64,000 nt of DNA, taken from NCBI RefSeq assembly GCF_017355885.1, contig NZ_JAFEUU010000003.1:124001-188000 (forward strand). Reading direction: 5' to 3'. The notes below the pieces were generated by a model. It was not told where the DNA came from. It saw only the letters and a program-made list of their open reading frames with translations, and searched no databases. Source of the stretch: Sabulicella rubraurantiaca (GTDB lineage: Bacteria; Pseudomonadota; Alphaproteobacteria; Acetobacterales; Acetobacteraceae). The translations under genes and the position numbers were made by a program. Positions 1 to 64,000 of the stretch are shown here, one piece after another. Position 1 is the first letter of the stretch. Every line of letters starts with the position of its first letter.

Positions 1-40
1 CGACGCCTGCACGCGTCGGAGACGGAAAGCGGCAAGGCCC

Positions 41-799
41 ATGCGCAAGATTCTCCTCGCCCTCACAGCCCTCGCGGGCCTGTCCCTGGCGCAGCCGGCA
101 GATGCGCAGGTCGCCCTTGGAAATACGGGGCTGGAAGCCAGCATCACCGGCACGGTCGCGAGCGACTACCTGTTCCGCGGCATCAGCCAGACGCGCTCGC
201 GCATCGCGACCCAGGCGAATGTGGAGTTGGCGCATAGCAGCGGCTTCTACATCGGCGGCTTCATCAGCAATGTCCGCTTCCTCGGCACCGACGCGCGCCA
301 AGAAGTGGATCTGTTTGGCGGCTACCGCTTCACGGTGGCGGGGCTGAAGCTCGACCTCGGCGGCATCTGGTACACCTACCCGGGCTATGACCGCCCGGCG
401 GGCGCCTATGGCCTCAACTACGCCGAGGCACAGATCAAGGCGTCCTATGAGATCGGGCCGGTGAACCTGCTCGGCCAGTTCAACTACTCGCCGAACTACT
501 TCGGCTCCTCGGGCAATGGCTTCTATGCAGAGGCTGGGGCGGACTGGAAGACCGGAATCTTCGAACTGACCCTGGGCGGGCGCATCGGCTACCAGTGGAT
601 CGAGCGCAACGTGCGCTTCGGCACGCCGGATTATGCCTGGTGGTCGGTGGCAATCTCGCGCGAATTCGCCATTCCCGGCATCGGCACGATCACGGCGGCG
701 GTCGGGTATTACGACACCTCGATCCGCCGCGGCGACTGCGCCGGCGGGCAGGATATCTGCGCCGCGCGCGCCCTGGGTTCGCTCTCCTTCAAGTTCTGA
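41..799 (+). CDS. TorF-family putative outer-membrane porin
   Basis: 252 residues with a Sec signal peptide (about residues 1-22, cleavage after ADA) followed by a beta-rich, aromatic-rich region. The SDYLFRGISQT stretch and the alternating GGYRF / LGGIWYTYPGY pattern are typical of the TorF putative porin family (TIGR02001), which is predicted to form an outer-membrane barrel; the substrate is unknown for most members. It ends in Phe (SLSFKF), as expected for barrel insertion by BAM. A purine-rich GGAAAG/AAGG lies just upstream of the ATG. The 40 bases before it hold only a small GC hairpin at 1-19 without a T tract. Family call is good; function beyond porin-like is inference. Confidence 0.85.
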   Translation: MRKILLALTALAGLSLAQPADAQVALGNTGLEASITGTVASDYLFRGISQTRSRIATQANVELAHSSGFYIGGFISNVRFLGTDARQEVDLFGGYRFTVAGLKLDLGGIWYTYPGYDRPAGAYGLNYAEAQIKASYEIGPVNLLGQFNYSPNYFGSSGNGFYAEAGADWKTGIFELTLGGRIGYQWIERNVRFGTPDYAWWSVAISREFAIPGIGTITAAVGYYDTSIRRGDCAGGQDICAARALGSLSFKF

Positions 800-877
800 A
801 CCGCTTCTGAACCGCGCCCTCTGCTTGACGCATCCTCTCCAGCCGGCGGACGTTCCGCGGCTGGAGGGACTTGTTGC

Positions 878-1504
878 ATGCACCGTTTGATCATCGCCGC
901 CCTGCTCGCCGCCACGCCGGCGGTGGCGCAGGAGCGCCCATCCGTCACCCCGACGCGCGACGCGACGGTGACCTACCGCCTCCAGGGCACGCCGGGCGGC
1001 GGAGCGGCCGGGACGCTGAACGAGATGCGGATCGGCTTCCTCGCCGCGCGGCGACTCATCCGCCTGGATCTGCCCACGGGCGGTGGCTACATCGTGGCCG
1101 ACCACCGCGCCCGCACGGGCTTCATGGTGAATGAGGCGATGCGCGCGGTGGTGGAACTACCCCCGGGCAGCGGCCCGGCCGGGATGCTGCCGCGTGAGAG
1201 CGCGAACTACACGCGCGAGGGTTCGGACAGCGTCGCCGGCTTTCCCTGCACGCTGTGGCGCGTGGAGGATGCGGGCCGCACCGCCCGCGCCTGTATCACC
1301 ACGGACGGGCTGATCCTTCGCGCCGAAGGCCCCAATGGCCGCATGGAGGCCGTGGCGGTGGACCGCACGCCGCTCGACCCGCTGCGCTTCGAGCGGCCGA
1401 CCGGCTATCAGGTGATGCAGCCGCAATCCAACGTGCCGGCGGGTGGTGGCGCGACCCTGCCGCGCGGCACCGCCCTGCCGCCGCCTGGCCTCCCAGGAAG
1501 GTAA
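878..1504 (+). CDS. Secreted DUF4412-like protein
   Basis: 208 residues with a signal peptide ending near AVAQ (residue 14) and no later membrane span. The body resembles DUF4412-type periplasmic proteins: repeated short beta strands with RLIRLDLP and an AGFPCTLWRVED segment, where a Cys pairs with another in ACITTDG, suggesting a disulfide. A good Shine-Dalgarno (GGAGGG) sits 9 bases before the ATG. The C-terminus is Pro/Gly rich. Likely periplasmic; no catalytic signature is visible and no function is assigned. Confidence 0.65.
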   Translation: MHRLIIAALLAATPAVAQERPSVTPTRDATVTYRLQGTPGGGAAGTLNEMRIGFLAARRLIRLDLPTGGGYIVADHRARTGFMVNEAMRAVVELPPGSGPAGMLPRESANYTREGSDSVAGFPCTLWRVEDAGRTARACITTDGLILRAEGPNGRMEAVAVDRTPLDPLRFERPTGYQVMQPQSNVPAGGGATLPRGTALPPPGLPGR

Positions 1505-1529
1505 GCCCAACGAACCCGCTCGGGTCGCG

Positions 1530-1582
1530 TTCCTGTCTGGCAAGGCGCCTGCGTTGGCGCCACCAGACAAGGAGGTTCCTCC
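1530..1582 (+). promoter_or_regulatory. Hairpin sequestering the csbD-like Shine-Dalgarno
   Basis: A 5' leader structure directly ahead of the CsbD-family gene. GTCTGG (1535-1540) pairs with CCAGAC (1563-1568), and inside it GGCGCC (1544-1549) pairs with GGCGCC (1556-1561) around a TGCGTT loop. The stem continues outward with a single bulged A (1570): TTCCT (1530-1534) pairs with A1569 and GGAG (1571-1574), i.e. into the Shine-Dalgarno AAGGAGG (1569-1575). A second short hairpin, GGAG-GTTC-CTCC, can also hide the same site. This is what an RNA thermometer or translational switch would look like; it could also be a transcription-end hairpin of the upstream gene, but there is no T tract. Confidence 0.5.
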
Positions 1583-1768
1583 ATGGACAAGGACCGGATC
1601 GAAGGCGCGGCCAAGCAGGCCAAGGGCGCCCTGAAGGACGCCGCCGGCAAGCTGACCGGCGACGCGAAGCTCGAGGCCGAGGGCAAGATGGATAAGGCCG
1701 AGGGCAAGGCGCAGAACGCGGTCGGTGGCGTCAAGGATGCCGCCCGCGACGCGCTCGACAAGAAGTAA
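1583..1768 (+). CDS. CsbD-family stress protein
   Basis: 61 residues, highly charged, starting MDKDRIEGAAKQAKGALKD, the hallmark of the CsbD family (small general-stress-induced proteins of unknown biochemical role). Heptad-like Lys/Ala/Gly repeats occupy the whole chain. The start is fixed by a near-perfect AAGGAGG seven bases upstream. In alphaproteobacteria such genes usually belong to the EcfG general stress regulon (family knowledge); no clear sigma-EcfG site was identified here. Followed six bases later by a membrane protein gene, so probably co-transcribed. Confidence 0.9.
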   Translation: MDKDRIEGAAKQAKGALKDAAGKLTGDAKLEAEGKMDKAEGKAQNAVGGVKDAARDALDKK

Positions 1769-1774
1769 GGCCCG

Positions 1775-2686
1775 ATGAGCCACGCGGCATCCGACCGGAG
1801 CGAGGTCGTCTACGATCCCATGGTGGCGCAGCCGGAGGCAGCGCCCGCGCTCCGGCCCCAGGCCTCCTGGGGTGCCCTTTTGGTCGGTGCCGTCGTGGCC
1901 ATCACCATCGGGCTTATGCTCAACACGCTGGGCGTCGCCATCGGCGCGGGGGTGGTGGACGCGACTGCGCGTGACACGCCCTCCGCCACGGCGATGGGCG
2001 TGGGTGCGGCCATCTGGTTCGCCGCGTCCAACATCATCGGCCTGTTTCTGGGCGGGATGGTCGCGGCGCGGCTTTCCGGCACCACGGACCGGCTCGACGC
2101 TGCCTATCACGGGCTGGGCGCCTGGGCGGTGGCCTTCCTGTTCGCCGTGCTGGTGATGGGGCAGGTGGGCAGCAACATCGCCGGTCGGACTGCCGATGCC
2201 GTGGGTTCCGTCGCGCGCGGGGCAGCCGATGCCGCTGGCGCTGCCACCGGCGCTGCCGCCTCCGCCGTGAACCCGGAAGAGGTGACGGAGCGTCTCCGCC
2301 TGGCCCTGTCCGGCCCGGAAGATCCGAACGCCATGGAGCCCGAGCAGCGCGGGGCAGAGATCGCCTCGCTGATCGGGGCCGGCGTGACTCAGGGCCGCCT
2401 GGACGATGCCCGCCGCGCGCGCCTCGTGCGCCTCGTGTCGGCCGAGGCCGGCATCCCGGAAGCCGAGGCCGCCCAGCGCGTCGCCGCGACCGAGGCCGAG
2501 GCACGGCGCCTCGCCGAGGAGGCGGAGCGCCGGGCCCGCGAGGCCGCGGATGCCGCCGCCAAGGCCGCCGCCACCTCGGCGCTGTATTTCTTCATCACCA
2601 TGCTGCTCGGGGCCGGGGCCGCGATGCTGGGCGCACGCTCTGGCACGCGGGGCTTGGTCATGGCGCATCGCCGCGCTCCGCTCTGA
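1775..2686 (+). CDS. PhnA-like membrane protein
   Basis: 303 residues. Four predicted membrane segments: about residues 30-55, 68-95 and 108-128, and one near the C-terminus (about 266-288, YFFITMLLGAGAAMLGA). A long Ala/Glu/Arg-rich soluble region (about 135-260) between the third and last segments is probably helical coiled coil. Similar proteins are annotated as PhnA-like or hypothetical membrane proteins in alphaproteobacteria and are often next to stress genes; the PhnA label does not imply phosphonate metabolism. Starts six bases after the CsbD-family stop. Confidence 0.6.
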   Translation: MSHAASDRSEVVYDPMVAQPEAAPALRPQASWGALLVGAVVAITIGLMLNTLGVAIGAGVVDATARDTPSATAMGVGAAIWFAASNIIGLFLGGMVAARLSGTTDRLDAAYHGLGAWAVAFLFAVLVMGQVGSNIAGRTADAVGSVARGAADAAGAATGAAASAVNPEEVTERLRLALSGPEDPNAMEPEQRGAEIASLIGAGVTQGRLDDARRARLVRLVSAEAGIPEAEAAQRVAATEAEARRLAEEAERRAREAADAAAKAAATSALYFFITMLLGAGAAMLGARSGTRGLVMAHRRAPL

Positions 2687-2744
2687 CCCAGGGACGGGGA
2701 GGGGCCCCTACTCACGGGCCCCTTTCCCCTCCACATCTCCCTCT

Positions 2745-3359
2745 ATGATCACCGGACGCCGTTCCCTCCTCGCCGCCCCTGCCTTGCTGCTGCCCAGCAT
2801 GGCGCTGGCCCAGTCCAACGCGGCGCTCGCGCGGGTGGAGGCCTATTTCAACGGGCTGACGACGCTGCGCGCCCGCTTCCTGCAGACCGCGCAGAACGGC
2901 GCTTCCGCCGAGGGGACAGCCTGGATCTGGCGCCCGTCGCGCATGCGCTTCGAATACGATCCGCCGGAGCCGACGCTGCTTGTCGCCGCGGACCGGCAGT
3001 TCTTCCACTGGGATGGCGAGCTGCGTCAGGCGACCGTCGTGCCACTGGAATCCACCCCGCTCGGCGTCCTGCTCCGCTCGCCGCTGCGCCTGTCGGGCGA
3101 CGTGACGGTAGCGGGGGTGGAGCGCTCGGGCGGCTTTCTGCGCGTCACGGTGTTCCGGACCGGGCGCCCGGCCGAGGGCCGCATCCAGCTGGCTTTGGAA
3201 GAGGAGCCGATGCAGCTGCGCCAGTGGACGGTGGTGGATGGGCAGAACCGCGCCACCCGCGTCACGCTGAACCAGATCCAGACCGGGCTGCGCTTCGATC
3301 CCTTCCTGTTCGCCTTCAATGACCCGCGCTTCCGCGAGGCGCTGGAGCAGGGGCGCTGA
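2745..3359 (+). CDS. lolA: Outer-membrane lipoprotein carrier LolA
   Basis: 204 residues from the ATG at 2745. It begins with a twin-arginine-like or Sec signal (GRRSLLAAPALLLPSMALAQ) and continues with the LolA fold: ARVEAYFNGLTTLRARFLQ, then an RPSRMRFEYDPP strand and a DPFLF-containing C-terminal part. LolA ferries lipoproteins across the periplasm from LolCDE to the outer membrane. Upstream codons in the same frame lie inside the preceding gene, so the internal ATG preceding the signal peptide was chosen. A second LolA-like gene (43515) belongs to the polyene operon; this one is the better candidate for the housekeeping copy. Confidence 0.85.
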   Translation: MITGRRSLLAAPALLLPSMALAQSNAALARVEAYFNGLTTLRARFLQTAQNGASAEGTAWIWRPSRMRFEYDPPEPTLLVAADRQFFHWDGELRQATVVPLESTPLGVLLRSPLRLSGDVTVAGVERSGGFLRVTVFRTGRPAEGRIQLALEEEPMQLRQWTVVDGQNRATRVTLNQIQTGLRFDPFLFAFNDPRFREALEQGR

Positions 3360-3445
3360 ATCCGCATTCCTCCTGCCTTGATTGAGACATCTGCGGCGCG
3401 TTTATTTCAGGGAGGAGACGGGAGTCCGGAAGGGCCCCTCGCCGG

Positions 3446-4246
3446 ATGACACCTCGCCCCAAGGGGATGCGCGTGAAGCCGCTGATCGGGATTTCTTGCT
3501 GCGTGAAAGGCTTCGGCCTTTTCAACACCCCCAACCACGCGGCGTCTGACCATTACGTGAAGGTGGTGCTGGGCCCGGTGGGCGGCATCCCGATCCTGAT
3601 CCCGGCGGCGGGCGAGGCCAGCGTCCCGGACATCCTGCCGCGTCTGGATGGGCTGCTGCTGACCGGCAGCCGGTCCAACGTCCATCCGTCCAACTATGAT
3701 GGACCTGCCCATGCCGAAGGCACGCCGGAGGATCCACAGCGCGATAGCACGACGCTGCCTCTGATCCGTGCAGCCATCCAGCAGGGCGTCCCCATGCTCG
3801 CCATCTGCCGTGGCATGCAGGAGCTGAACGTGGCGCTGGGCGGGTCGCTCGACCAGCGCATCCAGGACCTGCCGGGCCGGATGGATCATTCCACTCCTTC
3901 CGATCAGCCCATTCCCCTGGTGCGTACCGGCAAGGCGCACACGGTCCGGCTGGCGCCGGAAGGGATGCTTGCCCGCCTCGCCAATTGCGATGAGGTGGCC
4001 GTGAACTCGTTGCACAACCAGGGGGTGCAGCGCCTTGCGCCGCGCCTGGAGCCCATGGGATGGGCACCAGATGGGACGGTCGAGGCGGTGCGTGTGCGCG
4101 AGGCGCGTGGCTTCGCCTGGGGCGTGCAATGGCACCCCGAATACGACTGGGACCGCGACGGGTTCAGCCGCCGCATCTTCGAAAGCTTCGGCGAGGCATG
4201 CACCGACTGGGCCCGCCTGCGCCATGGGCAAGTCGCCGCCGAATGA
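3446..4246 (+). CDS. Class I glutamine-amidotransferase-like hydrolase (peptidase C26, PuuD type)
   Basis: 266 residues. The nucleophile elbow LAICRGMQELNVALGG carries the catalytic Cys, and GVQWHPEYDW carries the His with the downstream Glu/Asp region of the triad. LLTGSRSNVHPSNY matches the gamma-glutamyl-GABA hydrolase branch, which cleaves gamma-glutamyl amides in polyamine or amino-acid breakdown. The substrate here is not proven by context because the neighbours are unrelated. An alternative start at 3467 (MRVKPLIGISCC) gives the length more usual for the family; the distal GGAAGG supports 3446 only weakly. Confidence 0.85.
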   Translation: MTPRPKGMRVKPLIGISCCVKGFGLFNTPNHAASDHYVKVVLGPVGGIPILIPAAGEASVPDILPRLDGLLLTGSRSNVHPSNYDGPAHAEGTPEDPQRDSTTLPLIRAAIQQGVPMLAICRGMQELNVALGGSLDQRIQDLPGRMDHSTPSDQPIPLVRTGKAHTVRLAPEGMLARLANCDEVAVNSLHNQGVQRLAPRLEPMGWAPDGTVEAVRVREARGFAWGVQWHPEYDWDRDGFSRRIFESFGEACTDWARLRHGQVAAE

Positions 4247-4259
4247 GGCGGAATTGGGG

Positions 4260-4287
4260 TTGCATGTTCCGGGAAAACACTTATAGT
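4260..4287 (+). promoter_or_regulatory. Sigma-70-type promoter
   Basis: TTGCAT (4260-4265), 16-base spacer, TATAGT (4282-4287). It is unusually close to consensus for this 70% GC window and lies in a gene-free stretch, predicting a start near 4293-4295. That is right at the foot of an 8-bp hairpin, and an intrinsic terminator follows about 100 bases later, so it appears to drive a short RNA. Confidence 0.6.
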
Positions 4288-4293
4288 CCGAGC

Positions 4294-4427
4294 GCCGGAG
4301 CAGGTTTTGCTCCGGTGGACGAACCGGCATCCCCTTCCGGCTCGCCCGACCAAAGAGACTACCGATCGGTAAGTTTCAGTACCCCAAATGGGCGCCCGGC
4401 CACCCCCCTGGTCGGGCGCTTTTTTTT
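4294..4427 (+). ncRNA. Candidate small RNA or attenuated leader (unnamed)
   Basis: A self-contained unit of about 134 nt in the 346-base gap 4247-4592, which has no convincing ORF. It has a promoter just upstream. The 5' hairpin is CCGGAGCA (4295-4302) pairing with TGCTCCGG (4308-4315), with a GGTTT loop. A CCGG/CCGG stem may form at 4324-4340. A 12-base perfect palindrome TACCGATCGGTA follows at about 4360-4371. The 3' end is an intrinsic terminator. It matches no RNA family I recognise (not SRP, 6S, tmRNA or a riboswitch core that I can see). It could be a trans-acting sRNA or a terminator-type leader of the downstream hydrolase gene. Confidence 0.5.
4392..4427 (+). terminator. Strong intrinsic terminator
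   Basis: GCGCCCGGCCA (4392-4402) pairs with TGGTCGGGCGC (4409-4419) across a six-C loop, followed at once by eight Ts (4420-4427). It is the clearest rho-independent terminator in the window. It ends the candidate small RNA. Confidence 0.85.
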
Positions 4428-4461
4428 GCCGTGCCGCGAAACCCAACCAGAGTTTCTCTCG

Positions 4462-4476
4462 TTCCCATTATGGGAA
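4462..4476. promoter_or_regulatory. Perfect 7-1-7 palindrome, likely operator
   Basis: TTCCCAT-T-ATGGGAA is a perfect inverted repeat 117 bases upstream of the fumarylacetoacetate-hydrolase-family start. The half-site ATGGGAA recurs at 4562-4568, about 92 bases downstream. A dimeric regulator binding here would be well placed to control that gene; no regulator gene lies next to it. Confidence 0.4.
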
Positions 4477-4592
4477 AGCGACTCGGATGTGCGGGAACCT
4501 CTCAGACGCGCCGTTGTCGCGTCAATCCCCTCCGTATTTCCCCCGAGGCGGGTTTCGGTCTATGGGAACCCAACCGCGAGGTGAAGGACGCC

Positions 4593-5279
4593 ATGCCCGA
4601 TTACGTGATCAGCCCGCCCCCCGTGCCCTACGTGCCCGTCCAGGGCTCGAGCGCTGTGTTCCCGGTCCGCCGAATCTTCTGCGTCGGCCGCAACTACGCC
4701 GAGCACGCGATCGAGATGGGCAGCGACCCGACGCGCGAGCCGCCCTTCTACTTCGCGAAGCCTGCCGATGCGCTCGTCATCAATGGCGCGGACATGCCTT
4801 ATCCCTCCGCCACGAAGGATCTGCACCACGAGATGGAGCTGGTGGTGGCGATCGGCGCGGGTGGCGTGAACATCGGCGTGGGCGATGCGCTGAAGCATGT
4901 CTGGGGCTATTGCGCCGGGCTCGACATGACGCGCCGCGACCTGCAGGGCGAAGCCAAGAAGACCGGACGTCCCTGGGACATGGGCAAGGGCTTCGACCAA
5001 TCTGCGCCGATGGGCGCGCTGATCCAGGCCGGCTCCTTTGATCCGTCCAAGGGCAAGATCCAGCTCAACGTGAACGGCGCGCAGCGTCAGGTCAGCGACC
5101 TGAGCAAGCTGATCTGGTCCGTTCCCGAGGTGATCGCCAACCTCTCGACCCTCGTGCGGCTGGAGCCGGGCGACCTGATCATGACCGGCACGCCGGAGAA
5201 CGTGGCCGCCGTGCAGCGCGGCGACCTGCTCGAAGGCTTCGTCGAGGGCGTGGGCGAGGTTCGCACCAAGATCGTCTGA
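4593..5279 (+). CDS. Fumarylacetoacetate hydrolase family protein (fumarylpyruvate-hydrolase-like)
   Basis: 228 residues. The order FCVGRNYAEHAIEMG, PPFYFAKPADALV, LHHEMELVVAIG (metal-binding Glu pair), GYCAGLDMTRRDLQ and DLIMTGTPENVAAVQRGD is the complete FAH catalytic core. Together with its short length and N-terminus this most resembles fumarylpyruvate hydrolases (NagK type, gentisate pathway), which split a C-C bond to give fumarate and pyruvate. No gentisate genes are nearby, so the substrate is inference. The start was chosen for the GAGGTGAAGG ribosome-binding site; an in-frame extension to 4431 would run through the regulatory region. Confidence 0.85.
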   Translation: MPDYVISPPPVPYVPVQGSSAVFPVRRIFCVGRNYAEHAIEMGSDPTREPPFYFAKPADALVINGADMPYPSATKDLHHEMELVVAIGAGGVNIGVGDALKHVWGYCAGLDMTRRDLQGEAKKTGRPWDMGKGFDQSAPMGALIQAGSFDPSKGKIQLNVNGAQRQVSDLSKLIWSVPEVIANLSTLVRLEPGDLIMTGTPENVAAVQRGDLLEGFVEGVGEVRTKIV

Positions 5280-5287
5280 CTCCCCAT

Positions 5288-5306
5288 AAAACCGCTTCGC
5301 GGTTTT
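5288..5306. terminator. Bidirectional intrinsic terminator
   Basis: AAAACCGC-TTC-GCGGTTTT is a perfect 8-bp stem with a three-base loop, immediately after the hydrolase stop. A-tract and T-tract symmetry lets it work on both strands. Confidence 0.7.
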
Positions 5307-5391
5307 GTTGGGGCGGCCAAGGGTAAGGGCATGGCCCCATTCGGGTGGCCCGCTGCCCAGCGGGCGCCTGTTCTGCTAGGGCTTGGGCTCC

Positions 5392-6204
5392 ATGCCCAAG
5401 CCTCTTCGCATTGCCACCTGGAACATCAATTCCGTCCGCCTGCGCCTCCCGCTCCTGAAGGAGCTGGACGCCGCCCTGGCCCCCGACGTGCTCTGCCTGC
5501 AGGAGACGAAGTGCCCGGATGAGCACTTCCCGCTCGAAGGCATCGAGGCGCTCGGCTTTCGCCACGTCGCGGCGAAGGGCATGAAGGGCTATAACGGCGT
5601 CGCCATCCTGTCCCGCATCCCCTTCGCCGTGCGCGAGCAGGATCCGGATTGGTGTGAGAAGGGCGATTGCCGCCACCTCGGCGTCACGCTCGATGTTCCG
5701 GGCGGCCCGATCGAGCTGCATGATTTCTACGTCCCCGCCGGCGGTGACGCGCCCGACCCAGCGGTCAATCCGAAATTCGCCCACAAGCTAGACTTCCTGC
5801 GCGAGGTGACGGCCTGGGGGGAAAGCCGCGCCGCGGCACCGCGCCGCGTCCTCGTCGGCGACCTGAACATCGCGCCCCTGGAGCACGATGTCTGGAGCCA
5901 CAAGCAGCTCCTCGACGTGGTGAGCCACACGCCGGTCGAGGTGGAGGCGATGGGGCGCTGGATGGAGAAGGGCGAATGGGTGGACGCGGTGCGCCACTTC
6001 GTTCCCGCCGACCAGAAGCTCTATTCCTGGTGGAGCTACCGCAACCGCGACTGGGCTGCCTCCGACCGTGGCCGACGGCTGGACCATGTCTGGGTCAGCC
6101 CCGACCTCCAGGGCAAGCTGGCGCGGCAGCACGTCCACAAGCCCGCCCGCGCCTGGACCCAGGCCAGCGATCACGTCCCCGTCCTGGTGGAGCTTTCCCT
6201 ATGA
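5392..6204 (+). CDS. xthA: Exodeoxyribonuclease III (AP endonuclease)
   Basis: 270 residues from ATG 5392 (a TTG three codons earlier is possible). All EEP-family motifs are present in order: IATWNINSVRLR, LCLQETKCPDEHF (metal Glu), GYNGVAILSR, VLVGDLNIAP (Asp/Asn pair), RRLDHVWVS and ASDHVPVLVEL (catalytic His). It acts in base-excision repair, cutting at abasic sites and trimming 3' ends. The stop overlaps the next start by four bases (ATGA), so it is translationally coupled to the PhzF gene. Confidence 0.95.
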   Translation: MPKPLRIATWNINSVRLRLPLLKELDAALAPDVLCLQETKCPDEHFPLEGIEALGFRHVAAKGMKGYNGVAILSRIPFAVREQDPDWCEKGDCRHLGVTLDVPGGPIELHDFYVPAGGDAPDPAVNPKFAHKLDFLREVTAWGESRAAAPRRVLVGDLNIAPLEHDVWSHKQLLDVVSHTPVEVEAMGRWMEKGEWVDAVRHFVPADQKLYSWWSYRNRDWAASDRGRRLDHVWVSPDLQGKLARQHVHKPARAWTQASDHVPVLVELSL

Positions 6205-7070
6205 CCGCACGCCGCTTCCGCTTCGTCACGGTGGACGTGTTCACCGAGACCCGATTCGGCGGCAATCCGCTGGCGGTCTTTCCCGATGCGCGCGGCATCT
6301 CGGATGCAGAGATGCAGGCCCTCGCCGCCGAGTTCAACCTGAGCGAGACGACCTTCGTCCTGCCCCCTTCGGACCCAGCCAACACCGCGCGCGTGCGCAT
6401 CTTCAACCGCAAGACGGAGATGCCCTTCGCCGGCCACCCCAATGTCGGCACCGGCTTCGTCCTGGCCGAGCGCGCCCGCGACGGCGAGCTGCGCTTCGAG
6501 GAGATCGCAGGGCTCGTCCGCGTGCGCGTGGAGGAGGGCGGGACGACCATCGAGGCGCCGCAGCCGCTCTCGACCGGCGCGGCGATGGACGTCGCCACCC
6601 TGGCCTCCTGCGTCGGGCTCGCGCCTGGCGACGTGCTGCTGGACCGGCACGGCCCGGTTCTCGCCTCCTGCGGCAACAGCTTCGTCGTCGCCGAGGTGAC
6701 GCCCGAGGCGCTGGGCCGCGCCGTCCCCGACATCGCCCGGTTCCGCGAAGTGGCGGGGGAGTGGACGGCGGCGGGGCCGGAGCGCCTGCCGGTCTACCTC
6801 TGGGCGCGTGAGGGGCGCGACGCGCTGCGGGCGCGCATGTTCTCGCCGCTCTCCGGCACGATCGAGGACCCGGCCACGGGCAGCGCCGCAACGCCCCTCG
6901 CCGCCCTGCTGCACTCGCTGGGCGAGGGCGACCGCTTCACCCTGCGCCAAGGCGTGGAGATGGGGCGTCCCTCCACGCTGCGAATCGCGGCGTGGCGCGC
7001 GGAGGGCGGCATGCGCGCCAGCGTCGGCGGATCCTGCGTCCGCGTGCTCGAGGGGGAAGCGCTGCTCTAG
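6201..7070 (+). CDS. PhzF-family isomerase/epimerase-like protein
   Basis: 289 residues. Two diaminopimelate-epimerase-like halves: VDVFTETRFGGNPLAVF at the N-terminus with the conserved Glu in NLSETTFV (catalytic in PhzF), MPFAGHPNVGTGFVL mid-N, and EDPATGSAATPLAALL in the C half. Members isomerise small metabolites, but most have no known substrate; nothing phenazine-related is nearby. Starts inside the xthA stop (ATGA). Confidence 0.88.
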   Translation: MTARRFRFVTVDVFTETRFGGNPLAVFPDARGISDAEMQALAAEFNLSETTFVLPPSDPANTARVRIFNRKTEMPFAGHPNVGTGFVLAERARDGELRFEEIAGLVRVRVEEGGTTIEAPQPLSTGAAMDVATLASCVGLAPGDVLLDRHGPVLASCGNSFVVAEVTPEALGRAVPDIARFREVAGEWTAAGPERLPVYLWAREGRDALRARMFSPLSGTIEDPATGSAATPLAALLHSLGEGDRFTLRQGVEMGRPSTLRIAAWRAEGGMRASVGGSCVRVLEGEALL

Positions 7071-7082
7071 CGGCAGCCGGGA

Positions 7083-8027
7083 CTACCGGCGCCGCGCCTC
7101 GATGGCGTCCCAGATCGCCTTTTCCAGGTGGACGCCGTCGAAGCGCGCCAGTTCCTGCAGGCCGGTCGGCGAGGTGACGTTGATCTCGGTGAGGTGGCCG
7201 CCGATCACGTCGATGCCGACGAAGATCAGGCCGCGCGCGCGCAGTTCCGGCCCGATGATGCGGCAGATCTCCTTTTCCCGCTCCGTCAGCGTCGTGGGCT
7301 CCGGCCGTCCGCCGACATGCATGTTGGAGCGCGATTCGCCCTCGGCCGGGACGCGGTTGATGGCACCCATCGCCTCGCCATCCACCAGGATCACGCGCTT
7401 GTCGCCCTGACGCACGGAGGGGAGGTATTGCTGCACCATCAGCGGCTCGCGCGAGCGCTCGGTGAACATCTCCAGCAGTGAGTTGAGGTTGGGATCGTCC
7501 GGCCGCAGATGGAACACGCCGGCGCCGCCATTGCCGAAGAGCGGCTTCAGCACGATGTCGCCGTGCTTCGCCCGGAACTTGCGGATCTCGCGCACGTCGC
7601 TGCTCACCAGCGTCTCGGGCATCAGCTCGGGGAAGCGCAGGACGAAGAGCTTCTCCGGTGCGTTGCGCACGTGCTCGGGGTCGTTCACCACCAGCGTCTT
7701 CGGGTGGATGTGCTGCAGGATGTGGGTGGCCGTGATGTAGGCCATGTCGAAGGGCGGGTCCTGGCGCATCAGTACCACGTCCGCGTCGCGCTCCAGGTCC
7801 AGCTCCACCGTCTCGCCCAGGGTGAAGTGGTTGCCGAACTCGCGCCGCACCGTCACCGGCTGGGCGTGGGCGATGACGCGCCCCGCATGCATGGACAGGT
7901 GGCGCACGTGATAGTGCCAGAGCTGGTGGCCGCGCGCCTGCGCCTCCAGCATCATGGCAAAGGTGCTGTCGCCCTCGATGTTGATGGACTGGATCGGGTC
8001 CATCTGGACCGCCACGCGCAGCGCCAT
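7083..8027 (-). CDS. gshB: Glutathione synthetase
   Basis: 314 residues from the ATG at 8027 ([20 protein letters not shown]), the usual GshB N-terminus; GAGG lies 8 bases upstream. ATP-grasp features: VLRQDPPFD-like [40 protein letters not shown], and the C-terminal [15 protein letters not shown] with glycine-binding residues. It joins gamma-glutamylcysteine to glycine using ATP in the cytoplasm. gshA is not in the window. It is convergent with the PhzF gene (13-base gap). Confidence 0.95.
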
Positions 8028-8212
8028 GCCCCTCGTCGCTCCTTCGGCTCTCGCTTCCATGTCGCATGGGCGGGGCGCCGCCTCAATGGCGCGCCGCGCC
8101 CGCGCTCGGCAGGCTTGCCAGGATGGGGCGAGGCAACCGGGAACGTGGCCAGGGGGTTCGGTGGGCTATGAATTCGCCGCACCGACGGCCACACATTTTC
8201 GGGACGTGCGCC

Positions 8213-8593
8213 ATGCAGCCTGTCTTCGAGGCCTATGCCGATCTGTCCATCCGCCGGGCCTGCGCTTTCGTGGCTCTCGCCACCGCGACGCTGATGGTCG
8301 CGCTGTCCTTCGATGCCGTGCTGGCCTGCCGCGCCGGGGCGCAGGCGATGTCCGTCTTGGTCATCGGGCTGGCCATGGCCGCCTGGCGCACCCCGAACCG
8401 CGACCTCCGCCATTCGGAGGTCTATGCGCTGCTGATCGATTCCGGCCTCCCGCGCGGCCGCCTCGCCACCGCCGAGATGCAGGCCATGCTGGCGGAGGCG
8501 CTGCGCGACCGCCTGCTCTGGCACGCCGAGCGCGTGTCCATGGTCGCCCTCGGCCTGTGGGGCCTCGCCCTGCTGCTCTGGCTGCTGGGCTGA
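8213..8593 (+). CDS. Small two-span membrane protein, unknown function
   Basis: 126 residues from ATG 8213; an upstream in-frame ATG at 8168 would add 15 residues. One or two hydrophobic segments lie at about 17-55 (ACAFVALATATLMVAL and AMSVLVIGLAMAAW) and one at the C-terminus (SMVALGLWGLALLLWLLG). The loop between holds a charged SEVYALLIDSGLPRGRLATAEMQAMLAEALRDRLLWHAERV helix. I recognise no family. The 185-base gap before it shows no clear promoter. Confidence 0.55.
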   Translation: MQPVFEAYADLSIRRACAFVALATATLMVALSFDAVLACRAGAQAMSVLVIGLAMAAWRTPNRDLRHSEVYALLIDSGLPRGRLATAEMQAMLAEALRDRLLWHAERVSMVALGLWGLALLLWLLG

Positions 8594-8600
8594 CGCGAGC

Positions 8601-10130
8601 CTACTGGAGCAGGCTGCGTCCCGTCATCGCCGCGGGCTGCGCCACGCCCAGCAACGCGAGCAGAGTCGGCGCAATGTCGGCGAGGCGCCCTTCGCGCAGC
8701 GCCAGCCCCGCCGGCCCACCTTCCAGCACGACCGGCACCACGTTGGTGGTGTGGGCGGTGTGCGGACCGCCGGTTTCCGGGTCGCGCATCATCTCCGCAT
8801 TGCCGTGATCGGCAGTGACCAGCAGCGCGCCGCCCATCTCCCGCACCGCGCCGCGAATCTGCCCGAGCCCGGTATCCACCGCCTCGCAAGCCTTCGTCGC
8901 CGCCTCCAGGCTGCCGGTGTGGCCCACCATGTCGGCATTGGCGAAGTTCAGCACGATCATGTCGAAGCGGCCCGAGCGGATTGCCGCCACCGCCTTCTCG
9001 GCCAGTTCCGGCGCGCTCATCTCGGGCTGGAGGTCGTAGGTCGCGACCTTGGGCGAGGGCACCAGGATGCGCTCCTCGCCGGGGAACGGCGTCTCCTCGC
9101 CGCCATTCAGGAACCAAGTGACGTGCGGGTATTTCTCCGTCTCCGCCATGCGCAGCTGGGTGCGCCCGGCATCGGAGACGGCGGCGCCGAGGATGTCGGC
9201 CATGGATTGCGGCGGGAACAGCGTCTCCATGAAGGCGTTCAGCTCGCGCGAGTATTCCACCATGCCCAGCGCGGCGGCGAAGCGCGGCGTGGCGGCGCGC
9301 GCGAAGCCCGCGAAGCCGGGATCGAGCATCGCTCCCAGGATCTCCCGCACCCGGTCGGCGCGGAAGTTGAAGCAGAGGATTCCGTCGCCGTCGCGCATCC
9401 CGGCATGGCCGGGCAGCACGGTGGCGGGCACGAACTCATCCGTCACGTCGCGCGTATGGGCGGCGGCGATCGCGGCGGCGGCGGAGTCCGCGCGCTCGCC
9501 CTCGCCGAGAACCAGGGCGCGCCAGGCTTTCTCCACCCGCTCCCACCGGTTGTCGCGGTCCATGGCGAAGTAGCGCCCGGTGACGGTGGCGACCCGCGCG
9601 CCCTCCGGCAGCGCCGCCTCGAAACGCTGGAGGTACCCGGGGGCAGAGCGCGGCGGGGTGTCGCGCCCGTCGGTGAAGGCATGGATCGCGACCGGAACGC
9701 CTTCCGCCACCAGCGCCTTCGCCAGCGCCACCGCGTGGTCCTGGTGCGCATGGACGCCACCGGGCGACAGCAGGCCGAGCAGATGCGCCGTCCCGCCGCT
9801 GCGCTTCACCGCCTGGGCGAAGCCGCGCAGCGCCGGCATGGCAGCGAGTGACCCATCCGCGACGGCGGCGTCGATGCGCGGCAGGTCCTGCATCACCACG
9901 CGCCCGGCGCCGATGTTCAGGTGCCCGACCTCGCTGTTGCCCATCTGCCCTTCGGGCAGGCCGACATCGAGGCCGGAGGTGCGCAGGAAGGCGCGCGGGC
10001 CCTGCGCCCACATCGTGTCGAAATTCGGGGTGCGCGCGCGGCGCACGGCGTTGTCCGACTCCTCCTCCCGCCAGCCCCAGCCATCCAGGATGGCCAGCAT
10101 GACGGGACGCTTCTTCGGGGCTTCGCTCAT
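8601..10130 (-). CDS. gpmI: 2,3-bisphosphoglycerate-independent phosphoglycerate mutase
   Basis: 509 residues, full length. LAILDGWGWREEESDNAV gives the first metal Asp; GQMGNSEVGHLNIGAGR has the phospho-accepting Ser; TDGRDTPPRSA and TADHGNAEMM complete the two-manganese alkaline-phosphatase-like site. It interconverts 3- and 2-phosphoglycerate in glycolysis/gluconeogenesis. The stop lies 8 bases from the convergent small membrane protein gene; the TetR gene lies 18 bases upstream on the same strand. Confidence 0.96.
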   Translation of the reverse strand: MSEAPKKRPVMLAILDGWGWREEESDNAVRRARTPNFDTMWAQGPRAFLRTSGLDVGLPEGQMGNSEVGHLNIGAGRVVMQDLPRIDAAVADGSLAAMPALRGFAQAVKRSGGTAHLLGLLSPGGVHAHQDHAVALAKALVAEGVPVAIHAFTDGRDTPPRSAPGYLQRFEAALPEGARVATVTGRYFAMDRDNRWERVEKAWRALVLGEGERADSAAAAIAAAHTRDVTDEFVPATVLPGHAGMRDGDGILCFNFRADRVREILGAMLDPGFAGFARAATPRFAAALGMVEYSRELNAFMETLFPPQSMADILGAAVSDAGRTQLRMAETEKYPHVTWFLNGGEETPFPGEERILVPSPKVATYDLQPEMSAPELAEKAVAAIRSGRFDMIVLNFANADMVGHTGSLEAATKACEAVDTGLGQIRGAVREMGGALLVTADHGNAEMMRDPETGGPHTAHTTNVVPVVLEGGPAGLALREGRLADIAPTLLALLGVAQPAAMTGRSLLQ

Positions 10131-10147
10131 GCGTCGCGGTTACGCGA

Positions 10148-10657
10148 TCAGCGCGGCACTGTCAGCAGCCCCTCCGGCGAAACCTCGTCCGAGAGGGCGC
10201 CATCCAGCAACAGGTGCGACAGTCCATGCACCAGCGCCCAAGCACGGATCGCCGCCTCCTTTCCCCCCGCCGCGCGGGTGAGCGCATCGAAGGCGGCGCT
10301 GGAGGCAGCCTGCAATTCCGGATGCGCCTTCGCGCGGGCGAGCAGGGGGCCGAACATCAGGCGGAACCGGCCGGGCCGCGCCAGGGCGAAGCGGACATAG
10401 GCGATGCCCTGCGCGTCGAGGCCGGCCTCCCCCAGCGCGGCGCCGAACTGGGCGAAGTGCCGCGCGGCCAGCGCGGCCAGCAGCGCCTCCTTGTCGGCGA
10501 AGTGGCGATAGGCGGCGGTGGGGGAAACACCGGCGATCCGCGCCGCCTCGCGCAGCGACACGGCACCATCACCGCCGGCGTCCAGCAGGGAGTCGGCCGC
10601 GTCCAGCAACGCGGCGCGCAGGTCACCGTGATGGTACGGCTTCGGCGATGTTGACAT
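10148..10657 (-). CDS. TetR/AcrR-family transcriptional regulator
   Basis: 169 residues. The N-terminal helix-turn-helix (about 10-55) reads HHGDLRAALLDAADSLLDAGG ... ISPTAAYRHFADKEALL style (here VSPTAAYRHFADKEALLAAL), the classic TetR DNA-binding domain. The C-terminal part resembles the WHG domain (TetR_C_33), with FALARPGRFRLMFGPLL and RAWALVHGLSHLLLDG. Its start overlaps the -35 of the divergent DUF2306 gene and an operator-like repeat lies between them, so autoregulation and control of the neighbour are likely. Confidence 0.88.
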   Translation of the reverse strand: MSTSPKPYHHGDLRAALLDAADSLLDAGGDGAVSLREAARIAGVSPTAAYRHFADKEALLAALAARHFAQFGAALGEAGLDAQGIAYVRFALARPGRFRLMFGPLLARAKAHPELQAASSAAFDALTRAAGGKEAAIRAWALVHGLSHLLLDGALSDEVSPEGLLTVPR

Positions 10658-10694
10658 TGCTCACATGGACCCGCTAAAAGTTCACGCCGTAAAC
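10651..10694 (+). promoter_or_regulatory. Promoter with overlapping TetR-type operator
   Basis: TTGACA (10651-10656), 18-base spacer, TAAAAG (10675-10680), followed by GTTCACGCCGTAAAC (10680-10694). This is an inverted repeat GTTyAC-GCC-GTAAAC with one mismatch, of the GTTTAC-n-GTAAAC form common for TetR regulators. Repressor binding would cover the start of transcription of the DUF2306 gene and lie just upstream of the regulator's own start. Confidence 0.5.
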
Positions 10695-10712
10695 ATACCG
10701 CTGGATCCGGTC

Positions 10713-11072
10713 ATGTCCATGCTCCATCTCCACCTGTTCTCCGCGCTGCTGGCCCTGCTCTGCATCCTCGCCGTGCTGCTGCTGCCCAAAGGTCGGGGGG
10801 CGCACCGAATTTGGGGACGGCTCGGCGGGCTGATGCTGCTGGTGGCGGCGCTGTCCTCGTTCTGGCTGCCCGCCTTCGGCCATCTCACCCTGGTCCACCT
10901 CCTGTCCGTCACCACGCTGGTAAACGTGCCGCTGGCGGTGCGGGCGGCGCGGCAGGGCCGGATCGCGGCACACCGCCGCGCCATGATGATCAATGCCGGG
11001 GGCCTCGCCGCCGCCGGGTTGGCTGCGGTCGTGGTTCCGGGGCGATACCTGCACACGCTGCTGCTGGGATGA
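10713..11072 (+). CDS. DUF2306-like four-helix membrane protein
   Basis: 119 residues from ATG 10713. An in-frame ATG at 10665 would place 16 codons across the promoter and operator, so the inner start is preferred. Four hydrophobic segments; His residues in HLHLFSALLALL and the R-x-HRIWGRL and AHRRAMMI motifs match the DUF2306 family of predicted membrane proteins, often paired with a TetR regulator. Function is unknown; a heme or proton role is only conjecture. Confidence 0.7.
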   Translation: MSMLHLHLFSALLALLCILAVLLLPKGRGAHRIWGRLGGLMLLVAALSSFWLPAFGHLTLVHLLSVTTLVNVPLAVRAARQGRIAAHRRAMMINAGGLAAAGLAAVVVPGRYLHTLLLG

Positions 11073-11076
11073 GGCG

Positions 11077-11919
11077 TCAGCGCCGCTCCGTCTCGCGCAG
11101 CGCCGCCACCTCCGCCCGCAAGGCGCGCATCTCCTGCAGCAGCAGGCGCATCTCCACCCGCTCGACGCTTTCCTTGGCCTCCTTGGCCGGCGCCTCCCGC
11201 TCGGCGCGCAGCGTCTGGATGCTTTCCACGATCACGCCAATGAAGAGGTTCAGCACCACGAAGGTGGTGACCAGGATGAAGGGGACGAAGAACAGCCAGG
11301 CGAGGGGCTGGTGCTCCAGGATGGGGCGCACGTTGGACTCGGCCCAGGATTCCAGCGTCATCAGCTGGAACAGGGTGAACAGGCTCTCCCCCAGCGTGCC
11401 GAAGCGCTCGGGCAGGAGCTCGCCATAGAGCTTCGTCGCCATCACGGCGGAGACATAGAAGATCAGCCCCATCAGCAGCACGATGGAGCCCATGCCCGGC
11501 AGGGCGTGCAACATCGCCTCCACCACGTGGCGCAGCGAGGGCATGATGCTCATCAGCCGCAGCACGCGCAGCACCCGCAGGGCACGCACCACGGAAAGCG
11601 GCCCGGTCGCGGGCAGCCAGGCGATGCCCACCACCAGCAGGTCGAAGAGGCCCCAGGGGTCGCGGAAGAAGCGGCCACGGAAGGCGTAGATCCGCAAGGC
11701 CAGCTCGGCGGTGAAGATGGTCAGCAGGGCGAGGTCCAGGCCATGCAGCAGCCCGCCCCAGGATTCGCTGATCGTGACGCTGGTCTCGAGGCCGAGCGTG
11801 ACGGCGTTGAGCAGGATCAGCCCTATCACCAGGCGCTGAAACCCGCTCGACAGAACCAGCCGCGCGGCGCGGGCGCGCGGTGTGTCGGCCGTATCGGCGT
11901 CGGTCAAGGCTTCCTGCAT
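11077..11919 (-). CDS. Bacterial voltage-gated sodium channel (NaChBac/NavAb type)
   Basis: 280 residues: one six-helix domain as in BacNav channels. S1-S3 span about 25-100. S4 carries four arginines at every third place (R112, R115, R118, R121). The pore helix and selectivity filter TLESWAE (188-194) match the BacNav TLESWS/TLESWA filter, pointing to Na+. S6 (VPFILVTTFVVLNLFIGVIVESI) is followed by a charged helix ending in a heptad coiled coil (about 250-278, VEMRLLLQEMRALRAEVAAL) for tetramer assembly. Start ATG 11919 has GGGGAA upstream. It may link membrane voltage to pH or motility as in other bacteria (family knowledge). Confidence 0.9.
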   Translation of the reverse strand: MQEALTDADTADTPRARAARLVLSSGFQRLVIGLILLNAVTLGLETSVTISESWGGLLHGLDLALLTIFTAELALRIYAFRGRFFRDPWGLFDLLVVGIAWLPATGPLSVVRALRVLRVLRLMSIMPSLRHVVEAMLHALPGMGSIVLLMGLIFYVSAVMATKLYGELLPERFGTLGESLFTLFQLMTLESWAESNVRPILEHQPLAWLFFVPFILVTTFVVLNLFIGVIVESIQTLRAEREAPAKEAKESVERVEMRLLLQEMRALRAEVAALRETERR

Positions 11920-11972
11920 GGCGAGCGATTCCCCGGTCCCCGCGCCTGGAATGGCTGCAGGGGCAGAATGAA

Positions 11973-12644
11973 TCAAGGGAGAAGCGCGGGCACGCCGAAG
12001 ATGTGGGGGTGCAGCCAAAGCAGCAGCGCCCACCCCGCCAACCCGCCTGCCCAGGCGCGAAGCGGGATCTCCCGCCAGGCGGCGCGGTTGCGCCCCGACA
12101 GCACGGCGCCAAGGGGCAGAATGGAGGTGACGGCGGCCAGGCGCGCCCACAGCGCCGGGTCGCGCCGCCGCAGCTTGGCGTCGATGGAGGGCATCCCGGC
12201 CAGCGCGGTGACGAGGAAGGCGCCGAAGAACGCCATGCCCGCCGCGGTCCCGTCCGCCAGCGCGTGCAGCCCGGCCCAGAGGGCGAAGCTCCACAGCATT
12301 GGGTGGCGGGTGATGCGCTGGATCCCGCGCGGCTCCCCGGCCAGCGCCCCGCCCACCGCCGTCGGGTTCGGCGTGGCGACGGAGGCGGCGAAGAGGAGGA
12401 AGGCCGGCAGCATCAATGCGGCGACGAGGAGGCGCCCCGCCTCCGGCAGCGCCCAGAGCGGAATGAAGGGCGCGTTCCGCCAAGCCAGCACCAGCAGGGT
12501 GATCGCCACGGCGGAGGCGAGGGAGAAGGCGGCGCGGAAGCCGCGCTCCCCCAGCCGCGCCACGAACGCGGCGCGCAGCCCGGTCCCTGCCACCCCGACA
12601 TGCAGACCGACCCAGAGCAGCGCGGCGAGGAGGAGGGCCAGCAT
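11973..12644 (-). CDS. NnrU-family membrane protein
   Basis: 223 residues from ATG 12644 (a TTG two codons upstream is possible). Six to seven hydrophobic helices. PNPTAVGGALAGEPRGIQRITRHPMLWSFALWAGLHALADG contains the conserved RHP and H residues of NnrU, a denitrification-associated family of unclear chemistry that is related to isoprenylcysteine-methyltransferase-like membrane folds. No denitrification genes are in the window. The channel gene follows 53 bases downstream on the same strand. Confidence 0.82.
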   Translation of the reverse strand: MLALLLAALLWVGLHVGVAGTGLRAAFVARLGERGFRAAFSLASAVAITLLVLAWRNAPFIPLWALPEAGRLLVAALMLPAFLLFAASVATPNPTAVGGALAGEPRGIQRITRHPMLWSFALWAGLHALADGTAAGMAFFGAFLVTALAGMPSIDAKLRRRDPALWARLAAVTSILPLGAVLSGRNRAAWREIPLRAWAGGLAGWALLLWLHPHIFGVPALLP

Positions 12645-12707
12645 GGGCAAAGCCTATCGCGTTCCGGCCGCGCCGCTCTAGGATTCGCGGGTCAAGGGAA
12701 ACGCGCC

Positions 12708-13472
12708 ATGCTCCGTCGCTTCGTCCTCCTCGCCGCCCTGGTCCTGGCGGCGCCTGCGCTCCGCGCCGCCGAGATCACGGTGATGACCTCCGGCGGGTTC
12801 AATGCCGCCTATGAGGCGCTGGCCCCGGTCTTCGAACGGGAAACCGGGCACCGCCTCGTCACGCTGCGTGGCGCCTCCATGGGCGCCGCCCCCGACGCCA
12901 TCCCCAACCGCCTGGCGCGCGGGGAGGCGGCCGACGTGCTCATCCTGGCGGCCGAGGCGCTGGACGCGCTCGCGCAGCGCGGCTTCGTCCGCCCAGGCAG
13001 CCGCACCGACCTGGTCGTGAGCCGCATCGGCGCCTCGGTGCGCGCGGGCGGGCCGCGCTGGGACATCTCGACGGAGGAGGGGCTGCGCCGCGCCCTGCTG
13101 GAGGCGCCAAGCATCGCCTATTCGGCCAGCGCCAGCGGCGAGTACCTGTCGCGCGAGCTCTTCGCCCGGCTTGGCCTCGCCGAATTGGTGATGCCCAAGG
13201 CGCGGCGCATCTACTCCGAGCGGGTGGGCAGCGTGGTGGCGCGGGGCGAGGCGGCGCTGGGCTTCCAGCAGATCAGCGAGCTCCTGCCCATTGCCGGGCT
13301 CGATTTCCTCGGCCCGCTGCCCGAATCGCTGCAGCGCGTGACGGTGTTCAGCGCCGGGATCGCGGCGAATGCGCGGGAGGAGGAAGCGGCGCGGGCGCTG
13401 ATCGAATTCCTGGCCGGGCCGCGCGCCTATGAGGCGGCCCGCGCCCTCGGCCTCGACCCCATCGCGCGCTGA
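12708..13472 (+). CDS. ModA-like periplasmic substrate-binding protein
   Basis: 254 residues with a signal peptide (MLRRFVLLAALVLAAPALRA). The mature part opens with EITVMTSGGFNAAYEALAPVFERETGH and later carries ADVLILAAEALDALAQRGFV and a YSERVGSVVARGEAALGFQQISELLP segment, which fit the molybdate-type SBP_bac_11 family. Many such orphan members bind other anions; no ABC permease or ATPase is adjacent, so the ligand is unknown. The start is the ATG that opens the signal peptide. Confidence 0.78.
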   Translation: MLRRFVLLAALVLAAPALRAAEITVMTSGGFNAAYEALAPVFERETGHRLVTLRGASMGAAPDAIPNRLARGEAADVLILAAEALDALAQRGFVRPGSRTDLVVSRIGASVRAGGPRWDISTEEGLRRALLEAPSIAYSASASGEYLSRELFARLGLAELVMPKARRIYSERVGSVVARGEAALGFQQISELLPIAGLDFLGPLPESLQRVTVFSAGIAANAREEEAARALIEFLAGPRAYEAARALGLDPIAR

Positions 13473-13490
13473 GGCGAGACCGTCCGGCAA

Positions 13491-13533
13491 AGAAAAACCC
13501 GTGGAAGCATCGCTCCCACGGGTTCTCGATGAG
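13491..13533 (-). terminator. Intrinsic terminator of typA
   Basis: Read on the minus strand: AACCCGTGGGAG, loop CGATG, CTTCCACGGGTT followed by TTTCTTT. It lies 35 bases beyond the typA stop. A second imperfect hairpin (GTGCCTGAGGC/GCCTCAAGCAC) sits at about 13537-13561 between the stop and the terminator. Confidence 0.7.
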
Positions 13534-13567
13534 GGGTGCCTGAGGCTTGGCCTCAAGCACATCAGGA

Positions 13568-15415
13568 TCAAGCCGCCTGGTCGCCCTTGACGGGGAGGCC
13601 GTCGGCCCGACGCTGGGCGCGCTTGCGCTCATGCGGGTCCAGGTGGCGCTTGCGGAGCCGCACGACAGAGGGCGTGACCTCCACCAGCTCGTCATCCTCG
13701 ATGTAGGCGATCGCCTGCTCGAGGCTCATGCGGCGCGGCGGCGTCAGCAGAAGCGCGTCATCCTTGCCGGCGGCGCGGATGTTGGTGAGCTTCTTCTCCT
13801 TCACCGGGTTCACCTCGAGGTCGTCGCCGCGCGAGTTCTCGCCGATGATCAGACCCTCATAGACCTTGGCGCCCGGATCCACGAACAGCGTGCCGCGCTC
13901 CTGCAGGGCAAAGAGCGCGTACTGCGTCGTCTCGCCATCCACGTTGGAGATCAGCGAGCCGTTGCGGCGCCCCTCGATCGTGCCCGCATAGGGGCCATAG
14001 CCGTGGAACAGCCGGTTCATGATGCCGGTGCCGCGCGTGTCGGTCAGGAACTCCGAGTGGTAGCCGATCAGGCCGCGCGAGGGCATGTGGAAGGTCAGGC
14101 GGGTCTTGCCGCCGCCCGACGGACGCATGTCCTGCATCTGGCCCTTGCGGAGCGACAGCTTCTCGACGACCACGCCGGAATACTGCTCGTCTACGTCCAC
14201 GAGGACTTCCTCGTAAGGCTCCTCCTTCTCGCCCGTCTCCGGGTTCGGCCGCATAAGCACGCGCGGGCGGCCGATGGTCAGCTCGAAGCCTTCGCGGCGC
14301 ATCGTCTCGATCAGCACGCCCAGCTGCAGCTCGCCGCGGCCCGCCACCTCGAAGGCGTCGGTCTCCTCGGAGTCGCGGATGCGGATGGCGACGTTGCCCT
14401 CCGCCTCGCGCATCAGCCGGTCGCGGATCTGGCGCGACGTCACCTTCTTGCCCTCGCGGCCGCCCAGCGGGCCGTCATTGACGCGGAAGGTCATGGCCAG
14501 GGTCGGCGGGTCCACCGGCACGGAAGGCAGCGGCGCCTGCATCTCGGGCGCGCAGATCGTGTCGGGGATCGTGCTGTCGGACAGACCGGCAATGGCGATG
14601 ATGTCGCCCGCCTGCGCCTCGTCCACCGGCACGCGCTCCAGCCCGCGGAAGGTGAGCAGCTTGGTCAGCCGCCCCGTCTCCACCTGCGTGCCGTCGGCGC
14701 GCAGCACCTTCACGGGCATGTTCACCCGCGCCGTGCCCTGCTCGATGCGGCCCGTCAGGATGCGGCCCAGGAAGTTGTCGTATTCCAGGATCGCCGCGTT
14801 CATCGCGAAGGGCGCGTCCATGTCCACCGTCGGCGCGGGGACGTGGCGGATGATCAGGTCGAACATCGCGTCCAGGTTCTGGCGCGGGCCTTCCATGGAT
14901 TCGTCGGCCCAGCCCTGGCGGCCCGAGGCGAAGAGCATGGGGAAGTCCAGCTGCTCGTCCGTGGCGCCGAGATTGGCGAAGAGGTCGAACACCTCGTCAT
15001 GCACCTCGTGCGGGCGGGCGTCCTGGCGGTCCACCTTGTTCACGACGACGATGGGGCGGATGCCGCGCGCCAGCGCCTTGCCGAGCACGAACTTGGTCTG
15101 GGGCAGCACGCCCTCGGCCGCGTCCACTAGGAGGATGGCGCCGTCCACCATGGACAGGATGCGCTCCACTTCGCCGCCGAAATCGGCGTGGCCTGGCGTG
15201 TCGACGATGTTCAGCTTGTGGCCGTTCCAGTCCACCGCCGTGCACTTGGCGAGGATGGTGATGCCGCGCTCGCGCTCCAGGTCGTTGCGGTCCATCGCCC
15301 GCTCGGCGACCTGCTGGTTCTCGCGGAAGGTGCCCGACTGCTTGAGAAGCTGGTCCACCAGCGTCGTCTTGCCGTGGTCGACGTGGGCGATGATCGCGAG
15401 GTTTCGCATCTGCAT
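13568..15415 (-). CDS. typA: Ribosome-associated GTPase TypA/BipA
   Basis: 615 residues from the ATG at 15415 (MQMRNLAII); an ATG two codons later is equally plausible. G1 [15 protein letters not shown], switch [17 protein letters not shown] and NKVDR (G4) define a translational GTPase; EF-G-like domains and the BipA C-terminal domain ([42 protein letters not shown]) follow. It binds the 70S ribosome and helps 50S assembly under cold or stress. A longer in-frame reading upstream has no family support. The C-terminus is basic ([16 protein letters not shown]). Confidence 0.96.
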
Positions 15416-15527
15416 GGGAAGAGAGGTTCCGGGCATGGGTTGGCCCGGGCGTCTCGGAAGCCCCGGGCAGGGATAATCACTTGTTGTGTGGCTTGTGCGG
15501 CGCACACATAGGGGGTGAAAGGCCGAA

Positions 15528-15914
15528 ATGCCAGCCATATCCGCCGGAATGACCCGCTTCGCGCGCATCCTGCCCCTGCTGGCAGCGCTGGCCTCAACCT
15601 CCGCCGCCGCGCAGGACATCCCGCGCGTGCGCGGCTCGTGCGGCTTGGATGGGCGGCTGCTGCTGGACCGGGTGCAGGCGGAACGGCGCTCGGACGGGCA
15701 GTGGGGCTACCTGATCCATATCCGCAACACCACGCGGCGCCCCATCCTGTTCACCATGAGCCTGCGCGCGGCGGAGCGGGAGCTGGCAAGGCGCGACAAC
15801 CAGCCCTACCGCGTCGGCGGTAACGAGGTGCTGGTGGTTCCGGCCGGGCCGGGCCTGCGCCCCGTGCCCACCGCGGAAGTGGCGGCGGGCCTGACCCTCA
15901 ACTGTCCGATGTAG
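15528..15914 (+). CDS. Small secreted protein, unknown function
   Basis: 128 residues, divergent from typA. The signal peptide (TRFARILPLLAALASTSAAAQ) is cleaved near residue 29; the ATG at 15549 gives a more compact signal peptide and may be the real start, while 15528 has the better GAAAGG. The mature part has two cysteines (GSCGLDG and LNCPM) that could form a disulfide and a beta-type YLIHIRNTTRRPILFTMSL segment. No family recognised; predicted periplasmic. Confidence 0.6.
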   Translation: MPAISAGMTRFARILPLLAALASTSAAAQDIPRVRGSCGLDGRLLLDRVQAERRSDGQWGYLIHIRNTTRRPILFTMSLRAAERELARRDNQPYRVGGNEVLVVPAGPGLRPVPTAEVAAGLTLNCPM

Positions 15915-15925
15915 AATACCCGGCA

Positions 15926-15942
15926 AAAACGCTTCGCATTTT
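15926..15942. terminator. Terminator hairpin between convergent genes
   Basis: AAAACGC-TTC-GCATTTT: seven-pair stem with one mismatch on the plus strand that becomes a G-U pair on the minus strand, with A/T tracts on both sides. It resembles the terminator at 5288 in loop and layout. Confidence 0.5.
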
Positions 15943-16019
15943 CGCAGGGGCCCCGTTCGAGAGCCCGGAATATCGTCAGGTGCACTGCGTTGGCACGGCA
16001 AAGCCGCGCCGCCCGGGGC

Positions 16020-16490
16020 TTATCGGGCCTTCACCGGCCGGTCGGCGTGGCTGTCCGGCGGGACGCCCTTGGCGAGCGACATGTGGGAGTGGACCGCGAC
16101 CCAAGGCTCGCCCTCGCCGCTATTGGGCACCAGAGCCAGGGTTGTGCGGCCGGGCCGGTCGAAGCGCGTGCCGTCCGGATGGTAGCCCGTGCTCTCGAAG
16201 GGCACGATCGCCACGGCCATGGACCCGTCCGCGCTCGCCAGCACCCGCGCCGCGTCCAGGCGGAAGCGGAAATCGCTGGTCTTGGGCCAGACGCTGCTCC
16301 ATTGCCGGTCGCGGAAGGGCTCCAGCCCCTCCACCACGGCCTGCACCGTGCCGAAGGCCAGGATGCGCGGATGCCAGAACGGGTAGGCGCTGTGGTAATC
16401 CACCTCGCGCACGCACGCGGCGAAGCGGTCCAGCCAGTCATGGATGGCGGCGCGAATCGCCTCCGGCGCCTCGGGCAGCGCAGGGCTCAC
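16020..16490 (-). CDS. NTF2-like (SnoaL/nuclear transport factor 2 fold) protein
   Basis: 156 residues. An N-terminal helix (IRAAIHDWLDRFAACVREVDYHS) followed by WHPRILAFGTV, the WSSVWPKTSDFRFRLD strand, and LALVPNSGEGEPWVAVHSHMSL, typical of cone-shaped NTF2-fold proteins such as AtzH-like or DUF4440 members. The fold hosts isomerases, hydrolases and binding proteins, so the function is unclear. Its start overlaps the preceding gene's stop (ATGA). Confidence 0.7.
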   Translation of the reverse strand: MSPALPEAPEAIRAAIHDWLDRFAACVREVDYHSAYPFWHPRILAFGTVQAVVEGLEPFRDRQWSSVWPKTSDFRFRLDAARVLASADGSMAVAIVPFESTGYHPDGTRFDRPGRTTLALVPNSGEGEPWVAVHSHMSLAKGVPPDSHADRPVKAR

Positions 16491-17011
16491 CGGGGGCGAC
16501 GCCGCGGGCGGTCCAGCGCGGCCAGCGCCGCCTCGACCTCGCGCTGCGCCGTCTTGCGGTCGTTGCGCAGCAGGGCGGCGCGGGCGGCGGCGATGCGCCC
16601 CACCGGCCCGCCCTGCACCGCCTCGCCCGCCCGCGTCGCGAGGGTGGAGCGGGTGAGGAGGCGGGATTCCGCGCGCTCCAGGAACTCGTTGGCCTGGCCG
16701 GCCCGGCCGGCGCGCAGCGCGACATGGGCGGCGTTCAGCAGGCCGGCGGCATCGTCCACGCTGGCGGCATCCGCCTCCGCGGCGTCGCGGTTCTGCGACG
16801 GCACCCAGGGTGTCGCGCCCGGCTGGGCCTGCTGGCGTTGCAGTTCCTGGATGGCCGAGTCCCGCGGCGGGGCGGCCTGGGCCATGGCGTTGGGGGAGGG
16901 GTGCCCCGCACCGTGATGCGCCCAGTGGGTGTGCGGCCAGGGCCGTTCATGCGCCAGCGCCGTGCCGGGCAGCACGACGGCCAGGGCAAGGGCGAGGATG
17001 CGCGTCGTCAT
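16487..17011 (-). CDS. Secreted helical protein, unknown function
   Basis: 174 residues with signal peptide (RILALALAVVLPGTALA), then a His/Trp-rich patch (HERPWPHTHWAHHGAGH) that could bind metal, then a low-complexity linker and a helical repeat region (about 85-165, AAGLLNAAHVALRAGRAGQANEFLERAESRLL ...) reminiscent of TPR-like helical pairs. No named family recognised. It is middle of a three-gene operon with four-base overlaps on both sides. Confidence 0.6.
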   Translation of the reverse strand: MTTRILALALAVVLPGTALAHERPWPHTHWAHHGAGHPSPNAMAQAAPPRDSAIQELQRQQAQPGATPWVPSQNRDAAEADAASVDDAAGLLNAAHVALRAGRAGQANEFLERAESRLLTRSTLATRAGEAVQGGPVGRIAAARAALLRNDRKTAQREVEAALAALDRPRRRPR

Positions 17012-17985
17012 GCCACCATCTCCTTCAAATCGGCCTGCGGCCGGGCGCCGAAATGCCCGATCACCTCGGCCGCGGCGATGCTGCCCCAGCGGCCGGCTTC
17101 CGCCAATGGCAGCCCCTTAGCATGGGCGGCCAGGAAGCCGGCGGCATAGGCGTCGCCCGCGCCGGTCGTGTCCACCACCCGCGCCGGGGCGGCCTGGACC
17201 ACGTCGCGCCCGCCCTTCGAGAGGATGACGCTGCCCTTCTCCGACCGGGTGAGGGCGGCGATGGACACGTCGCGCGCCGCCTGGGCCGCCGCCTGGTCGA
17301 AGTCGTCGGTGCCGTAGAGAGCCGCGACCTCCGCCTCGTTGGCGAAGAGGATGTCGGCGTCATGGCGAACGAAGTCGAGGAAGGCGTCGCGGTGGCGGCC
17401 GACGCAGAACGGGTCGCTCAGCGTGATGGCGACCTGCCGCCCCGCCGCGCGCGCCGCCCGCGCCGCTTTGCGGAAGGCGGCCTGCGCCGCCGGCGGGTCG
17501 AACAGGTAGCCCTCGAGATACACGACGCCCGCCCGCGCCACCTCTGCCTCATCCACGTCGTCCTCGCCGAAGGAGACGCAGGCGCCGAGATAGGTGTTCA
17601 TGGTGCGCTGCCCGTCCGGCGAGACGAGGATGAGGCAACGCGCCGTGGGCGCCCCGCCTTCCAGCGGTGCCGTCGGGAAATGCACCCCCGCCGCGCGGAT
17701 GTCGTGAGCGAAGACCTCGCCCAGTTGGTCCTTCGCCACCTTGCCCAGGAAGCCGACCCGCGCCCCCAGCGCGGCCGCGACGGCGCAGGTGTTGGCTGCC
17801 GACCCACCGGAGGATTCTACCCCCGACGGCATGGCGGCGTAGAGCGCCTCCGCCTGCTCCGTCGAGATCAGCGACATGCCGCCTTTGGGCAGGTTCCGGT
17901 CGAGGAGGAAGGAGTCGGGCACGGGGGCCAGCACATCCACGATGGCATTGCCGATGCCGAGGATGTCGAGGCTCTGGCTGTTCAT
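17008..17985 (-). CDS. Adenosine kinase / PfkB-family sugar kinase
   Basis: 325 residues from ATG 17985. N-terminal DILGIGNAIVDVLA, GGSAANTC substrate-binding loop and the PfkB signature VDTTGAGDAYAAGFLA with the catalytic Asp (DTTGAGD). Best matches by pattern are bacterial adenosine kinases, which phosphorylate adenosine to AMP with ATP; other PfkB substrates cannot be excluded. It heads an operon with the secreted protein and the NTF2-like protein. Confidence 0.88.
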   Translation of the reverse strand: MNSQSLDILGIGNAIVDVLAPVPDSFLLDRNLPKGGMSLISTEQAEALYAAMPSGVESSGGSAANTCAVAAALGARVGFLGKVAKDQLGEVFAHDIRAAGVHFPTAPLEGGAPTARCLILVSPDGQRTMNTYLGACVSFGEDDVDEAEVARAGVVYLEGYLFDPPAAQAAFRKAARAARAAGRQVAITLSDPFCVGRHRDAFLDFVRHDADILFANEAEVAALYGTDDFDQAAAQAARDVSIAALTRSEKGSVILSKGGRDVVQAAPARVVDTTGAGDAYAAGFLAAHAKGLPLAEAGRWGSIAAAEVIGHFGARPQADLKEMVA

Positions 17986-18133
17986 GCGGCGCAAGGCTTC
18001 CGTCAGTTTGGAGGCCCAGGGGTTAGAGGGAAAATCCCTAGTTGGAAACTGGCGCGAATCCACGCGGCGCGCATTGTGCGGCGGGGGGCGCGCGCTATAA
18101 CCGCGACGGAACCGGATACAGGGGGATCACATC

Positions 18134-18688
18134 ATGTCCATCTTCGGCCGCAAGAAGGACGACGGCACCGAGGCGAACGACGGGCTGGTTCCCTCGCGCG
18201 ACGCGGAGCTCGCCGTTCCGACCTTCCGCGCCCCGGCGGCGAACAGCGCCCCGGTGGGCCTGCCCCCGAAGCCTGCCGCGCCGACGCTTCCCGTCGCTGG
18301 CGCCCCGCCGCGCCCCGCCGCCGGGCCGGGCACGGTCGCCCCGCCCCGCCCGAGCGCGCAGGAGCGCCGCACCCTGGTGGTTGGCCGCGGCATCGCGCTG
18401 CAGGGCACGGTGGCGGATGCCGAGCGCCTCGTGGTCGAGGGCACGGTGGAAAGCCAGATGATCCAGGCCGCCGAGCTGCAGATCGCCCAGACCGGCGTGT
18501 TCCGTGGTGAGGTGCAGGTCGAGGATGCCGAGATCGCCGGCGTGTTCGACGGCACGGTGACGGCCCGCGGCAACCTCATCATCCGCGCCAGCGGCACGGT
18601 GAAGGGCGTCGCCCGCTGCAAGCGCCTTTCCGTCGAGGAAGGGGGCAAGATCATGGGCTCCATGGAGATGCTCCAGGGCGAGGGCTGA
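18134..18688 (+). CDS. Bactofilin (polymer-forming cytoskeletal protein)
   Basis: 184 residues. A Pro/Ala-rich disordered N-terminus (about 1-75) precedes the bactofilin beta-helix (about 80-180). The short repeats, GIALQGTVADAERLVVEGTVES, TGVFRGEVQVEDAEIAGVFDGTVTARGNLIIRASGTVKG, give stacked three-stranded turns. Bactofilins self-assemble without nucleotide into membrane-associated filaments that place cell-wall enzymes or polar structures. Unusually no M23 peptidase partner is adjacent. GGGGGATC precedes the ATG. Confidence 0.92.
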   Translation: MSIFGRKKDDGTEANDGLVPSRDAELAVPTFRAPAANSAPVGLPPKPAAPTLPVAGAPPRPAAGPGTVAPPRPSAQERRTLVVGRGIALQGTVADAERLVVEGTVESQMIQAAELQIAQTGVFRGEVQVEDAEIAGVFDGTVTARGNLIIRASGTVKGVARCKRLSVEEGGKIMGSMEMLQGEG

Positions 18689-18762
18689 GCCCCGCCCGCC
18701 GCCCCTGGCCGGTCCCGGGGCGGCGCCGATCCTTTCTGACCTTCAGCTTCCGGACCTGCCGC

Positions 18763-19263
18763 ATGCTGCGCCGGACCGTTCCCCTCCTGTGGCTGCTGCC
18801 GTTGGTGGCCTGCGCACCCGACACGGCGCGCGAGGCCGAGATGGCGCATGCCACGATGGAGAGCCACCGGGCCACGCTCCAGGCCCTGACGGGCGAGGCG
18901 CCAGCGCCCTCCTCCCCGACGCCCGCCGCGCCCTCACGTCCCGCGCCGCCACGCCAATCCGTCTCGCAATTCCTAGGCGCCAGCCTCGCCGCGCTGCTGG
19001 AGGCGCTGGGCGAGCCGACCCTGCGCCGGGATGAGGGCAGCGCCTCCGTCTGGCTCTACGCCACCGGGGGCTGCCAACTGGACGTGGTGCTGTACCCGGG
19101 CGCAGGCGGGCCGCGCGTCGCCCATGTGCAGGCCCGCGCCGGCGGCCTCACGCAGCGCACCGAAGCGGCCTGCCTGCGCGACCTGCAGTCCCGGCGCGAG
19201 GAAGCGCGCAGTCGCCGCAACACCGAGCCCGGACGCGCCCCGCCCCTCGAACTCGGCGCGTGA
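18763..19263 (+). CDS. Predicted lipoprotein, unknown function
   Basis: 166 residues. Signal peptide with lipobox LVAC (Cys about residue 17), so probably lipid-anchored. A Pro/Ala/Ser-rich stretch (about 45-65) links to a compact domain with LGASLAALLEALGEPTLRRDEGSASVWLYATGGCQLDVVLYP, which resembles small SmpA/BamE-like lipoprotein domains (G-x-P-x-x-R-x-E-G-x-x-x-W-x-Y pattern); that likeness is tentative. The stop overlaps the next gene's GTG start. Confidence 0.6.
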   Translation: MLRRTVPLLWLLPLVACAPDTAREAEMAHATMESHRATLQALTGEAPAPSSPTPAAPSRPAPPRQSVSQFLGASLAALLEALGEPTLRRDEGSASVWLYATGGCQLDVVLYPGAGGPRVAHVQARAGGLTQRTEAACLRDLQSRREEARSRRNTEPGRAPPLELGA

Positions 19264-20186
19264 TCCCTTACCTGGACGCCTTCGTCCCGGCCTTCGGGCT
19301 GCTGGCGCTGGGTGCGCTGCTGAAGCGTCGCCTCCTGCCCGATGACGCGATCTGGGCGGGGATCGAGCGGCTCATCTTCTGGGTTCTGCTTCCATCTCTG
19401 CTGGTCGCGGCTATCGGCTCGGTGAACCTCGCGCAGGTGCCGGTGGGGGGCATGCTGCTGGCGATCTGGCTGGCGCTGGCGACGGGCACGGCGCTTTCCG
19501 TTGCCCTGTCGCGCCTGTTCCGGCAGCCGCACCCTTCGATGACATCGGTCGTCATGGGCGGCATCCGCTTCAACAACCTGATCGGCTTCGCCGTGGCGGG
19601 GGCCTTGTTCGGCCTGCCCGGCATCGCACTGGGGGCGGTGGCGACGGGGCTGATCGTGCCCTTCGTGCAGCTTGTCACCAATGCCGCCTTCGCCCTGGGG
19701 CGGCCCGGCCCGTTCCAGCTTCTTCCGGCGCTGCGGCAGGTGGCGATGAACCCGCTGATGCTGGCCTGCCTCGTCGGCTTCGCGGTGGCGGCACTGGGCG
19801 GGCTGCCGCCGGGGGTGAAGCCGCTGGCCGAGACGCTGGGCCGCGCCTCCGTCGCGCTCGGCCTGCTGGCGGTGGGGGCGGCGCTCTCGGCCCGTGCCCT
19901 GGCGGACCGCGTCGCGCTGCAACTCCTTACCGCCGCGCTGAAGCTTCTCGTCATGCCGGGGCTGACCTTGCTGCTGGCGCTCGCCCTGGGGCTGGATCCG
20001 CTGGCGCTGGCCATGGCGGTGCTGTTCATGGCGCTGCCCACCGCCGCTACCTCCTACGTGATGGCACGCGCCATGGGGGGCGACGCGCCGCTCATGGCCG
20101 CCATCACCACCTCCGAGCACGCGCTCTCCATCATCACCCTGCCGCTCTGGCTGCTGCTCGTGAAGCGCATCACCGGGCTGGGGTGA
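19260..20186 (+). CDS. AEC-family (auxin efflux carrier-like) transporter
   Basis: 308 residues with about ten hydrophobic helices arranged as two five-helix halves, the AEC layout. Conserved motifs include FVPAFGLLALGALLKRRLLP at the start, GGIRFNNLIGFAVAGALFG and LPTAATSYVMARAMGGD near the C-terminus. Bacterial members export organic acids or amino-acid derivatives. The start is GTG overlapping the previous stop (GTGA), which makes the pair translationally coupled. Confidence 0.85.
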   Translation: MIPYLDAFVPAFGLLALGALLKRRLLPDDAIWAGIERLIFWVLLPSLLVAAIGSVNLAQVPVGGMLLAIWLALATGTALSVALSRLFRQPHPSMTSVVMGGIRFNNLIGFAVAGALFGLPGIALGAVATGLIVPFVQLVTNAAFALGRPGPFQLLPALRQVAMNPLMLACLVGFAVAALGGLPPGVKPLAETLGRASVALGLLAVGAALSARALADRVALQLLTAALKLLVMPGLTLLLALALGLDPLALAMAVLFMALPTAATSYVMARAMGGDAPLMAAITTSEHALSIITLPLWLLLVKRITGLG

Positions 20187-20226
20187 GGCTTCGTTAACCC
20201 GGCACGCCTAGGCATCGGGGGACGCC

Positions 20227-21237
20227 ATGCCCAGCGACGCCCCATCGACTACGCGCACCGACCCGGCGATGCGCCATGCCCACGACGCCATCGCCGCGCT
20301 GCTGCACCACGGGCTTCGGCCCACCCCGCCCAATTACGTGCTGTGGTTCGAGTTCCACGCCGGGCAGGCGGCGGCACTGCGCGCGGCGCTGGAGGACAGG
20401 TTGCGCGACCCGTCCCCTTTGGGCGAGGCGGAGATGGCGGCGCTGCATGCCCGCTTCGGCGCCAGCCCCTCCGGTCCCACCCTCGCCGAGATTTCGCGGC
20501 GCCTGGGCGAGGCCGTGCGCGACGCCGCTGTCATCCTCGACGGCACCGCCACCGATGCGGTGCGCTACGAAAGGTCGCTGGAAGGGGCCGCGGCGGCACT
20601 CGCCTCCGGCACTGCGGACTGGCCGGAGGTGCTGGCCGGCCTGATCCGCGAAACCCAGGCGCTGCGCGACAAGGGCGCCATCCTGGCCCGCCGCCTTGCC
20701 GAAACCGGCCGCCGCGCCGAAGCCCTGCGCGAGGAGCTGGAGGAGGCGCGGCGCGAGGCGGCGACGGACGTCCTCACCGGTCGGCCCAACCGCCGCGCCT
20801 TCGAGACGGCGCTGGAACGGCACCTCGCCGGCGATGCGCTGCCCTGCCTGCTGCTGCTCGACGTGGATCACTTCAAGGCGGTGAACGACCGGCACGGCCA
20901 CGCGGCGGGCGATTTGGCGGTGCGGCACCTTGGCACCACGCTGCGCGAGGCGGCGCGCGCCGCCGACATGCCCGCCCGGCTGGGCGGCGAGGAATTCGCC
21001 GTGCTGATGCCCGGCACTCCGCCCGAGCGCGCGATGTGCGCGGCGGAGGCGCTGCGCCAGGCCATCGCGCGCGAAGGGGTGATGCTGGAAGATGGGACGC
21101 GTCTCGCTCTCACTGTCTCGGGCGGGCTGGCCGCCGCCACGCCTGGGGAGGGGAGCGCGCGGCTGATCGAACGCGCCGATGCCGCGCTCTACGCTGCGAA
21201 GCGGGCGGGGCGGAACCGCATCGAGGCGGCGCCCTAG
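20227..21237 (+). CDS. GGDEF-domain diguanylate cyclase
   Basis: 336 residues. The N-terminal part (about 1-165) is helical without a recognised sensor and ends in a coiled-coil-like RRLAETGRRAEALREELEEARREA. The GGDEF domain (about 178-335) starts TDVLTGRPNRRAF, has DVDHFKAVND, the active-site GGEEF (253-257) and an upstream RAAD (244-247) that fits the inhibitory RxxD site. It should make cyclic di-GMP and be product-inhibited. No membrane span, so cytosolic. The orphan Bug receptor follows 32 bases later. Confidence 0.9.
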   Translation: MPSDAPSTTRTDPAMRHAHDAIAALLHHGLRPTPPNYVLWFEFHAGQAAALRAALEDRLRDPSPLGEAEMAALHARFGASPSGPTLAEISRRLGEAVRDAAVILDGTATDAVRYERSLEGAAAALASGTADWPEVLAGLIRETQALRDKGAILARRLAETGRRAEALREELEEARREAATDVLTGRPNRRAFETALERHLAGDALPCLLLLDVDHFKAVNDRHGHAAGDLAVRHLGTTLREAARAADMPARLGGEEFAVLMPGTPPERAMCAAEALRQAIAREGVMLEDGTRLALTVSGGLAAATPGEGSARLIERADAALYAAKRAGRNRIEAAP

Positions 21238-21269
21238 GCGGCTTGGAAGCGCCGCCTCGCTGCGCCAGG

Positions 21270-22274
21270 ATGAAGCGGATGAATCGGCAGGGGATGTGGG
21301 GGATGCTGGGGCGCAGGCAGTTGGCGATGGGTTTGGGCGCGGCGGCGCTGCCACTGGCCGCGCGCGCGCAGGGCAGCTTCCCCGACCGCCCGATCCGCTG
21401 GATCGTCGGCTATCCGCCCGGCGGCGCCTCCGATGTCTTCGCGCGGCTGATCGGCGGGCTGATGAGTCAGCGCCTCGGCCAGAACGTGGTGGTGGAGAAC
21501 CGGCCGGGCGGCGGCGCCGTGGTGGCGAGCGACCTTGTTGCCCGCGCCGCGCCGGACGGCCACACCTGGATGCACGTGGACAACGGCATCCTCACGTACA
21601 ACCCCGCCCTCTATGCCCGCCTCCCCTATGACCCGGATCGCGACTTCGTGGGGGTCGGCTTCATCGGGCGCTTTCCGCTCTACATCGTCGTGCGGCCGGA
21701 CGACGCCTCGCCGCGCGATTTCGCCGGGCTTCTGGAAGCGTCGCGTCGCCGCGCCCCGACCTATGGCACGCCCGCCGTCGCCTCGCCGCATCACCTCGCG
21801 ATGGAGCTGGTGAAGCGCCGCACCGGGATGGATGCGACGCATGTGCCGTATCGCGGCGGTCCCGCCGCCATGCAGGATCTGCTGAGTGGCCAGGTGGATG
21901 TGGTGGTGATCGACACTGCCACCGGCCTGCCCTTCATCCGCGACCGCAAGGTGCGGGTGCTGGCCGCGCTGACCGAGAGCCGCACCCCCGACGTGCCCGA
22001 TGCGCCGACCATGGTGGAGCTGGGCTATCCGGGTACGGTCGCCTGGGGCTGGCAGGGCATGAGCGTCCCTGCCGCCACGCCCGCGCCGGTCGTCGCGCGG
22101 CTGTCGCAGGAGATGATCGGCGCCATCCAGTCGCCGGAGGTGGTGGCGCGGATGCGCGGCCTGGGCATCGAGTATCAGCCCTGGACACCCGCGCAATTCG
22201 CCGAATTCGTGCGGGCCGAGAACGCGCTGTGGCGCCCGCTGATCCGGGAGCTGGGGATTCGGTTGGACTCATGA
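21270..22274 (+). CDS. Bug/TctC-type tripartite tricarboxylate transporter receptor
   Basis: 334 residues; several ATGs (21270, 21279, 21303) precede a twin-arginine-type signal (GRRQLAMGLGAAALPLAARAQ). The mature protein has FPDRPIRWIVGYPPGGASDVFARL, VVVENRPGGGAVVASDLVARAAPDGHTW and HVPYRGGPAAMQDLLSGQVDV, the Bug family signature. These bind carboxylates or related small molecules in the periplasm. No TctA/TctB membrane genes are close, as is usual for the many orphan Bug proteins. Confidence 0.9.
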   Translation: MKRMNRQGMWGMLGRRQLAMGLGAAALPLAARAQGSFPDRPIRWIVGYPPGGASDVFARLIGGLMSQRLGQNVVVENRPGGGAVVASDLVARAAPDGHTWMHVDNGILTYNPALYARLPYDPDRDFVGVGFIGRFPLYIVVRPDDASPRDFAGLLEASRRRAPTYGTPAVASPHHLAMELVKRRTGMDATHVPYRGGPAAMQDLLSGQVDVVVIDTATGLPFIRDRKVRVLAALTESRTPDVPDAPTMVELGYPGTVAWGWQGMSVPAATPAPVVARLSQEMIGAIQSPEVVARMRGLGIEYQPWTPAQFAEFVRAENALWRPLIRELGIRLDS

Positions 22275-22347
22275 GGGGCTGACGCCGCGCGGCGGGACAG
22301 GGGCGCCGCCTTTCGCCCCGCGCCGAAAATGCGCCATCAGAGAGGCC

Positions 22348-23469
22348 ATGTCCGACCGGAACCAGCCCAGCCCGTCCGTTGCAAGGCCGCTCCTGCCGCA
22401 GGAACCCGCGCCCGTGTCGCGGCGCGTCCGTGTCCTCACCGCGCGGCACCTGCTGCCGGCCCGGGCAGCGCTCATGGATCTCTTTCTCGCGCTCCGCGCC
22501 GAGACGGATGCCGAGATGCAGGGCAACGCCCCCGCCGCCTACGGCAAGCCTTATCCCTATGGCTATTGCCGTGAGATCACGATGCACGTCTTCGAAGCGT
22601 TGAAGCGACGCATGGAGCGCCCGGCCTGCCGGGAAAGCCGCGCCCTGCAGGCGTTTCTCGCGGAAGGTGGGGAGGGGCGCTGCGTATGGGGCATCCTTCG
22701 CGACACGTATTTCCAGACCGCGCTGCAATTCGGCGCGCTCTACGTGGACGTTGCCAACGACACGGTCGTGCTCACCAAGCCGAAGGTCGAGATCCTGCCC
22801 ATGGCCGAGGCGGGGCTGGAACCCGTGCGCGATGCCTTCCATTTCGCCGGCATCGCCGGCTCCTACTGGGGCATGACGCTCTACGGCAACCACGCGCTCC
22901 CCTCGATCGCGCCGTTGGTTCCCATGATCGGGGTCATGCCCGATGGTGCCGTCTCCTTTCCTTCGGTGACGGTCTACATGGCGGGGCTGTTCCTGCGGGA
23001 TGGGTTCCGCCTCGCGGAGGAATGGCTTGCCGCCGCCCCGCCGCCGCCCGAGGGGGTGACGGCCTTGCTGCGGTCACGCGTCTCCGCCGAATGTCTCGCC
23101 ACCAACCCGGAAACCGGTGGCGAGGCCGCGCTGGCCGCCTGCCGCTCCGCCCGCGCGCGCGGGCTCGCATCCGACCCCAGATGGGTGGCCGCGGCGCTGG
23201 CCGAATGCGAGCGCTTCAGGGCTAGCGGGCAAGTGCCGAACTCCGAACCAAGCGCCACCCCAGTCGCGGAAACCCAATCCATGTCCACCATCACCTTCGA
23301 AGGCCGCACCTTTGCACTCGACACCCTGTCCGAGGCGGCGAAGGCGCAGGTCGCGGGCATCCAGTTCGTCGAGGGCGAGATCGCCCGGCTCCAGGCGCGG
23401 CTGGCCGCGATGCAGACGGCGCGCAACGCCTATGTCGAGGCGCTGCGCGCCGCCCTGCCGGCGAAGTAG
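22348..23469 (+). CDS. Unknown protein with C-terminal DUF6447-like module
   Basis: 373 residues. The first about 295 residues match nothing I recognise: soluble, with GKPYPYGYCREITMHVFEALKRRM, a GRCVWGILRDTYFQTALQFGALYVDVANDTVVLTKPKVEI core and a PLVPMIGVMPDGAVSFPSVTVYMAGLF region. After a polar linker, residues about 312-373 (MSTITFEGRTFALDTLS then a coiled coil) look like a complete DUF6447 protein, normally free-standing. No stop separates the parts, so the gene reads as a fusion; internal initiation at 23281 could also yield the small module alone. Confidence 0.55.
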   Translation: MSDRNQPSPSVARPLLPQEPAPVSRRVRVLTARHLLPARAALMDLFLALRAETDAEMQGNAPAAYGKPYPYGYCREITMHVFEALKRRMERPACRESRALQAFLAEGGEGRCVWGILRDTYFQTALQFGALYVDVANDTVVLTKPKVEILPMAEAGLEPVRDAFHFAGIAGSYWGMTLYGNHALPSIAPLVPMIGVMPDGAVSFPSVTVYMAGLFLRDGFRLAEEWLAAAPPPPEGVTALLRSRVSAECLATNPETGGEAALAACRSARARGLASDPRWVAAALAECERFRASGQVPNSEPSATPVAETQSMSTITFEGRTFALDTLSEAAKAQVAGIQFVEGEIARLQARLAAMQTARNAYVEALRAALPAK

Positions 23470-23514
23470 CCCCATCCCCTTCCGGGGTGGCGTGGCGCTG
23501 GCTAGGCTTGCGGC

Positions 23515-24852
23515 ATGAATTCGACTCGCCGCGCCCTGCTGGGCGCCGCCCTGGCCCTTCCTGCCTTGCGCTTCGCCCGCGCGCAGGACGCGGCGCCGCC
23601 ACCCATCCTGCTGGTTCATGGCAATGGCGACCACGCGGCGCTGTGGATGACCACGCTCTGGCGCTTCGAGAGCAACGGCATCGCCCGCGACCGCCTCCTG
23701 GCCGTGAACATGCCCGATCCGCTGGCGCGGGCGAATGACGCGGTGCCGCAGCCCAACCGCTCCTCCGCTGCCGAGCAGACCGAGCGCCTCGCTTTCTTCG
23801 TGCGCGACCTGCGTGCGCGCACCGGCGCGCCGCGCGTGGCGCTGGTGGGCAATAGCCGCGGCGGCTACCCGATCCGCGACTTTGTCGTCCATGCGGGCGG
23901 CGCGCCCGAGGTGTCGCACGCCGTCACCTGCGGCACCCCCAATCGTGGCGTCTATGACTGGGAGTGGAACGAGGGCAGCGAGTTCAATGGCCGCGCCCCC
24001 TTCCTGCGCCGCCTTAATGGCGGGGCGAGCGACGTGGTGGAGGGCACGGCGTTCCTGACGCTGCGCTCGGACAATGACCTCTACGCCCAGCCCGACGGGC
24101 GCTTCGTCGGCCGCCCCGGCACGCCCACCGGGGTGGACCAGGACGGGCCGATGCTGCGCGGCGCCACCAACATCCTGCTGCCCGGCCTCGATCACCGCGA
24201 GGTGGCGTATCACTGGCGCGCCTTCCGCGAGTATTTCCGCTTCATCGCGGGGCGCGAGGCCCAGGCGTTTGACGTCACGCCCGAGGCGCGGCCGGTGCTG
24301 AACGGAATCGTCACCGGGCTGGCCTCCGGCGCGCCCACCAACCGCCCCGTCACAGGCGCGCGGGTGGAGGTGTTCCGCGTCGATCCGGCGACTGGCGCAC
24401 GGACAGGCGAGGCGATCCATGCGCGCGAAACCGGCGCGGACGGCGTCTGGGGTCCCGTCACGGTGGAGCCGGGCTGGTCGCTGGAGATCGTGCTGGCAGT
24501 GCCCGGCCACCCCATCGCGCATTTCTTCCGCTCGCCCTTCCCGCGCGGGACGGAGGTGCTGCACCTGCGCCCGCCCGCACCCCTGGCCGAGGCGGACCGC
24601 GGGGCCGGCGCGCTGGTGCGGCTGACGCGGCCGCGCGGCTACTTCTCCTGGCCGCGCGACGTGGGGCTGCTGGACGGGCGCGAGGTGGCGGAGCGGCGCG
24701 AGGGCGTGGCGAGCGTTGCCACCGCCACGCTGCGCCTGCCGGCGGACCGCACCGGCACGCCGGTGCGGTCCGTGTTCAACACGGAATCGATCACCGCGCG
24801 CGCCGTGCCCCTTGCGGAGAACCGCATCGCCTTCGCGGAGATGACGTGGTGA
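23515..24852 (+). CDS. Tat-exported alpha/beta hydrolase
   Basis: 445 residues. Twin-arginine-type signal (TRRALLGAALALPALRFARAQ). The hydrolase core starts PILLVHGNGDHAALW (oxyanion loop) and has the nucleophile elbow VALVGNSRGGYP (Ser in GNSRGG); an HREVAYH segment (about 225-232) may hold the His. Residues about 250-445 form an extra beta-rich domain (FNTESITARAVP end) not needed for catalysis, possibly substrate binding. Resembles lipase/polyester-hydrolase-like enzymes, substrate unknown. It ends two bases into the next gene's GTG region. Confidence 0.78.
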   Translation: MNSTRRALLGAALALPALRFARAQDAAPPPILLVHGNGDHAALWMTTLWRFESNGIARDRLLAVNMPDPLARANDAVPQPNRSSAAEQTERLAFFVRDLRARTGAPRVALVGNSRGGYPIRDFVVHAGGAPEVSHAVTCGTPNRGVYDWEWNEGSEFNGRAPFLRRLNGGASDVVEGTAFLTLRSDNDLYAQPDGRFVGRPGTPTGVDQDGPMLRGATNILLPGLDHREVAYHWRAFREYFRFIAGREAQAFDVTPEARPVLNGIVTGLASGAPTNRPVTGARVEVFRVDPATGARTGEAIHARETGADGVWGPVTVEPGWSLEIVLAVPGHPIAHFFRSPFPRGTEVLHLRPPAPLAEADRGAGALVRLTRPRGYFSWPRDVGLLDGREVAERREGVASVATATLRLPADRTGTPVRSVFNTESITARAVPLAENRIAFAEMTW

Positions 24853-25457
24853 GCGTCACGCACGTCGTCTTCGACGTGGGCGGGGTGCTGGTGAACGAGG
24901 CGCGCATGTGGCGCGGCTGGGCCGAGGTGGTGGGGCTGGACGAGGCCCACTTCCTCGCCGCGCTGCGCGACGGCATCGCGCGCGGGCTGGGCATCGGCGG
25001 CACGGTGCGCGAATTGGCGCCGGGCATCGACATCGCCGCCCATCGCGCGCGGCTGGCGGCGCTGGAAATCCCCGGCGAGGACGATCTCTACCCCGACGTG
25101 CGCCCCGCCCTCGCTTCGTTGCGCGCGGCAGGACTCCGGATCGGCATCGCCGGCAACCAGCCGCGTGGCGTGGCCGAGGCGCTGGCCGCGCTCGACCTCG
25201 GCGCGGATTTCATCGCCACCAGCAACGACTGGGGCGTCAGCAAGCCGGATCCACGCTTCTTCGCCCGCGTCGCCGAATCCTGCGGGGCCGAGCCGCGCCG
25301 CATCGCTTATGTGGGGGACCGGCTGGACAATGACGTGGCGCCGGCGCGCGCCGCAGGGATGCGGCCGGTCCTGATTCCGCGCGGCCTGTGGGGGCACCTG
25401 GGCGGGCGCGGCGACATCACCAAGCTGACGGAGCTTCCGCAATGGCTCGCTTCCTGA
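24849..25457 (+). CDS. HAD-superfamily (HAD-IA) hydrolase
   Basis: About 202 residues from GTG 24849 (a GTG one codon earlier is equivalent). Motif I is VVFDVGGVLV, in which the second Asp of DxD is Gly, a variant also seen in the family's GGVL/GGVLV group; motif II Ala/Gly region IGIAGNQ (Asn-Gln replacing the usual Ser/Thr), motif III Lys in SKPDPRFF and motif IV YVGDRLDNDV. Likely phosphatase or haloacid-dehalogenase-like; activity is uncertain because of the motif I and II variation. Overlaps both neighbours. Confidence 0.8.
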   Translation: MSVTHVVFDVGGVLVNEARMWRGWAEVVGLDEAHFLAALRDGIARGLGIGGTVRELAPGIDIAAHRARLAALEIPGEDDLYPDVRPALASLRAAGLRIGIAGNQPRGVAEALAALDLGADFIATSNDWGVSKPDPRFFARVAESCGAEPRRIAYVGDRLDNDVAPARAAGMRPVLIPRGLWGHLGGRGDITKLTELPQWLAS

Positions 25458-25849
25458 TTCTCCTCGCCTTGGCGCTCGCGCCCGGGCTGGCAGCCGCCGA
25501 GGGCTGCAATCCGCCCGCTCCGCTCCGCTTCGCCCCAGGCGCGAGCGGCACGGTGGTGGATGGCGCCGTGCCACGCGGCGCGCCGGATTGCTTCACCCTG
25601 CGCGCCCGCGCCGGCCAGACGATGGAGGTGCGGGTGGACAGCCCCGAGCGCAACGCAGCGCTGTCCGTCTGGGCGCCGGGATGGCGGCTGGCGGTGGATG
25701 GCACGGCGGTGGACATCACGCCCGATCCGCTCGACACCGGCAACGGCAAGCGCTTCCGCCTGGTGCTGCCGCGCAGCGGCGAATACCTGCTGGTGATGGG
25801 CACAGAGCGCGGCGGCGCGCCCTACCGGATGACACTTTCGATCCGCTAG
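25442..25849 (+). CDS. Small secreted beta-rich protein, unknown function
   Basis: 135 residues with signal peptide (ARFLILLALALAPGLAAA). The mature region resembles a bacterial pre-peptidase C-terminal-like beta sandwich: DCFTLRARAGQTMEVRVDSPERNAALSVW and GEYLLVMGTERGGAPYRMTLSI, a pattern seen in inhibitor and adhesive domains. Two cysteines (GCNPP and DCFTL) may pair. Overlaps the HAD gene by 16 bases, so it belongs to the same transcript. Confidence 0.6.
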   Translation: MARFLILLALALAPGLAAAEGCNPPAPLRFAPGASGTVVDGAVPRGAPDCFTLRARAGQTMEVRVDSPERNAALSVWAPGWRLAVDGTAVDITPDPLDTGNGKRFRLVLPRSGEYLLVMGTERGGAPYRMTLSIR

Positions 25850-25865
25850 GCGCAGAAGGTCCACG

Positions 25866-26226
25866 CTAGGCGATGGGCAGGCCGTGCATCCGGAGGAAGG
25901 ACAGCTTGCCTTAATAGCCGCGCTGGAAGGTGATACATCCCGCGCGGATCGTGAAGAAGCCGCAGCCGCGCAGGCCGAGGGGATCGCGCCGTTCGCGCGC
26001 CACGACCTCGCCGGCCTGTGGATGGCTTCGACGAGGCAGACCATCTCAGCCGCTGCGAATTCCCGCCTGAACATCGCGCGGATGTCCTCGCGGCCCTCGA
26101 CGGGCTCCTGCGTGGCCTGATGGTTGACCGCGTCCTCGTGGTAGAGCTCGGCAAAGCCGCCCGGATCGGCGGCGTTGAACCTCTCGACCCAGCGTTCGAC
26201 GACCTCGCACGGCGTCGTGCTCGCCT

Positions 26227-26230
<4 letters not shown>
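25866..26230 (-). pseudogene. Broken NTF2-like/SnoaL-type gene
   Basis: Minus-strand reading from about 26230 gives a clear SnoaL-like chain (TTPCEVVERWVERFNAADPGG, then FAELYHEDAVNHQ, EDIRAMFRREFAAAEMVCLVEAIH). At about 26015 it needs a one-base frame change to continue as GEVVARERRDPLGLRGCGFF, CITFQRGY. It then meets a TAA where a Trp is usual, and the rest reads GKLSFLRMHGLPIA up to TAG (25866-25868). Its 5' end runs into the chvI stop without a clear start. So it carries a frameshift, a premature stop and a doubtful start. This is the only content of the stretch between the secreted-protein gene and chvI. Confidence 0.7.
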
Positions 26231-26928
<698 letters not shown>

Positions 26929-27058
26929 CGGCGAAAATCCGGTTGGCATCTGCAAGGAATATGGCAGGCAATTGTGGCAGGGAGAGGCCAAGAGGTGAAC
27001 GCATCATGGCAGAGGGAGCTGCCTTGACCCCCGATCGAGCCGGCGGGACACAGGACCC

Positions 27059-27766
27059 ATGACCGAGGACGATGGCTTCGCCGCTCGCCGCCTGATCCGC
27101 GCCGCCCGCTCCGCCACCCTGGCGACGGAGGCGGAAGGCCAGCCCTTCGCCTCGCTGGTCACCCCGGCCACGGCGCCGGACGGGTCGGTCCTGCTCTGGC
27201 TCTCCTCCCTCTCCGAGCACACGCGGCAGCTTCGCCGCAACGGGCGCTGCGCCCTGCTCTTCACCGGGGCGGCGGGGGGGCCAAACCCGCAAACCGCGCC
27301 GCGCGTGACCGTGACCGGCTTGGCCGAGGTGATCGAGGATCCCGCGCTGAAATCGCGCTGGCTGGCCTGCCACCCCTATGCCGCGCTCTATGCCGATTTC
27401 GCCGATTTCGCGCTCTGGCGGGTCCAGCCGGGCGGGGCGCTGCTGGTGGGCGGCTTCGCCCGCGCCCGGCGCCTTTCCGCCGCCGAACTCGCGCCGCCAG
27501 CCGCCGAATCGTTGCTCGCCGCCGAGTCGGACATTCTGGGACACGTCAATGCTGACCATGTCGATGCCGTGATGGCCATCGCCGCCGCCTTGGGCGGGGG
27601 GGCGGGGGAGTGGCGCTTGGTCACCGTGGATGCCGATGGCTGTGACCTCGCTTGTGAGGAGAAACCGGCCTTGCGCCTTGCTTTCCGCGCGCCCGTGACC
27701 ACGCCTTCGGCAGTGCGGGATGAACTTGTCTGGGCCGCGCGGGAAGCGCGGGCCAAGAGAGGATAA
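27059..27766 (+). CDS. HugZ/HutZ-like heme-utilisation or pyridoxamine-oxidase-fold protein
   Basis: 235 residues. N-terminal split-barrel flavin/heme-binding fold: ARRLIRAARSATLATEAEGQPFASLVTPATAPDGSVLLWLSSLSEHTRQLRRN. C-terminal DUF2470-like part with DILGHVNADHVDAVMAIAAALGG, whose HxNxDHxD pattern is shared by HugZ-type heme oxygenases. It could degrade heme for iron or bind it. Divergent from chvI with 130 bases between. No heme transporter genes nearby. Confidence 0.82.
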   Translation: MTEDDGFAARRLIRAARSATLATEAEGQPFASLVTPATAPDGSVLLWLSSLSEHTRQLRRNGRCALLFTGAAGGPNPQTAPRVTVTGLAEVIEDPALKSRWLACHPYAALYADFADFALWRVQPGGALLVGGFARARRLSAAELAPPAAESLLAAESDILGHVNADHVDAVMAIAAALGGGAGEWRLVTVDADGCDLACEEKPALRLAFRAPVTTPSAVRDELVWAAREARAKRG

Positions 27767-27924
27767 CCCAGAGGGAACCCATCGGTTTCCTTTGCTGCGC
27801 CTGCGTTGTCAGGTCATTGACCGCAGGTCCGGCGCGGCCCTATTTCCGCCAAAGCCTTGCTCCATCAGCGCCCGGCCGGGAACTGAATCCGGGTCACGGC
27901 GCTCGAGCCATTTGGGAACATCGC

Positions 27925-29514
<1,590 letters not shown>

Positions 29515-29533
29515 GGCGGCCTTTCCTCGCCAT

Positions 29534-30178
29534 TCATGCGGCGGGGGGCAACACCTTGTCGCGGTAGTTGCAAAAGCGGATCGCCGGGCAGCGCCAGCAT
29601 TCGGGCTGGCGCGCCTTGCACACGTGCCGCCCGTGCAGGATCAGCCAGTGATGCGCGTCCCGCAGCAGGCCGGGCGGGCAGCGCTTCACCAGCGCATCCT
29701 CCACCTCGCGCGGGTTGCGCCCGGGGGCGAGGCCGGTGCGGTTGCCCAGGCGGAAGATGTGCGTGTCCACCGCCATGGTTTCCTCGCCGAACATCACGTT
29801 CAGCACCACGTTGGCGGTCTTGCGCCCGACGCCCGGCAGAGCCTCCAGCCCTTCCCGCGTGCGCGGGACCTCGCCGCCGTGTCGCTCGACCAGCAGCGCC
29901 GCCAGCGCGGCAAGGTTGCGCGCCTTGGCCTGCCATAGCCCGAGGCGGCGGATCAGCGGTCCGATCCCCTCGGCCCCCAGCGCCGCCATGGAGGTGGGGT
30001 CCGGCGCCGCCTCGAACAGGGCGGGCGTCACCTTGTTCACCATGGCATCCGTGCTTTGCGCCGAGAGCACGACGGCGCAGAGCAGGGTGAAGGCGTCGGT
30101 GTAGATCAGCTCCGTCTGCGGCGTGGGGTTGGCCGCGGCCAGGGCATGGAGGAAAGCGGCGGCTTGGTCGCGCGACAT
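29534..30178 (-). CDS. nth: Endonuclease III
   Basis: 214 residues from ATG 30178 (the usual about 211). Helix-hairpin-helix LEALPGVGRKTANVVLNVMFG with the catalytic Lys, followed by the catalytic Asp in VDTHIFRLGNR, and a 4Fe-4S loop C-x6-C-x2-C-x5-C (CKARQPECWRCPAIRFC) at the C-terminus. It removes oxidised pyrimidines and nicks the strand in base-excision repair. Longer in-frame extensions upstream lack support. Confidence 0.95.
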   Translation of the reverse strand: MSRDQAAAFLHALAAANPTPQTELIYTDAFTLLCAVVLSAQSTDAMVNKVTPALFEAAPDPTSMAALGAEGIGPLIRRLGLWQAKARNLAALAALLVERHGGEVPRTREGLEALPGVGRKTANVVLNVMFGEETMAVDTHIFRLGNRTGLAPGRNPREVEDALVKRCPPGLLRDAHHWLILHGRHVCKARQPECWRCPAIRFCNYRDKVLPPAA

Positions 30179-30266
30179 CAGCCGTGCGCGGCGCGGGGCG
30201 CGGGCGGTGCCGTGAAGCGGCGTCTTAGGGGTTTTCTCCACGCGGAGCGTTCTATCTGATAGGGGG

Positions 30267-30755
30267 ATGCCGCACAGCCCCGCCCTGTTCGAGGCCCGCT
30301 CCGCGCCCCTGCTCAGCATGGATCAGAGCGGGTTCCGGGTCGTGGCCGGGCTGCTGCTCCTCGGCTTCACCTTCGGCGGCACGGTCTGCACCCTGATGGG
30401 CGCCTGGCCGGTGACGATCTTCGCCGGGGTCGAGGTGGTGCTGGTCATCCTGCTCCTCGCCATCTACCGGCTCCGCGCCGGCAATTCGGCCGAACTGGTG
30501 ATGCTCACCGAAGGGCGGCTCCTGGTGCGGCGGCGTGAGGGAAGGCGGCTGGTGGAGGTTGAGTTCGACCCGTTCTGGGCCCGGCTGGGCTGGGACGGGG
30601 AGGGCAGGCTGGTGGTGCGGCACCGCGCCCGGCATGTGGAGATCGGACGCTTCCTGCCACCGGAGGAGAAGCGCGCCCTGGAAGCCGGTCTGGGCGACGC
30701 GCTGCGCCGCTACCGCGAGCCGGTCTTCGACAACCCGCAGCTGCGGGAGGGGTGA
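30267..30755 (+). CDS. DUF2244 membrane protein
   Basis: 162 residues. Two close membrane helices (about 25-42 and 48-67, GFRVVAGLLLLGFTFGGTVC and GVEVVLVILLLAIYRL), then a soluble beta domain (LTEGRLLVRRREGRRLVEVEFDPFWARLGW and a C-terminal IGRFLPPEEKRALEAGLGDAL helix), as in the DUF2244 family of alphaproteobacteria. Function unknown. Divergent from nth with 88 bases between. Confidence 0.85.
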   Translation: MPHSPALFEARSAPLLSMDQSGFRVVAGLLLLGFTFGGTVCTLMGAWPVTIFAGVEVVLVILLLAIYRLRAGNSAELVMLTEGRLLVRRREGRRLVEVEFDPFWARLGWDGEGRLVVRHRARHVEIGRFLPPEEKRALEAGLGDALRRYREPVFDNPQLREG

Positions 30756-30812
30756 GGCGCCGCGGCTACGCGGTGCTGCCGAGCAGAAGCCGCGCCTGGA
30801 CGGGAATGAAAG

Positions 30813-32003
30813 CTATTCCGCCGCCGCCAGGGCGCGGCGCTGCCGCCCGCGCTCCTGCCACAGCGCCATGGCCACAGCGAGGCCCATGCAGACGGCGGCG
30901 CCCGTGAAGACGGAAAGCGGCTGGCCGTGGTCCAGCATCCAACCCCAGGCGGGCGGCCCGGCCACGCCACCGATGTTGAATCCCGTGCTGACCACCCCGA
31001 ATACCGCCCCGGCCTGGCCCGGCGGCGCGGCGGCGCGCACCAGCATGTCGCGCGAGGGCATGATGATGCCGGACAGGAAGCCGGACAGCCCCATCACCAG
31101 CAGCAGCGGCACCAAACCCATGGGCACCAACCCGGCGAAGAGGATCAGCGCCCCCGCCGCGCCGAAGCCGCCCGCCGCCACCAGCCCATGCCGCCGCGTG
31201 CGATCCGCCACCCAGCCCCCGGCCAGCACGCCCACCGCGCTCATCGCCAGCCAGGCGGTCAAGGCCATGTTGCCCGACACGAGCGACAGCCCATGCGCCT
31301 GGTTCCAGGCCGAGACGGAGAAGCCCTGCACCGCGCCGAACGACATCGAGATCATCACGAAGAACCCCGTCATGGCGATGACGGTGGGGGACAGGATGCG
31401 CGGCTTCACCCCGCCTGCATGGACGGCGCGGGGCCGGATGCGTTCGCCCGCCGCATCGCGCAGCAGGGGCAGGGCGAAGAGCGGGCCGAGCAGCCCGACC
31501 GCCACCAGCGCGCCCCCGGCGCCGAACAGCCAGGCGGCACCCAGCATGAAGGCCGGCGCCATTGCGCTGCCCAGGTAGCCGGCAAATGTATGCAGGGAGA
31601 AAGCGCGGCCCACATGCACCTCCTTCATCGAGGTGCCGAGGATGGCGTAATCGGCCGGGTGGTAGACGCTGTTGGCGAGGCCGGCGAGCACGGCGGCCAC
31701 CAGCAGCCCGGCATAGCTGCCCATGATCCCCGCCAGCACGAAGGCGAGGCCGCCGAGCATCAACCCGCCCACCAGCGCCCGGCGTGGACCGAACCGGTCC
31801 ACCCAGAACCCGATCGGCGCCTGGGTAACGGCGGAAACGACGTTGAACAGCGTCAGCGCCAGCCCAAGCTCGACAAAGCCGACGCCAAAGGAATCGCGCA
31901 GCAACGGAAACAGCGGCGGCAGCGCCAGGATGTGGACGTGGCTGACGAAATGCGCACCGGACACGCTGGCGAGGACACGGCGTTCCTCCGCGGCGAAGCT
32001 CAT
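30813..32003 (-). CDS. Major facilitator superfamily transporter
   Basis: 396 residues with twelve predicted helices in two halves. The loop-2/3 motif reads [16 protein letters not shown] (motif A) and a second one [15 protein letters not shown]. The N-terminus is short ([27 protein letters not shown]); this His-rich first helix is typical of a subgroup related to fosmidomycin-resistance-type exporters. Substrate unknown. Lies between DUF2244 and polA, with 100 bases before polA's stop. Confidence 0.85.
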
Positions 32004-32103
32004 GGACCTGCTGTTCCTGGACTGGCGTTGCGCTCACCATGCCAGGGAACGCGCCACCTGCCCATCCGGCCGGGCGGGTGGCACCCCTGCTTTCACGGGG
32101 AGT

Positions 32104-34905
32104 TCAGTGCGCCTCCGCCCAGTTCCGCCCGGTGCCGATCTCGACCAGAAGCGGCACGCGCAACGAGGCGACGCCTTCCATCACCTCGCGTAGCAGGGCG
32201 CCGGTCGCCTCGGCTTCCGCCTCGGGCACTTCCAGCACCAGCTCGTCATGCACCTGCAGCAGCATGCGGCCACGCAGCCCGGCATCGGCAAGGGCGCGGG
32301 GAACGCGCACCATCGCGCGCTTGATCACCTCCGCCGCGCCGCCCTGGAAGGGGGCGTTGATCGCCTGGCGCTCGGCGCCGGCGCGGAAGGCGGGGTTCTT
32401 GTCGTCGATGTTGCGGATCCACAGCCGCCGCCCGAAGGGGGAGCAGACGAACTTGTTGGTCCGCGCCTCATCCTTGATGCGCTCCATCGCCGCCAGGATG
32501 CCGGGGTAGCGAGCGAAATAGGCGTCGATCACCCCCTTCGCCTCGCCGGTCGGGATGCCGAGCCTCGCGGCGAGGCCGAAGGCGCTCATCCCGTAGATGA
32601 TGCCGAAGTTCAGCGTCTTGGCGCGGCGCCGCGCCTCGCGGTCCACGGCGTCGAGCGGCAGGCCGAAAATGTCGGCGGCGGTGCGGGCGTGGATGTCCTC
32701 GCCGCGCTGGAACGCCTCCATCAGGGACGGCACCTCGGCCAGATGGGCGAGGAGGCGCAGCTCGATCTGGCTGTAGTCGGCCGCAAGCAGCAGGTGCCCC
32801 GGCTCCGCCACAAAGGCCCGACGCAGCCTCGCCCCTTCCTCCGTGCGGATGGGGATGTTCTGCAGGTTCGGCTCGGTGGAGGACAGGCGGCCCGTCGAGG
32901 TGATGGCCATGGAGAAATCCGTGTGGACGCGGCCATCCGCGGCGATCTGCGCGGTCAGCCCGTCCACGTAGGTGGATTTCAGCTTGGCGATCTGCCGCCA
33001 TTCCAGCACGGCGCGCGGCAGGGCATGGCCTTGCGCCGCCAGGTCCTCCAGCACCTGGGCGTCGGTCGAGTAGGCGCCGGTCTTGCCCTTGCGACCGCCC
33101 TTCAGCCCCATCTCGTCGAACAGGATCTCGCCGAGCTGCTTGGGCGAGCCGACGGAGAAGGGGCGCCCGGCCAGCTCGTGGATGCGGGCCTCGATCACCA
33201 CGAGGCGCTCGCTGAAATCCTGGCCGATGCGCTCCAGCTCCTCGCGGTCCACGCGGATGCCGTCCTGCTCCATCGCCATCAGCACGGGCACCATGCGCCG
33301 CTCGATCCTCTCGTAGAGGGCGAGGGATTTCTCGGGCAGGAGGCGCGGCTTCAGCATGCGCCACAGGCGCAGCGTCACGTCCGCATCCTCCGCGCCGTAA
33401 TGCGTGGCGCGGTCGAGCGGCACTTCGGCGAAGGGAATGCGGGCGCGGCCCGTCCCCGTCACCTCGTTGAAGGTGACGCAGGTATGGCCGAGATGCTCCA
33501 GCGCCAGCTCATCCATGCCATGCCCGTGCCGCCCGGCATCCAGCGCGTAGGAAATGAGCATCACGTCGTCGAAGGGCGTGACGCGCAGCCCGCCATTCTC
33601 CGGCCGCGCCAGCACCTCCAGGTCGTATTTCGCGTTGAGCAGCAGCTTGAGGACCGTCGGGTCCTCCAGCACCGGGCGCAGCGCGGTGACGGCATCCTCC
33701 AGCGGGATCTGCGGCGGCACCGGCTCCAGCATGTCGCGGCCGCGATGGCGCAGCGGCACGTAGCAGGCGCGGCCCGGCGCGGTGGCGAGGCAGATGCCGA
33801 CGAGATTCGCGTTGAGCGCATCCAGGCTGTCCGTCTCGGTGTCCACGGCCAGGATGCCCGCCTCGCGCGCCTCGCGGATCACCGTGTTCAGCGCATCCAG
33901 GTCCTGGATCGTCGTATAGGGGCCGAAGGGCGCGGCCGCCGGGTCCACCACCACCGGCTTCGCGGGGGCGGCGGTGCGGAAATCCTGCTTGCCCTCGGCC
34001 GCGTTGCCGAGGCCGGTGCGCGCGAGGATGGAGCGGAAATTATTCTCTTCCAGGAAGGCGCGCAGCCGGGCGGGCTCGGGCGGCTTGGCCTTCAGCGCCT
34101 CCACCGGCTCCGGAAGGGGGGCGTTCTCGTCCAGCTGGACGAGGCGGCGGCTGATCCGCGCCTGCTCCAGATTGGCGAGCAGCGTCTCGCGCCGCTTGGG
34201 CTGCTTGATCTCGCCCGCGCGTGCCAGCAGCGTTTCCAGATCGCCATATTCGGTGATGAGCTGGGCGGCGGTCTTCACGCCGATGCCTGGCACGCCGGGC
34301 ACGTTGTCCGTCGAGTCGCCGGCCAGGGCCTGCACCTCCACCACCTTGGCAGGCGGCACGCCGAACTTCTCCAGCACCTGCGCCTCGCCGATCTCGGTGC
34401 GCTTGATCGGCTCCAGCATCACCACGCCTGGGCGGATCAGCTGCATCAGATCCTTGTCGGAGGAGACGATGGTGACGCGCCCGCCGGTCTTCTCCGTGAA
34501 CTCGCGCGCATAGGCGGCGATCAGGTCGTCGGCCTCGAAGCCCGGCTGCTCGACGCAGGAGACGCCGAAGGCGGCGGTCGCCTCGCGGATCAGCGCGAAT
34601 TGCGGCACCAGCTCCGGGTCGGGCGGCGGGCGATGCGCCTTGTATTCGGGGAAGATCTCGGCGCGGAAGGTCTTGCGCGCGTGGTCGAACACGACGGCGA
34701 GGTGCGTCGCCGTGTGCTCGCGCAGGAAGCGCTCCAGCATCTGCGAGAAGCCGAACACCGCATTGACCTGCGTGCCGTCCGGGCGCGTCACCGGCGGCAG
34801 GGCGTGATAGGCCCGGAAGATGTAGCCCGAGCCGTCCACCAGGATCAGGTGCGGCTGCGCGGCTTCCGCCTCCGGGGCGGCGGCCGCCTCAGTGGTGGTC
34901 GTCAT
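32104..34905 (-). CDS. polA: DNA polymerase I
   Basis: 933 residues in three domains. 5' nuclease (about 20-310): LILVDGSGYIFRAYHALPP and IVSSDKDLMQL. 3'-5' exonuclease (about 330-520) with ILAVDTETDSLDALNANLVGICLA, so both metal Asp/Glu are kept. Polymerase (about 540-933): LLAADYSQIELRLLAHLAEVP, the O-helix RRRAKTLNFGIIYGMSAFGLA and the QVHDELVLEVP motif C. It fills gaps and removes RNA primers. Its start overlaps the end of the zinc-finger gene by 17 bases. Confidence 0.97.
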   Translation of the reverse strand: MTTTTEAAAAPEAEAAQPHLILVDGSGYIFRAYHALPPVTRPDGTQVNAVFGFSQMLERFLREHTATHLAVVFDHARKTFRAEIFPEYKAHRPPPDPELVPQFALIREATAAFGVSCVEQPGFEADDLIAAYAREFTEKTGGRVTIVSSDKDLMQLIRPGVVMLEPIKRTEIGEAQVLEKFGVPPAKVVEVQALAGDSTDNVPGVPGIGVKTAAQLITEYGDLETLLARAGEIKQPKRRETLLANLEQARISRRLVQLDENAPLPEPVEALKAKPPEPARLRAFLEENNFRSILARTGLGNAAEGKQDFRTAAPAKPVVVDPAAAPFGPYTTIQDLDALNTVIREAREAGILAVDTETDSLDALNANLVGICLATAPGRACYVPLRHRGRDMLEPVPPQIPLEDAVTALRPVLEDPTVLKLLLNAKYDLEVLARPENGGLRVTPFDDVMLISYALDAGRHGHGMDELALEHLGHTCVTFNEVTGTGRARIPFAEVPLDRATHYGAEDADVTLRLWRMLKPRLLPEKSLALYERIERRMVPVLMAMEQDGIRVDREELERIGQDFSERLVVIEARIHELAGRPFSVGSPKQLGEILFDEMGLKGGRKGKTGAYSTDAQVLEDLAAQGHALPRAVLEWRQIAKLKSTYVDGLTAQIAADGRVHTDFSMAITSTGRLSSTEPNLQNIPIRTEEGARLRRAFVAEPGHLLLAADYSQIELRLLAHLAEVPSLMEAFQRGEDIHARTAADIFGLPLDAVDREARRRAKTLNFGIIYGMSAFGLAARLGIPTGEAKGVIDAYFARYPGILAAMERIKDEARTNKFVCSPFGRRLWIRNIDDKNPAFRAGAERQAINAPFQGGAAEVIKRAMVRVPRALADAGLRGRMLLQVHDELVLEVPEAEAEATGALLREVMEGVASLRVPLLVEIGTGRNWAEAH

Positions 34906-35152
34906 GCCCCGCGCCCTCGGCCAGGCGGAAGGTGCGCGAGCAGTAGGGGCAGACCACTTCCCCGTTCTCGATCCGCAGCGCCACGCGTGGATGGCCGAGC
35001 GTCCCGCCGCCGCCGTCGCACATCGGCGTGCGGGTGGAAACGATCTGGACCTCCTCCGGCGTCACGCCGGGGGTGAAACGGGGGGCGTAGCCGGTCATCT
35101 TGTCGCGCATGGGCGGGAGAACATCCGGAATGTGATGGGGTTTGGCCACCAT
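34889..35152 (-). CDS. Small zinc-finger domain protein (NDUFS6-like)
   Basis: 87 residues. MCDGGGGTLGHPRVALRIENGEVVCPYCSRTF matches the zinc-finger CHCC domain shared with mitochondrial complex I subunit NDUFS6: ligands are the Cys in MCDGGG, the His in LGHP and CPYC. In alphaproteobacteria it is a usually short conserved gene of unclear role. GGAGGGGGG precedes the ATG. The stop lies inside the polA start region, coupling the two genes. Confidence 0.85.
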   Translation of the reverse strand: MVAKPHHIPDVLPPMRDKMTGYAPRFTPGVTPEEVQIVSTRTPMCDGGGGTLGHPRVALRIENGEVVCPYCSRTFRLAEGAGHDDHH

Positions 35153-35222
35153 ACCCCCCTCCGCCGTCCGGAAACATCCCCAGGTGTGCGCGGCGCGCAG
35201 CCGCCTTATCCTAGGGAGCCAA

Positions 35223-36287
35223 ATGCCCGCCCGACTTCCCCTCCTCGCACTGCTGCCCGCCCTGGCGGGATGCGCGCCGCTGACCGTGCCGGCCGGCCCC
35301 GCGGTGCGCGAGGCGGCGATCGAGGCCCCTTTCTCCGGCCCGGCCCTGCCCTGGATGCCGCGCCCGGCCTATGCGCTTGCGCCCTCACCGCCTGCGCCCA
35401 GGCCCTCCGGCCCGGCGCCGGAGGCGGCGCTGGTCATGGCGGACGGGACGCAGCTTCCCCTACGCGCTTGGCGCCCGGACGGGCCGCTGCGCTTCGTGGT
35501 GCTGGGCCTGCACGGGCTCGCCGATCATGGCGGCAACTTCCTGGCCGATAGCGGTCCGCTGCTCGCGCGCGGCGGGGCGCTGGTCTACGCCTATGACCAG
35601 CGCGGCTTCGGCTGGACGACGAGCCGCGGCATCTGGCCGGGCGCCGCCACGCTGGCCGAGGACGCGCGCACCGTCGCCCGCCTCCTCGCCGCGCGGCATC
35701 CCGGCGTCCCGTTGTTCCTGCTCGGCGAAAGCATGGGCGCGGCCGTCTCCATCCTGGCCGACCCGCCGGAGGCGGCGGGGCTGCTCCTCGCCGCCCCCGC
35801 CATCTGGTCGCGGCGCGACATGTCGTCCCTGGTCCGCGGCACGCTCGCCGTCGCCTCACGCCTCGTCCCCGCCGTGGCAGGCGGGGCCTCGTTCGGGGGC
35901 ATCATGCCCTCCGACAACCGGGAGGCGATGCTGCGCATGGCGCGCGACCCGCTGGTGCTGCGCGAGGTGCGGGTGGACATGGCCAAGGGGCTGGTGGACC
36001 TGATGGACGAGGCGGTGGCGGCCCTGCCGCATTGCTGCGGGGACAAGCACACCCTCTTCCTGCTCGGGGCACGGGACGGGGTCGTGCCCACCCATGTCTC
36101 GCACCGGGTGTTGCGGCGCCTCGACGCGCCGCGCGTCGCCCACTACCCCGATGGCTGGCACCTGCTGCTGCGCGACCGGGGGCGCGAGCGGGTGGTGGCC
36201 GACCTCCTCGCCTTCATGGCCGACCCCGCTTCCCGCCTGCCCGCCGAGGCGGTGGGGGCGCGCTGGCTGGCAGGGCCGGAGCCGTGA
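35223..36287 (+). CDS. Lipoprotein alpha/beta hydrolase (monoacylglycerol-lipase-like)
   Basis: 354 residues from ATG 35223. Lipoprotein signal ending LAGC (lipobox) gives a lipid anchor. The hydrolase core has VLGLHGLADHGGNF, VYAYDQRGFGWT and FLLGESMGAAVS (nucleophile Ser in GESMG), then LGARDGVVPTHVS (Asp) and YPDGWHLLLRD (His), the serine hydrolase triad of the monoglyceride-lipase family. Acts at the periplasmic membrane face. The stop overlaps the GTG of the deacetylase gene. Confidence 0.85.
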   Translation: MPARLPLLALLPALAGCAPLTVPAGPAVREAAIEAPFSGPALPWMPRPAYALAPSPPAPRPSGPAPEAALVMADGTQLPLRAWRPDGPLRFVVLGLHGLADHGGNFLADSGPLLARGGALVYAYDQRGFGWTTSRGIWPGAATLAEDARTVARLLAARHPGVPLFLLGESMGAAVSILADPPEAAGLLLAAPAIWSRRDMSSLVRGTLAVASRLVPAVAGGASFGGIMPSDNREAMLRMARDPLVLREVRVDMAKGLVDLMDEAVAALPHCCGDKHTLFLLGARDGVVPTHVSHRVLRRLDAPRVAHYPDGWHLLLRDRGRERVVADLLAFMADPASRLPAEAVGARWLAGPEP

Positions 36288-37132
36288 CGCCGCGGGAGCG
36301 CCTGCGCGATTGGTCGCCCGCGCCGCTGCCGCGCGCCTCCCTCTGGTGGCATTGCGCGGCGCTGGGCGGGGTCGCCGCCATGCCCGCCCTCTGGGCCGAG
36401 GCGCTGGGCACGGTGGCGCTGAACCATCTCATCCTCGGCTGCGCGATGCACCCGCGCGCCGCGCTTCTCGGTCCCAATCTGCGCCGCCTGCCCGAACCGG
36501 CCGCCGGCGTGGCGCTGACCTTCGATGACGGGCCCGACCCGGAGGTGACGCCCCGCGTGCTGGACCTGCTGGACCGGTACGGGGCGCGCGCCACCTTCTT
36601 CTGCATCGGCCGCCGCGCCGCCCGGAATGGCCCCCTGCTGCGAGAGGCGCTGCGGCGCGGCCACGCGGTGGAGAACCATTCCCACCGGCATTCCCCTGCC
36701 TTCGCCGCGCGCGGCCCCCTCTGGCTGTGGCGGGAGGTGACGGAGGCGCAGGCCGCCATCGCCGATGCCACGGGCGTCGCGCCGCGCTTCTTCCGCGCGC
36801 CGATGGGGCTGCGCTCCCCGCTGCTGGACCCGGTGCTGGCGGCGGCGGGGCTGTCCCTCGTTTCCTGGACGCGGCGCGGCCACGACGCGCTATGGCGCGA
36901 CCCGCGCCGTGCCCTTCGCCGCCTGGCGGGCGGCCTGACCCCCGGCGACATCCTGCTGATGCATGACGGCAACGCGGCACGGCAGCGCTGCGGCACCCCG
37001 GTGGTGCTGGAGGTGCTGCCCGGATTGCTGGACGCGATGGCCCGCGCGGGGCTCAGCGCCGCCGCCTTGCCCGCCGCAGCAGCAGCACCGGAAGCCGCGG
37101 CACCATCCCCAGCACAAGCCGCGCATGCATGA
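36284..37132 (+). CDS. Polysaccharide deacetylase (NodB-type)
   Basis: 282 residues from GTG 36284 (GTGA overlap). After a hydrophobic N-terminus comes the NodB core: VALTFDDGPDPEVTPRVLDLLDRYGARATFF (motif 1, metal Asp pair), HAVENHSHRHSP (motif 2, His ligands), FFRAPMG (motif 3), SWTRRGHDA and LLMHDG. It removes N- or O-acetyl groups from a glycan or related substrate. It lies next to a glycosyltransferase on the other strand that overlaps its 3' end by 80 bases. Confidence 0.88.
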   Translation: MTPRERLRDWSPAPLPRASLWWHCAALGGVAAMPALWAEALGTVALNHLILGCAMHPRAALLGPNLRRLPEPAAGVALTFDDGPDPEVTPRVLDLLDRYGARATFFCIGRRAARNGPLLREALRRGHAVENHSHRHSPAFAARGPLWLWREVTEAQAAIADATGVAPRFFRAPMGLRSPLLDPVLAAAGLSLVSWTRRGHDALWRDPRRALRRLAGGLTPGDILLMHDGNAARQRCGTPVVLEVLPGLLDAMARAGLSAAALPAAAAAPEAAAPSPAQAAHA

Positions 37133-37811
37133 AGGTGAGCAGCGCGTTGTCCCGTCCGTAGCGGAAATGCGAAACGCCGCCCTCCGTGGCGGCGAGGTAG
37201 CGCACGGGGGCGGGCAGGTTCACGGCCGGCACCCCTGCCCAGGCGAGGCGCACCGCCGCCTCGGGGTCGAAGTCGAAGCGGCGCATCCAGGGATTGCGCT
37301 CCATCACCGCCAACAGCTTCGCGATAGGATAGACGCGGAAGCCGAACAGGGAATCCGCCACCGCGCCCAGGGTCTCCAGCCGCGTCCAGGCATTGGACAC
37401 GCGCCGTCCCTTCACCCGCAGCGCCGGCGCCTCCGCCCCGAAGACCGGCACGCCGAGGATCATCGCCTCCGGCGCCTGGGCTGAGGCTTCCATGAAGGCG
37501 GCGATGTGGCCGGCGGGGTGCTGCCCGTCGGAATCCATGGTGAGGGCGTGGGTGAAACCCGCCTTCGCCGCTTCGCGCAGCCCATGCTGCACCGCTGCGC
37601 CCTTGCCGCTGTTGCGCGGCAGGCGAAGCACGCGCAGCCCGGGATCCGTCCGCGCCATCTCCTCCACCGGGGCCTCGCTGCCGTCGGTGGAGCCATCCAC
37701 CACCACCCAGACCGGCGCCCAGGCCGCCCGCGCCTCCCGCACCGTCGCGGCGAGGTGCGGGCCGGAATTGTAGCTCGGGATCAGGACGAGGCGATGCGGG
37801 TCGGGCGTCAC
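37053..37811 (-). CDS. Family 2 glycosyltransferase, likely aryl-polyene-associated
   Basis: 252 residues from GTG 37811 (VTPDPHRLVLIPSYNSG). GT2 fold: LIPSYN, VVVDGSTDGS, GKGAAVQHGL and the DXD-like MDSDGQHP. No membrane helices of a polymerase type, so it is probably a single-sugar transferase like those in polyene clusters. The last 80 bases overlap the deacetylase gene in the opposite direction. Overlaps the following acyltransferase by four bases. Membership of the pathway is inference. Confidence 0.85.
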   Translation of the reverse strand: MTPDPHRLVLIPSYNSGPHLAATVREARAAWAPVWVVVDGSTDGSEAPVEEMARTDPGLRVLRLPRNSGKGAAVQHGLREAAKAGFTHALTMDSDGQHPAGHIAAFMEASAQAPEAMILGVPVFGAEAPALRVKGRRVSNAWTRLETLGAVADSLFGFRVYPIAKLLAVMERNPWMRRFDFDPEAAVRLAWAGVPAVNLPAPVRYLAATEGGVSHFRYGRDNALLTFMHARLVLGMVPRLPVLLLRRARRRR

Positions 37812-38563
37812 GCGAGGCTCGCGCGGATGTGGTCCTCGATGCGCCGGGTCAGCGCATTGGCCTCGCCCTCGGGCCCGAATCGCTCGCCCAGGCGGATGCG
37901 AAAGACCAGCGGCAGGACGGGGCGGCGCAGCAGCGGCCAGCCCTTCTGGAGATAGGGGCTGTCTGCCTCGATCAGCACGGTCTGCACCGTCGCGCCCACC
38001 TGACGCGCCAGCACCCCGAAGGAGCGGTGGAAAGGATCGAGCGGCGGGCGCTCGGTGCGCGACCCCTCGGGAAAGATCAGCAGCGTCGCGCCTTCGCGCA
38101 CCGCGGCGGCGGCACGGCGCATCATGGCGAGCGGCGCGTCGTTGCGGATGTAGCCGGCCAGCCGGATGCCGGGGCCGAGAAAGGCGTTGTCCCACAGCGA
38201 GGCCTTGGTGATGCACACCACCCGCGGCAGGCGCGAGATGAGCAGCACCGCATCCAGCATGCTGGGGTGGTTGGCGGCGATCACCAGCCCCCGCTCCCCG
38301 CGCAGCGTGTCGATGGCGGAGTAGTCCACCCGCAGCACGCCCGTGATCCGCATCACCCAGAGTGACCAGCGGAACCCGGCCATGATCGCGAATTGCCCGA
38401 CCCGCCGCCCCTTCTCCTCGGGCAGCAGGGGGCGCAGCACCAGGGCTGCGGCGCCCCAGAGCAGGCAGCTCGCGCCGAAGACGAAGAGGCACAGCGGAAA
38501 GGCGAAGGCATACCAGAGCCGCAAGGGCCATGGCTGGGGCGCGGGGGCCGTGCGGCGCGTCAT
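37808..38563 (-). CDS. PlsC-type lysophospholipid acyltransferase
   Basis: 251 residues from ATG 38563. An N-terminal membrane segment (PLRLWYAFAFPLCLFVFGASCLLWG), then VIAANHPSMLDAVLL (NHxxxxD catalytic box) and LLIFPEGSRTERPP (FPEG). It moves an acyl group from ACP or CoA to a lipid hydroxyl in the membrane. In polyene clusters a PlsC-like enzyme may attach the polyene to a lipid or sugar. It is divergent from the methyltransferase gene, with about 80 bases between starts. Confidence 0.85.
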   Translation of the reverse strand: MTRRTAPAPQPWPLRLWYAFAFPLCLFVFGASCLLWGAAALVLRPLLPEEKGRRVGQFAIMAGFRWSLWVMRITGVLRVDYSAIDTLRGERGLVIAANHPSMLDAVLLISRLPRVVCITKASLWDNAFLGPGIRLAGYIRNDAPLAMMRRAAAAVREGATLLIFPEGSRTERPPLDPFHRSFGVLARQVGATVQTVLIEADSPYLQKGWPLLRRPVLPLVFRIRLGERFGPEGEANALTRRIEDHIRASLA

Positions 38564-38644
38564 TTCGTGGCGAAGTTCCCTGGCGTGCCCTTGCCGCCAT
38601 GCTACACGTCCGGGCCGCAAGGGGTCCAGATTGGCCGGGGAAGC

Positions 38645-39394
38645 ATGAAAAGGGATGAGGCCGGGGCGGCGCCGCCGCATGGCGTGCTCAAGGAGTATTA
38701 CGAGGCCGCGCCGGACCGGCAGCGCTTCGTGCGTGACCTCTTCGACCGCACCGCCGGCGCCTATGACCGCATCAACAACGCCCTCGCCTTCGGCTCCGGC
38801 GGCTGGTACCGCCGCCAGGCCCTGCGGCGCGCCGGGCTGGCGCCGGGGATGCGGCTGCTGGACGTGGCGGTCGGCACCGGCGCCGTATCGCGCGAGGCGG
38901 TGCGGATCCTGGGCCGGGCGGAGGATGTCGTCGGCCTCGACCTCTCCGCCGGGATGCTGGCGGTAGCGCGGCGCAACCTGCCCATCCCGCTGCTGCAGGC
39001 GGAGGCGGAGGCCATCCCGCTGGCCGATGCGAGCGTGGATTTCGTCAGCATGGGCTACGCGCTGCGCCACGCGGGCGATCTGCGCGCCTTGTTTACCGAG
39101 TTCCGCCGCGTGCTGCGTCCCGGCGGGCGCGTGCTGCTGCTGGAGATCGCGCGGCCCGAAGGGCGGTTGGCGCTCGGCGCGGCGCGGTTCTGGCTGGGCC
39201 GCGTGGTGCCGGCCGCGAGCCACCTGCTCGGCCGCCGGGCGGCGCTCTTGATGCGCTACTACTGGGACACGATCGAGCATTGCGTCCCCCCTGCCGAGAT
39301 CCTCCGCCACCTGAACGAGGTCGGTTTCGCCGAGGTGGGCTGCGACGTCCAGCTTGGCGTGATGCGCGCCTATTCGGCCCGCAAGCCCGGATGA
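38645..39394 (+). CDS. UbiE-like SAM-dependent methyltransferase
   Basis: 249 residues. AGAYDRINNALAFGSGGWYRRQALRRAGL is close to UbiE, followed by the SAM loop LLDVAVGTGAVSREAV, then VGLDLSAGML and FVSMGYALRHAGDLRALFTEFRRVLRPGG, again UbiE-like. It may be the ubiquinone methyltransferase or a pathway-specific version acting on an aryl polyene head; the C-terminal half departs from typical UbiE. Its stop overlaps the next gene's start (ATGA). Confidence 0.82.
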   Translation: MKRDEAGAAPPHGVLKEYYEAAPDRQRFVRDLFDRTAGAYDRINNALAFGSGGWYRRQALRRAGLAPGMRLLDVAVGTGAVSREAVRILGRAEDVVGLDLSAGMLAVARRNLPIPLLQAEAEAIPLADASVDFVSMGYALRHAGDLRALFTEFRRVLRPGGRVLLLEIARPEGRLALGAARFWLGRVVPAASHLLGRRAALLMRYYWDTIEHCVPPAEILRHLNEVGFAEVGCDVQLGVMRAYSARKPG

Positions 39395-40065
39395 GCGGCA
39401 CGGAGCCGCCCGCGCTCTGGCCGCTGATGGAGCGCGTGGGCGCCCGCTACGCCGCGGCACCCGCCTGGTCGCGCGGCTTCGTGCGCGGCAAGCTTCTCAC
39501 CGACCCGGTGACGCCCGCGCTGCTGCGCCTGGCGGCCGCCTCCGGCGGGCTGGGGAGCCTCGTGGATCTGGGCTGCGGACGGGGGCAGACGGGGATCGCC
39601 CTTCTCCTGGCTGGGCTGGCGGGGGAGGTGACGGGGCTCGATCTCGACCCCGCCAAGATCCGCGACGCGACGGAGGCGGCGCAGGGCCTGCCCGCGCGCT
39701 TCGCCGTGGCCGATTTGTCGGTGGCGGATGTGCCCGAGGCGGACACGGCCATGATGCTGGACGTGCTGCTGCAGATGGAGGCGGCGGCCCAGCTTCCCCT
39801 GCTCCGGCGCATCGCCGCCGCCGCGCGGCGCCGCGTGCTGATCCGCGCCTTCGACCCCGCGGCCGGCTGGCGCGCTGCCCTGGGCAGCGCGATGGAGGAG
39901 GCGGGACGGCGCATCCGCCGCGACGGCTCGCATTTCCGGCCCATGGCGCTGGAGGCGCTGGCCGCTCCCTTCCGCGAGGCCGGTTTCCGGGTGCAGGTCG
40001 CCCCCTGCTGGGGCTGGACACCCCTGCCCAACGTGCTGCTGGTGGCGGAACGTGGCGACTCGTGA
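39391..40065 (+). CDS. Class I SAM-dependent methyltransferase
   Basis: 224 residues. SAM-binding LVDLGCGRGQTGIALLLAGLAGEVTGLDLDPAKI and VLLQMEAAAQLPLLRRIAAAARRRVLIRAFDP follow the usual Rossmann order; no aromatic-specific motif is evident. Translationally coupled to the UbiE-like gene and followed 117 bases later by the ACP operon, so a tailoring role in the polyene pathway is plausible. Confidence 0.78.
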   Translation: MSGTEPPALWPLMERVGARYAAAPAWSRGFVRGKLLTDPVTPALLRLAAASGGLGSLVDLGCGRGQTGIALLLAGLAGEVTGLDLDPAKIRDATEAAQGLPARFAVADLSVADVPEADTAMMLDVLLQMEAAAQLPLLRRIAAAARRRVLIRAFDPAAGWRAALGSAMEEAGRRIRRDGSHFRPMALEALAAPFREAGFRVQVAPCWGWTPLPNVLLVAERGDS

Positions 40066-40182
40066 TGAAACCGTAGCCTCCATCTCGCTTGCGAGGGGGT
40101 GGAGCGGATTGCTAACCTGCTCTCCGTAAAGGAAATGCCGTGCGATCCGCCTGTCCGGCTGCTGGTCGCCGAGTTAAGGAAC

Positions 40183-40491
40183 ATGACGACCGTGAATGCC
40201 ATGGCGAAGCCGCTCCCGCCGGGGATCGAAGAGACCCTCGCCATCGAGGAGGAGCTGAAGCGGCTCATCATCGAGGCGCTGTCCCTCGAGACCACGCCGG
40301 AGGAAATCGACGCCGAGGCGCCGCTCTTCGGCGACGGGCTGGGGCTCGATTCGATCGACGCGCTCGAGATCTCGCTGGTCGTGTCTAAGGCCTACGGGGT
40401 CCAGCTCCGGTCGGATGACGCGCAGAACCATCGGATCTTCGCGTCGCTGCGCTCCCTCGCCGCGCATGTCGCCGCTCAGCGCCTCCGCTGA
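40183..40491 (+). CDS. Acyl carrier protein of the aryl polyene operon
   Basis: 102 residues from ATG 40183 (AAGGA seven bases upstream). The phosphopantetheine site is GLDSIDALE (Ser in DSID), within a four-helix ACP: ELKRLIIEALSLETTPEEIDAEAPLFGDGLGLDSIDALEISLVV. First gene of the operon; it would carry the growing polyene on its 4'-phosphopantetheine arm. Only one ACP is seen here, whereas enterobacterial aryl polyene clusters have two. A poor TTGCGA/TAACCT promoter pair lies at 40089-40118. Confidence 0.92.
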   Translation: MTTVNAMAKPLPPGIEETLAIEEELKRLIIEALSLETTPEEIDAEAPLFGDGLGLDSIDALEISLVVSKAYGVQLRSDDAQNHRIFASLRSLAAHVAAQRLR

Positions 40492-41008
40492 CATCTCCCC
40501 GCTTCCGGCGGAACCGTCCCAGCCCAACCGGCGCCGCCTCCTCCTGGTGGTGCTGCCGATTGGCCTCGCGCTCTGGGGGTTCGAAGTGGCGGCGGGCGCC
40601 ACGCTCCTGCGCTGGGCCGGGCCCGCGGGCGGGGCGCTGCTGGCCGCTGTGGTGAACCTGCTGGTGGCGCTGCGATTCGGCCTGTCCCTGCGCGCCGGGC
40701 GGATGCCGCTGATCTCCCATTACGCACGCTTCGACCGCCAAGGCTTGCCGCCCGAGGTCGAGGGCTACACACGCGCCCTCACGGCGCTCTGGGCTGGGCT
40801 GCTGCTGCTGGCGGCGCTGGCGCATCTGCTTCCGCTGCTGGGGCTCGGGCGCACGGGGGTGATCCTGGCCGCGCAGGCATTCCTGCTCCTCGGCGTCTTC
40901 CTGGGCGAGCACGCGGTTCGCGCCCGCCGCTTCCCGCAGCTTCGCCCCGTCACGCCCTGGGGCACGCTGGGGGCCATCGGCCGCAGCCTGGGCGCGCGCC
41001 ATGGCTGA
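40466..41008 (+). CDS. COG4648-type inner-membrane protein of aryl polyene clusters
   Basis: 180 residues from ATG 40466, overlapping the ACP gene by 26 bases. Hydrophobic helices are grouped as about 20-70 and 100-155 (LLLVVLPIGLALWGFEVAAG, GPAGGALLAAVVNLLVALRFG, and two later ones). ACP followed by this COG4648 protein and an acyl-ACP ligase is the recognised order in aryl polyene operons. Function unproven, thought to help membrane handling of the product. Confidence 0.75.
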   Translation: MSPLSASADISPLPAEPSQPNRRRLLLVVLPIGLALWGFEVAAGATLLRWAGPAGGALLAAVVNLLVALRFGLSLRAGRMPLISHYARFDRQGLPPEVEGYTRALTALWAGLLLLAALAHLLPLLGLGRTGVILAAQAFLLLGVFLGEHAVRARRFPQLRPVTPWGTLGAIGRSLGARHG

Positions 41009-42317
41009 GTCCCTGCCCCTCCTGCCGCGCCCGGCGGGGGAGGCGATCGCGTTCCGGAAAGGGCTTCCGCTCTCTGTCGCCGAGTTCCGGCGCGAAGCCT
41101 CGGCATTGGCCGCGCGCCTGCCCACGCAGGGCCATGCGGTGGATCTCTGCGCCGACCGTTCGCACTCCCTCGTCGCCTTTGCCGCCGCCGTGCTGCGCGG
41201 GCATCCGGTGCTGCTGGGCGGTGGTCGGGCCGGGGCGGCGCAGTTCCTCCCCACCGCCGCCGCGCGCTTTCCCGATGCCTATGTGCTGGCCGACGCGCCC
41301 GTGCCCGGATGCCCCCTGCCTGTGATCCGCGTGGATGGCGCACCGCCCGGCGGCGAGGCGCCGCCCTGGCCGGACATCCCGGCCGGTCGCATCGCCGCCA
41401 TCGCCTTCACCTCCGGCTCCACGGGCGCGCCGAGCGCCCACCTCAAGCCCTGGGGGGCGCTGGTCGCCGCGGCGGAGGCTGCCGCCACGCGCTTCGGCCT
41501 GCGCCACGGGGACGGCCCGCTCGCCGCCATTGCCGCCACCGTCCCGGCCCAGCACATGTACGGCTTCGAGACGACGATCATGCTGCCGCTCCAGGCGCAG
41601 GTGGCGATCGAGGCGAAGGAGACTTTCTTCCCCGGCGACGTGCTGGCGGCGCTGGAGCGCCTGCCGGGCCGCCGCATCCTCGTCACAACGCCGCTGCACC
41701 TGCGTGCCCTGCTGTCTGGCGATGCGCCCGCCCGCTCGCCTGCCGCCGTGATCTCCGCCACCGCGCCCTTAGCGCGCGAATTGGCGGCTTCGGTGGAGGT
41801 GCGCTGGGAGGCGCCGGTGCTGGAGATCTATGGCGCCTCCGAGGCAGGCTCCGTCGCCAGCCGCCGCACGGTGGAGGAGGATTCCTGGCTCCCCTATCCC
41901 GGCATCGCGATGGAGGAGGCGGCGGCGCTGGTGCCGGGGCTGGGCCGCGTGAAGCTCGGCGATGCGCTGGAGATGCTGTCCGACAGCCGCTTCCGCCTGC
42001 TGGGCCGCATCGCCGACATCGTGAAGCTCGGCGGCAAGCGTGCCTCGTTGGGCGAGTTGAATCGCGCCCTGGCCGATGTGGAAGGGGTGGAGGACGGCGT
42101 CTTCGTCGTGCCCGACGACCTGGAGCAGAACCCCGCCGCCCGGCTTTCCGCCCTGGTGGTGGCTCCTGGCCGCAGCGCGGAGGACATCCTGCTCGGGCTG
42201 CGGCGGCGGCTCGACCCAGCCTTCCTGCCGCGCCGCCTCCGGCTGGTGGAGGCGCTGCCGCGCGACGCGCTGGGCAAGCTGCCCCGCCACGCCCTGCTGG
42301 CCCTGGAGGGAAAGTGA
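41001..42317 (+). CDS. AMP-dependent acyl-ACP ligase (ApeH-like)
   Basis: 438 residues, shorter than a typical acyl-CoA synthetase. P-loop AIAFTSGSTGAPSAHLKPW, GASEAGSVASRR (the YG-S-E motif as IYGASEAG), and C-terminal LGRIADIVKLGGKRASLGELN and LPRDALGKLPRHALL with the catalytic Lys near the end (DALGKLPR). It should activate an aromatic acid (hydroxybenzoate type in known systems) and load it on the ACP. Start overlaps the upstream stop by eight bases. Confidence 0.88.
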   Translation: MAESLPLLPRPAGEAIAFRKGLPLSVAEFRREASALAARLPTQGHAVDLCADRSHSLVAFAAAVLRGHPVLLGGGRAGAAQFLPTAAARFPDAYVLADAPVPGCPLPVIRVDGAPPGGEAPPWPDIPAGRIAAIAFTSGSTGAPSAHLKPWGALVAAAEAAATRFGLRHGDGPLAAIAATVPAQHMYGFETTIMLPLQAQVAIEAKETFFPGDVLAALERLPGRRILVTTPLHLRALLSGDAPARSPAAVISATAPLARELAASVEVRWEAPVLEIYGASEAGSVASRRTVEEDSWLPYPGIAMEEAAALVPGLGRVKLGDALEMLSDSRFRLLGRIADIVKLGGKRASLGELNRALADVEGVEDGVFVVPDDLEQNPAARLSALVVAPGRSAEDILLGLRRRLDPAFLPRRLRLVEALPRDALGKLPRHALLALEGK

Positions 42318-42607
42318 CGCGCTTCGCCATCCCGGCGGACCATCCCAGCCTGCCTGGCCATTTCCCGGGCCTCCCCATCGTGCCCGGCGTCCTGCTGCTG
42401 GATGAAGTGATGCAGGCCATCGCCCGGCGGGACGGGACGGCGCCTACCGCGCTGCTGCGCGCCAAGTTCACCGCTCCCGTCGCGCCGGAGGAGGCAGTGG
42501 AGCTGGAGCTGGGTCCGCCCGGAGCGCGCGTGTCCTTCACCTGCCGCGTGGGCGCGCGCGTGGTCGCACGGGGGGAGTTCGGATGCCCGTCGGCACCCTC
42601 CCGCTGA
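42314..42607 (+). CDS. Hotdog-fold 3-hydroxyacyl-ACP dehydratase (ApeI-like)
   Basis: 97 residues from GTG 42314 (GTGA overlap). HPSLPGHFPGLPIVPGVLLLDEVMQA matches the FabA/FabZ H-F-P-x-P-P-V-P-G dehydratase motif with the catalytic His and, in the helix, an Asp/Glu. Short, one hotdog unit, as in ApeI-like dehydratases. Removes water from the beta-hydroxyacyl-ACP to form the conjugated double bond. Its end overlaps the next gene start by 25 bases. Confidence 0.85.
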   Translation: MTRFAIPADHPSLPGHFPGLPIVPGVLLLDEVMQAIARRDGTAPTALLRAKFTAPVAPEEAVELELGPPGARVSFTCRVGARVVARGEFGCPSAPSR

Positions 42608-43518
42608 ACTCCTCTCCCGCCGCGTCACCGGACTGGCGCGCGGCGCCCGAGCGCGGCTCGCCCGCGTTGCTGCGGCTGATGACGGTGATCGCCCTGCGCC
42701 TCGGCTGGCGCGTGGGCCATGCGCTGCTCTTCCCCATCACCGCCTATTTCCTGCTGACGGCGCCGCGCCCGCGCCACGCCTCGCGCGAGTTCCTGCGCCG
42801 CGCCCTCGGGCGGGAGGCGGGGTGGCGCGATCTGTGGCATCTGTATTTCAGCTTCAGCAGCACCATCCTCGACCGTGTGTGGCTCTGCACCGGGCGCACT
42901 GAGGAGTTCCGGCTGGAAATGCGCGGGCTGGACGAACTGCGCGAGCGCATGGCGCAGGGCAGGGGGGTGCTGCTGATGGGCGCCCATCTCGGCTCCTTCG
43001 AGGCGATGCGCGCCGTGGCGGATGCCGGCTGCCCGGTGGAGCTGGCCGTGCTGATGCACGAGGGCAATGCCGCCCGCGTGAAGCAATGGGCCGATGCGCT
43101 GGGGGGCGAGGCGCGCGCCGCCGCCATCATCCCGCTGGGCCAGCCCGACGCCATGCTGCGCGTGCGCGAATGCCTCGAGCGCGGCGGGCTGGTGGGTCTG
43201 CTGGCCGACCGCGCGCCGGAAGGGGCGCGCATGGTCTCCTTCCCCTTCCTCGGCGCGCCTGCGGCCTTCCCCGCGGGGCCGCACCAACTGGCCGCGGTGC
43301 TGGGCGTTCCGGTGATGCTGGCCTTCGGGCTGCGCCGCGGGCCGCGCCACTACGAGGTGCGCTTCGAGCCCTTCGAAGATCTTGCCGCCCCAGTTGCCCG
43401 CGCCGGGCGGGAGGATTTTCTGCACCGGTCGCTCGGCCGCTACGCGGCGCGGCTGGAGGACACCGCTCGGGAGGCACCCGACAACTGGTTCAACTTCCAC
43501 CGGTTCTGGGGCGCGTGA
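42583..43518 (+). CDS. HtrB/LpxL-like lipid acyltransferase of the polyene operon
   Basis: 311 residues. A membrane-anchor region (about 38-58) precedes VLLMGAHLGSFEAMRAV (a variant of the HxxxxxD/E catalytic box, H then E) and GLLADRAPEGARMVSFPFLGAPAAFPAGP, as in lauroyl/myristoyl acyltransferases of lipid A. In E. coli this activity is fused with a glycosyltransferase (ApeJ type); here the two are separate genes, the GT2 lying at 37053. Likely attaches a fatty chain to anchor the polyene. Confidence 0.85.
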   Translation: MPVGTLPLNSSPAASPDWRAAPERGSPALLRLMTVIALRLGWRVGHALLFPITAYFLLTAPRPRHASREFLRRALGREAGWRDLWHLYFSFSSTILDRVWLCTGRTEEFRLEMRGLDELRERMAQGRGVLLMGAHLGSFEAMRAVADAGCPVELAVLMHEGNAARVKQWADALGGEARAAAIIPLGQPDAMLRVRECLERGGLVGLLADRAPEGARMVSFPFLGAPAAFPAGPHQLAAVLGVPVMLAFGLRRGPRHYEVRFEPFEDLAAPVARAGREDFLHRSLGRYAARLEDTAREAPDNWFNFHRFWGA

Positions 43519-44081
43519 GGCGGCGCTTCCTCCTTGCCGCCGCGCTGGCGTTTCCGGGCGTGGCCCAGACGGAGACGCCGCTGGAGGCGCAGATGCGCCG
43601 GATGGCTGGGGTACGCAGCCGCCGCTCCCGCTTCGAGGAGGAGCGCGCCCTGCCCGAGCTGGACGTGCCCATCCCCTATAGCGGCACCCTGAGCTGGCAG
43701 GCGCCCGACCGGCTGGAGAAGCACACGACCTCGCCCATCGAAGAGCGCCTGACCGTCGCCGGGCCGCGCCTCACCTGGGAGCGACCGGATCGCGGCCAGC
43801 GCCAGGACTTCGCCCTCGCCAGCCAGCCCGAGATGGCGGCGCTGGTGGAGGCGGTGCGCGCCACGCTGGCCGGCGACCTCGCCACCTTGCAGCGCCACTA
43901 CGACATCCGCTTCGACCCGGCCGCCGACGGCAGCTGGAGCCTACGCCTCATCCCTTCCTCGCTGCGGCTGCGCGGGATGGTGCAGCGCCTTACCTTGCGG
44001 GGCGAGGGGACGGAGGTGCTGGAGGTGGAAACCCAGGAGGGCGGTGGGATCAGCCGCATGAGGATCTTCCCCCTCCCTTGA
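43515..44081 (+). CDS. LolA-like periplasmic carrier of the polyene operon
   Basis: 188 residues from GTG 43515 (GTGA overlap). Signal peptide (RRRFLLAAALAFPGVAQ), then QMRRMAGVRSRRSRFEEERAL, GTLSWQAPDRLEKHTT and later beta strands of the LolA fold. Such operon-specific LolA-like proteins are proposed to carry the lipid-linked polyene across the periplasm. Its last base is the first base of the next start. Confidence 0.82.
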   Translation: MRRRFLLAAALAFPGVAQTETPLEAQMRRMAGVRSRRSRFEEERALPELDVPIPYSGTLSWQAPDRLEKHTTSPIEERLTVAGPRLTWERPDRGQRQDFALASQPEMAALVEAVRATLAGDLATLQRHYDIRFDPAADGSWSLRLIPSSLRLRGMVQRLTLRGEGTEVLEVETQEGGGISRMRIFPLP

Positions 44082-46378
44082 TGCGACCCCTCCTGGCCCT
44101 GCTCCTGCTCGCCGCGCTGTGCGGCGCGCTGCTGGCCCGCCAACCGCCGCGCGCGGATCTCGCGGAGTTCCTGCCGCCGGGCAACAGCCCGGCCAGTGCC
44201 TTCCTGTTCCGCGAGCTGCGCTCGGGCGCGGCCACCACGCTGCTCCTCGCCGCCATCGAGGGGGCGCCGCGCGCCGAGATGGCACGGCTGTCGCGCGAGA
44301 CGGCGGCCTCGCTGCGCGCCTCGGGCCGCTTCTCTTTCGTGGGCGACGGCACGCTGCGCCTGGGCGAGGCGGAGGAAGCCTTCCTGTTCCGCCACCGCTA
44401 CCTCCTCTCCGACGAGACGCGCCCGGAGGCCTTCACGGCAGAGGCGCTGCGTCCTCGCCTGGAGGCGCTGCTGGACGGGCTCCGCAGCGCCGCGGCGCCG
44501 CTGCTGGCCCGCTTCGGCTTTGCCGACCCGACCGGTGCCTTTCCCCGCCTCGCCATGCGCTGGCTGGGGGAGAACCGGTTGGAAAACAGCGATGGCGCTT
44601 GGTTCACCGCCGATGGCCGCCGCGTGCTGTTGCTGGCCCGCTCCGCTGGCGGGGGGCTGGATGCGGAGGCGCAGCGCGAAGCCATGGACGCCTTCCGCGA
44701 GGGCTTCGCCACCGCCAGCCCACCCCCTGGCGCGCGGCTTCTCCTGAGCGGCCCCGGCGTCTTCGCGGCAGAGGCCGCCGCCTCCATCCGCGCGGATGTC
44801 GAGCTCGCCTCGGGGCTCGGTGCCGGGCTGCTGGCCCTGTTCCTGTTCTGGCGCTTCCGCTCGGCGGCGCTGCTGCTGCTGGTGGCGGTGCCGCTGCTGG
44901 CGGGCGCCCTGGCGGGCTACGCGCTGACGCTGCTGGTCTTCGGCTCCGTGCATGCGGTGGCGCTGGGCTTCGGCATGACCATGCTCGGTGTCACGGTAGA
45001 CTACCCCATCCTGCTGTTGACCCTGCGCCGCCCCGGCGAGGCGATGGGGGATGCGGCGCGGCGGCTCTGGCCGACGCTGCGCCTCGCGGCGGCGGCGGCG
45101 GCGGCGGGGCTGGTTGCCATGCTGGGTTCCGGCCTGCCGGGGCTGGCGCAACTCGGCACCTTCGCGGCGGCGGGGGTGTTGGTCGCGGCGCTGGCGACGC
45201 GCTGGCTTCTGCCGCGCCTGGCGCCGCCCGGCTTCGCGTCGGAGCCCCAGGCACTGCCGGCGATGGTGCTGCGGCCGCTGCGCGCCCTGCAAGGGCGGCG
45301 GGCCCTGGCGGCGGGGGCCATGGCACTGGCCGCGCTTGCCCTGCTCGCTTCGGGCGGTCCGCGCCTGCAACGCGACATGGCCGCGCTTTCCCCCGTTCCG
45401 GCGGCGCAGCAGAACCTGGACGCGGAACTGCGCGCGGCGCTCGGCGCGCCCGACGTGCGGGCGCTGTTCGTGATCGGCCCCGCCGCCTCGACGGAGGAGG
45501 CGCTGCGAGGCGCGGAGGCGCTGCGCCAAGCCGCCGCGCCGCTTCTCGCGCGCGGGCTGCTGGCGGGGCTCGACCTCCCCTCCGATTGGCTGCCTTCCCT
45601 CGCGACGCAGCGGGAGCGGCAGGCGGCGCTGCCCGCGGCGGAGGATCTCGCCGAGGCGCTGCGCACGGCCGCGGTCGGGCTGCCCTTCCGCCCCACGGCC
45701 TTTGGCCGCTTCGAGGCGGCGGTGGTGGAAAGCCGCGCCCTCGACCCCGTCACCACTGCGGCCTTCGCGCGCGAGGCCCCCGTGCTTTCCGCGCGGCTTT
45801 CGCCCCTTCTCGCCCAGCAGGGCGATGCGCATTGGGCCATCGCCCCCGCCAGCGGCGTCTCCGATCCCCTGGCGCTGGAAGCGGCAGCGGCGGGGCTGGG
45901 CCTGCCGGGCGTCGCTTTCCTGGACACCAAGCTGGAGATGGAGCGGCTGCTGCTCGCCTATGGGGCGGCCACGCTGGGCTGGGCGGCGGCGGGTGGGGCG
46001 CTTGTCCTGCTGATCCTCGGCTGGGGGCTGGGCGGGCTGCGCCCGGCGCTGCGCGCGGCGGGGCCGATCGGGGGCGCGCTGCTCCTGGCCCTTGCCGTCC
46101 TCGCCCTGGCGGGCGAGGCGCTGAACCTGTTCCACCTCGCCGCTCTTTTGCTGCTGGCGGGACTTGCCATAGATTATGCGCTGTTCCTCGCCCGCGCCGA
46201 GATGGACCCACGCACCTTGGAAGCCGTTCTGTCCTGCGTCCTTTCCACGCTCCTGACCTTCGGCCTCCTGCTGGTCTGTGAAACCCCGGTGCTGCGCGGC
46301 ATCGGCCTCACCGTGAGCGCGGGGGTCGCCTCGGCCTTCCTGCTCGCCCTGGCCCTCCTGCCCCGGCAGGTGGCATGA
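44081..46378 (+). CDS. MMPL/RND-type exporter of the polyene operon
   Basis: 765 residues from ATG 44081. Two repeats, each a single N-terminal helix, a large periplasmic domain (about 25-230 and 420-620) and a bundle of hydrophobic helices (about 235-400 and 625-760). SVHAVALGFGMTMLGVTVDYPILLLTL holds the conserved acidic residue of MMPL transporters in helix 4 (VDYP); the second copy has LAGLAIDYALFLARA (IDYA). A proton-driven lifter of lipid-linked polyene. The 45087-45106 GCG run encodes a poly-Ala segment. Confidence 0.9.
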   Translation: MRPLLALLLLAALCGALLARQPPRADLAEFLPPGNSPASAFLFRELRSGAATTLLLAAIEGAPRAEMARLSRETAASLRASGRFSFVGDGTLRLGEAEEAFLFRHRYLLSDETRPEAFTAEALRPRLEALLDGLRSAAAPLLARFGFADPTGAFPRLAMRWLGENRLENSDGAWFTADGRRVLLLARSAGGGLDAEAQREAMDAFREGFATASPPPGARLLLSGPGVFAAEAAASIRADVELASGLGAGLLALFLFWRFRSAALLLLVAVPLLAGALAGYALTLLVFGSVHAVALGFGMTMLGVTVDYPILLLTLRRPGEAMGDAARRLWPTLRLAAAAAAAGLVAMLGSGLPGLAQLGTFAAAGVLVAALATRWLLPRLAPPGFASEPQALPAMVLRPLRALQGRRALAAGAMALAALALLASGGPRLQRDMAALSPVPAAQQNLDAELRAALGAPDVRALFVIGPAASTEEALRGAEALRQAAAPLLARGLLAGLDLPSDWLPSLATQRERQAALPAAEDLAEALRTAAVGLPFRPTAFGRFEAAVVESRALDPVTTAAFAREAPVLSARLSPLLAQQGDAHWAIAPASGVSDPLALEAAAAGLGLPGVAFLDTKLEMERLLLAYGAATLGWAAAGGALVLLILGWGLGGLRPALRAAGPIGGALLLALAVLALAGEALNLFHLAALLLLAGLAIDYALFLARAEMDPRTLEAVLSCVLSTLLTFGLLLVCETPVLRGIGLTVSAGVASAFLLALALLPRQVA

Positions 46379-47583
46379 GCGGCCGCGCTTCCCCCTGGCC
46401 GCTGGCGATCTCGGCCCGGACGGTGGTGACGGCGCTGGGGGCGGGGGTCGAACCGCTCCGGGCGGCGCTGCGCGACCGCGCCTCCGGCCTCGCCCCCGCG
46501 CGTTTCCCCGGTGCGCCGGACGGCATCTGGACCGGCGAGGTGCCGGGGCTGGAGGAGGCCGCCCCACCGCCCGAGCTCGCCGGCTTCGACTGCCGCAACA
46601 ACCGCATCGCCGAACTCGCCCTGCGCGCCGACGGCTTCGCCGAGGCGGTGCGGGAAGTCGCCGCGCGCCATGGGGCGCACCGCATCGCCGTGGTGGTCGG
46701 CACCAGCACCGCCGGCATCGAGGAAACCGAGCAGGCCTATCGCCGCCGCCCGGAGGGACAGGCGGAGCTGCCCGCCGATTTCGACTATGGCCGCACCCAC
46801 GACCTCCAGGCCCTGCCGCGCTATCTCCAGTCCCGTCTGGGGCTGACGGGACCGGCGCTGGTTATCTCCACCGCCTGCACCTCCGGCGCCCGCGCCATCA
46901 TGGAGGCGGCGACGCTCATCGCCGCGGGCGTGGCGGATGCCGTGGTGGCGGGCGGGGTGGACAGCTTGTGCCGGCTGACGCTGCAGGGGTTCAACGCGCT
47001 GGAGTTGCTGAGCCGCGGCCCCACCCGCCCCTGCGCGGGCGATCGCGACGGCATCTCCATCGGCGAGGCGGCGGGTCTGCTGCTGCTGGAGCGCCCGGCG
47101 GACGCGCCCCCCGGCGCCACGCTGCTGCTGGGCGCGGGGGCCAGCAGCGACGGCCACCACATGTCCTCGCCGCATCCCGAAGGGCTGGGCGCCGTCTCCG
47201 CCATGCGCGCCGCGCTCGATTGCGCCGGGATCGCCCCGGAGGAGATCGGCTACGTCAACCTGCACGGCACCGGCACCCGCGCCAATGACGCGATGGAAGA
47301 CCGGGCGGTGCACCACCTCTTCGGCCAGGCCGTGCCGTGTTCCTCGACCAAAGGCTGGACGGGCCACACGCTCGGCGCTTCAGGGGCCATCGAGGCGGTG
47401 ATCGGTGCGCTCTGCGTCGAGGAGGGGCTGGTGCCCGGCTGCCTGCGCGTGGACAGCCCCGACCCGGAATTCCGCTCCGACATCGTGACGGAGAACCGGG
47501 CGGCCCCGCTGCGCCGGGTCCTCAGCAATTCCTTCGGCTTCGGCGGCAGCAATTGCTCGCTGGTCATCGGCCGCCCCGCGTGA
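46375..47583 (+). CDS. Beta-ketoacyl-ACP synthase of the polyene operon
   Basis: 402 residues, thiolase fold. Active Cys168 in VISTACTSGAR, His297 in NLHGTGTR and His331 with Lys326 in SSTKGWTGHTLGASG make a complete C-H-H ketosynthase; SNSFGFGGSNCSLVIG at the C-terminus is FabF-like. It elongates the polyene with malonyl-ACP. It pairs with the following cysteine-less partner. The start overlaps the exporter's stop (ATGA). Confidence 0.92.
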   Translation: MSGRASPWPLAISARTVVTALGAGVEPLRAALRDRASGLAPARFPGAPDGIWTGEVPGLEEAAPPPELAGFDCRNNRIAELALRADGFAEAVREVAARHGAHRIAVVVGTSTAGIEETEQAYRRRPEGQAELPADFDYGRTHDLQALPRYLQSRLGLTGPALVISTACTSGARAIMEAATLIAAGVADAVVAGGVDSLCRLTLQGFNALELLSRGPTRPCAGDRDGISIGEAAGLLLLERPADAPPGATLLLGAGASSDGHHMSSPHPEGLGAVSAMRAALDCAGIAPEEIGYVNLHGTGTRANDAMEDRAVHHLFGQAVPCSSTKGWTGHTLGASGAIEAVIGALCVEEGLVPGCLRVDSPDPEFRSDIVTENRAAPLRRVLSNSFGFGGSNCSLVIGRPA

Positions 47584-47590
47584 GGGGCGC

Positions 47591-48382
47591 ATGATCCGCT
47601 GCTCCGTGCATGGGGTCTCCGTCTGGGGCCCCGGCCTGCCCGGATGGGCGGCGAGCGAGGCCGTGCTGGCCGGATCTTCCCCTTGGGAAGCGGCGGAATG
47701 CGCCGTGCCCGCCCCCGCCCTGCTCTCCCCCACGGAGCGCCGCCGGGCCGGGGCCACCACGCGCCTCGCCCTCGCCGCCGCCGCCGAGGCGACGGAAGCG
47801 GAGCCTGATCGCGCGGCGCTGGAAACGGTGTTCAGCAGCGCCAATGGCGACGGCGCCGTGGTGGGGGCGCTGATGGAGGCGCTGCAGGCGGAGGAGGTCG
47901 CGCTCTCGCCCACGCAGTTCCACAACTCGGTGCACAATGCGGCGGCGGGGTACTGGCACATCGCGGTCGGCTCCACCCACCCCTCCCTGTCGCTGGGTGG
48001 ACATGATGCGGCCTTCGGCGCGGGGCTGCTGGCGGCGGCGGCTTCGGCTTCGGTGCGCGGCGGGCCGGTGCTGCTTTGTGCCTATGACGTGCCCATGCCG
48101 GCGCCGCTGCACGGGGCCCGGCCCACCGCGTTTCCCTTCGCCGCCGCGCTGGTGCTGCGCCAGGCCGACTCTCCTGGCGCGCGCGCCGTGCTGGAACTCA
48201 CCCCGCGCCCCGGCCCGGCGCCCGAGGCTTCTCCGGACGATGCGCTGATGGCGCTGGAGACAGGCAACCCCGCCGCCCGCGCCCTGCCGTTGCTGCGCGC
48301 CCTGGCGGCGCGGCGCGATTCCGTGCAGCGCCTCGCCTCCGGCCCTGAGAGTCACCTGGAGCTGCGCTGCATTCCATGCTGA
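47591..48382 (+). CDS. Ketosynthase-like chain-length factor (ApeC-like)
   Basis: 263 residues, a ketosynthase-like half-fold. The place of the active Cys reads TQFHNSVHNAAAGYWHIAVGS, with no nucleophilic Cys, and the His residues in HNSVHN are those of the 'beta-ketoacyl synthase chain length factor' family (ApeC-like). By analogy with type II polyketide systems it should pair with the upstream ketosynthase and set chain length. Eight bases follow the KS stop before it. Confidence 0.85.
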   Translation: MIRCSVHGVSVWGPGLPGWAASEAVLAGSSPWEAAECAVPAPALLSPTERRRAGATTRLALAAAAEATEAEPDRAALETVFSSANGDGAVVGALMEALQAEEVALSPTQFHNSVHNAAAGYWHIAVGSTHPSLSLGGHDAAFGAGLLAAAASASVRGGPVLLCAYDVPMPAPLHGARPTAFPFAAALVLRQADSPGARAVLELTPRPGPAPEASPDDALMALETGNPAARALPLLRALAARRDSVQRLASGPESHLELRCIPC

Positions 48383-48804
48383 CCCTGCCCGGCGACGCGG
48401 CTGCGGTCGCGCGCCTCGTGCCACATGCCGGTTCCATGTCCCTGCTCGACCGGGTGCTGCATTGGGAGGAGGGCCGCATCCTCTGCGAGACCGCGCGCCA
48501 CCGCGACCCTGCCCACCCGCTGCGCCGCGACGGCATCCTGCCCGCGATCTGCGGCGTCGAGTTCGCCCTGCAGGCCATGGCGCTGCACGGCGCGCTGGGC
48601 GAGGGGGCGGCGCAGCGCCGGGGCTTCGTTTCCTCCCTGCGCGACGTGTCCCTGCGCCTTGCCCTGCTGGACGAGGTGCCCGGTCCCCTGGAGGTGGAGG
48701 CCGAGGCGCTGGTGGCCGAGGCCTCTGGCTTCATCTACCGCTTCGCCATCCGGGGCGAGGGAGAAGCGCTTCTGGAGGGCCAGGCGGCCGTGATCCTCGC
48801 ATGA
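48376..48804 (+). CDS. ApeP-like hotdog dehydratase
   Basis: 142 residues. LVPHAGSMSLLDRVLHWEEGRILCETARH has the conserved PHAGxMxLLDxV and ILPAICGVEFALQAMALHGAL motif with a His/Glu pair, as in ApeP-type dehydratases. A second, distinct dehydratase for the polyene cycle. Overlaps the previous gene by seven bases and the ketoreductase start by four. Confidence 0.88.
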   Translation: MLTLPGDAAAVARLVPHAGSMSLLDRVLHWEEGRILCETARHRDPAHPLRRDGILPAICGVEFALQAMALHGALGEGAAQRRGFVSSLRDVSLRLALLDEVPGPLEVEAEALVAEASGFIYRFAIRGEGEALLEGQAAVILA

Positions 48805-49529
48805 CGACCAGCCGCCGCGCCTTGGTGACGGGCGGTGCCAGCCCGCTGGGCGGAGCCATGTCCCGCCACCTCGCCGCGCAGGGGCATGAGGTGCTGATCC
48901 ACGCCCATGCCGGGCTGGAGCGCGCCGAGGCGCTGGCGGGGGAGATCCGCGCCGGGGGCGGGCGCGCCTCGGCGATGGGCTTCGACCTTTCGGACGTACC
49001 CGGCACCGCCGCCGCGCTGGAGTGCGCCCTGGCGGATGGGCCGGTGCAGATCCTGGTCCACAATGCCGGCATCCATGACGACGTGCCCCTGGCCGCGATG
49101 ACCGAGGCGCAGTGGCGGGGCGTGGTGGAGGTGTCGCTGACCGGCTTCTATGCCGCGCTGCGGCCGCTGATCATGCCGATGATGGGCACGCGCTGGGGCC
49201 GCGTCGTCGCCATCTCCTCCATCTCCGGCCTGATGGGGAATCGCGGGCAGGCGGCCTATGCCGCCGCCAAGGCCGGGCTGATCGGCGCGGTGAAGACCGT
49301 CTCGCTCGAATACGCCTCGCGCGGGGTCACGGCCAATGCCGTGGCGCCCGGCATCATCGAGAGCCCGGCCGTCTCGGCCGCCCTGCCGCCTGAGCGTATC
49401 CGGGAGATGGTGCCCGCCCGCCGCGCCGGGCGGCCGGAGGAGGTGGCGGCGGTGGTGGGCTTCCTGTGCTCCGACGCCGCCAGCTATGTCAGCGGGCAGG
49501 TGATCGCGGTCAGTGGCGGGCTGGGCTGA
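48801..49529 (+). CDS. 3-oxoacyl-ACP reductase (FabG/ApeQ-like)
   Basis: 242 residues from ATG 48801. NADPH loop RRALVTGGASPLGGAMSRHL (TGGxxxLGG), NAG motif VHNAGIHDD, and the Ser-Tyr-Lys catalytic set: ISSISG, and YAAAKAG. GFLCSDAASYVSGQVIAVSGG closes the domain. It reduces the beta-keto group in each polyene cycle. It ends the operon, and its last 20 bases overlap the convergent lipoprotein gene. Confidence 0.92.
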   Translation: MTTSRRALVTGGASPLGGAMSRHLAAQGHEVLIHAHAGLERAEALAGEIRAGGGRASAMGFDLSDVPGTAAALECALADGPVQILVHNAGIHDDVPLAAMTEAQWRGVVEVSLTGFYAALRPLIMPMMGTRWGRVVAISSISGLMGNRGQAAYAAAKAGLIGAVKTVSLEYASRGVTANAVAPGIIESPAVSAALPPERIREMVPARRAGRPEEVAAVVGFLCSDAASYVSGQVIAVSGGLG

Positions 49530-49917
49530 ATCCGCCCATGGCGGATTCGCGCATGATGGCGTTCCGCAGGTTCTGCACCCAGGAATTGTAGTTCGGGTGG
49601 ATCGTGCCGGCCGAGGCATTGAGGTTGGTGCTGTCCACGTAGCGGATGCGGAAGCGGTTCCGGTCGTAGGGAATGTCCACCACCGCCTGGTGCGAGCGGA
49701 GGTTCAGCGTGCCGCGCATCAGACCGGGCTGGAAATCCGACATGGACCAGCCGAGCGAGGCGCCGGCGCGGCGGATCTGCAAGGCCCGATCCGAGAGGTT
49801 GCCCGGCCCCTGGAACTCGCCATCTACCTCCGAGACCAGAGCGGCTTGGCGCCCGCAGGCGGCGATGGCGGGCAGGGTGAGGGCGAGAAGCAGGAGGGTG
49901 CGGCGTTGCGCGGTCAT
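49510..49917 (-). CDS. Predicted lipoprotein, unknown function
   Basis: 135 residues from ATG 49917. Lipoprotein signal with AAC lipobox (LPAIAACG). The mature part has a strand-rich core: LGWSMSDFQPGLMRGTLNLRSHQAVVDIPYDRNRFRIRYVD, then IHPNYNSWVQNLRNAI. The IHPNYNSWVQNL stretch is shared by many small uncharacterised outer-membrane-associated lipoproteins. Convergent with the ketoreductase; a role in the polyene pathway is unproven. Confidence 0.65.
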   Translation of the reverse strand: MTAQRRTLLLLALTLPAIAACGRQAALVSEVDGEFQGPGNLSDRALQIRRAGASLGWSMSDFQPGLMRGTLNLRSHQAVVDIPYDRNRFRIRYVDSTNLNASAGTIHPNYNSWVQNLRNAIMRESAMGGFSPARH

Positions 49918-50024
49918 GGCGTGTTCCCCTTGATCAGGCGGCGGGATGATGGCGCTGCTTCCCAGGCACGGCAAGCCAAAGCAGATCTTGCGGCGCACCG
50001 GGCTGCACCACATGCTCCCACCTC

Positions 50025-50216
50025 ATGACACGGCTTCCCCTGCTCCTTGCGCTCCTCCTCCTCGCTTCCTGCGAGAGCCGTCAGCCCGCCGCGCGCACCG
50101 GCGCCGCGCTGGATCGCGCCGGCACCCGTACCGGCGATGCGCTGGGGAATGCTGCGCAATCCACCGGCAACGCGCTGGATCGCGCCGGCGACTGGATGCG
50201 CGACCGAACGCGCTGA
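50025..50216 (+). CDS. Small lipoprotein (entericidin-like size)
   Basis: 63 residues: signal peptide LLLALLLLASC with a lipobox Cys at residue 16, then a chain with an internal near-repeat, AALDRAGTRTGDALGN and NALDRAGDWMRDRTR. No catalytic motif; likely a small membrane-anchored lipoprotein. It lies between the 49.9-kb lipoprotein and the halogenase-like gene. Confidence 0.6.
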   Translation: MTRLPLLLALLLLASCESRQPAARTGAALDRAGTRTGDALGNAAQSTGNALDRAGDWMRDRTR

Positions 50217-50283
50217 AGCAGCTTCAAGCCGGGCGGGATCGCCCGATGGCTCGGAACATGCGCCCGGGCAACGATCTGACGCG

Positions 50284-51579
50284 CTACTCCGCTGGTGCCA
50301 GCGCCGTCGGCTCCTCGGGCATGCGGGGGCCGAGGCCGAAGCGGTGCAGCGCCGACAGAACGTGGAACACCGCCTTGAAGCTTAGGATCGGCAAGGTGGC
50401 GCGCGGGTCGCCACGGAGATTGCCAGCCAGCATGTTGATGATGCCATCGCGCATCCACAGCGTGTTGCGCGGCGCCATGAAGAGCGAGCGCAGCACCGGG
50501 TCGTTGATGCGGTAGATCAGCCAGCTGATGCGGTCCATCGCGTCAGCCAGTTCGCGATTGGTGCGCGCCGCCAGGCGCTGCCCGCGCGCCGGGTTGTCCA
50601 GCCAGGCATGGGCGGCTTCCGCACCCAGCTCGCCCGCCGTCATCGCCATCAGCACGCCGGTCGAAAACATCGGGTCCACGAAGCCATAGGCGTCGCCGAT
50701 CATCAGGAAGTTGTCACCGAAGCCCTGGCGCGCGCGGTAGCTGTAGTTGCCGGTGCTGTAGATGTCGCTGACCATCCGCGCGCCGCGCAGCCGGTCCGAC
50801 ACGGTGGGGGAGGAGGCGATGCGCGCCGCGAACACCTCCTGCGCCGCGCCCTTGCGGTTCTTCCAGGCGGATTGGTTGCCGACGAAGCCGACGCTCATCA
50901 CGTCGCCCGGCAGCGGGATCAGCCAGAACCAGCCATCCTCCGCGAGGTGGATGGAGATGTAGCCCTCCAGCTCCCCGGTGCGGCGCTCCACCCCCTCGAA
51001 GTGGGCGTACATGGCAGCGGTGTTATTGTACTTGTTGGTGTCCTTCACCCGCATCCGCCCGGCGAGGAAGGTGTCGCGCCCGGAGGCGTCCAGCACGTAG
51101 CGGGGGCGGAACTCCAGCGCTTCCTTGTCCGGCCCTTCGGCGAGGACGGTGGCACGCTCGCCCGGCGCGCCGAAGCGGATGTCGGTGACGCGCACGCGCT
51201 CCCGCGCATCGGCGCCCTTGCGGCGGGCATTGCTGAAAAGCAGCGCGTCGAAATCCGAGCGCCGCACCTGCCACGAGCTGGTGCGCGAGCGGTTGAGCGC
51301 CTTTGCGAAGGGGAAGGCGCAGGACCGCCCGGTGCGGTCGCTCACGAACTCGGCGCCCGGCTTGTGCACGCCGATGCCGCGCACCTCCTCCAGCACGCCC
51401 AGGCGTTCCAGGATGTCCAGGTTGCGCGGCAGCAGGCTCTCGCCGATGTGGAAGCGCGGATGCGCCTCCTTTTCCAGCAGCGTGACGGAGCGCCCCTGCA
51501 TGGCGAGGAGGGCGGCGGCGGTGGAGCCCGCCGGCCCCCCGCCCACGATGAGGATGTCTGGTGAAGCGGTGCCGGGCAT
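50284..51579 (-). CDS. Flavin-dependent halogenase-like monooxygenase
   Basis: 431 residues from ATG 51579. FAD-binding GGGPAGS (13-19), HIGESLLP (44-51), Lys73 in GVHKPGAEF at the place of the catalytic Lys, WFWLIP (217-222) fitting the halogenase WxWxIP motif, and FVDPMFSTG (300-308) fitting the FxxPxxSxG motif. These are the two accepted family markers. Related genes occur in xanthomonadin (brominated aryl polyene) clusters. Halide and substrate are not predictable from sequence alone; simple hydroxylation is the alternative. Confidence 0.82.
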   Translation of the reverse strand: MPGTASPDILIVGGGPAGSTAAALLAMQGRSVTLLEKEAHPRFHIGESLLPRNLDILERLGVLEEVRGIGVHKPGAEFVSDRTGRSCAFPFAKALNRSRTSSWQVRRSDFDALLFSNARRKGADARERVRVTDIRFGAPGERATVLAEGPDKEALEFRPRYVLDASGRDTFLAGRMRVKDTNKYNNTAAMYAHFEGVERRTGELEGYISIHLAEDGWFWLIPLPGDVMSVGFVGNQSAWKNRKGAAQEVFAARIASSPTVSDRLRGARMVSDIYSTGNYSYRARQGFGDNFLMIGDAYGFVDPMFSTGVLMAMTAGELGAEAAHAWLDNPARGQRLAARTNRELADAMDRISWLIYRINDPVLRSLFMAPRNTLWMRDGIINMLAGNLRGDPRATLPILSFKAVFHVLSALHRFGLGPRMPEEPTALAPAE

Positions 51580-51619
51580 GGCGCGAAGGCAGCGCAGCCT
51601 CCGGCCCCCTGTCAAGCGG

Positions 51620-52198
51620 TCAGCGCAGCATCGGCGAGAGGAGCAGGAAGGCCGCGAAGCCGCCTACGGCCAGCGATCCGGCCCGTGGCACGAAGCGCGC
51701 CTTGCCCGCCCGCCCCGCCGCCGTGCCCAGCATGGCGCCGAAGGCGATCCAGCCCAGGGCGCAGCCCATCAGCAGCCCCAGGAAGCCCAGCAGATAGAGG
51801 CCCACGCCGGGATGGCCGAAGGGCACGATCACCAGGGCCAGCACCAGCGCCTTGGGGTTCAGCAGCGTCGTCAGCCAGACCTGCGCGAAGGTCACCGCGC
51901 CGTCCGGTCCTGGCCCGGCCTCGCCCTTCTGCCAGAGCCGCACCGCCAGCAGGACGAGGTAGATCCCCACCGCCACCCGCAGCGCGCCCGATACGAGAGG
52001 CGAGGCCGCCACGGCTGGCCCCACCAGCAGCCCGATGGCGAGGATGGCGATGAGGTAGCCCGCCGCCTCCGCCAGGATGAGCTTCAGCGAGGCGCGCAGC
52101 CCTGCCATGGCGCCGGAGGTCGCCAGAAGGCTGTTGGTGGGGCCGGGCGTCCCCAGCAGCGCCAGCACGGCCAGGGCGAAAAGCAGCGGGTCTTGCAT
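51620..52198 (-). CDS. LysE-family exporter
   Basis: 192 residues with about six hydrophobic helices and the LysE start LFALAVLALLGTPGPTNSLL. The start was set at 52198, where AGAGG precedes the ATG by five bases; an earlier ATG (52210) would cover this site. Such exporters send amino acids or derivatives out of the cell; the substrate is unknown. Confidence 0.82.
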   Translation of the reverse strand: MQDPLLFALAVLALLGTPGPTNSLLATSGAMAGLRASLKLILAEAAGYLIAILAIGLLVGPAVAASPLVSGALRVAVGIYLVLLAVRLWQKGEAGPGPDGAVTFAQVWLTTLLNPKALVLALVIVPFGHPGVGLYLLGFLGLLMGCALGWIAFGAMLGTAAGRAGKARFVPRAGSLAVGGFAAFLLLSPMLR

Positions 52199-52305
52199 GC
52201 CTCTCTGCATAGGACGGAACCGGACGCCCGGCGATCCGCCCGCGCAACATTCCTTGCCGAGGGCAGCAAGGCGCACCTAGCCTCGCCCGAAAAGGAGGAA
52301 ACGCC

Positions 52306-53160
52306 ATGCCCGACGCCGCGATCCGCGCCTTCTTCCACGAACCCACCAACACGGTCAGCTACCTCGTCTGGTGCCCGGAGACGCGCGAGGGGGCGGTGGT
52401 GGATCCCGTGCTGGACTGGAACCAGGCGGCGGGCGAGGCTTCGACCCGCTCCGCCCAGGCCATCCTCGACGCGGCGCGGGAGGAGAGGGTGCGGATCGCC
52501 CGCATCCTCGAGACCCACGCCCATGCCGACCACCTGACGGCGGCGCCCTGGCTGAAGGCACGCACCGGCGCGCCGATCGGCATCGGCGCCCACATCACCG
52601 AGGTGCAGCGCATCTTCCGCCCCGTCTTCGACGTGGAGGCGGATCCTGGTGATTTCGACGAGCTCTATGAGGATGGCGACCATTTCGCCCTTGGCCGGTT
52701 GAGGGTGGAGGTGCTGCACGTGCCCGGACACACCCCGGCCGACATCGCCTACAAGGCTGGAGACGATGTGTTCGTGGGCGACACGCTGTTCATGCATGAT
52801 TACGGCACGGCGCGCTGCGACTTCCCGGGCGGCGATTGCCGCGCCCTGTGGAACTCCATCACCCGCCTGCTTGCCCTGCCGGACCACACGAGGCTGTGGA
52901 TGTGCCACGACTACAAGGCGCCGGGGCGGGACAGCTTCGCCTGGCGGTCCAGCGTGGCAGAGCAGAAGGCGCACAACCCCCACCTCAAGATGAGCGAGGA
53001 GGAGTTCGTGCGCTTCCGGCAGGAGCGCGACGCCAAGCTTTCCACGCCCGCGCTCTTGATCCCTTCCATCCAGGTCAACATCCGGGCCGGGCGCTTCCCC
53101 GAGGCCGAAAGCAATGGCGTGCGTTACCTGAAGCTTCCGGTGAAGGGCACGGTCGAGTGA
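52306..53160 (+). CDS. MBL-fold hydrolase (persulfide-dioxygenase/BlhB type)
   Basis: 284 residues. Metal ligands: ETHAHADHLT (H71, H73, D75, H76), VPGHTPADIAY, and FVGDTLFMHDYGTARCDFPGG. The TARCDFPGG segment and the late HDY/CHDYKAPG match ETHE1-like persulfide dioxygenases and the BlhB-type hydrolases related to sulfide handling. It probably oxidises glutathione persulfide or a related thiol; no sulfurtransferase is next to it. The next gene is 42 bases on. Confidence 0.82.
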   Translation: MPDAAIRAFFHEPTNTVSYLVWCPETREGAVVDPVLDWNQAAGEASTRSAQAILDAAREERVRIARILETHAHADHLTAAPWLKARTGAPIGIGAHITEVQRIFRPVFDVEADPGDFDELYEDGDHFALGRLRVEVLHVPGHTPADIAYKAGDDVFVGDTLFMHDYGTARCDFPGGDCRALWNSITRLLALPDHTRLWMCHDYKAPGRDSFAWRSSVAEQKAHNPHLKMSEEEFVRFRQERDAKLSTPALLIPSIQVNIRAGRFPEAESNGVRYLKLPVKGTVE

Positions 53161-53167
53161 GTGCTTC

Positions 53168-53202
53168 TTGAATTTCAGGAATTCCAGAAATATCTGACGA
53201 GT
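53168..53202 (+). promoter_or_regulatory. GbsR promoter with internal operator and leaderless start
   Basis: TTGAAT (53168-53173), 17-base spacer, TATCTG (53191-53196); the predicted start of transcription falls on the A of the gbsR-like ATG (53203), so the mRNA would be leaderless. The spacer holds TTTCAGGAATTCCAGAAA (53173-53190), an 18-base inverted repeat with one non-matching pair, which a dimeric regulator could cover to shut off the promoter. The low GC of this stretch stands out from the surroundings. Confidence 0.5.
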
Positions 53203-53793
53203 ATGGATCTTCCGCCCCTCATCCAGTCCTTCGTGCTCCATTTCGGGGAGATGGGCTCGCGCTGGGGCATCAACCGCACGGTGGGGCAGATCTACGCCCT
53301 GCTTTATGTCGCCGATCGCCCGCTGAACGCGGAGGATATCGTGGAGGCGCTAGGCGTCTCGCGTTCCAACGTTTCCATGGGGCTGAAGGAGCTAGACACG
53401 TGGCGGTTGATCCGCCGCCTGCACCTGCCCGGCGACCGGCGCGACCATTTCGCCGCGCTGGAGGACCCCTGGGCAGTGATCCGCACCCTGGCGGAGGAGC
53501 GGCGCAAGCGCGAAGTGGATCCCACCCTCACCGTGTTGCGCGACCTGATGATGCAGAAGGCGGCCACCCCCGCCGAGCAGCACGCACAGGGGCGCCTGCG
53601 CGAGATGACGGAGGCGATCGAACTTCTCACCTCCTGGGCGGACGAGATCGCGAAGCTGCCGGATGAGCGCGTCGTCGCCCTGCTGCGCATGGGAAGCGGC
53701 GTCGCCAAGGTGCTGGATTCCGGCCGCAAGCTGAAGCTCATCATGGGCGGGAAGAAGTCCCGCCAGAAGGAGAAGAAACCATGGACGGCGTGA
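53203..53793 (+). CDS. GbsR/MarR-type transcriptional regulator
   Basis: 196 residues from ATG 53203 (MDLPPLIQSFVLHFGEMGSRWGINRTVGQIYALLYV), the usual start of GbsR-family proteins; a GTG at 53161 is possible but puts the promoter inside the gene. Winged helix with LNAEDIVEALGVSRSNVSMGLKEL as the recognition part. The C-terminus is helical, basic (GGKKSRQKEKK). It lies just upstream of and overlaps cydA by 13 bases, so it likely controls the bd oxidase genes. Confidence 0.86.
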   Translation: MDLPPLIQSFVLHFGEMGSRWGINRTVGQIYALLYVADRPLNAEDIVEALGVSRSNVSMGLKELDTWRLIRRLHLPGDRRDHFAALEDPWAVIRTLAEERRKREVDPTLTVLRDLMMQKAATPAEQHAQGRLREMTEAIELLTSWADEIAKLPDERVVALLRMGSGVAKVLDSGRKLKLIMGGKKSRQKEKKPWTA

Positions 53794-55148
53794 TGCTGTC
53801 GCGGATCCAGTTCGCGGCGAACATCTCCTTCCACATCCTGTTCCCGGCCATCACCATCGCGCTGGGCTGGATCCTCCTCTTCCTGAAGCTGCGCTTCAAC
53901 GCGACCAAGGACGAGGCGTGGATGGACGCCTACAAGTTCTGGGTGAAGGTCTTTGCCCTCTCCTTCGCGATGGGTGTCGTCTCCGGCGTCACCATGTCCT
54001 TCCAGTTCGGCACCAACTGGCCGGGCTACATGGAGCGCGTGGGCAACATCGCCGGGCCGCTCCTCGCCTATGAGGTCATCACCGCCTTCTTCCTGGAGGC
54101 GACCTTCCTCGCCGTCATGCTGTTCGGCTACGGCCGCGTGCCCGACCGGCTGCATACGCTGGCGACCCTCCTCGTCGCGCTGGGCACGACCATGTCGGCC
54201 TTCTGGATCCTGGTGCTGAATTCCTGGATGCAGACCCCGGCGGGGTTCGAGATCCGCGGCGGCGTGGCCCATGCGACGGATTGGGCGGCGATCATCCTCA
54301 ACCCCTCCATGCCCTTTCGCGTCACGCACATGCTGCTCGCCTCCGGGCTTACGGCCTCCTTCCTGGTGGCGGGGCTGTCGGCCTATCGCTGGCTGCGCGG
54401 CGATGACAGCCCGGGCGTCATGCGGGCGATGCGCGTCGGCGTCTTCGTTGCTGCCACGCTGATCCCCCTGCAGATTCTGGCCGGCGACATGCACGGGTTG
54501 AACACGCTGCATCACCAGCCGCAGAAGGTGGCGGCGATGGAAGGCATCTGGGAGACGGAACGCGGTGCCGGGCTGCGCCTCTTCGCCTGGCCCGACGACG
54601 CGAACCGCACAAACCGCTACGCGGTCGAGGTGCCCTATCTCGGCTCGCTCATCCTCACCCATAGCTGGGAGGGCGAGATCCGCGGCCTCAACGAGTTCGC
54701 GGGCGAGCATCCGCCGATGCTGCCGGTCTTCCTCGCCTTCCGCGTGATGGTCGGCATGGGCGTGCTGATGCTGCTGGTTTCCTGGTGGGCCGCCTTCTCC
54801 TTCTGGCGGCGCGGGCGGGTGTCGCGCCCAGCGGCCTGGGCGCTCGCCGGCATGACCTTCTCTGGCTGGGTGGCGACGCTGGCCGGTTGGTACACGACGG
54901 AGATCGGGCGGCAGCCCTGGCTCGTCACCGGCATCCTCCGCACCGGCGAGGCCGCGGGGCCGGTCCCGGCTGGCACGGTGGCGACCTCGCTCGCTGCCTA
55001 TCTCGCGGTCTATGCCTTCCTGCTGCTCGCCTATGTCGGCACGTTGATGCATCTCGCCCGCCGTCCGGCGCTCACCGGTCCGGACGCGCCGGGCGAGCCG
55101 AAGCGCCCCGGCCTGCCCGCCGCGGCCACACTGGTTCCAGGGGAGTGA
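53781..55148 (+). CDS. cydA: Cytochrome bd-type ubiquinol oxidase subunit I (cyanide-insensitive type)
   Basis: 455 residues. SRIQFAANISFHILFPAITIALG has the heme b595 His ligand region (residue about 18), FGTNWPGYMERVGNIAGPLLAYEVITAFFLEATFLAVMLFG the conserved Glu pair, FRVTHMLLASG the His of heme b558 and EIGRQPWLVTGILRTGE the quinol-side motif. The Q-loop is short, which marks the CIO subtype, active at low cyanide sensitivity. Oxidises ubiquinol and reduces oxygen to water in the inner membrane. Overlaps the regulator gene, so it is co-transcribed. Confidence 0.95.
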   Translation: MDGVMLSRIQFAANISFHILFPAITIALGWILLFLKLRFNATKDEAWMDAYKFWVKVFALSFAMGVVSGVTMSFQFGTNWPGYMERVGNIAGPLLAYEVITAFFLEATFLAVMLFGYGRVPDRLHTLATLLVALGTTMSAFWILVLNSWMQTPAGFEIRGGVAHATDWAAIILNPSMPFRVTHMLLASGLTASFLVAGLSAYRWLRGDDSPGVMRAMRVGVFVAATLIPLQILAGDMHGLNTLHHQPQKVAAMEGIWETERGAGLRLFAWPDDANRTNRYAVEVPYLGSLILTHSWEGEIRGLNEFAGEHPPMLPVFLAFRVMVGMGVLMLLVSWWAAFSFWRRGRVSRPAAWALAGMTFSGWVATLAGWYTTEIGRQPWLVTGILRTGEAAGPVPAGTVATSLAAYLAVYAFLLLAYVGTLMHLARRPALTGPDAPGEPKRPGLPAAATLVPGE

Positions 55149-55153
55149 CGGGG

Positions 55154-56164
55154 ATGGAGACGCTGCCCGAGGGCGCCTGGCTGCCCATGGTCTTCGCGGG
55201 GCTGATGGGCCTCGCCATGCTGCTCTACGCCGTGCTCGACGGCTTCGACCTCGGCGTGGGCATCATGCTGCGCGCGGCCCCGGAGGAGGCGGAGCGCGAC
55301 CGCATGATCCACTCCATCGGCCCGTTCTGGGATGCGAACGAGACCTGGCTGGTGCTGGGCGTAGGGCTGCTGCTGGTCGCCTTCCCGCGGGCGCATGGCA
55401 TGATCCTCACCGCGCTCTACATCCCCGTGCTGCTGATGCTGGTGGGGCTGATCGCGCGCGGCGTCGCCTTCGAGTTCCGCACCAAGGCGCCAGAGGCGCA
55501 GAAGCCGCGCTGGGACCTCGCCTTCCAGGGCGGCTCGCTGCTTGCCGGCTTCTCGCAGGGCTGGATGCTCGGCGTCTATATCCTCGGCTTCGCCGAGGGC
55601 TGGGGGGCGCTGCTCTTCGCGCTGTTCTGCGGCGTCTTCATCTGCGCCGGCTACGCGCTGATCGGCGCCTCCTGGCTGGTGTGGCGCACGGAAGGCGCGC
55701 TGCAGGAGCGTGCGGTGCGCTGGGCGCGGATCGCGCTGATCCTGACCGGCATCGGCGTCGTCGCCGTGTCACTCGCCACGCCCTTCGCCTCGCCGCGCAT
55801 CATGGAGCGTTGGTTCTCCTTCCCGGAGATCCTCGGCCTCGCCCCCATCCCGGTGGCGACGGGGGCGCTGTTCCTGGTGGTGTTCCTGTCGCTGCGCCAC
55901 TTGCCGCGCCGCGACGCCGCGCTGGACTGGGTGCCCTTCGCCGCCACGGCGGGCATCTTCATCCTCTGCTTCCAGGGCCTCGCTTACTCCTTCTGGCCCT
56001 ATGTGGTGCCCGACCGCCTGACCATCTTCGAGGCCGCCTCGGCGCCCGAAAGCCTGCTGATCATCCTGGTCGGCACGCTGGTCGTGCTGCCGGTCATCAT
56101 CGCCTACACCGTGCTGGTGTGGCGCTGGTTCGGCGGCAAGGCGCAGGCGCTGAAGTATTACTGA
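55154..56164 (+). CDS. cydB: Cytochrome bd-type ubiquinol oxidase subunit II
   Basis: 336 residues from ATG 55154, five bases after cydA. MVFAGLMGLAMLLYAVLDGFDLGVGIML, FWDANETWLVLGVGLLLVAFP and SWLVWRTEGALQERAVRWAR give eight to nine helices of CydB, the membrane partner of CydA. No cydX-like small gene is visible after it; the insertion sequence begins eight bases beyond the stop. Confidence 0.94.
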   Translation: METLPEGAWLPMVFAGLMGLAMLLYAVLDGFDLGVGIMLRAAPEEAERDRMIHSIGPFWDANETWLVLGVGLLLVAFPRAHGMILTALYIPVLLMLVGLIARGVAFEFRTKAPEAQKPRWDLAFQGGSLLAGFSQGWMLGVYILGFAEGWGALLFALFCGVFICAGYALIGASWLVWRTEGALQERAVRWARIALILTGIGVVAVSLATPFASPRIMERWFSFPEILGLAPIPVATGALFLVVFLSLRHLPRRDAALDWVPFAATAGIFILCFQGLAYSFWPYVVPDRLTIFEAASAPESLLIILVGTLVVLPVIIAYTVLVWRWFGGKAQALKYY

Positions 56165-56172
56165 CCGTTCTC

Positions 56173-56417
56173 TAATCGGGGCATCCAGGTCAAGCGCCGG
56201 AGTAGAGGCTGGCCGCCGCCGGGGTCATGGTTCTCTTCGGGGTCGGTGTGATCCGCCCCATGATGGGGGTCAGGGGTGGGGCGCCGCGATGTCTGAGGCG
56301 GCCTGATCCGCCGGTTTCCGTCGGACCGACCAACGGTCACTGCGCGGTCGCCTCCACCCACCGTCCCGGCAGAGACAGCCTCTCCGCCGGAGCGGAGCCT
56401 GGATGGTGGCGCGCGGG
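56173..56417 (-). ncRNA. Putative bridge-RNA region of the IS element
   Basis: Non-coding end downstream of the transposase, where IS1111-group elements encode their guide (bridge) RNA. It contains CCCCA-TGA-TGGGG (about 56256-56268) and other paired stretches. Two short stretches equal the insertion flanks: GTTCTCT (56230-56236) matches the sequence spanning the left junction (56167-56173), and CCCCATG (56256-56262) matches the right flank (57530-57536). Matches are only seven bases long, so guide assignment is tentative. Confidence 0.4.
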
Positions 56418-57452
56418 TCAGGCCATCTTGGCCTCCTCGCGCGTCCACCAGAACTCGCTGCCGTCCACCCAGATGCAGCGGAGAATGACGGCGATCTTAC
56501 GGGCGACCGCAACGCGCGCCTTCTTGGCGCCGATCCGCTGCACCAGGCGGGTGCCCCATGCCTTGAGCGGCGAGAACCGCTGCACCTTCGTCAGCAGCAC
56601 ATTGGCTGCTTCGTACAGGCAGGTGCGGGTGAAGGCGTTGCCGCACTTCGAGACGCGCCCATGCCGGTCGACCTCGCCGGACTGGTAGCGCGTCGGCGTC
56701 AGCCCGAGATAGGGACCGACATCGCGAGCATGTTTGAAGCGCTCCGGCTCATCGATGGTGAAGAGGAAGGCCAATGCGGTGATCGGTCCGACACCGGGCA
56801 CGGTCATGAACCGCTTGAGGACGGGCTCGCTGCGCACGACGTGGCGGATGTCGCGGTCCAGCGCGGCAATCTGGACGGCGACCTGCCGCCGCACTTCGGC
56901 GAGCTTGGCCACCAAGCCGCTGATGGTCGGGTTGCCCTCCGCCAGTGCCTCGGCGCGGCGGATGAGGGCATCGGTGTTCCCTGGCCCGAGGATCAGGCCG
57001 AAGGTCTTCAACAGGCCGCGGATCTGCCCATCAAGGTCAACGCGGATCCCCACCAGACGACGCCGGGCTGCGAGCAGCGCCAGGTGCTCGTGTGCGGTGA
57101 AGCTCTTGGCGGTGACGGCGCGATACCATCCGATCCGGAGCATCTCGGCCAAGCCGCGGGCATCGCTGCGGTCTGATTTGGTCGGCCGCATCGAGAGCGC
57201 GGCATTGGCATGTCGCGCGTCCATCAGCACCACCGGCAGATCGGCCTTTTTCAGGGCATGGTACAGCCAAGGAGAGGTGGCGCCGGTCTCAAGGCCCACG
57301 CGTGCAGCCTGCGGCGCCTTGCTGCGGATGAGGCTGATCAGGACCGCAGGCTCGGCCACGACCTTGCCTTCGAAGGTCACGGCTCCCTTCGTGTCGATGA
57401 CGCAGACGCTGACCTCCTTCAGCGAAACGTCGAGCGCGACATACTGCTCCAT
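56418..57452 (-). CDS. IS110-family transposase (DEDD recombinase)
   Basis: 344 residues from ATG 57452. N-terminal DEDD RuvC-like site: D8 (ALDVS), E55 (GLETGAT), D94 and D97 (TKSDRSDARG). C-terminal transposase-20 domain with MTVPGVGPITALAFLFTI and SKCGNAFTRTCLYEAA, including the Ser proposed for strand joining. The reading frame is intact, so the copy may be active. Codon use is slightly less GC-rich than the neighbours. Confidence 0.93.
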   Translation of the reverse strand: MEQYVALDVSLKEVSVCVIDTKGAVTFEGKVVAEPAVLISLIRSKAPQAARVGLETGATSPWLYHALKKADLPVVLMDARHANAALSMRPTKSDRSDARGLAEMLRIGWYRAVTAKSFTAHEHLALLAARRRLVGIRVDLDGQIRGLLKTFGLILGPGNTDALIRRAEALAEGNPTISGLVAKLAEVRRQVAVQIAALDRDIRHVVRSEPVLKRFMTVPGVGPITALAFLFTIDEPERFKHARDVGPYLGLTPTRYQSGEVDRHGRVSKCGNAFTRTCLYEAANVLLTKVQRFSPLKAWGTRLVQRIGAKKARVAVARKIAVILRCIWVDGSEFWWTREEAKMA

Positions 57453-57539
57453 GGCGGCTTCTCCCAAGATGGCATGCCCGGAGCTGATCCTAGCAAGCCG
57501 GGCATCGGGGAGGCGGCCCGCCCCGATTACCCCATGTCT

Positions 57540-58472
57540 TCAGGTCGTGGGCGATCCCTGGCCCACGTCCCTCGAACCGGCGCGGAGGGTGACGCGGCCC
57601 TCAGGCAACGGGATGAACTCCTTCTCGTCATCCGCCACCGCGCCGAAGCGCCCGTCCTTCCAGTCACTCTTCGCCTGCTCGATACGGTCGCGCGATGAGG
57701 AGACGAAGTTCCAGAAGATGTAGCGCGGCCCGTCCATCGCCGCGCCGCCCAGCAGCAGCACCCGCGCCCCCTCCGGCCCGGCATGGAGCGAGAGACGGTC
57801 GCCCGCGCGGAACACGAGGAGCCGCCCGGCCTCCCATTCCTGGTCCGTGATGCGGACCGTTCCCGAAACCAGGTAGGCCGCGCGCTCCTCGTGCCCATCG
57901 GGCAAGGGCACGGCGGCGCCGGGCGCCAGGATCACGTCGGCGTAGAAGAGCGGCGAGGACACGGCGACCGGCGCGCGCAGCCCCCAGCCTTCCCCGGCGA
58001 CGAGGCGCAGCGCCATGCCGCCATCCTCGACGAAGGGCAGGGCATCGGCGCCGTGGTGGAAGAAGGCGGGGTCCACCTCCTCCGCATCCTTCGGCAGCGC
58101 CACCCAGGACTGGATGCCGAAGAGCCGGTTCACCTGGCCGCGCTTCGCCTCGTCCGTGCGTTCGCTATGGGCGATGCCGCGCCCGGCGGTCATCCAGTTC
58201 ACCTCGCCGGGGCGGATGGGCTGGCGCACGCCGAGCGTGTCGCGGTGCAGGATCTCGCCTTCGTAGAGATAGGTGAGGGTGGACAGGCCGATATGCGGGT
58301 GCGGCCGCACGTCCAGCCCCTTGCCCGAGAGGAACTCTCCCGGCCCCATCTGGTCCAGGAAGATGAAGGGGCCGACCATCTGCCGCTCACGCGAGGGCAG
58401 GGCACGCCGCACCTCGAAGCCGCCGACATCGTGGGCGCGGGGCAGGATGACCGTCTCGGGTCCAGGGGTCAT
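57540..58472 (-). CDS. Pirin-family protein
   Basis: 310 residues from ATG 58472. Bicupin: RPHPHIGLSTLTYLYEGEILHRDTLGVRQPIRPGEVNWMTAGRGIAHSE contains the N-terminal metal site (two His of HPHIG, and His of AHSE); C-terminal cupin ILAPGAAVPLPDGHEERAAYLVSGTVRI. Pirins include quercetinase-like dioxygenases and redox regulators; the role here is unknown. The stop lies only 11 bases from the inserted IS element. Confidence 0.92.
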   Translation of the reverse strand: MTPGPETVILPRAHDVGGFEVRRALPSRERQMVGPFIFLDQMGPGEFLSGKGLDVRPHPHIGLSTLTYLYEGEILHRDTLGVRQPIRPGEVNWMTAGRGIAHSERTDEAKRGQVNRLFGIQSWVALPKDAEEVDPAFFHHGADALPFVEDGGMALRLVAGEGWGLRAPVAVSSPLFYADVILAPGAAVPLPDGHEERAAYLVSGTVRITDQEWEAGRLLVFRAGDRLSLHAGPEGARVLLLGGAAMDGPRYIFWNFVSSSRDRIEQAKSDWKDGRFGAVADDEKEFIPLPEGRVTLRAGSRDVGQGSPTT

Positions 58473-58564
58473 GGCGGGGCTCCTTCGTTGCAAGATGTAG
58501 GGAGTGTCATCTTTTTCGCGAGGCCTGCGTTGTGCCGGGGAACAACCCTGACCGGAGGGCATCC

Positions 58565-59464
58565 TTGCACGACGACCCGCTGGCCATTTTCCTGGCCCGC
58601 TCCGCCTTCCGCGAGGCAGGGGCAGTCATCACCGACCTCGACGGCACGGCGCTGGACGAGTGGGAAGGGCGCATCCGCGTCCATCCCGAGGTGGAGTTCG
58701 GGCTGAAGCGCCTCGCCGAGTTGGGGCGGCCCGTGGCGATCAACACGCTGCGCTTCCCGCTGAACGTGGTGCGGACCTTCGGCCGCGCCTGGTCCTCCAT
58801 CACGGACGAGCCCTTGCCCTTCGTGTCGCTGAACGGCGCCCAGACCGGTCTCCTCCTCCCTGGCCCGGGCGACACGGTGGTGTTCGACGAGCTCGACGCC
58901 GTTCCTGTCACCCCCGCCGAGGTGGCGGAGGTGCTGGAGGGGGTGGAGGGACTTGTCGCCGGCGGAGTGGAGGAGCTGCTCGTCTTCTTCTACGGGCGCG
59001 ACTGGCAGCTGGGCGAGCGCATCTGGGCGCCGGGCGAGGCGGGGGCTGAGGCGGCACGGGATCGCTACCGCTCCGCTTCGGAGGTGTTCCACGGCCCGGT
59101 GGAGGCGCTGCGGCGGCGGCTGGCGGCGGAGGAGGTGCTGATGATCTTCCTCCTCGTCTCCATCCCGGAGGACAAGCGCATGGCCTATCAGCATGCGCGG
59201 CCCTCCTCCTTCGTCACGCATCGCGGGGTGGACAAGCTGGACGGGGCGCGGCGCCTTGCCGATCGCCTGGGCTTCTCCCTGCCGGACTCCGTGGGCTGCG
59301 GCGACACGCCCATGGACGCCTTCCTCGCCGGATGCGGCCTCGCCGTGCAGGTCGGGCCGCAGGCGCTGGAGCACAAGGGCGTCCACGCCACGCTGCGCGT
59401 GCCCGACCCGGCCGGGCTGGGCGCGCTGCTGCGCCGCCTCTCGGCCGAGGGCGGCGCTTCGTGA
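58565..59464 (+). CDS. HAD-IIB phosphatase (mannosyl-3-phosphoglycerate-phosphatase-like)
   Basis: 299 residues from TTG 58565, chosen because GGAGG sits six bases upstream; GTG 58532 is the alternative. Motif I VITDLDGTALDEW (D24, D26), motif II IATNT-like AINTLRF, a cap domain, motif III Lys in GVDKLDGARRLAD and motif IV GCGDTPMDAFLAG. The nearest family is phosphatases of phosphoglycerate-type sugar esters. Ends overlap the kinase gene (GTGA), so the two are coupled. Confidence 0.82.
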   Translation: MHDDPLAIFLARSAFREAGAVITDLDGTALDEWEGRIRVHPEVEFGLKRLAELGRPVAINTLRFPLNVVRTFGRAWSSITDEPLPFVSLNGAQTGLLLPGPGDTVVFDELDAVPVTPAEVAEVLEGVEGLVAGGVEELLVFFYGRDWQLGERIWAPGEAGAEAARDRYRSASEVFHGPVEALRRRLAAEEVLMIFLLVSIPEDKRMAYQHARPSSFVTHRGVDKLDGARRLADRLGFSLPDSVGCGDTPMDAFLAGCGLAVQVGPQALEHKGVHATLRVPDPAGLGALLRRLSAEGGAS

Positions 59465-60375
59465 ATCTCGACGCGCGTGCTGCCCGCCGCCATGCCGGCG
59501 CCATCCTGCGCCGCCTGCTGGGCCGCAACCCGACGCGGGTGGAGCGGCTGGGCGGCGGGCTGAGCAACCACGTCTTCGCCGCCCGCATGGGGCGCGACCA
59601 GCTCGTGCTGCGCCTCAACCCCGAGCCGGGGAAGGTGAAGGACTTCCTGAAGGAGCAATGGGCGATGGCCCAGGCGCGCGAGGCCGGCGTGCCCGTGCCC
59701 GAGGTGCTGGAGGTCGGCGCCGCCCCCTTGCCCTTCATGGTGCTGAAATCCGTGCCCGGCGACATGGCCATCCACCATCCGGAGCGGCGCGGCGTGCTGG
59801 AGGCGCTGGGCCGCAACGCACGGCTCATCCACGGCATCCGCACCGAAGGCTTCGGCCAGACCTTCGACTGGTCGCACAACCGCCTGTCCCGTCGGGACAC
59901 TTGGCGCGACTACCTCCGGCGCGAATATCGCGGGGCGGAACGGCTCGCGCTGCTGCGCCGCCACGCCATGCTGCCCGTCGCCACGGCCCGCAAGCTGCGG
60001 CAGACGCTGGAGGCGTTGGAGAAGATGGAGGTGCAGCCGTCGCTGAACCACGGCGACCTGCGGCTGAAGAACGTCATCGTCAGCGGCGGGGGCGAGATCC
60101 GCGCCATCCTGGACTGGGAGTTCTGCACCTCCCATGCCGCGCCGTGGTGGGATCTGTCCCTGGCCCTGCACGACCTGTCGGTGGATGCGAAGGAGGCGCT
60201 GCTGCGCGGCTACGGCATGGGGCCCGCCGAGCTTCGCGAGGCAGCGCCGGTGCTGCGCCTGTTCAACACGCTGAACTACGCCCAGGCGGTCGAGCACGCC
60301 GCTTCGTTGCGGGACGACGTCGCGCTGGAATGGCTGCGTGCCCGGCTGCACGGGGCGCTCGACCTCTACGTGTAA
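59461..60375 (+). CDS. APH-fold phosphotransferase
   Basis: 304 residues from GTG 59461 (overlap with the phosphatase stop). N-lobe with VERLGGGLSNHVFAAR nucleotide loop, the catalytic loop LNHGDLRLKN (H197, D199, N204) and the metal Asp in AILDWEF (D218). It is of the choline/aminoglycoside-kinase type; the substrate is probably a small alcohol or sugar and not necessarily an antibiotic. Translational coupling to the HAD phosphatase suggests they act on the same compound. Confidence 0.82.
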   Translation: MNLDARAARRHAGAILRRLLGRNPTRVERLGGGLSNHVFAARMGRDQLVLRLNPEPGKVKDFLKEQWAMAQAREAGVPVPEVLEVGAAPLPFMVLKSVPGDMAIHHPERRGVLEALGRNARLIHGIRTEGFGQTFDWSHNRLSRRDTWRDYLRREYRGAERLALLRRHAMLPVATARKLRQTLEALEKMEVQPSLNHGDLRLKNVIVSGGGEIRAILDWEFCTSHAAPWWDLSLALHDLSVDAKEALLRGYGMGPAELREAAPVLRLFNTLNYAQAVEHAASLRDDVALEWLRARLHGALDLYV

Positions 60376-60445
60376 CGGGTCATTCCGCAACTCTTCATCT
60401 TGCCTTGCGTCTCATCCCGGTGTTTGGGTTTTTCCCGGGGCGCAT

Positions 60446-61372
60446 ATGGATCGCGAGGCGACAGAAACGGCAGCACAGGGGGCGCCTCTCAAGGCGACGC
60501 CCTTCGACCTGGAGCTGCTCCGCCTGGCCGTCGACGAGACGGGATGCAACTTCGCCGTCTTCGACCGGGATCGCTACCTCATCGCCTATAGCCGCTCCTA
60601 TGCGGAGCTGCACCGCGACGCCTTTGCCAGGCTGACGCCGCCGCTGCGCTATGACGACCTCATGCGAGTCACCCTTTCCCTGACGCGTCCCGGCGAAGAT
60701 ATCGAGGAAGCGCTGAAGGCAGCGATCCGCGCCCATGAGCAGGGGAATGGCGCCTATGAGCGGCGCTACCCGGATGGGCGCTGGATGCGAGTGGTCAAGC
60801 GCACCCTGCCGAGCGGCCATGTCGCCGGCTTCGCCCTCGACATCACGGAACTCAAGCTCGCCCAGGTCGCGGCGGAGCAGCTGGCCATCGAGGATCCGCT
60901 GACCCACCTGCCCAACCGCCGCGGCTTCCATGCGCTGTTCTCGCACGCTCTCGGGACGGGGCAGGGCGGGGTGCTGCTGCTGGTGGACCTCGACCGCTTC
61001 AAGGCGGTGAATGACGGCCAGGGCCATGCGGCGGGCGATGCCGTGCTGGCCGAGGTCGCGCGCCGCATGCGCGCCTCGGTGCGCGCCGGCGACGTGGTGT
61101 GCCGCCTGGGCGGGGACGAGTTCGCGCTCCTCTGCTCAGGGATGATGGATGGCGAGGCGCTCGAGCTCGGCCGCCGCCTGGTTTCCCTGCTGGAACGGCC
61201 CTTCCCCCTGGGCGAGGGGCGCGAGGCGCGGATCGGCGCCAGCATCGGCGTGGCGCGGCTGGCCGGCGCCGCCGGAATGGAGGAGGTGCTGCGCCGCGCC
61301 GACCGCGCCCTCTACCAGGCCAAGGCAGCAGGGCGGGGCTGCGTGCGCGCTGACGACACGCCGGAGCCCTAG
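60446..61372 (+). CDS. PAS-GGDEF diguanylate cyclase
   Basis: 308 residues. N-terminal PAS domain (about 20-140: LRLAVDETGCNFAVFDRDRYLIAYSRSYAEL) with WMRVVKRTLPSGHVAGFALDITE, then GGDEF domain (about 148-305): EDPLTHLPNRRGF, DLDRFKAVND, active GGDEF (222-226) and inhibitory RAGD (213-216). Cytosolic, cyclic-di-GMP synthesis with a sensed signal and product feedback. It is the second cyclase in the window. Confidence 0.92.
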   Translation: MDREATETAAQGAPLKATPFDLELLRLAVDETGCNFAVFDRDRYLIAYSRSYAELHRDAFARLTPPLRYDDLMRVTLSLTRPGEDIEEALKAAIRAHEQGNGAYERRYPDGRWMRVVKRTLPSGHVAGFALDITELKLAQVAAEQLAIEDPLTHLPNRRGFHALFSHALGTGQGGVLLLVDLDRFKAVNDGQGHAAGDAVLAEVARRMRASVRAGDVVCRLGGDEFALLCSGMMDGEALELGRRLVSLLERPFPLGEGREARIGASIGVARLAGAAGMEEVLRRADRALYQAKAAGRGCVRADDTPEP

Positions 61373-62592
61373 CGCCGGGCAGGCGGAACGCTGAGCGCCG
61401 CGACCTCCTCTGGCCCCGCGCCCAGCTCCCCGAGGATAGCCGTCGTGTCCTCGCCCAGCCGGGGGGCCAGGCGGCGCACGGTACCAGGCGTGCCGGAGAG
61501 GCGGGGCGTGGGCGCGTGCATCACCACCTCGCGCTCCCCTTCCTTCGCCCGGACATAGACGCCGCGCCCGGCGATATGCGGATCGGCGAGGAGTTCCGCC
61601 GGCCCCAGGATCGGCCCGACCGTGACGCCCTCCGCCCGGAACAGAGCGAGGCAGGCTTCCTGCGTCATGCTGCCGATGAAGCGGTCGAGAATGGCGTCCA
61701 CCTCCGCATCATGGGCCAGCCGCGCGGCGTTGTCGGCGAAGCGCGGATCCTCGATCAGCGCCGCTTGGCCGATCGCCGCGAAGATGCGGCGCGCCATGGC
61801 CTCGGTGGAGCCCGACAACGACACCCAGAGCCCGTCGGCGCAGCGATACACCCCGCGCGGCGAGGCGATCTTGGCGATACGCGGCGCATCTCCCAGCGCG
61901 GCGCGGTTGGTGACGTCCGGCCCCATGATGGAGGCCATGGGCTCCAGCAGGGACAAGTCCACTACCTGCCCGCGCCCGCCACGCACCTCCACCTCGCGCA
62001 GCGCGGCCGCGACGGCGAAGGCGCCGGACAGCCCCGTCACCATGTCGGCCAGGGCCATGTTGGGCAGTTCCGGCGTGCCGTCCGGCCGGGCATGGCGATG
62101 GGCGAAGCCGCTGAACCCTTCCACCAGGCTGCCGAAGCCCGGCAGTTCCCGGTAGGGGCCGGTCTGCCCCCAGCCGGAGATGCGGACGATGACGAGGCCC
62201 GGATTTTCGGCGTGCAGCGCCTCGGGCGCCAGACCCATCGCCTCCAGCGTGCCCGGGCGGAAGCTTTCCACCAGCACCTGCGCCGTGCTGACGAGACGGC
62301 GCAGCCAGCGCCCCGCCTCCGGGTCGCGCAGGTCGAGGGCAAGGCTGCGCTTGTTGCGGCCATAGGCCTGCCACCAGCCATCGAAACCGCCCGGATGGTC
62401 CGGGTGCCGCTCCCGCCAGGCGCGCAGCGTGTCCCCGGCGCCCGCCGGCTCGACCTTGATCACCTCCGCGCCGAAATCCGCCAGCTGCAGCGTCAGCATG
62501 TTGCCGGCGACGAGGCGCGACAGGTCCACGACCCGCACCCCGGAGAGCGGGCCGGTGCGCGACGGATCGGGATGGACGACCGGCAGGCTCAT
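61369..62592 (-). CDS. CaiB/BaiF-type acyl-CoA transferase
   Basis: 407 residues. LSGVRVVDLSRLVAGNMLTLQLADFGAEVIKVE at the N-terminus and RPGTLEAMGLAPEALHAENPGLVIVRISGWGQTGPY are the class III CoA-transferase pattern, with the catalytic Asp in NMALADMVTGLSGAF. It moves CoA between acids such as a carboxylate and its CoA thioester. Its end overlaps the GGDEF gene by four bases on the other strand. Confidence 0.9.
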   Translation of the reverse strand: MSLPVVHPDPSRTGPLSGVRVVDLSRLVAGNMLTLQLADFGAEVIKVEPAGAGDTLRAWRERHPDHPGGFDGWWQAYGRNKRSLALDLRDPEAGRWLRRLVSTAQVLVESFRPGTLEAMGLAPEALHAENPGLVIVRISGWGQTGPYRELPGFGSLVEGFSGFAHRHARPDGTPELPNMALADMVTGLSGAFAVAAALREVEVRGGRGQVVDLSLLEPMASIMGPDVTNRAALGDAPRIAKIASPRGVYRCADGLWVSLSGSTEAMARRIFAAIGQAALIEDPRFADNAARLAHDAEVDAILDRFIGSMTQEACLALFRAEGVTVGPILGPAELLADPHIAGRGVYVRAKEGEREVVMHAPTPRLSGTPGTVRRLAPRLGEDTTAILGELGAGPEEVAALSVPPARR

Positions 62593-63554
62593 TCGAGGCG
62601 CAGGTCGAGCTGGCGCACCAGGGACCGCCAGACCGGTTCCTCCTCGCGCAGCCGGGCGACGAAGGCCTCGCGAGCCTCGCGCAGGATCTCGGTCTGCGAG
62701 GCCTGGAAGCGGGCCGCCACCTCCGGGTCGGCCAGGGCGCGATCCGTCGCCGCCGCGAGGCGCGCGACGCGGGCCGCGGGCGTGTCGCGCGGCGCGAAGA
62801 GCCCGCCCAGCACGGCGATCGGCGCGCCGGGCAGCCCGGCTTCCGCGAGGGTGGGCACGTCGGGCAGCACCGCCTCGCGCCGCTCCCCCGTCACGGCCAG
62901 GGCGCGCAGCCTTCCGCCCGTGATGTGCGGCATGGAGGCGGTGAGGGAGTCGGCGGCAAAGACCACCTGCCCGCCGATCAGGTCCGTGAGCGCCGCGCCG
63001 CTGCCGCGATAGGGGACATGCACCGCCTCGACCTGCGCGCGGCGCAGGAAGGCCTCGGCGGCGAGGTGCGTCATCGTGCCCACCCCTGCAGAGGCATAGG
63101 CGGTGCGGTCCCGGCGCAGCCGCGCCACCAGATCCGCCAGGGTCGCGGGCGCGCCCGGTGCGGTGGAGGCGAGGATGGCGAAGGGCGCGCGCAGCACCGG
63201 CGCCACGGCGGTGAAATCATCCATCGCGTAGCGGACGCCCGGGTTGACCAGCGGCAGCACCAGCAGCGCGGCGGTGGAGGAGAAGATGATGGTGTTGCCG
63301 TCCGGCTGCGCCCGCGCCACGGATTGATGCGCGATGGCACCGCCGCCGCCCGTCCGGTTCTCCACCACCACGGGCTGGCCCAGCACGGCGCCCATGGTGC
63401 CCGCGAGCAGCCGCGCGCTGATGTCGCTGCCCGAGCCGGGTCCCTGCGCGACGACGAGGGTGATCGGACGGCTGGGCCAGGTTTCGGCCCGCGCCAGGTT
63501 GGGCAAGCCGAGGGTAAGGCCGGCTAAGGCGGCGCGGCGGGGAAGGGGGAGCAT
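62589..63554 (-). CDS. Bug/TctC-type tripartite tricarboxylate transporter receptor
   Basis: 321 residues with a signal peptide (PRRAALAGLTLGLPNLARA). WPSRPITLVVAQGPGSGSDISARLLAG, PVVVENRTGGGGAIAHQSVARAQPDGNTI and AVHVPYRGSGAALTDLIGGQVVFAADSL match the Bug fold. It overlaps the CaiB-type gene by four bases (ATGA) and so probably brings a carboxylic acid to the same pathway. Confidence 0.9.
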   Translation of the reverse strand: MLPLPRRAALAGLTLGLPNLARAETWPSRPITLVVAQGPGSGSDISARLLAGTMGAVLGQPVVVENRTGGGGAIAHQSVARAQPDGNTIIFSSTAALLVLPLVNPGVRYAMDDFTAVAPVLRAPFAILASTAPGAPATLADLVARLRRDRTAYASAGVGTMTHLAAEAFLRRAQVEAVHVPYRGSGAALTDLIGGQVVFAADSLTASMPHITGGRLRALAVTGERREAVLPDVPTLAEAGLPGAPIAVLGGLFAPRDTPAARVARLAAATDRALADPEVAARFQASQTEILREAREAFVARLREEEPVWRSLVRQLDLRLE

Positions 63555-63651
63555 GGCGGATTCCTCTCGCGCCGGAAGCTAGGCCAGTTCCGCTCCCCCT
63601 CCAATCGCGCACCCTTCGCCGGCCATGCTGGTGCCAGCCGGGCTAGGCCGC

Positions 63652-64000
63652 TCAGCGCGCCCGGGCCAGTACCTTGCGCGCCCGGTCCACCACCGGCAGG
63701 TCGATCATCGCGCCCTCGAAGGCCACGGCGCCGCGCCCTTCCGCCACCGACTGATCGAAGGTGGCGATCAGGCGCCGCGCCCGGTCCACCTCGGCGGGGG
63801 AGGGGCCGTATTCCTCGTTGATCGGTGCGACTTGCGACGGATGGATGCAGGCGGCGCAGCCGAAGCCGAGCCGCCGCGAACGGCGCAGCGAGGCGCGATA
63901 GGCGTCGAGGTCGGAGAAATCCGCGAAGGGACCGACGGAGCCCATGGGCAGCACGCCGGCCGCACGCGCTGCCGCCACCACCTGCATGCCGAAGGCGTAG
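63652..64000 (-). CDS. CitE-like CoA-ester lyase (HpcH/HpaI fold), 5' end cut by the window
   Basis: C-terminal about 116 residues only. FADFSDLDAYRASLRRSRRLGFGCAACIHPSQVAPINEEYGPS and VDRARRLIATFDQSVAEGRGAVAFEGAMIDLPVVDRARKVL are characteristic of the CitE-like CoA-ester lyases, which split malyl-, citramalyl- or similar CoA esters. The gene runs on past the right edge. Together with the CaiB-type transferase and Bug receptor, 97 bases downstream, it suggests a CoA-linked acid breakdown operon. Confidence 0.85.
   Translation of the reverse strand, partial: YAFGMQVVAAARAAGVLPMGSVGPFADFSDLDAYRASLRRSRRLGFGCAACIHPSQVAPINEEYGPSPAEVDRARRLIATFDQSVAEGRGAVAFEGAMIDLPVVDRARKVLARAR

Follow-up and report, generated by a model that had tools for sequence, protein, structure and literature searches.

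The window, a stretch of 64,000 nucleotides from a Roseomonas-like member of the Acetobacteraceae, very probably carries an aryl polyene (APE) gene cluster of the xanthomonadin/arcuflavin layout, with one acyl carrier protein (ACP), one active ketosynthase (KS) and a split ApeJ. Eleven reading frames, all on the plus strand, were identified between 40183 and 49529 from the ORF listing and translations of the window (Table 1). From the ACP to the ketoreductase (KR) gene, successive spacings with the start codons chosen here are -26, -8, -4, -25, -4, -4, -4, +7, -7 and -4 bases, that is, overlaps of 4 to 26 bases and a single gap of 7 bases, which agrees with the description of eleven genes with overlaps or gaps below ten bases in the earlier sequence-only reading. 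Their counterparts in E. coli are ApeE, ApeG, ApeH, ApeI, the acyltransferase half of ApeJ, ApeL, ApeM, ApeO, ApeC, ApeP and ApeQ. The system is bigger than that reading had stated, with further genes on both sides: upstream, on the minus strand, are genes for the glycosyltransferase half of ApeJ and for an acyltransferase resembling ApeD; downstream are genes for a lipoprotein resembling ApeA and for a predicted flavin-dependent halogenase.

Table 1. Predicted genes of the aryl polyene cluster and its flanks (positions within the window).
Feature	Position	Strand	Evidence
Polysaccharide deacetylase, associated, role uncertain	36251..37132	+	PF01522, 3e-28
Glycosyltransferase family 2, ApeJ N-terminal half	37053..37841	-	39% over 239 aa to ApeJ; PF00535
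PlsC-type acyltransferase, ApeD-like, start codon uncertain	37838..38608	-	35% over 149 aa to ApeD; PF01553
UbiE-type methyltransferase, probable tailoring enzyme	38642..39394	+	PF01209, 8e-28
Second methyltransferase-like protein, possible tailoring enzyme	39391..40065	+	PF13649, 3e-9
Acyl carrier protein, ApeE-like, sole ACP of the cluster	40183..40491	+	PF00550; NF006617 above cut-off
ApeG-like (COG4648) membrane protein	40466..41008	+	30% over 109 aa to ApeG; profile match 99.2%
AMP-forming aryl-ACP ligase, ApeH-like	41001..42317	+	27% over 449 aa to ApeH, 8e-22; PF00501
Dehydratase 1, ApeI-like	42314..42607	+	PF07977; profile match 98.9% to ApeI
LpxL-type acyltransferase, ApeJ C-terminal half	42583..43518	+	33% over 297 aa to ApeJ; PF03279
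LolA-like periplasmic carrier, ApeL-like	43515..44081	+	PF19574; profile match 99.4% to ApeL
MMPL/RND exporter, ApeM-like	44078..46378	+	28% over 691 aa to ApeM; PF03176
Ketosynthase, ApeO-like	46375..47583	+	41% over 401 aa to ApeO; PF00109/PF02801
Half-size chain-length factor, ApeC-like	47591..48382	+	PF13723; profile match 99.3% to ApeC
Dehydratase 2, ApeP-like	48376..48804	+	Profile match 98.7% to ApeP
Ketoreductase, ApeQ-like	48801..49529	+	39% over 243 aa to ApeQ; PF13561/PF00106
ApeA-like lipoprotein	49510..49917	-	32% over 127 aa to ApeA, 1e-18
Flavin-dependent halogenase-like protein, probable tailoring enzyme	50284..51582	-	PF04820, 4e-30

Nine of the eleven core genes have a Pfam match; the ApeG-like gene and dehydratase 2 match neither Pfam nor NCBIfam models. 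By best BLASTP match, proteins of the window correspond to ApeA, C, D, E, G, H, I, J (both halves), L, M, O and Q, and the ApeP counterpart was found through profile comparison. The cluster combines an ApeO-type KS with intact catalytic residues beside an ApeC-type half-size chain-length factor (CLF), an ApeH-type ligase with a dedicated ACP, a KR with two dehydratases (ApeQ, ApeI and ApeP), and genes for lipid attachment and LolA/MMPL transport. The reading as an aryl polyene pathway is well supported. Identities of the ligase, MMPL and LolA proteins to those of E. coli are low (23–28%, BLASTP), and the ApeG-like gene may start earlier, at 40415.

The KS exceeds the cut-off of model NF006618 (501 bits; cut-off 407), has the ApeO structures 7f28_B and 6qsp_A as its top solved structures and retains C168, H297 and H331. 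Matches of the CLF to solved structures are limited to 7f28_A and 6qsp_B. By eye the TAC[ST]S motif is absent from the CLF, and a MAFFT KS-CLF alignment placed the CLF N-terminus on the KS active site. The ACP carries a DSI motif with serine S57 and shares 51% identity with ApeE vs 32% with ApeF in BLASTP. The KR scores above the cut-off of the NCBIfam FabG model NF004200 and contains YAAAK. We take C168/H297/H331, DSI and YAAAK to be the motifs of the KS, ACP and KR, respectively.

The flanking genes recur to different degrees among 54 distinct compact loci. Matches to the deacetylase (≥20 bits) were found in 42 of them (11 of 18 in Acetobacteraceae and 31 of 36 elsewhere), to the glycosyltransferase in 41, to the PlsC-type acyltransferase in 29, to the UbiE-type methyltransferase in 21 and to the second methyltransferase-like protein in 19, part of these being weak. 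The ApeA-like lipoprotein has no match in Pfam or NCBIfam. The halogenase-like protein carries WFWLIP and GGGPAG, which are presumably halogenase motifs. This gene occurs in 11 of 60 genomes, and all 11 are KS-positive.

From the gene content we infer that the most likely product is a yellow, membrane-anchored pigment of the aryl polyene type, probably halogenated. The ligase would charge the single ACP with an aromatic acid, and the KS with its half-size CLF would add malonyl units repeatedly. Each keto group would be converted to a double bond by the KR and the two dehydratases, so that a conjugated aryl polyene results. Attachment of the polyene to a lipid anchor may fall to the acyltransferases and the glycosyltransferase, the MMPL pump and LolA-like carrier would move it to the outer membrane, and the halogenase and methyltransferases would probably decorate it.

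The cluster raises a testable question about the origin of the aromatic starter where a chorismatase is lacking. The XanB2-type chorismatase (PF21168) is absent from the strain's own genome, and the same search was positive in four of five comparator genomes. Profile searches with PF04345, PF01947 and PF00221 detected neither UbiC nor a tyrosine ammonia-lyase in this genome. The absence of UbiC is not special to this strain, since PF04345 gave no match in any of the 41 genomes searched. The sole ammonia-lyase of the genome was considered as a tyrosine ammonia-lyase that could supply the starter and was rejected, since it scores above the histidine ammonia-lyase cut-off and far below that for flexirubin tyrosine ammonia-lyase. 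Counted with two query sequences, chorismatase genes are found in none of the 18 Acetobacteraceae compact loci vs 18 of the 36 other loci; as only these 18 of 36 carry one, the chorismatase was not treated as defining the layout. The absence of chorismatase in the family would fit a flexirubin-like starter, cinnamate or coumarate instead of hydroxybenzoate, as would the best NCBIfam model of the ligase, 4-coumarate-CoA ligase, with 113 bits, far below its cut-off of 335. We regard such a starter as unlikely, however, since the only ammonia-lyase appears to act on histidine, the missing UbiC is uninformative, and E. coli draws its 4-hydroxybenzoate from general metabolism according to PMC8253772. 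The Roseomonas-type branch may be a chemically distinct xanthomonadin-type sub-branch, making a halogenated aryl polyene from a starter supplied by neither a XanB2-type chorismatase nor UbiC and using a CLF that lacks the helix-6 glutamine essential in Lysobacter; this is a tentative idea that we consider doubtful. Position 152 of the window's CLF is a candidate counterpart of Q166 in Lysobacter ORF16. In the CLF column tally, the duplicate locus was kept and the window and E. coli rows were counted in.

The sequence-only reading had also listed the second ACP, the third KS and a thioesterase as missing and the glycosyltransferase as lying apart, and BLASTP and tblastn bear this out for the cluster. 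No ApeB, ApeK or ApeN (DUF3261) was detected by tblastn within the whole window, and the ApeK thioesterase and ApeN gave no match either in the window or in three further stretches of this genome, each of 20 kb. Searches of the window for ApeF (second ACP) and ApeR (third KS), using the E. coli copy and two alphaproteobacterial copies of each, recovered just the cluster's own ACP and KS. Relative to the ape cluster of E. coli CFT073 (PMC8253772), the window has counterparts to ApeA, C, D, E, G, H, I, J, L, M, O, P and Q, whereas of the two only the E. coli cluster has ApeF, ApeR, ApeK, ApeN, ApeB and a fused ApeJ; it is without a halogenase. An ACP/KS/KS set elsewhere in the genome (C11) was considered as the second ACP and ApeR and rejected, as its ACP scores over the PRK06508 cut-off. 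The nearest models of its KSs, PRK06519 and PRK06501, are both below cut-off, and its full-length KS shares 35–36% identity with the ApeR copies vs 55–58% for ApeR of full-type relatives. We take this set to be the genes with which alphaproteobacteria make the very-long-chain fatty acid of lipid A; a contribution to the pathway is conceivable.

To place the layout, 93 loci were collected, and 58 in which ACP, ligase, MMPL, KS and KR each matched with at least 20 bits in the available stretch were kept. The 35 dropped loci, lacking at least one of the five there, include short contigs and rearranged clusters, L028 and L030 at contig ends, and L030, L049, L050, L053 and L054 with no KR match. 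L045, a duplicate of L029, was removed from the 54-locus count, and L047, titled only as Rhodospirillales, was tallied under Acetobacteraceae. The ten-gene order is identical in 43 of the 54 distinct compact loci, including 18 of 18 in Acetobacteraceae, and the loci sharing it span alpha-, beta- and gammaproteobacteria and one Nitrospira. A single ACP frame was found in 52 of 55 compact loci. Of the 13 relatives examined, ten have the compact cluster, which in two cases is interrupted by a contig end, and three have the full enterobacterial layout. The cluster recurs among relatives far beyond chance. Its distribution is patchy, with a KS at E ≤ 1e-60 in just 4 of 20 same-genus genomes.

These comparisons bear on a lineage-specific streamlining, in which an enterobacterial-type cluster would have lost ApeF, ApeR, ApeK and ApeN. 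All four are indeed absent from the window and the full type is present in three relatives, but the compact order is common to so many loci across these groups that recent local loss is excluded. In the KS tree, which is unrooted as the outgroup was too distant for rooting, the window's KS falls in a 25-row clade (support 100) that does not include the same family's full-type KSs. We therefore consider such streamlining quite improbable. The suggestion of a "streamlined variant" holds for the listed gene absences, which are real, but not as a one-off, given the order in 43 of 54 loci and the published examples of this layout; streamlining itself is not shown. Pathways of this kind with one ACP and one KS/CLF pair are already on record and widespread, and the arrangement is not new. 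That the ligase activates another acid and the product is a non-aromatic polyene or fatty-acid-like lipid is highly improbable: the KR, KS and dehydratases are similar to fatty acid enzymes and the ligase is just 27% identical to ApeH, but the full set including half-size CLF, LolA/MMPL export and halogenase tracks pigment-linked aryl polyene clusters.

The xanthomonadin/arcuflavin layout of the window has several published relatives. The arcuflavin genes of Azoarcus sp. BH72 (PMC3949708) include the KS arcK and arcJ, which has the N-terminal KS domain only. They share with the window two dehydratases, a KR, an AMP-ligase, an ACP, acyltransferases, a separate glycosyltransferase, LolA, an exporter, a methyltransferase, a halogenase and a polysaccharide deacetylase, arcN, whose counterpart at 36251..37132 was matched by description. 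The arcuflavin genes lie in two chromosomal places and are linked to dialkylresorcinol genes and the chorismatase arcB (PMC3949708), whereas the genes of the window form one block in which chorismatase and dialkylresorcinol genes were not detected. In the xanthomonadin-like cluster of Lysobacter enzymogenes, deletion of the KS, ACP, KR or CLF-like ORF16 gene abolished the pigment (PMC3691225). As in the window, that cluster is described with a single ACP, a single KS beside a half-size, CLF-like partner, a KR, two dehydratases and a separate glycosyltransferase-like gene, and with no thioesterase gene. The Lysobacter cluster has the XanB2 homolog ORF5 and, as described there, no halogenase, the reverse of the window; this comparison is by description, not sequence. 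A halogenase is present in Xanthomonas and arcuflavin and predicted in the window. Xanthomonadin clusters are without a second ACP in the account of PMC8253772.

An Acetobacteraceae survey (PMC8776678) reports aryl polyene clusters with KS-linked genes for an adenylate-forming enzyme, a probable halogenase and transport. These clusters come from the same bacterial family as the window, and the section describing them is without an ACP count or gene-order analysis. According to the survey, none of these metabolites had been purified in the family; the cluster of the window, being contiguous, is a candidate to be expressed there. Our results support the view that many aryl polyene clusters, forming a large branch, commonly use one ACP and one KS/CLF pair; the enterobacterial pathway with its two ACPs and ApeR should therefore not be taken as the standard.

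A Variovorax plasmid also has a KS match, in surroundings without an annotated cluster. On the RefSeq-annotated plasmid p546-1 of Roseomonas haemaphysalidis, the gene order from ACP to KR is the same as in the window, and the neighborhood likewise contains glycosyltransferase, acyltransferase, methyltransferase, deacetylase and halogenase genes. Unlike the window, p546-1 has extra MipA/OmpV-family and cation:proton antiporter genes, and its halogenase gene is on the same strand.

The eleven closely packed genes of the sequence-only reading are borne out; all are on the forward strand, and neighbours overlap by 4 to 26 bases except at a single gap of 7 bases. Pfam matches were obtained for nine of the eleven, and profile comparison relates the second gene to E. 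coli ApeG (99.2% probability) and the second dehydratase to ApeP (98.7%). Residues C168, H297 and H331 are present in the ketosynthase (KS), DSI in the acyl carrier protein (ACP) and YAAAK in the ketoreductase (KR), all of which we take to be known motifs. The chain-length factor (CLF) shares the half-size build of ApeC, to which its profile matches at 99.3%, and its sole matches among solved structures are 7f28_A, presumably the Acinetobacter ApeO-ApeC pair, and 6qsp_B, from Xenorhabdus ApeO-ApeC (PMC8358021).

A BLASTP comparison of 19 window proteins with the 18 ape proteins of E. coli CFT073 gave best matches to ApeA, C, D, E, G, H, I, J, L, M, O and Q. Taken over ApeA, C-E, G-J, L, M and O-Q, the matches uphold the aryl polyene assignment, and the cluster very likely makes an aryl polyene, judging from its sequence. 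Since ape counterparts also lie outside the operon, the system is larger than first proposed: the core coordinates stand, the extent does not. Beyond the core lie genes for a polysaccharide deacetylase, two methyltransferases, a halogenase and a lipoprotein, and ApeJ, fused in E. coli, is split here into a glycosyltransferase and an acyltransferase half.

Coordinates of the features (window positions unless a contig or fetched stretch is named)
Feature	Position	Strand	Remark
Whole system	about 36251-51582		
Glycosyltransferase half of ApeJ	37053-37841	-	
Core operon	40183-49529	+	
Acyltransferase half of ApeJ	42583-43518	+	
CLF position 152	48028-48050 (region)		Ser; within CLF 47591-48382
Halogenase	50284-51582	-	
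MarR-type regulator, then cytochrome bd oxidase subunit I	53161-55148	+	
IS110-family transposase	56418-57467	-	PF02371, PF01548
ACP match 1	C36:89 kb		adjoins KS gene
ACP match 2	G000:C36:230756-237694 (L023)		inside type I PKS frame, 2441 residues open, KS and ACP domains
ACP match 3 (C11 set)	L021 (G000:C11:368001-388000), 10530-13743		ACP and two KS; nearest PRK06508, PRK06519, PRK06501
ACP match 4			cluster's own ACP

The absence of a second ACP, a third KS and a thioesterase was confirmed within the window by tblastn, for which the queries were E. coli ApeB, F, K, N and R plus alphaproteobacterial versions of all but ApeB. ApeB, ApeK and ApeN found no match in the window, where ApeF retrieved only the cluster's own ACP and ApeR only its own KS. 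ACP domains match at four places in the 5.0 Mb assembly. The ACP and KS on contig C36 at 89 kb are presumably AcpP and FabF; the sole other free-standing type II set that the ACP and KS searches of this genome showed, on contig C11, consists of what we take to be genes for the very-long-chain fatty acid in lipid A. The large type I PKS frame lies about 43 kb past the window's end. One phosphopantetheinyl transferase domain was found in the genome, so that a single AcpS-sized enzyme may have to activate the cluster ACP too.

The KS (E <= 1e-60) was detected in 14 of 60 genomes: its own, 4/20 of the same genus, 7/15 of the same family and 2/24 of the same class. Loci were fetched for all 13 relatives. 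Ten carry a compact cluster (L026-L035, with L028 and L030 truncated at contig ends) and three a full-type cluster with ApeF, ApeK and ApeR at 55-58% (L036-L038). Two of the latter three come from the window's own family, in which both layouts thus coexist. A scan of 84,980 species genomes, ranked by likeness to the window KS, added the best 80 of at least 586 confirmed stretches, giving 93 loci. Counted with these best 80 of at least 586, ACP, ligase, MMPL, KS and KR are all present in 58 of 93 loci (55 compact, three full); ten genes keep one strand and identical order in 43 of the 54 compact loci left after removal of one duplicate, and in 18/18 from Acetobacteraceae; ApeK and ApeN match in none of the 54; ACP frames number one in 52 and two in three of the 55; and an additional KS frame nearest ApeR occurs in 10/55. 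This additional frame scores 62-212 bits, against 508-540 for ApeR of the three full clusters, so that some compact clusters may have a second, different KS close by. KR was not found in the stretches searched of L030, L049, L050, L053 and L054, where KS, CLF and the second dehydratase are present; its gene may lie at another site, or the KR of fatty acid synthesis may serve instead. Between MMPL and KS, L034 and L035 each contain one more open frame, about 400 codons long and beginning like a lipoprotein, without counterpart in the window.

The proposal of a streamlined variant is therefore kept for its reduced gene set and dropped as regards a special variant, the compact order being so common in these loci (best 80 of at least 586 included). 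The cluster is better placed within the established xanthomonadin/arcuflavin layout. The lack of a second ACP is already described for other clusters (PMC8253772), and genetic work in Lysobacter demonstrated a system with a single ACP and a single KS, the latter paired with a CLF-like protein, and lacking a thioesterase gene (PMC3691225). An almost identical gene set is tabulated for arcuflavin (PMC3949708), and plasmid p546-1 of Roseomonas haemaphysalidis bears a named, RefSeq-annotated counterpart. In Acinetobacter, ApeO-ApeC suffices to elongate the polyene fully, and throughput is higher with ApeR (PMC8358021).

The halogenase (E <= 1e-60) occurs in 11/60 genomes, own included, although in many only some first-look candidates were scored. 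All 11 belong to the 14 KS-positive genomes (naive hypergeometric probability 1e-9, the true figure being weaker through shared ancestry). It accompanies a full-type cluster in G034, and lies on a separate contig from the KS in the draft genomes G023, G030 and G034. Its top NCBIfam model, CmlS, scores 192 bits, far below the cut-off of 900, so that its reaction can be guessed only from Pfam PF04820 and halogenase-type motifs. Xanthomonadins are brominated, with a halogenase gene in Xanthomonas clusters (PMC3691225). A survey of Acetobacteraceae reports aryl polyene clusters in 19/43 acidophilic and 28/96 acetous members and links a probable halogenase to them (PMC8776678).

At CLF position 152 the window has Ser, whereas 61 of the 93 aligned rows (drawn in part from the best 80 of at least 586) have Gln. 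It is possibly the site of the glutamine essential in the Lysobacter CLF-like ORF16 (Q166; PMC3691225).

XanB2-type chorismatase frames occur in 18/36 compact loci from outside Acetobacteraceae and in 0/18 counted from within (best 80 of at least 586 included). L050, L053 and L054, three loci of Bombella type that were left out of this count because they showed no KR, contain chorismatase-like frames of 128-142 bits, which speaks against a family-wide absence. The chorismatase family was not found in the window's own genome by a search positive in 4/5 comparators; it occurs once in 41 genomes, adjoining the G049 cluster, and UbiC was undetected in 41/41. This suggests that the aromatic acid would have another source, or that the enzyme supplying it has diverged too far for the models used. 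No paper that deals with what this branch (Roseomonas/Acetobacteraceae) makes, or with its starter, is among the matches listed from open-licence literature by title and abstract start, a weak negative.

In a quick maximum-likelihood KS tree (64 rows, SH-aLRT support only), the window KS falls inside a 25-row clade of Acetobacteraceae and kin (support 100), where Belnapia, Roseicella and rows of the same genus are its closest neighbours. The full-type rows and E. coli ApeO lie outside this clade on an unresolved base, and the very long FabF outgroup makes the root untrustworthy. L034 and the same-family L035 group together within betaproteobacterial rows, and the same-genus L031 falls in the other half of the clade; these placements indicate that inheritance is not purely vertical. 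The IS110-family transposase lies about 5 kb past the halogenase.
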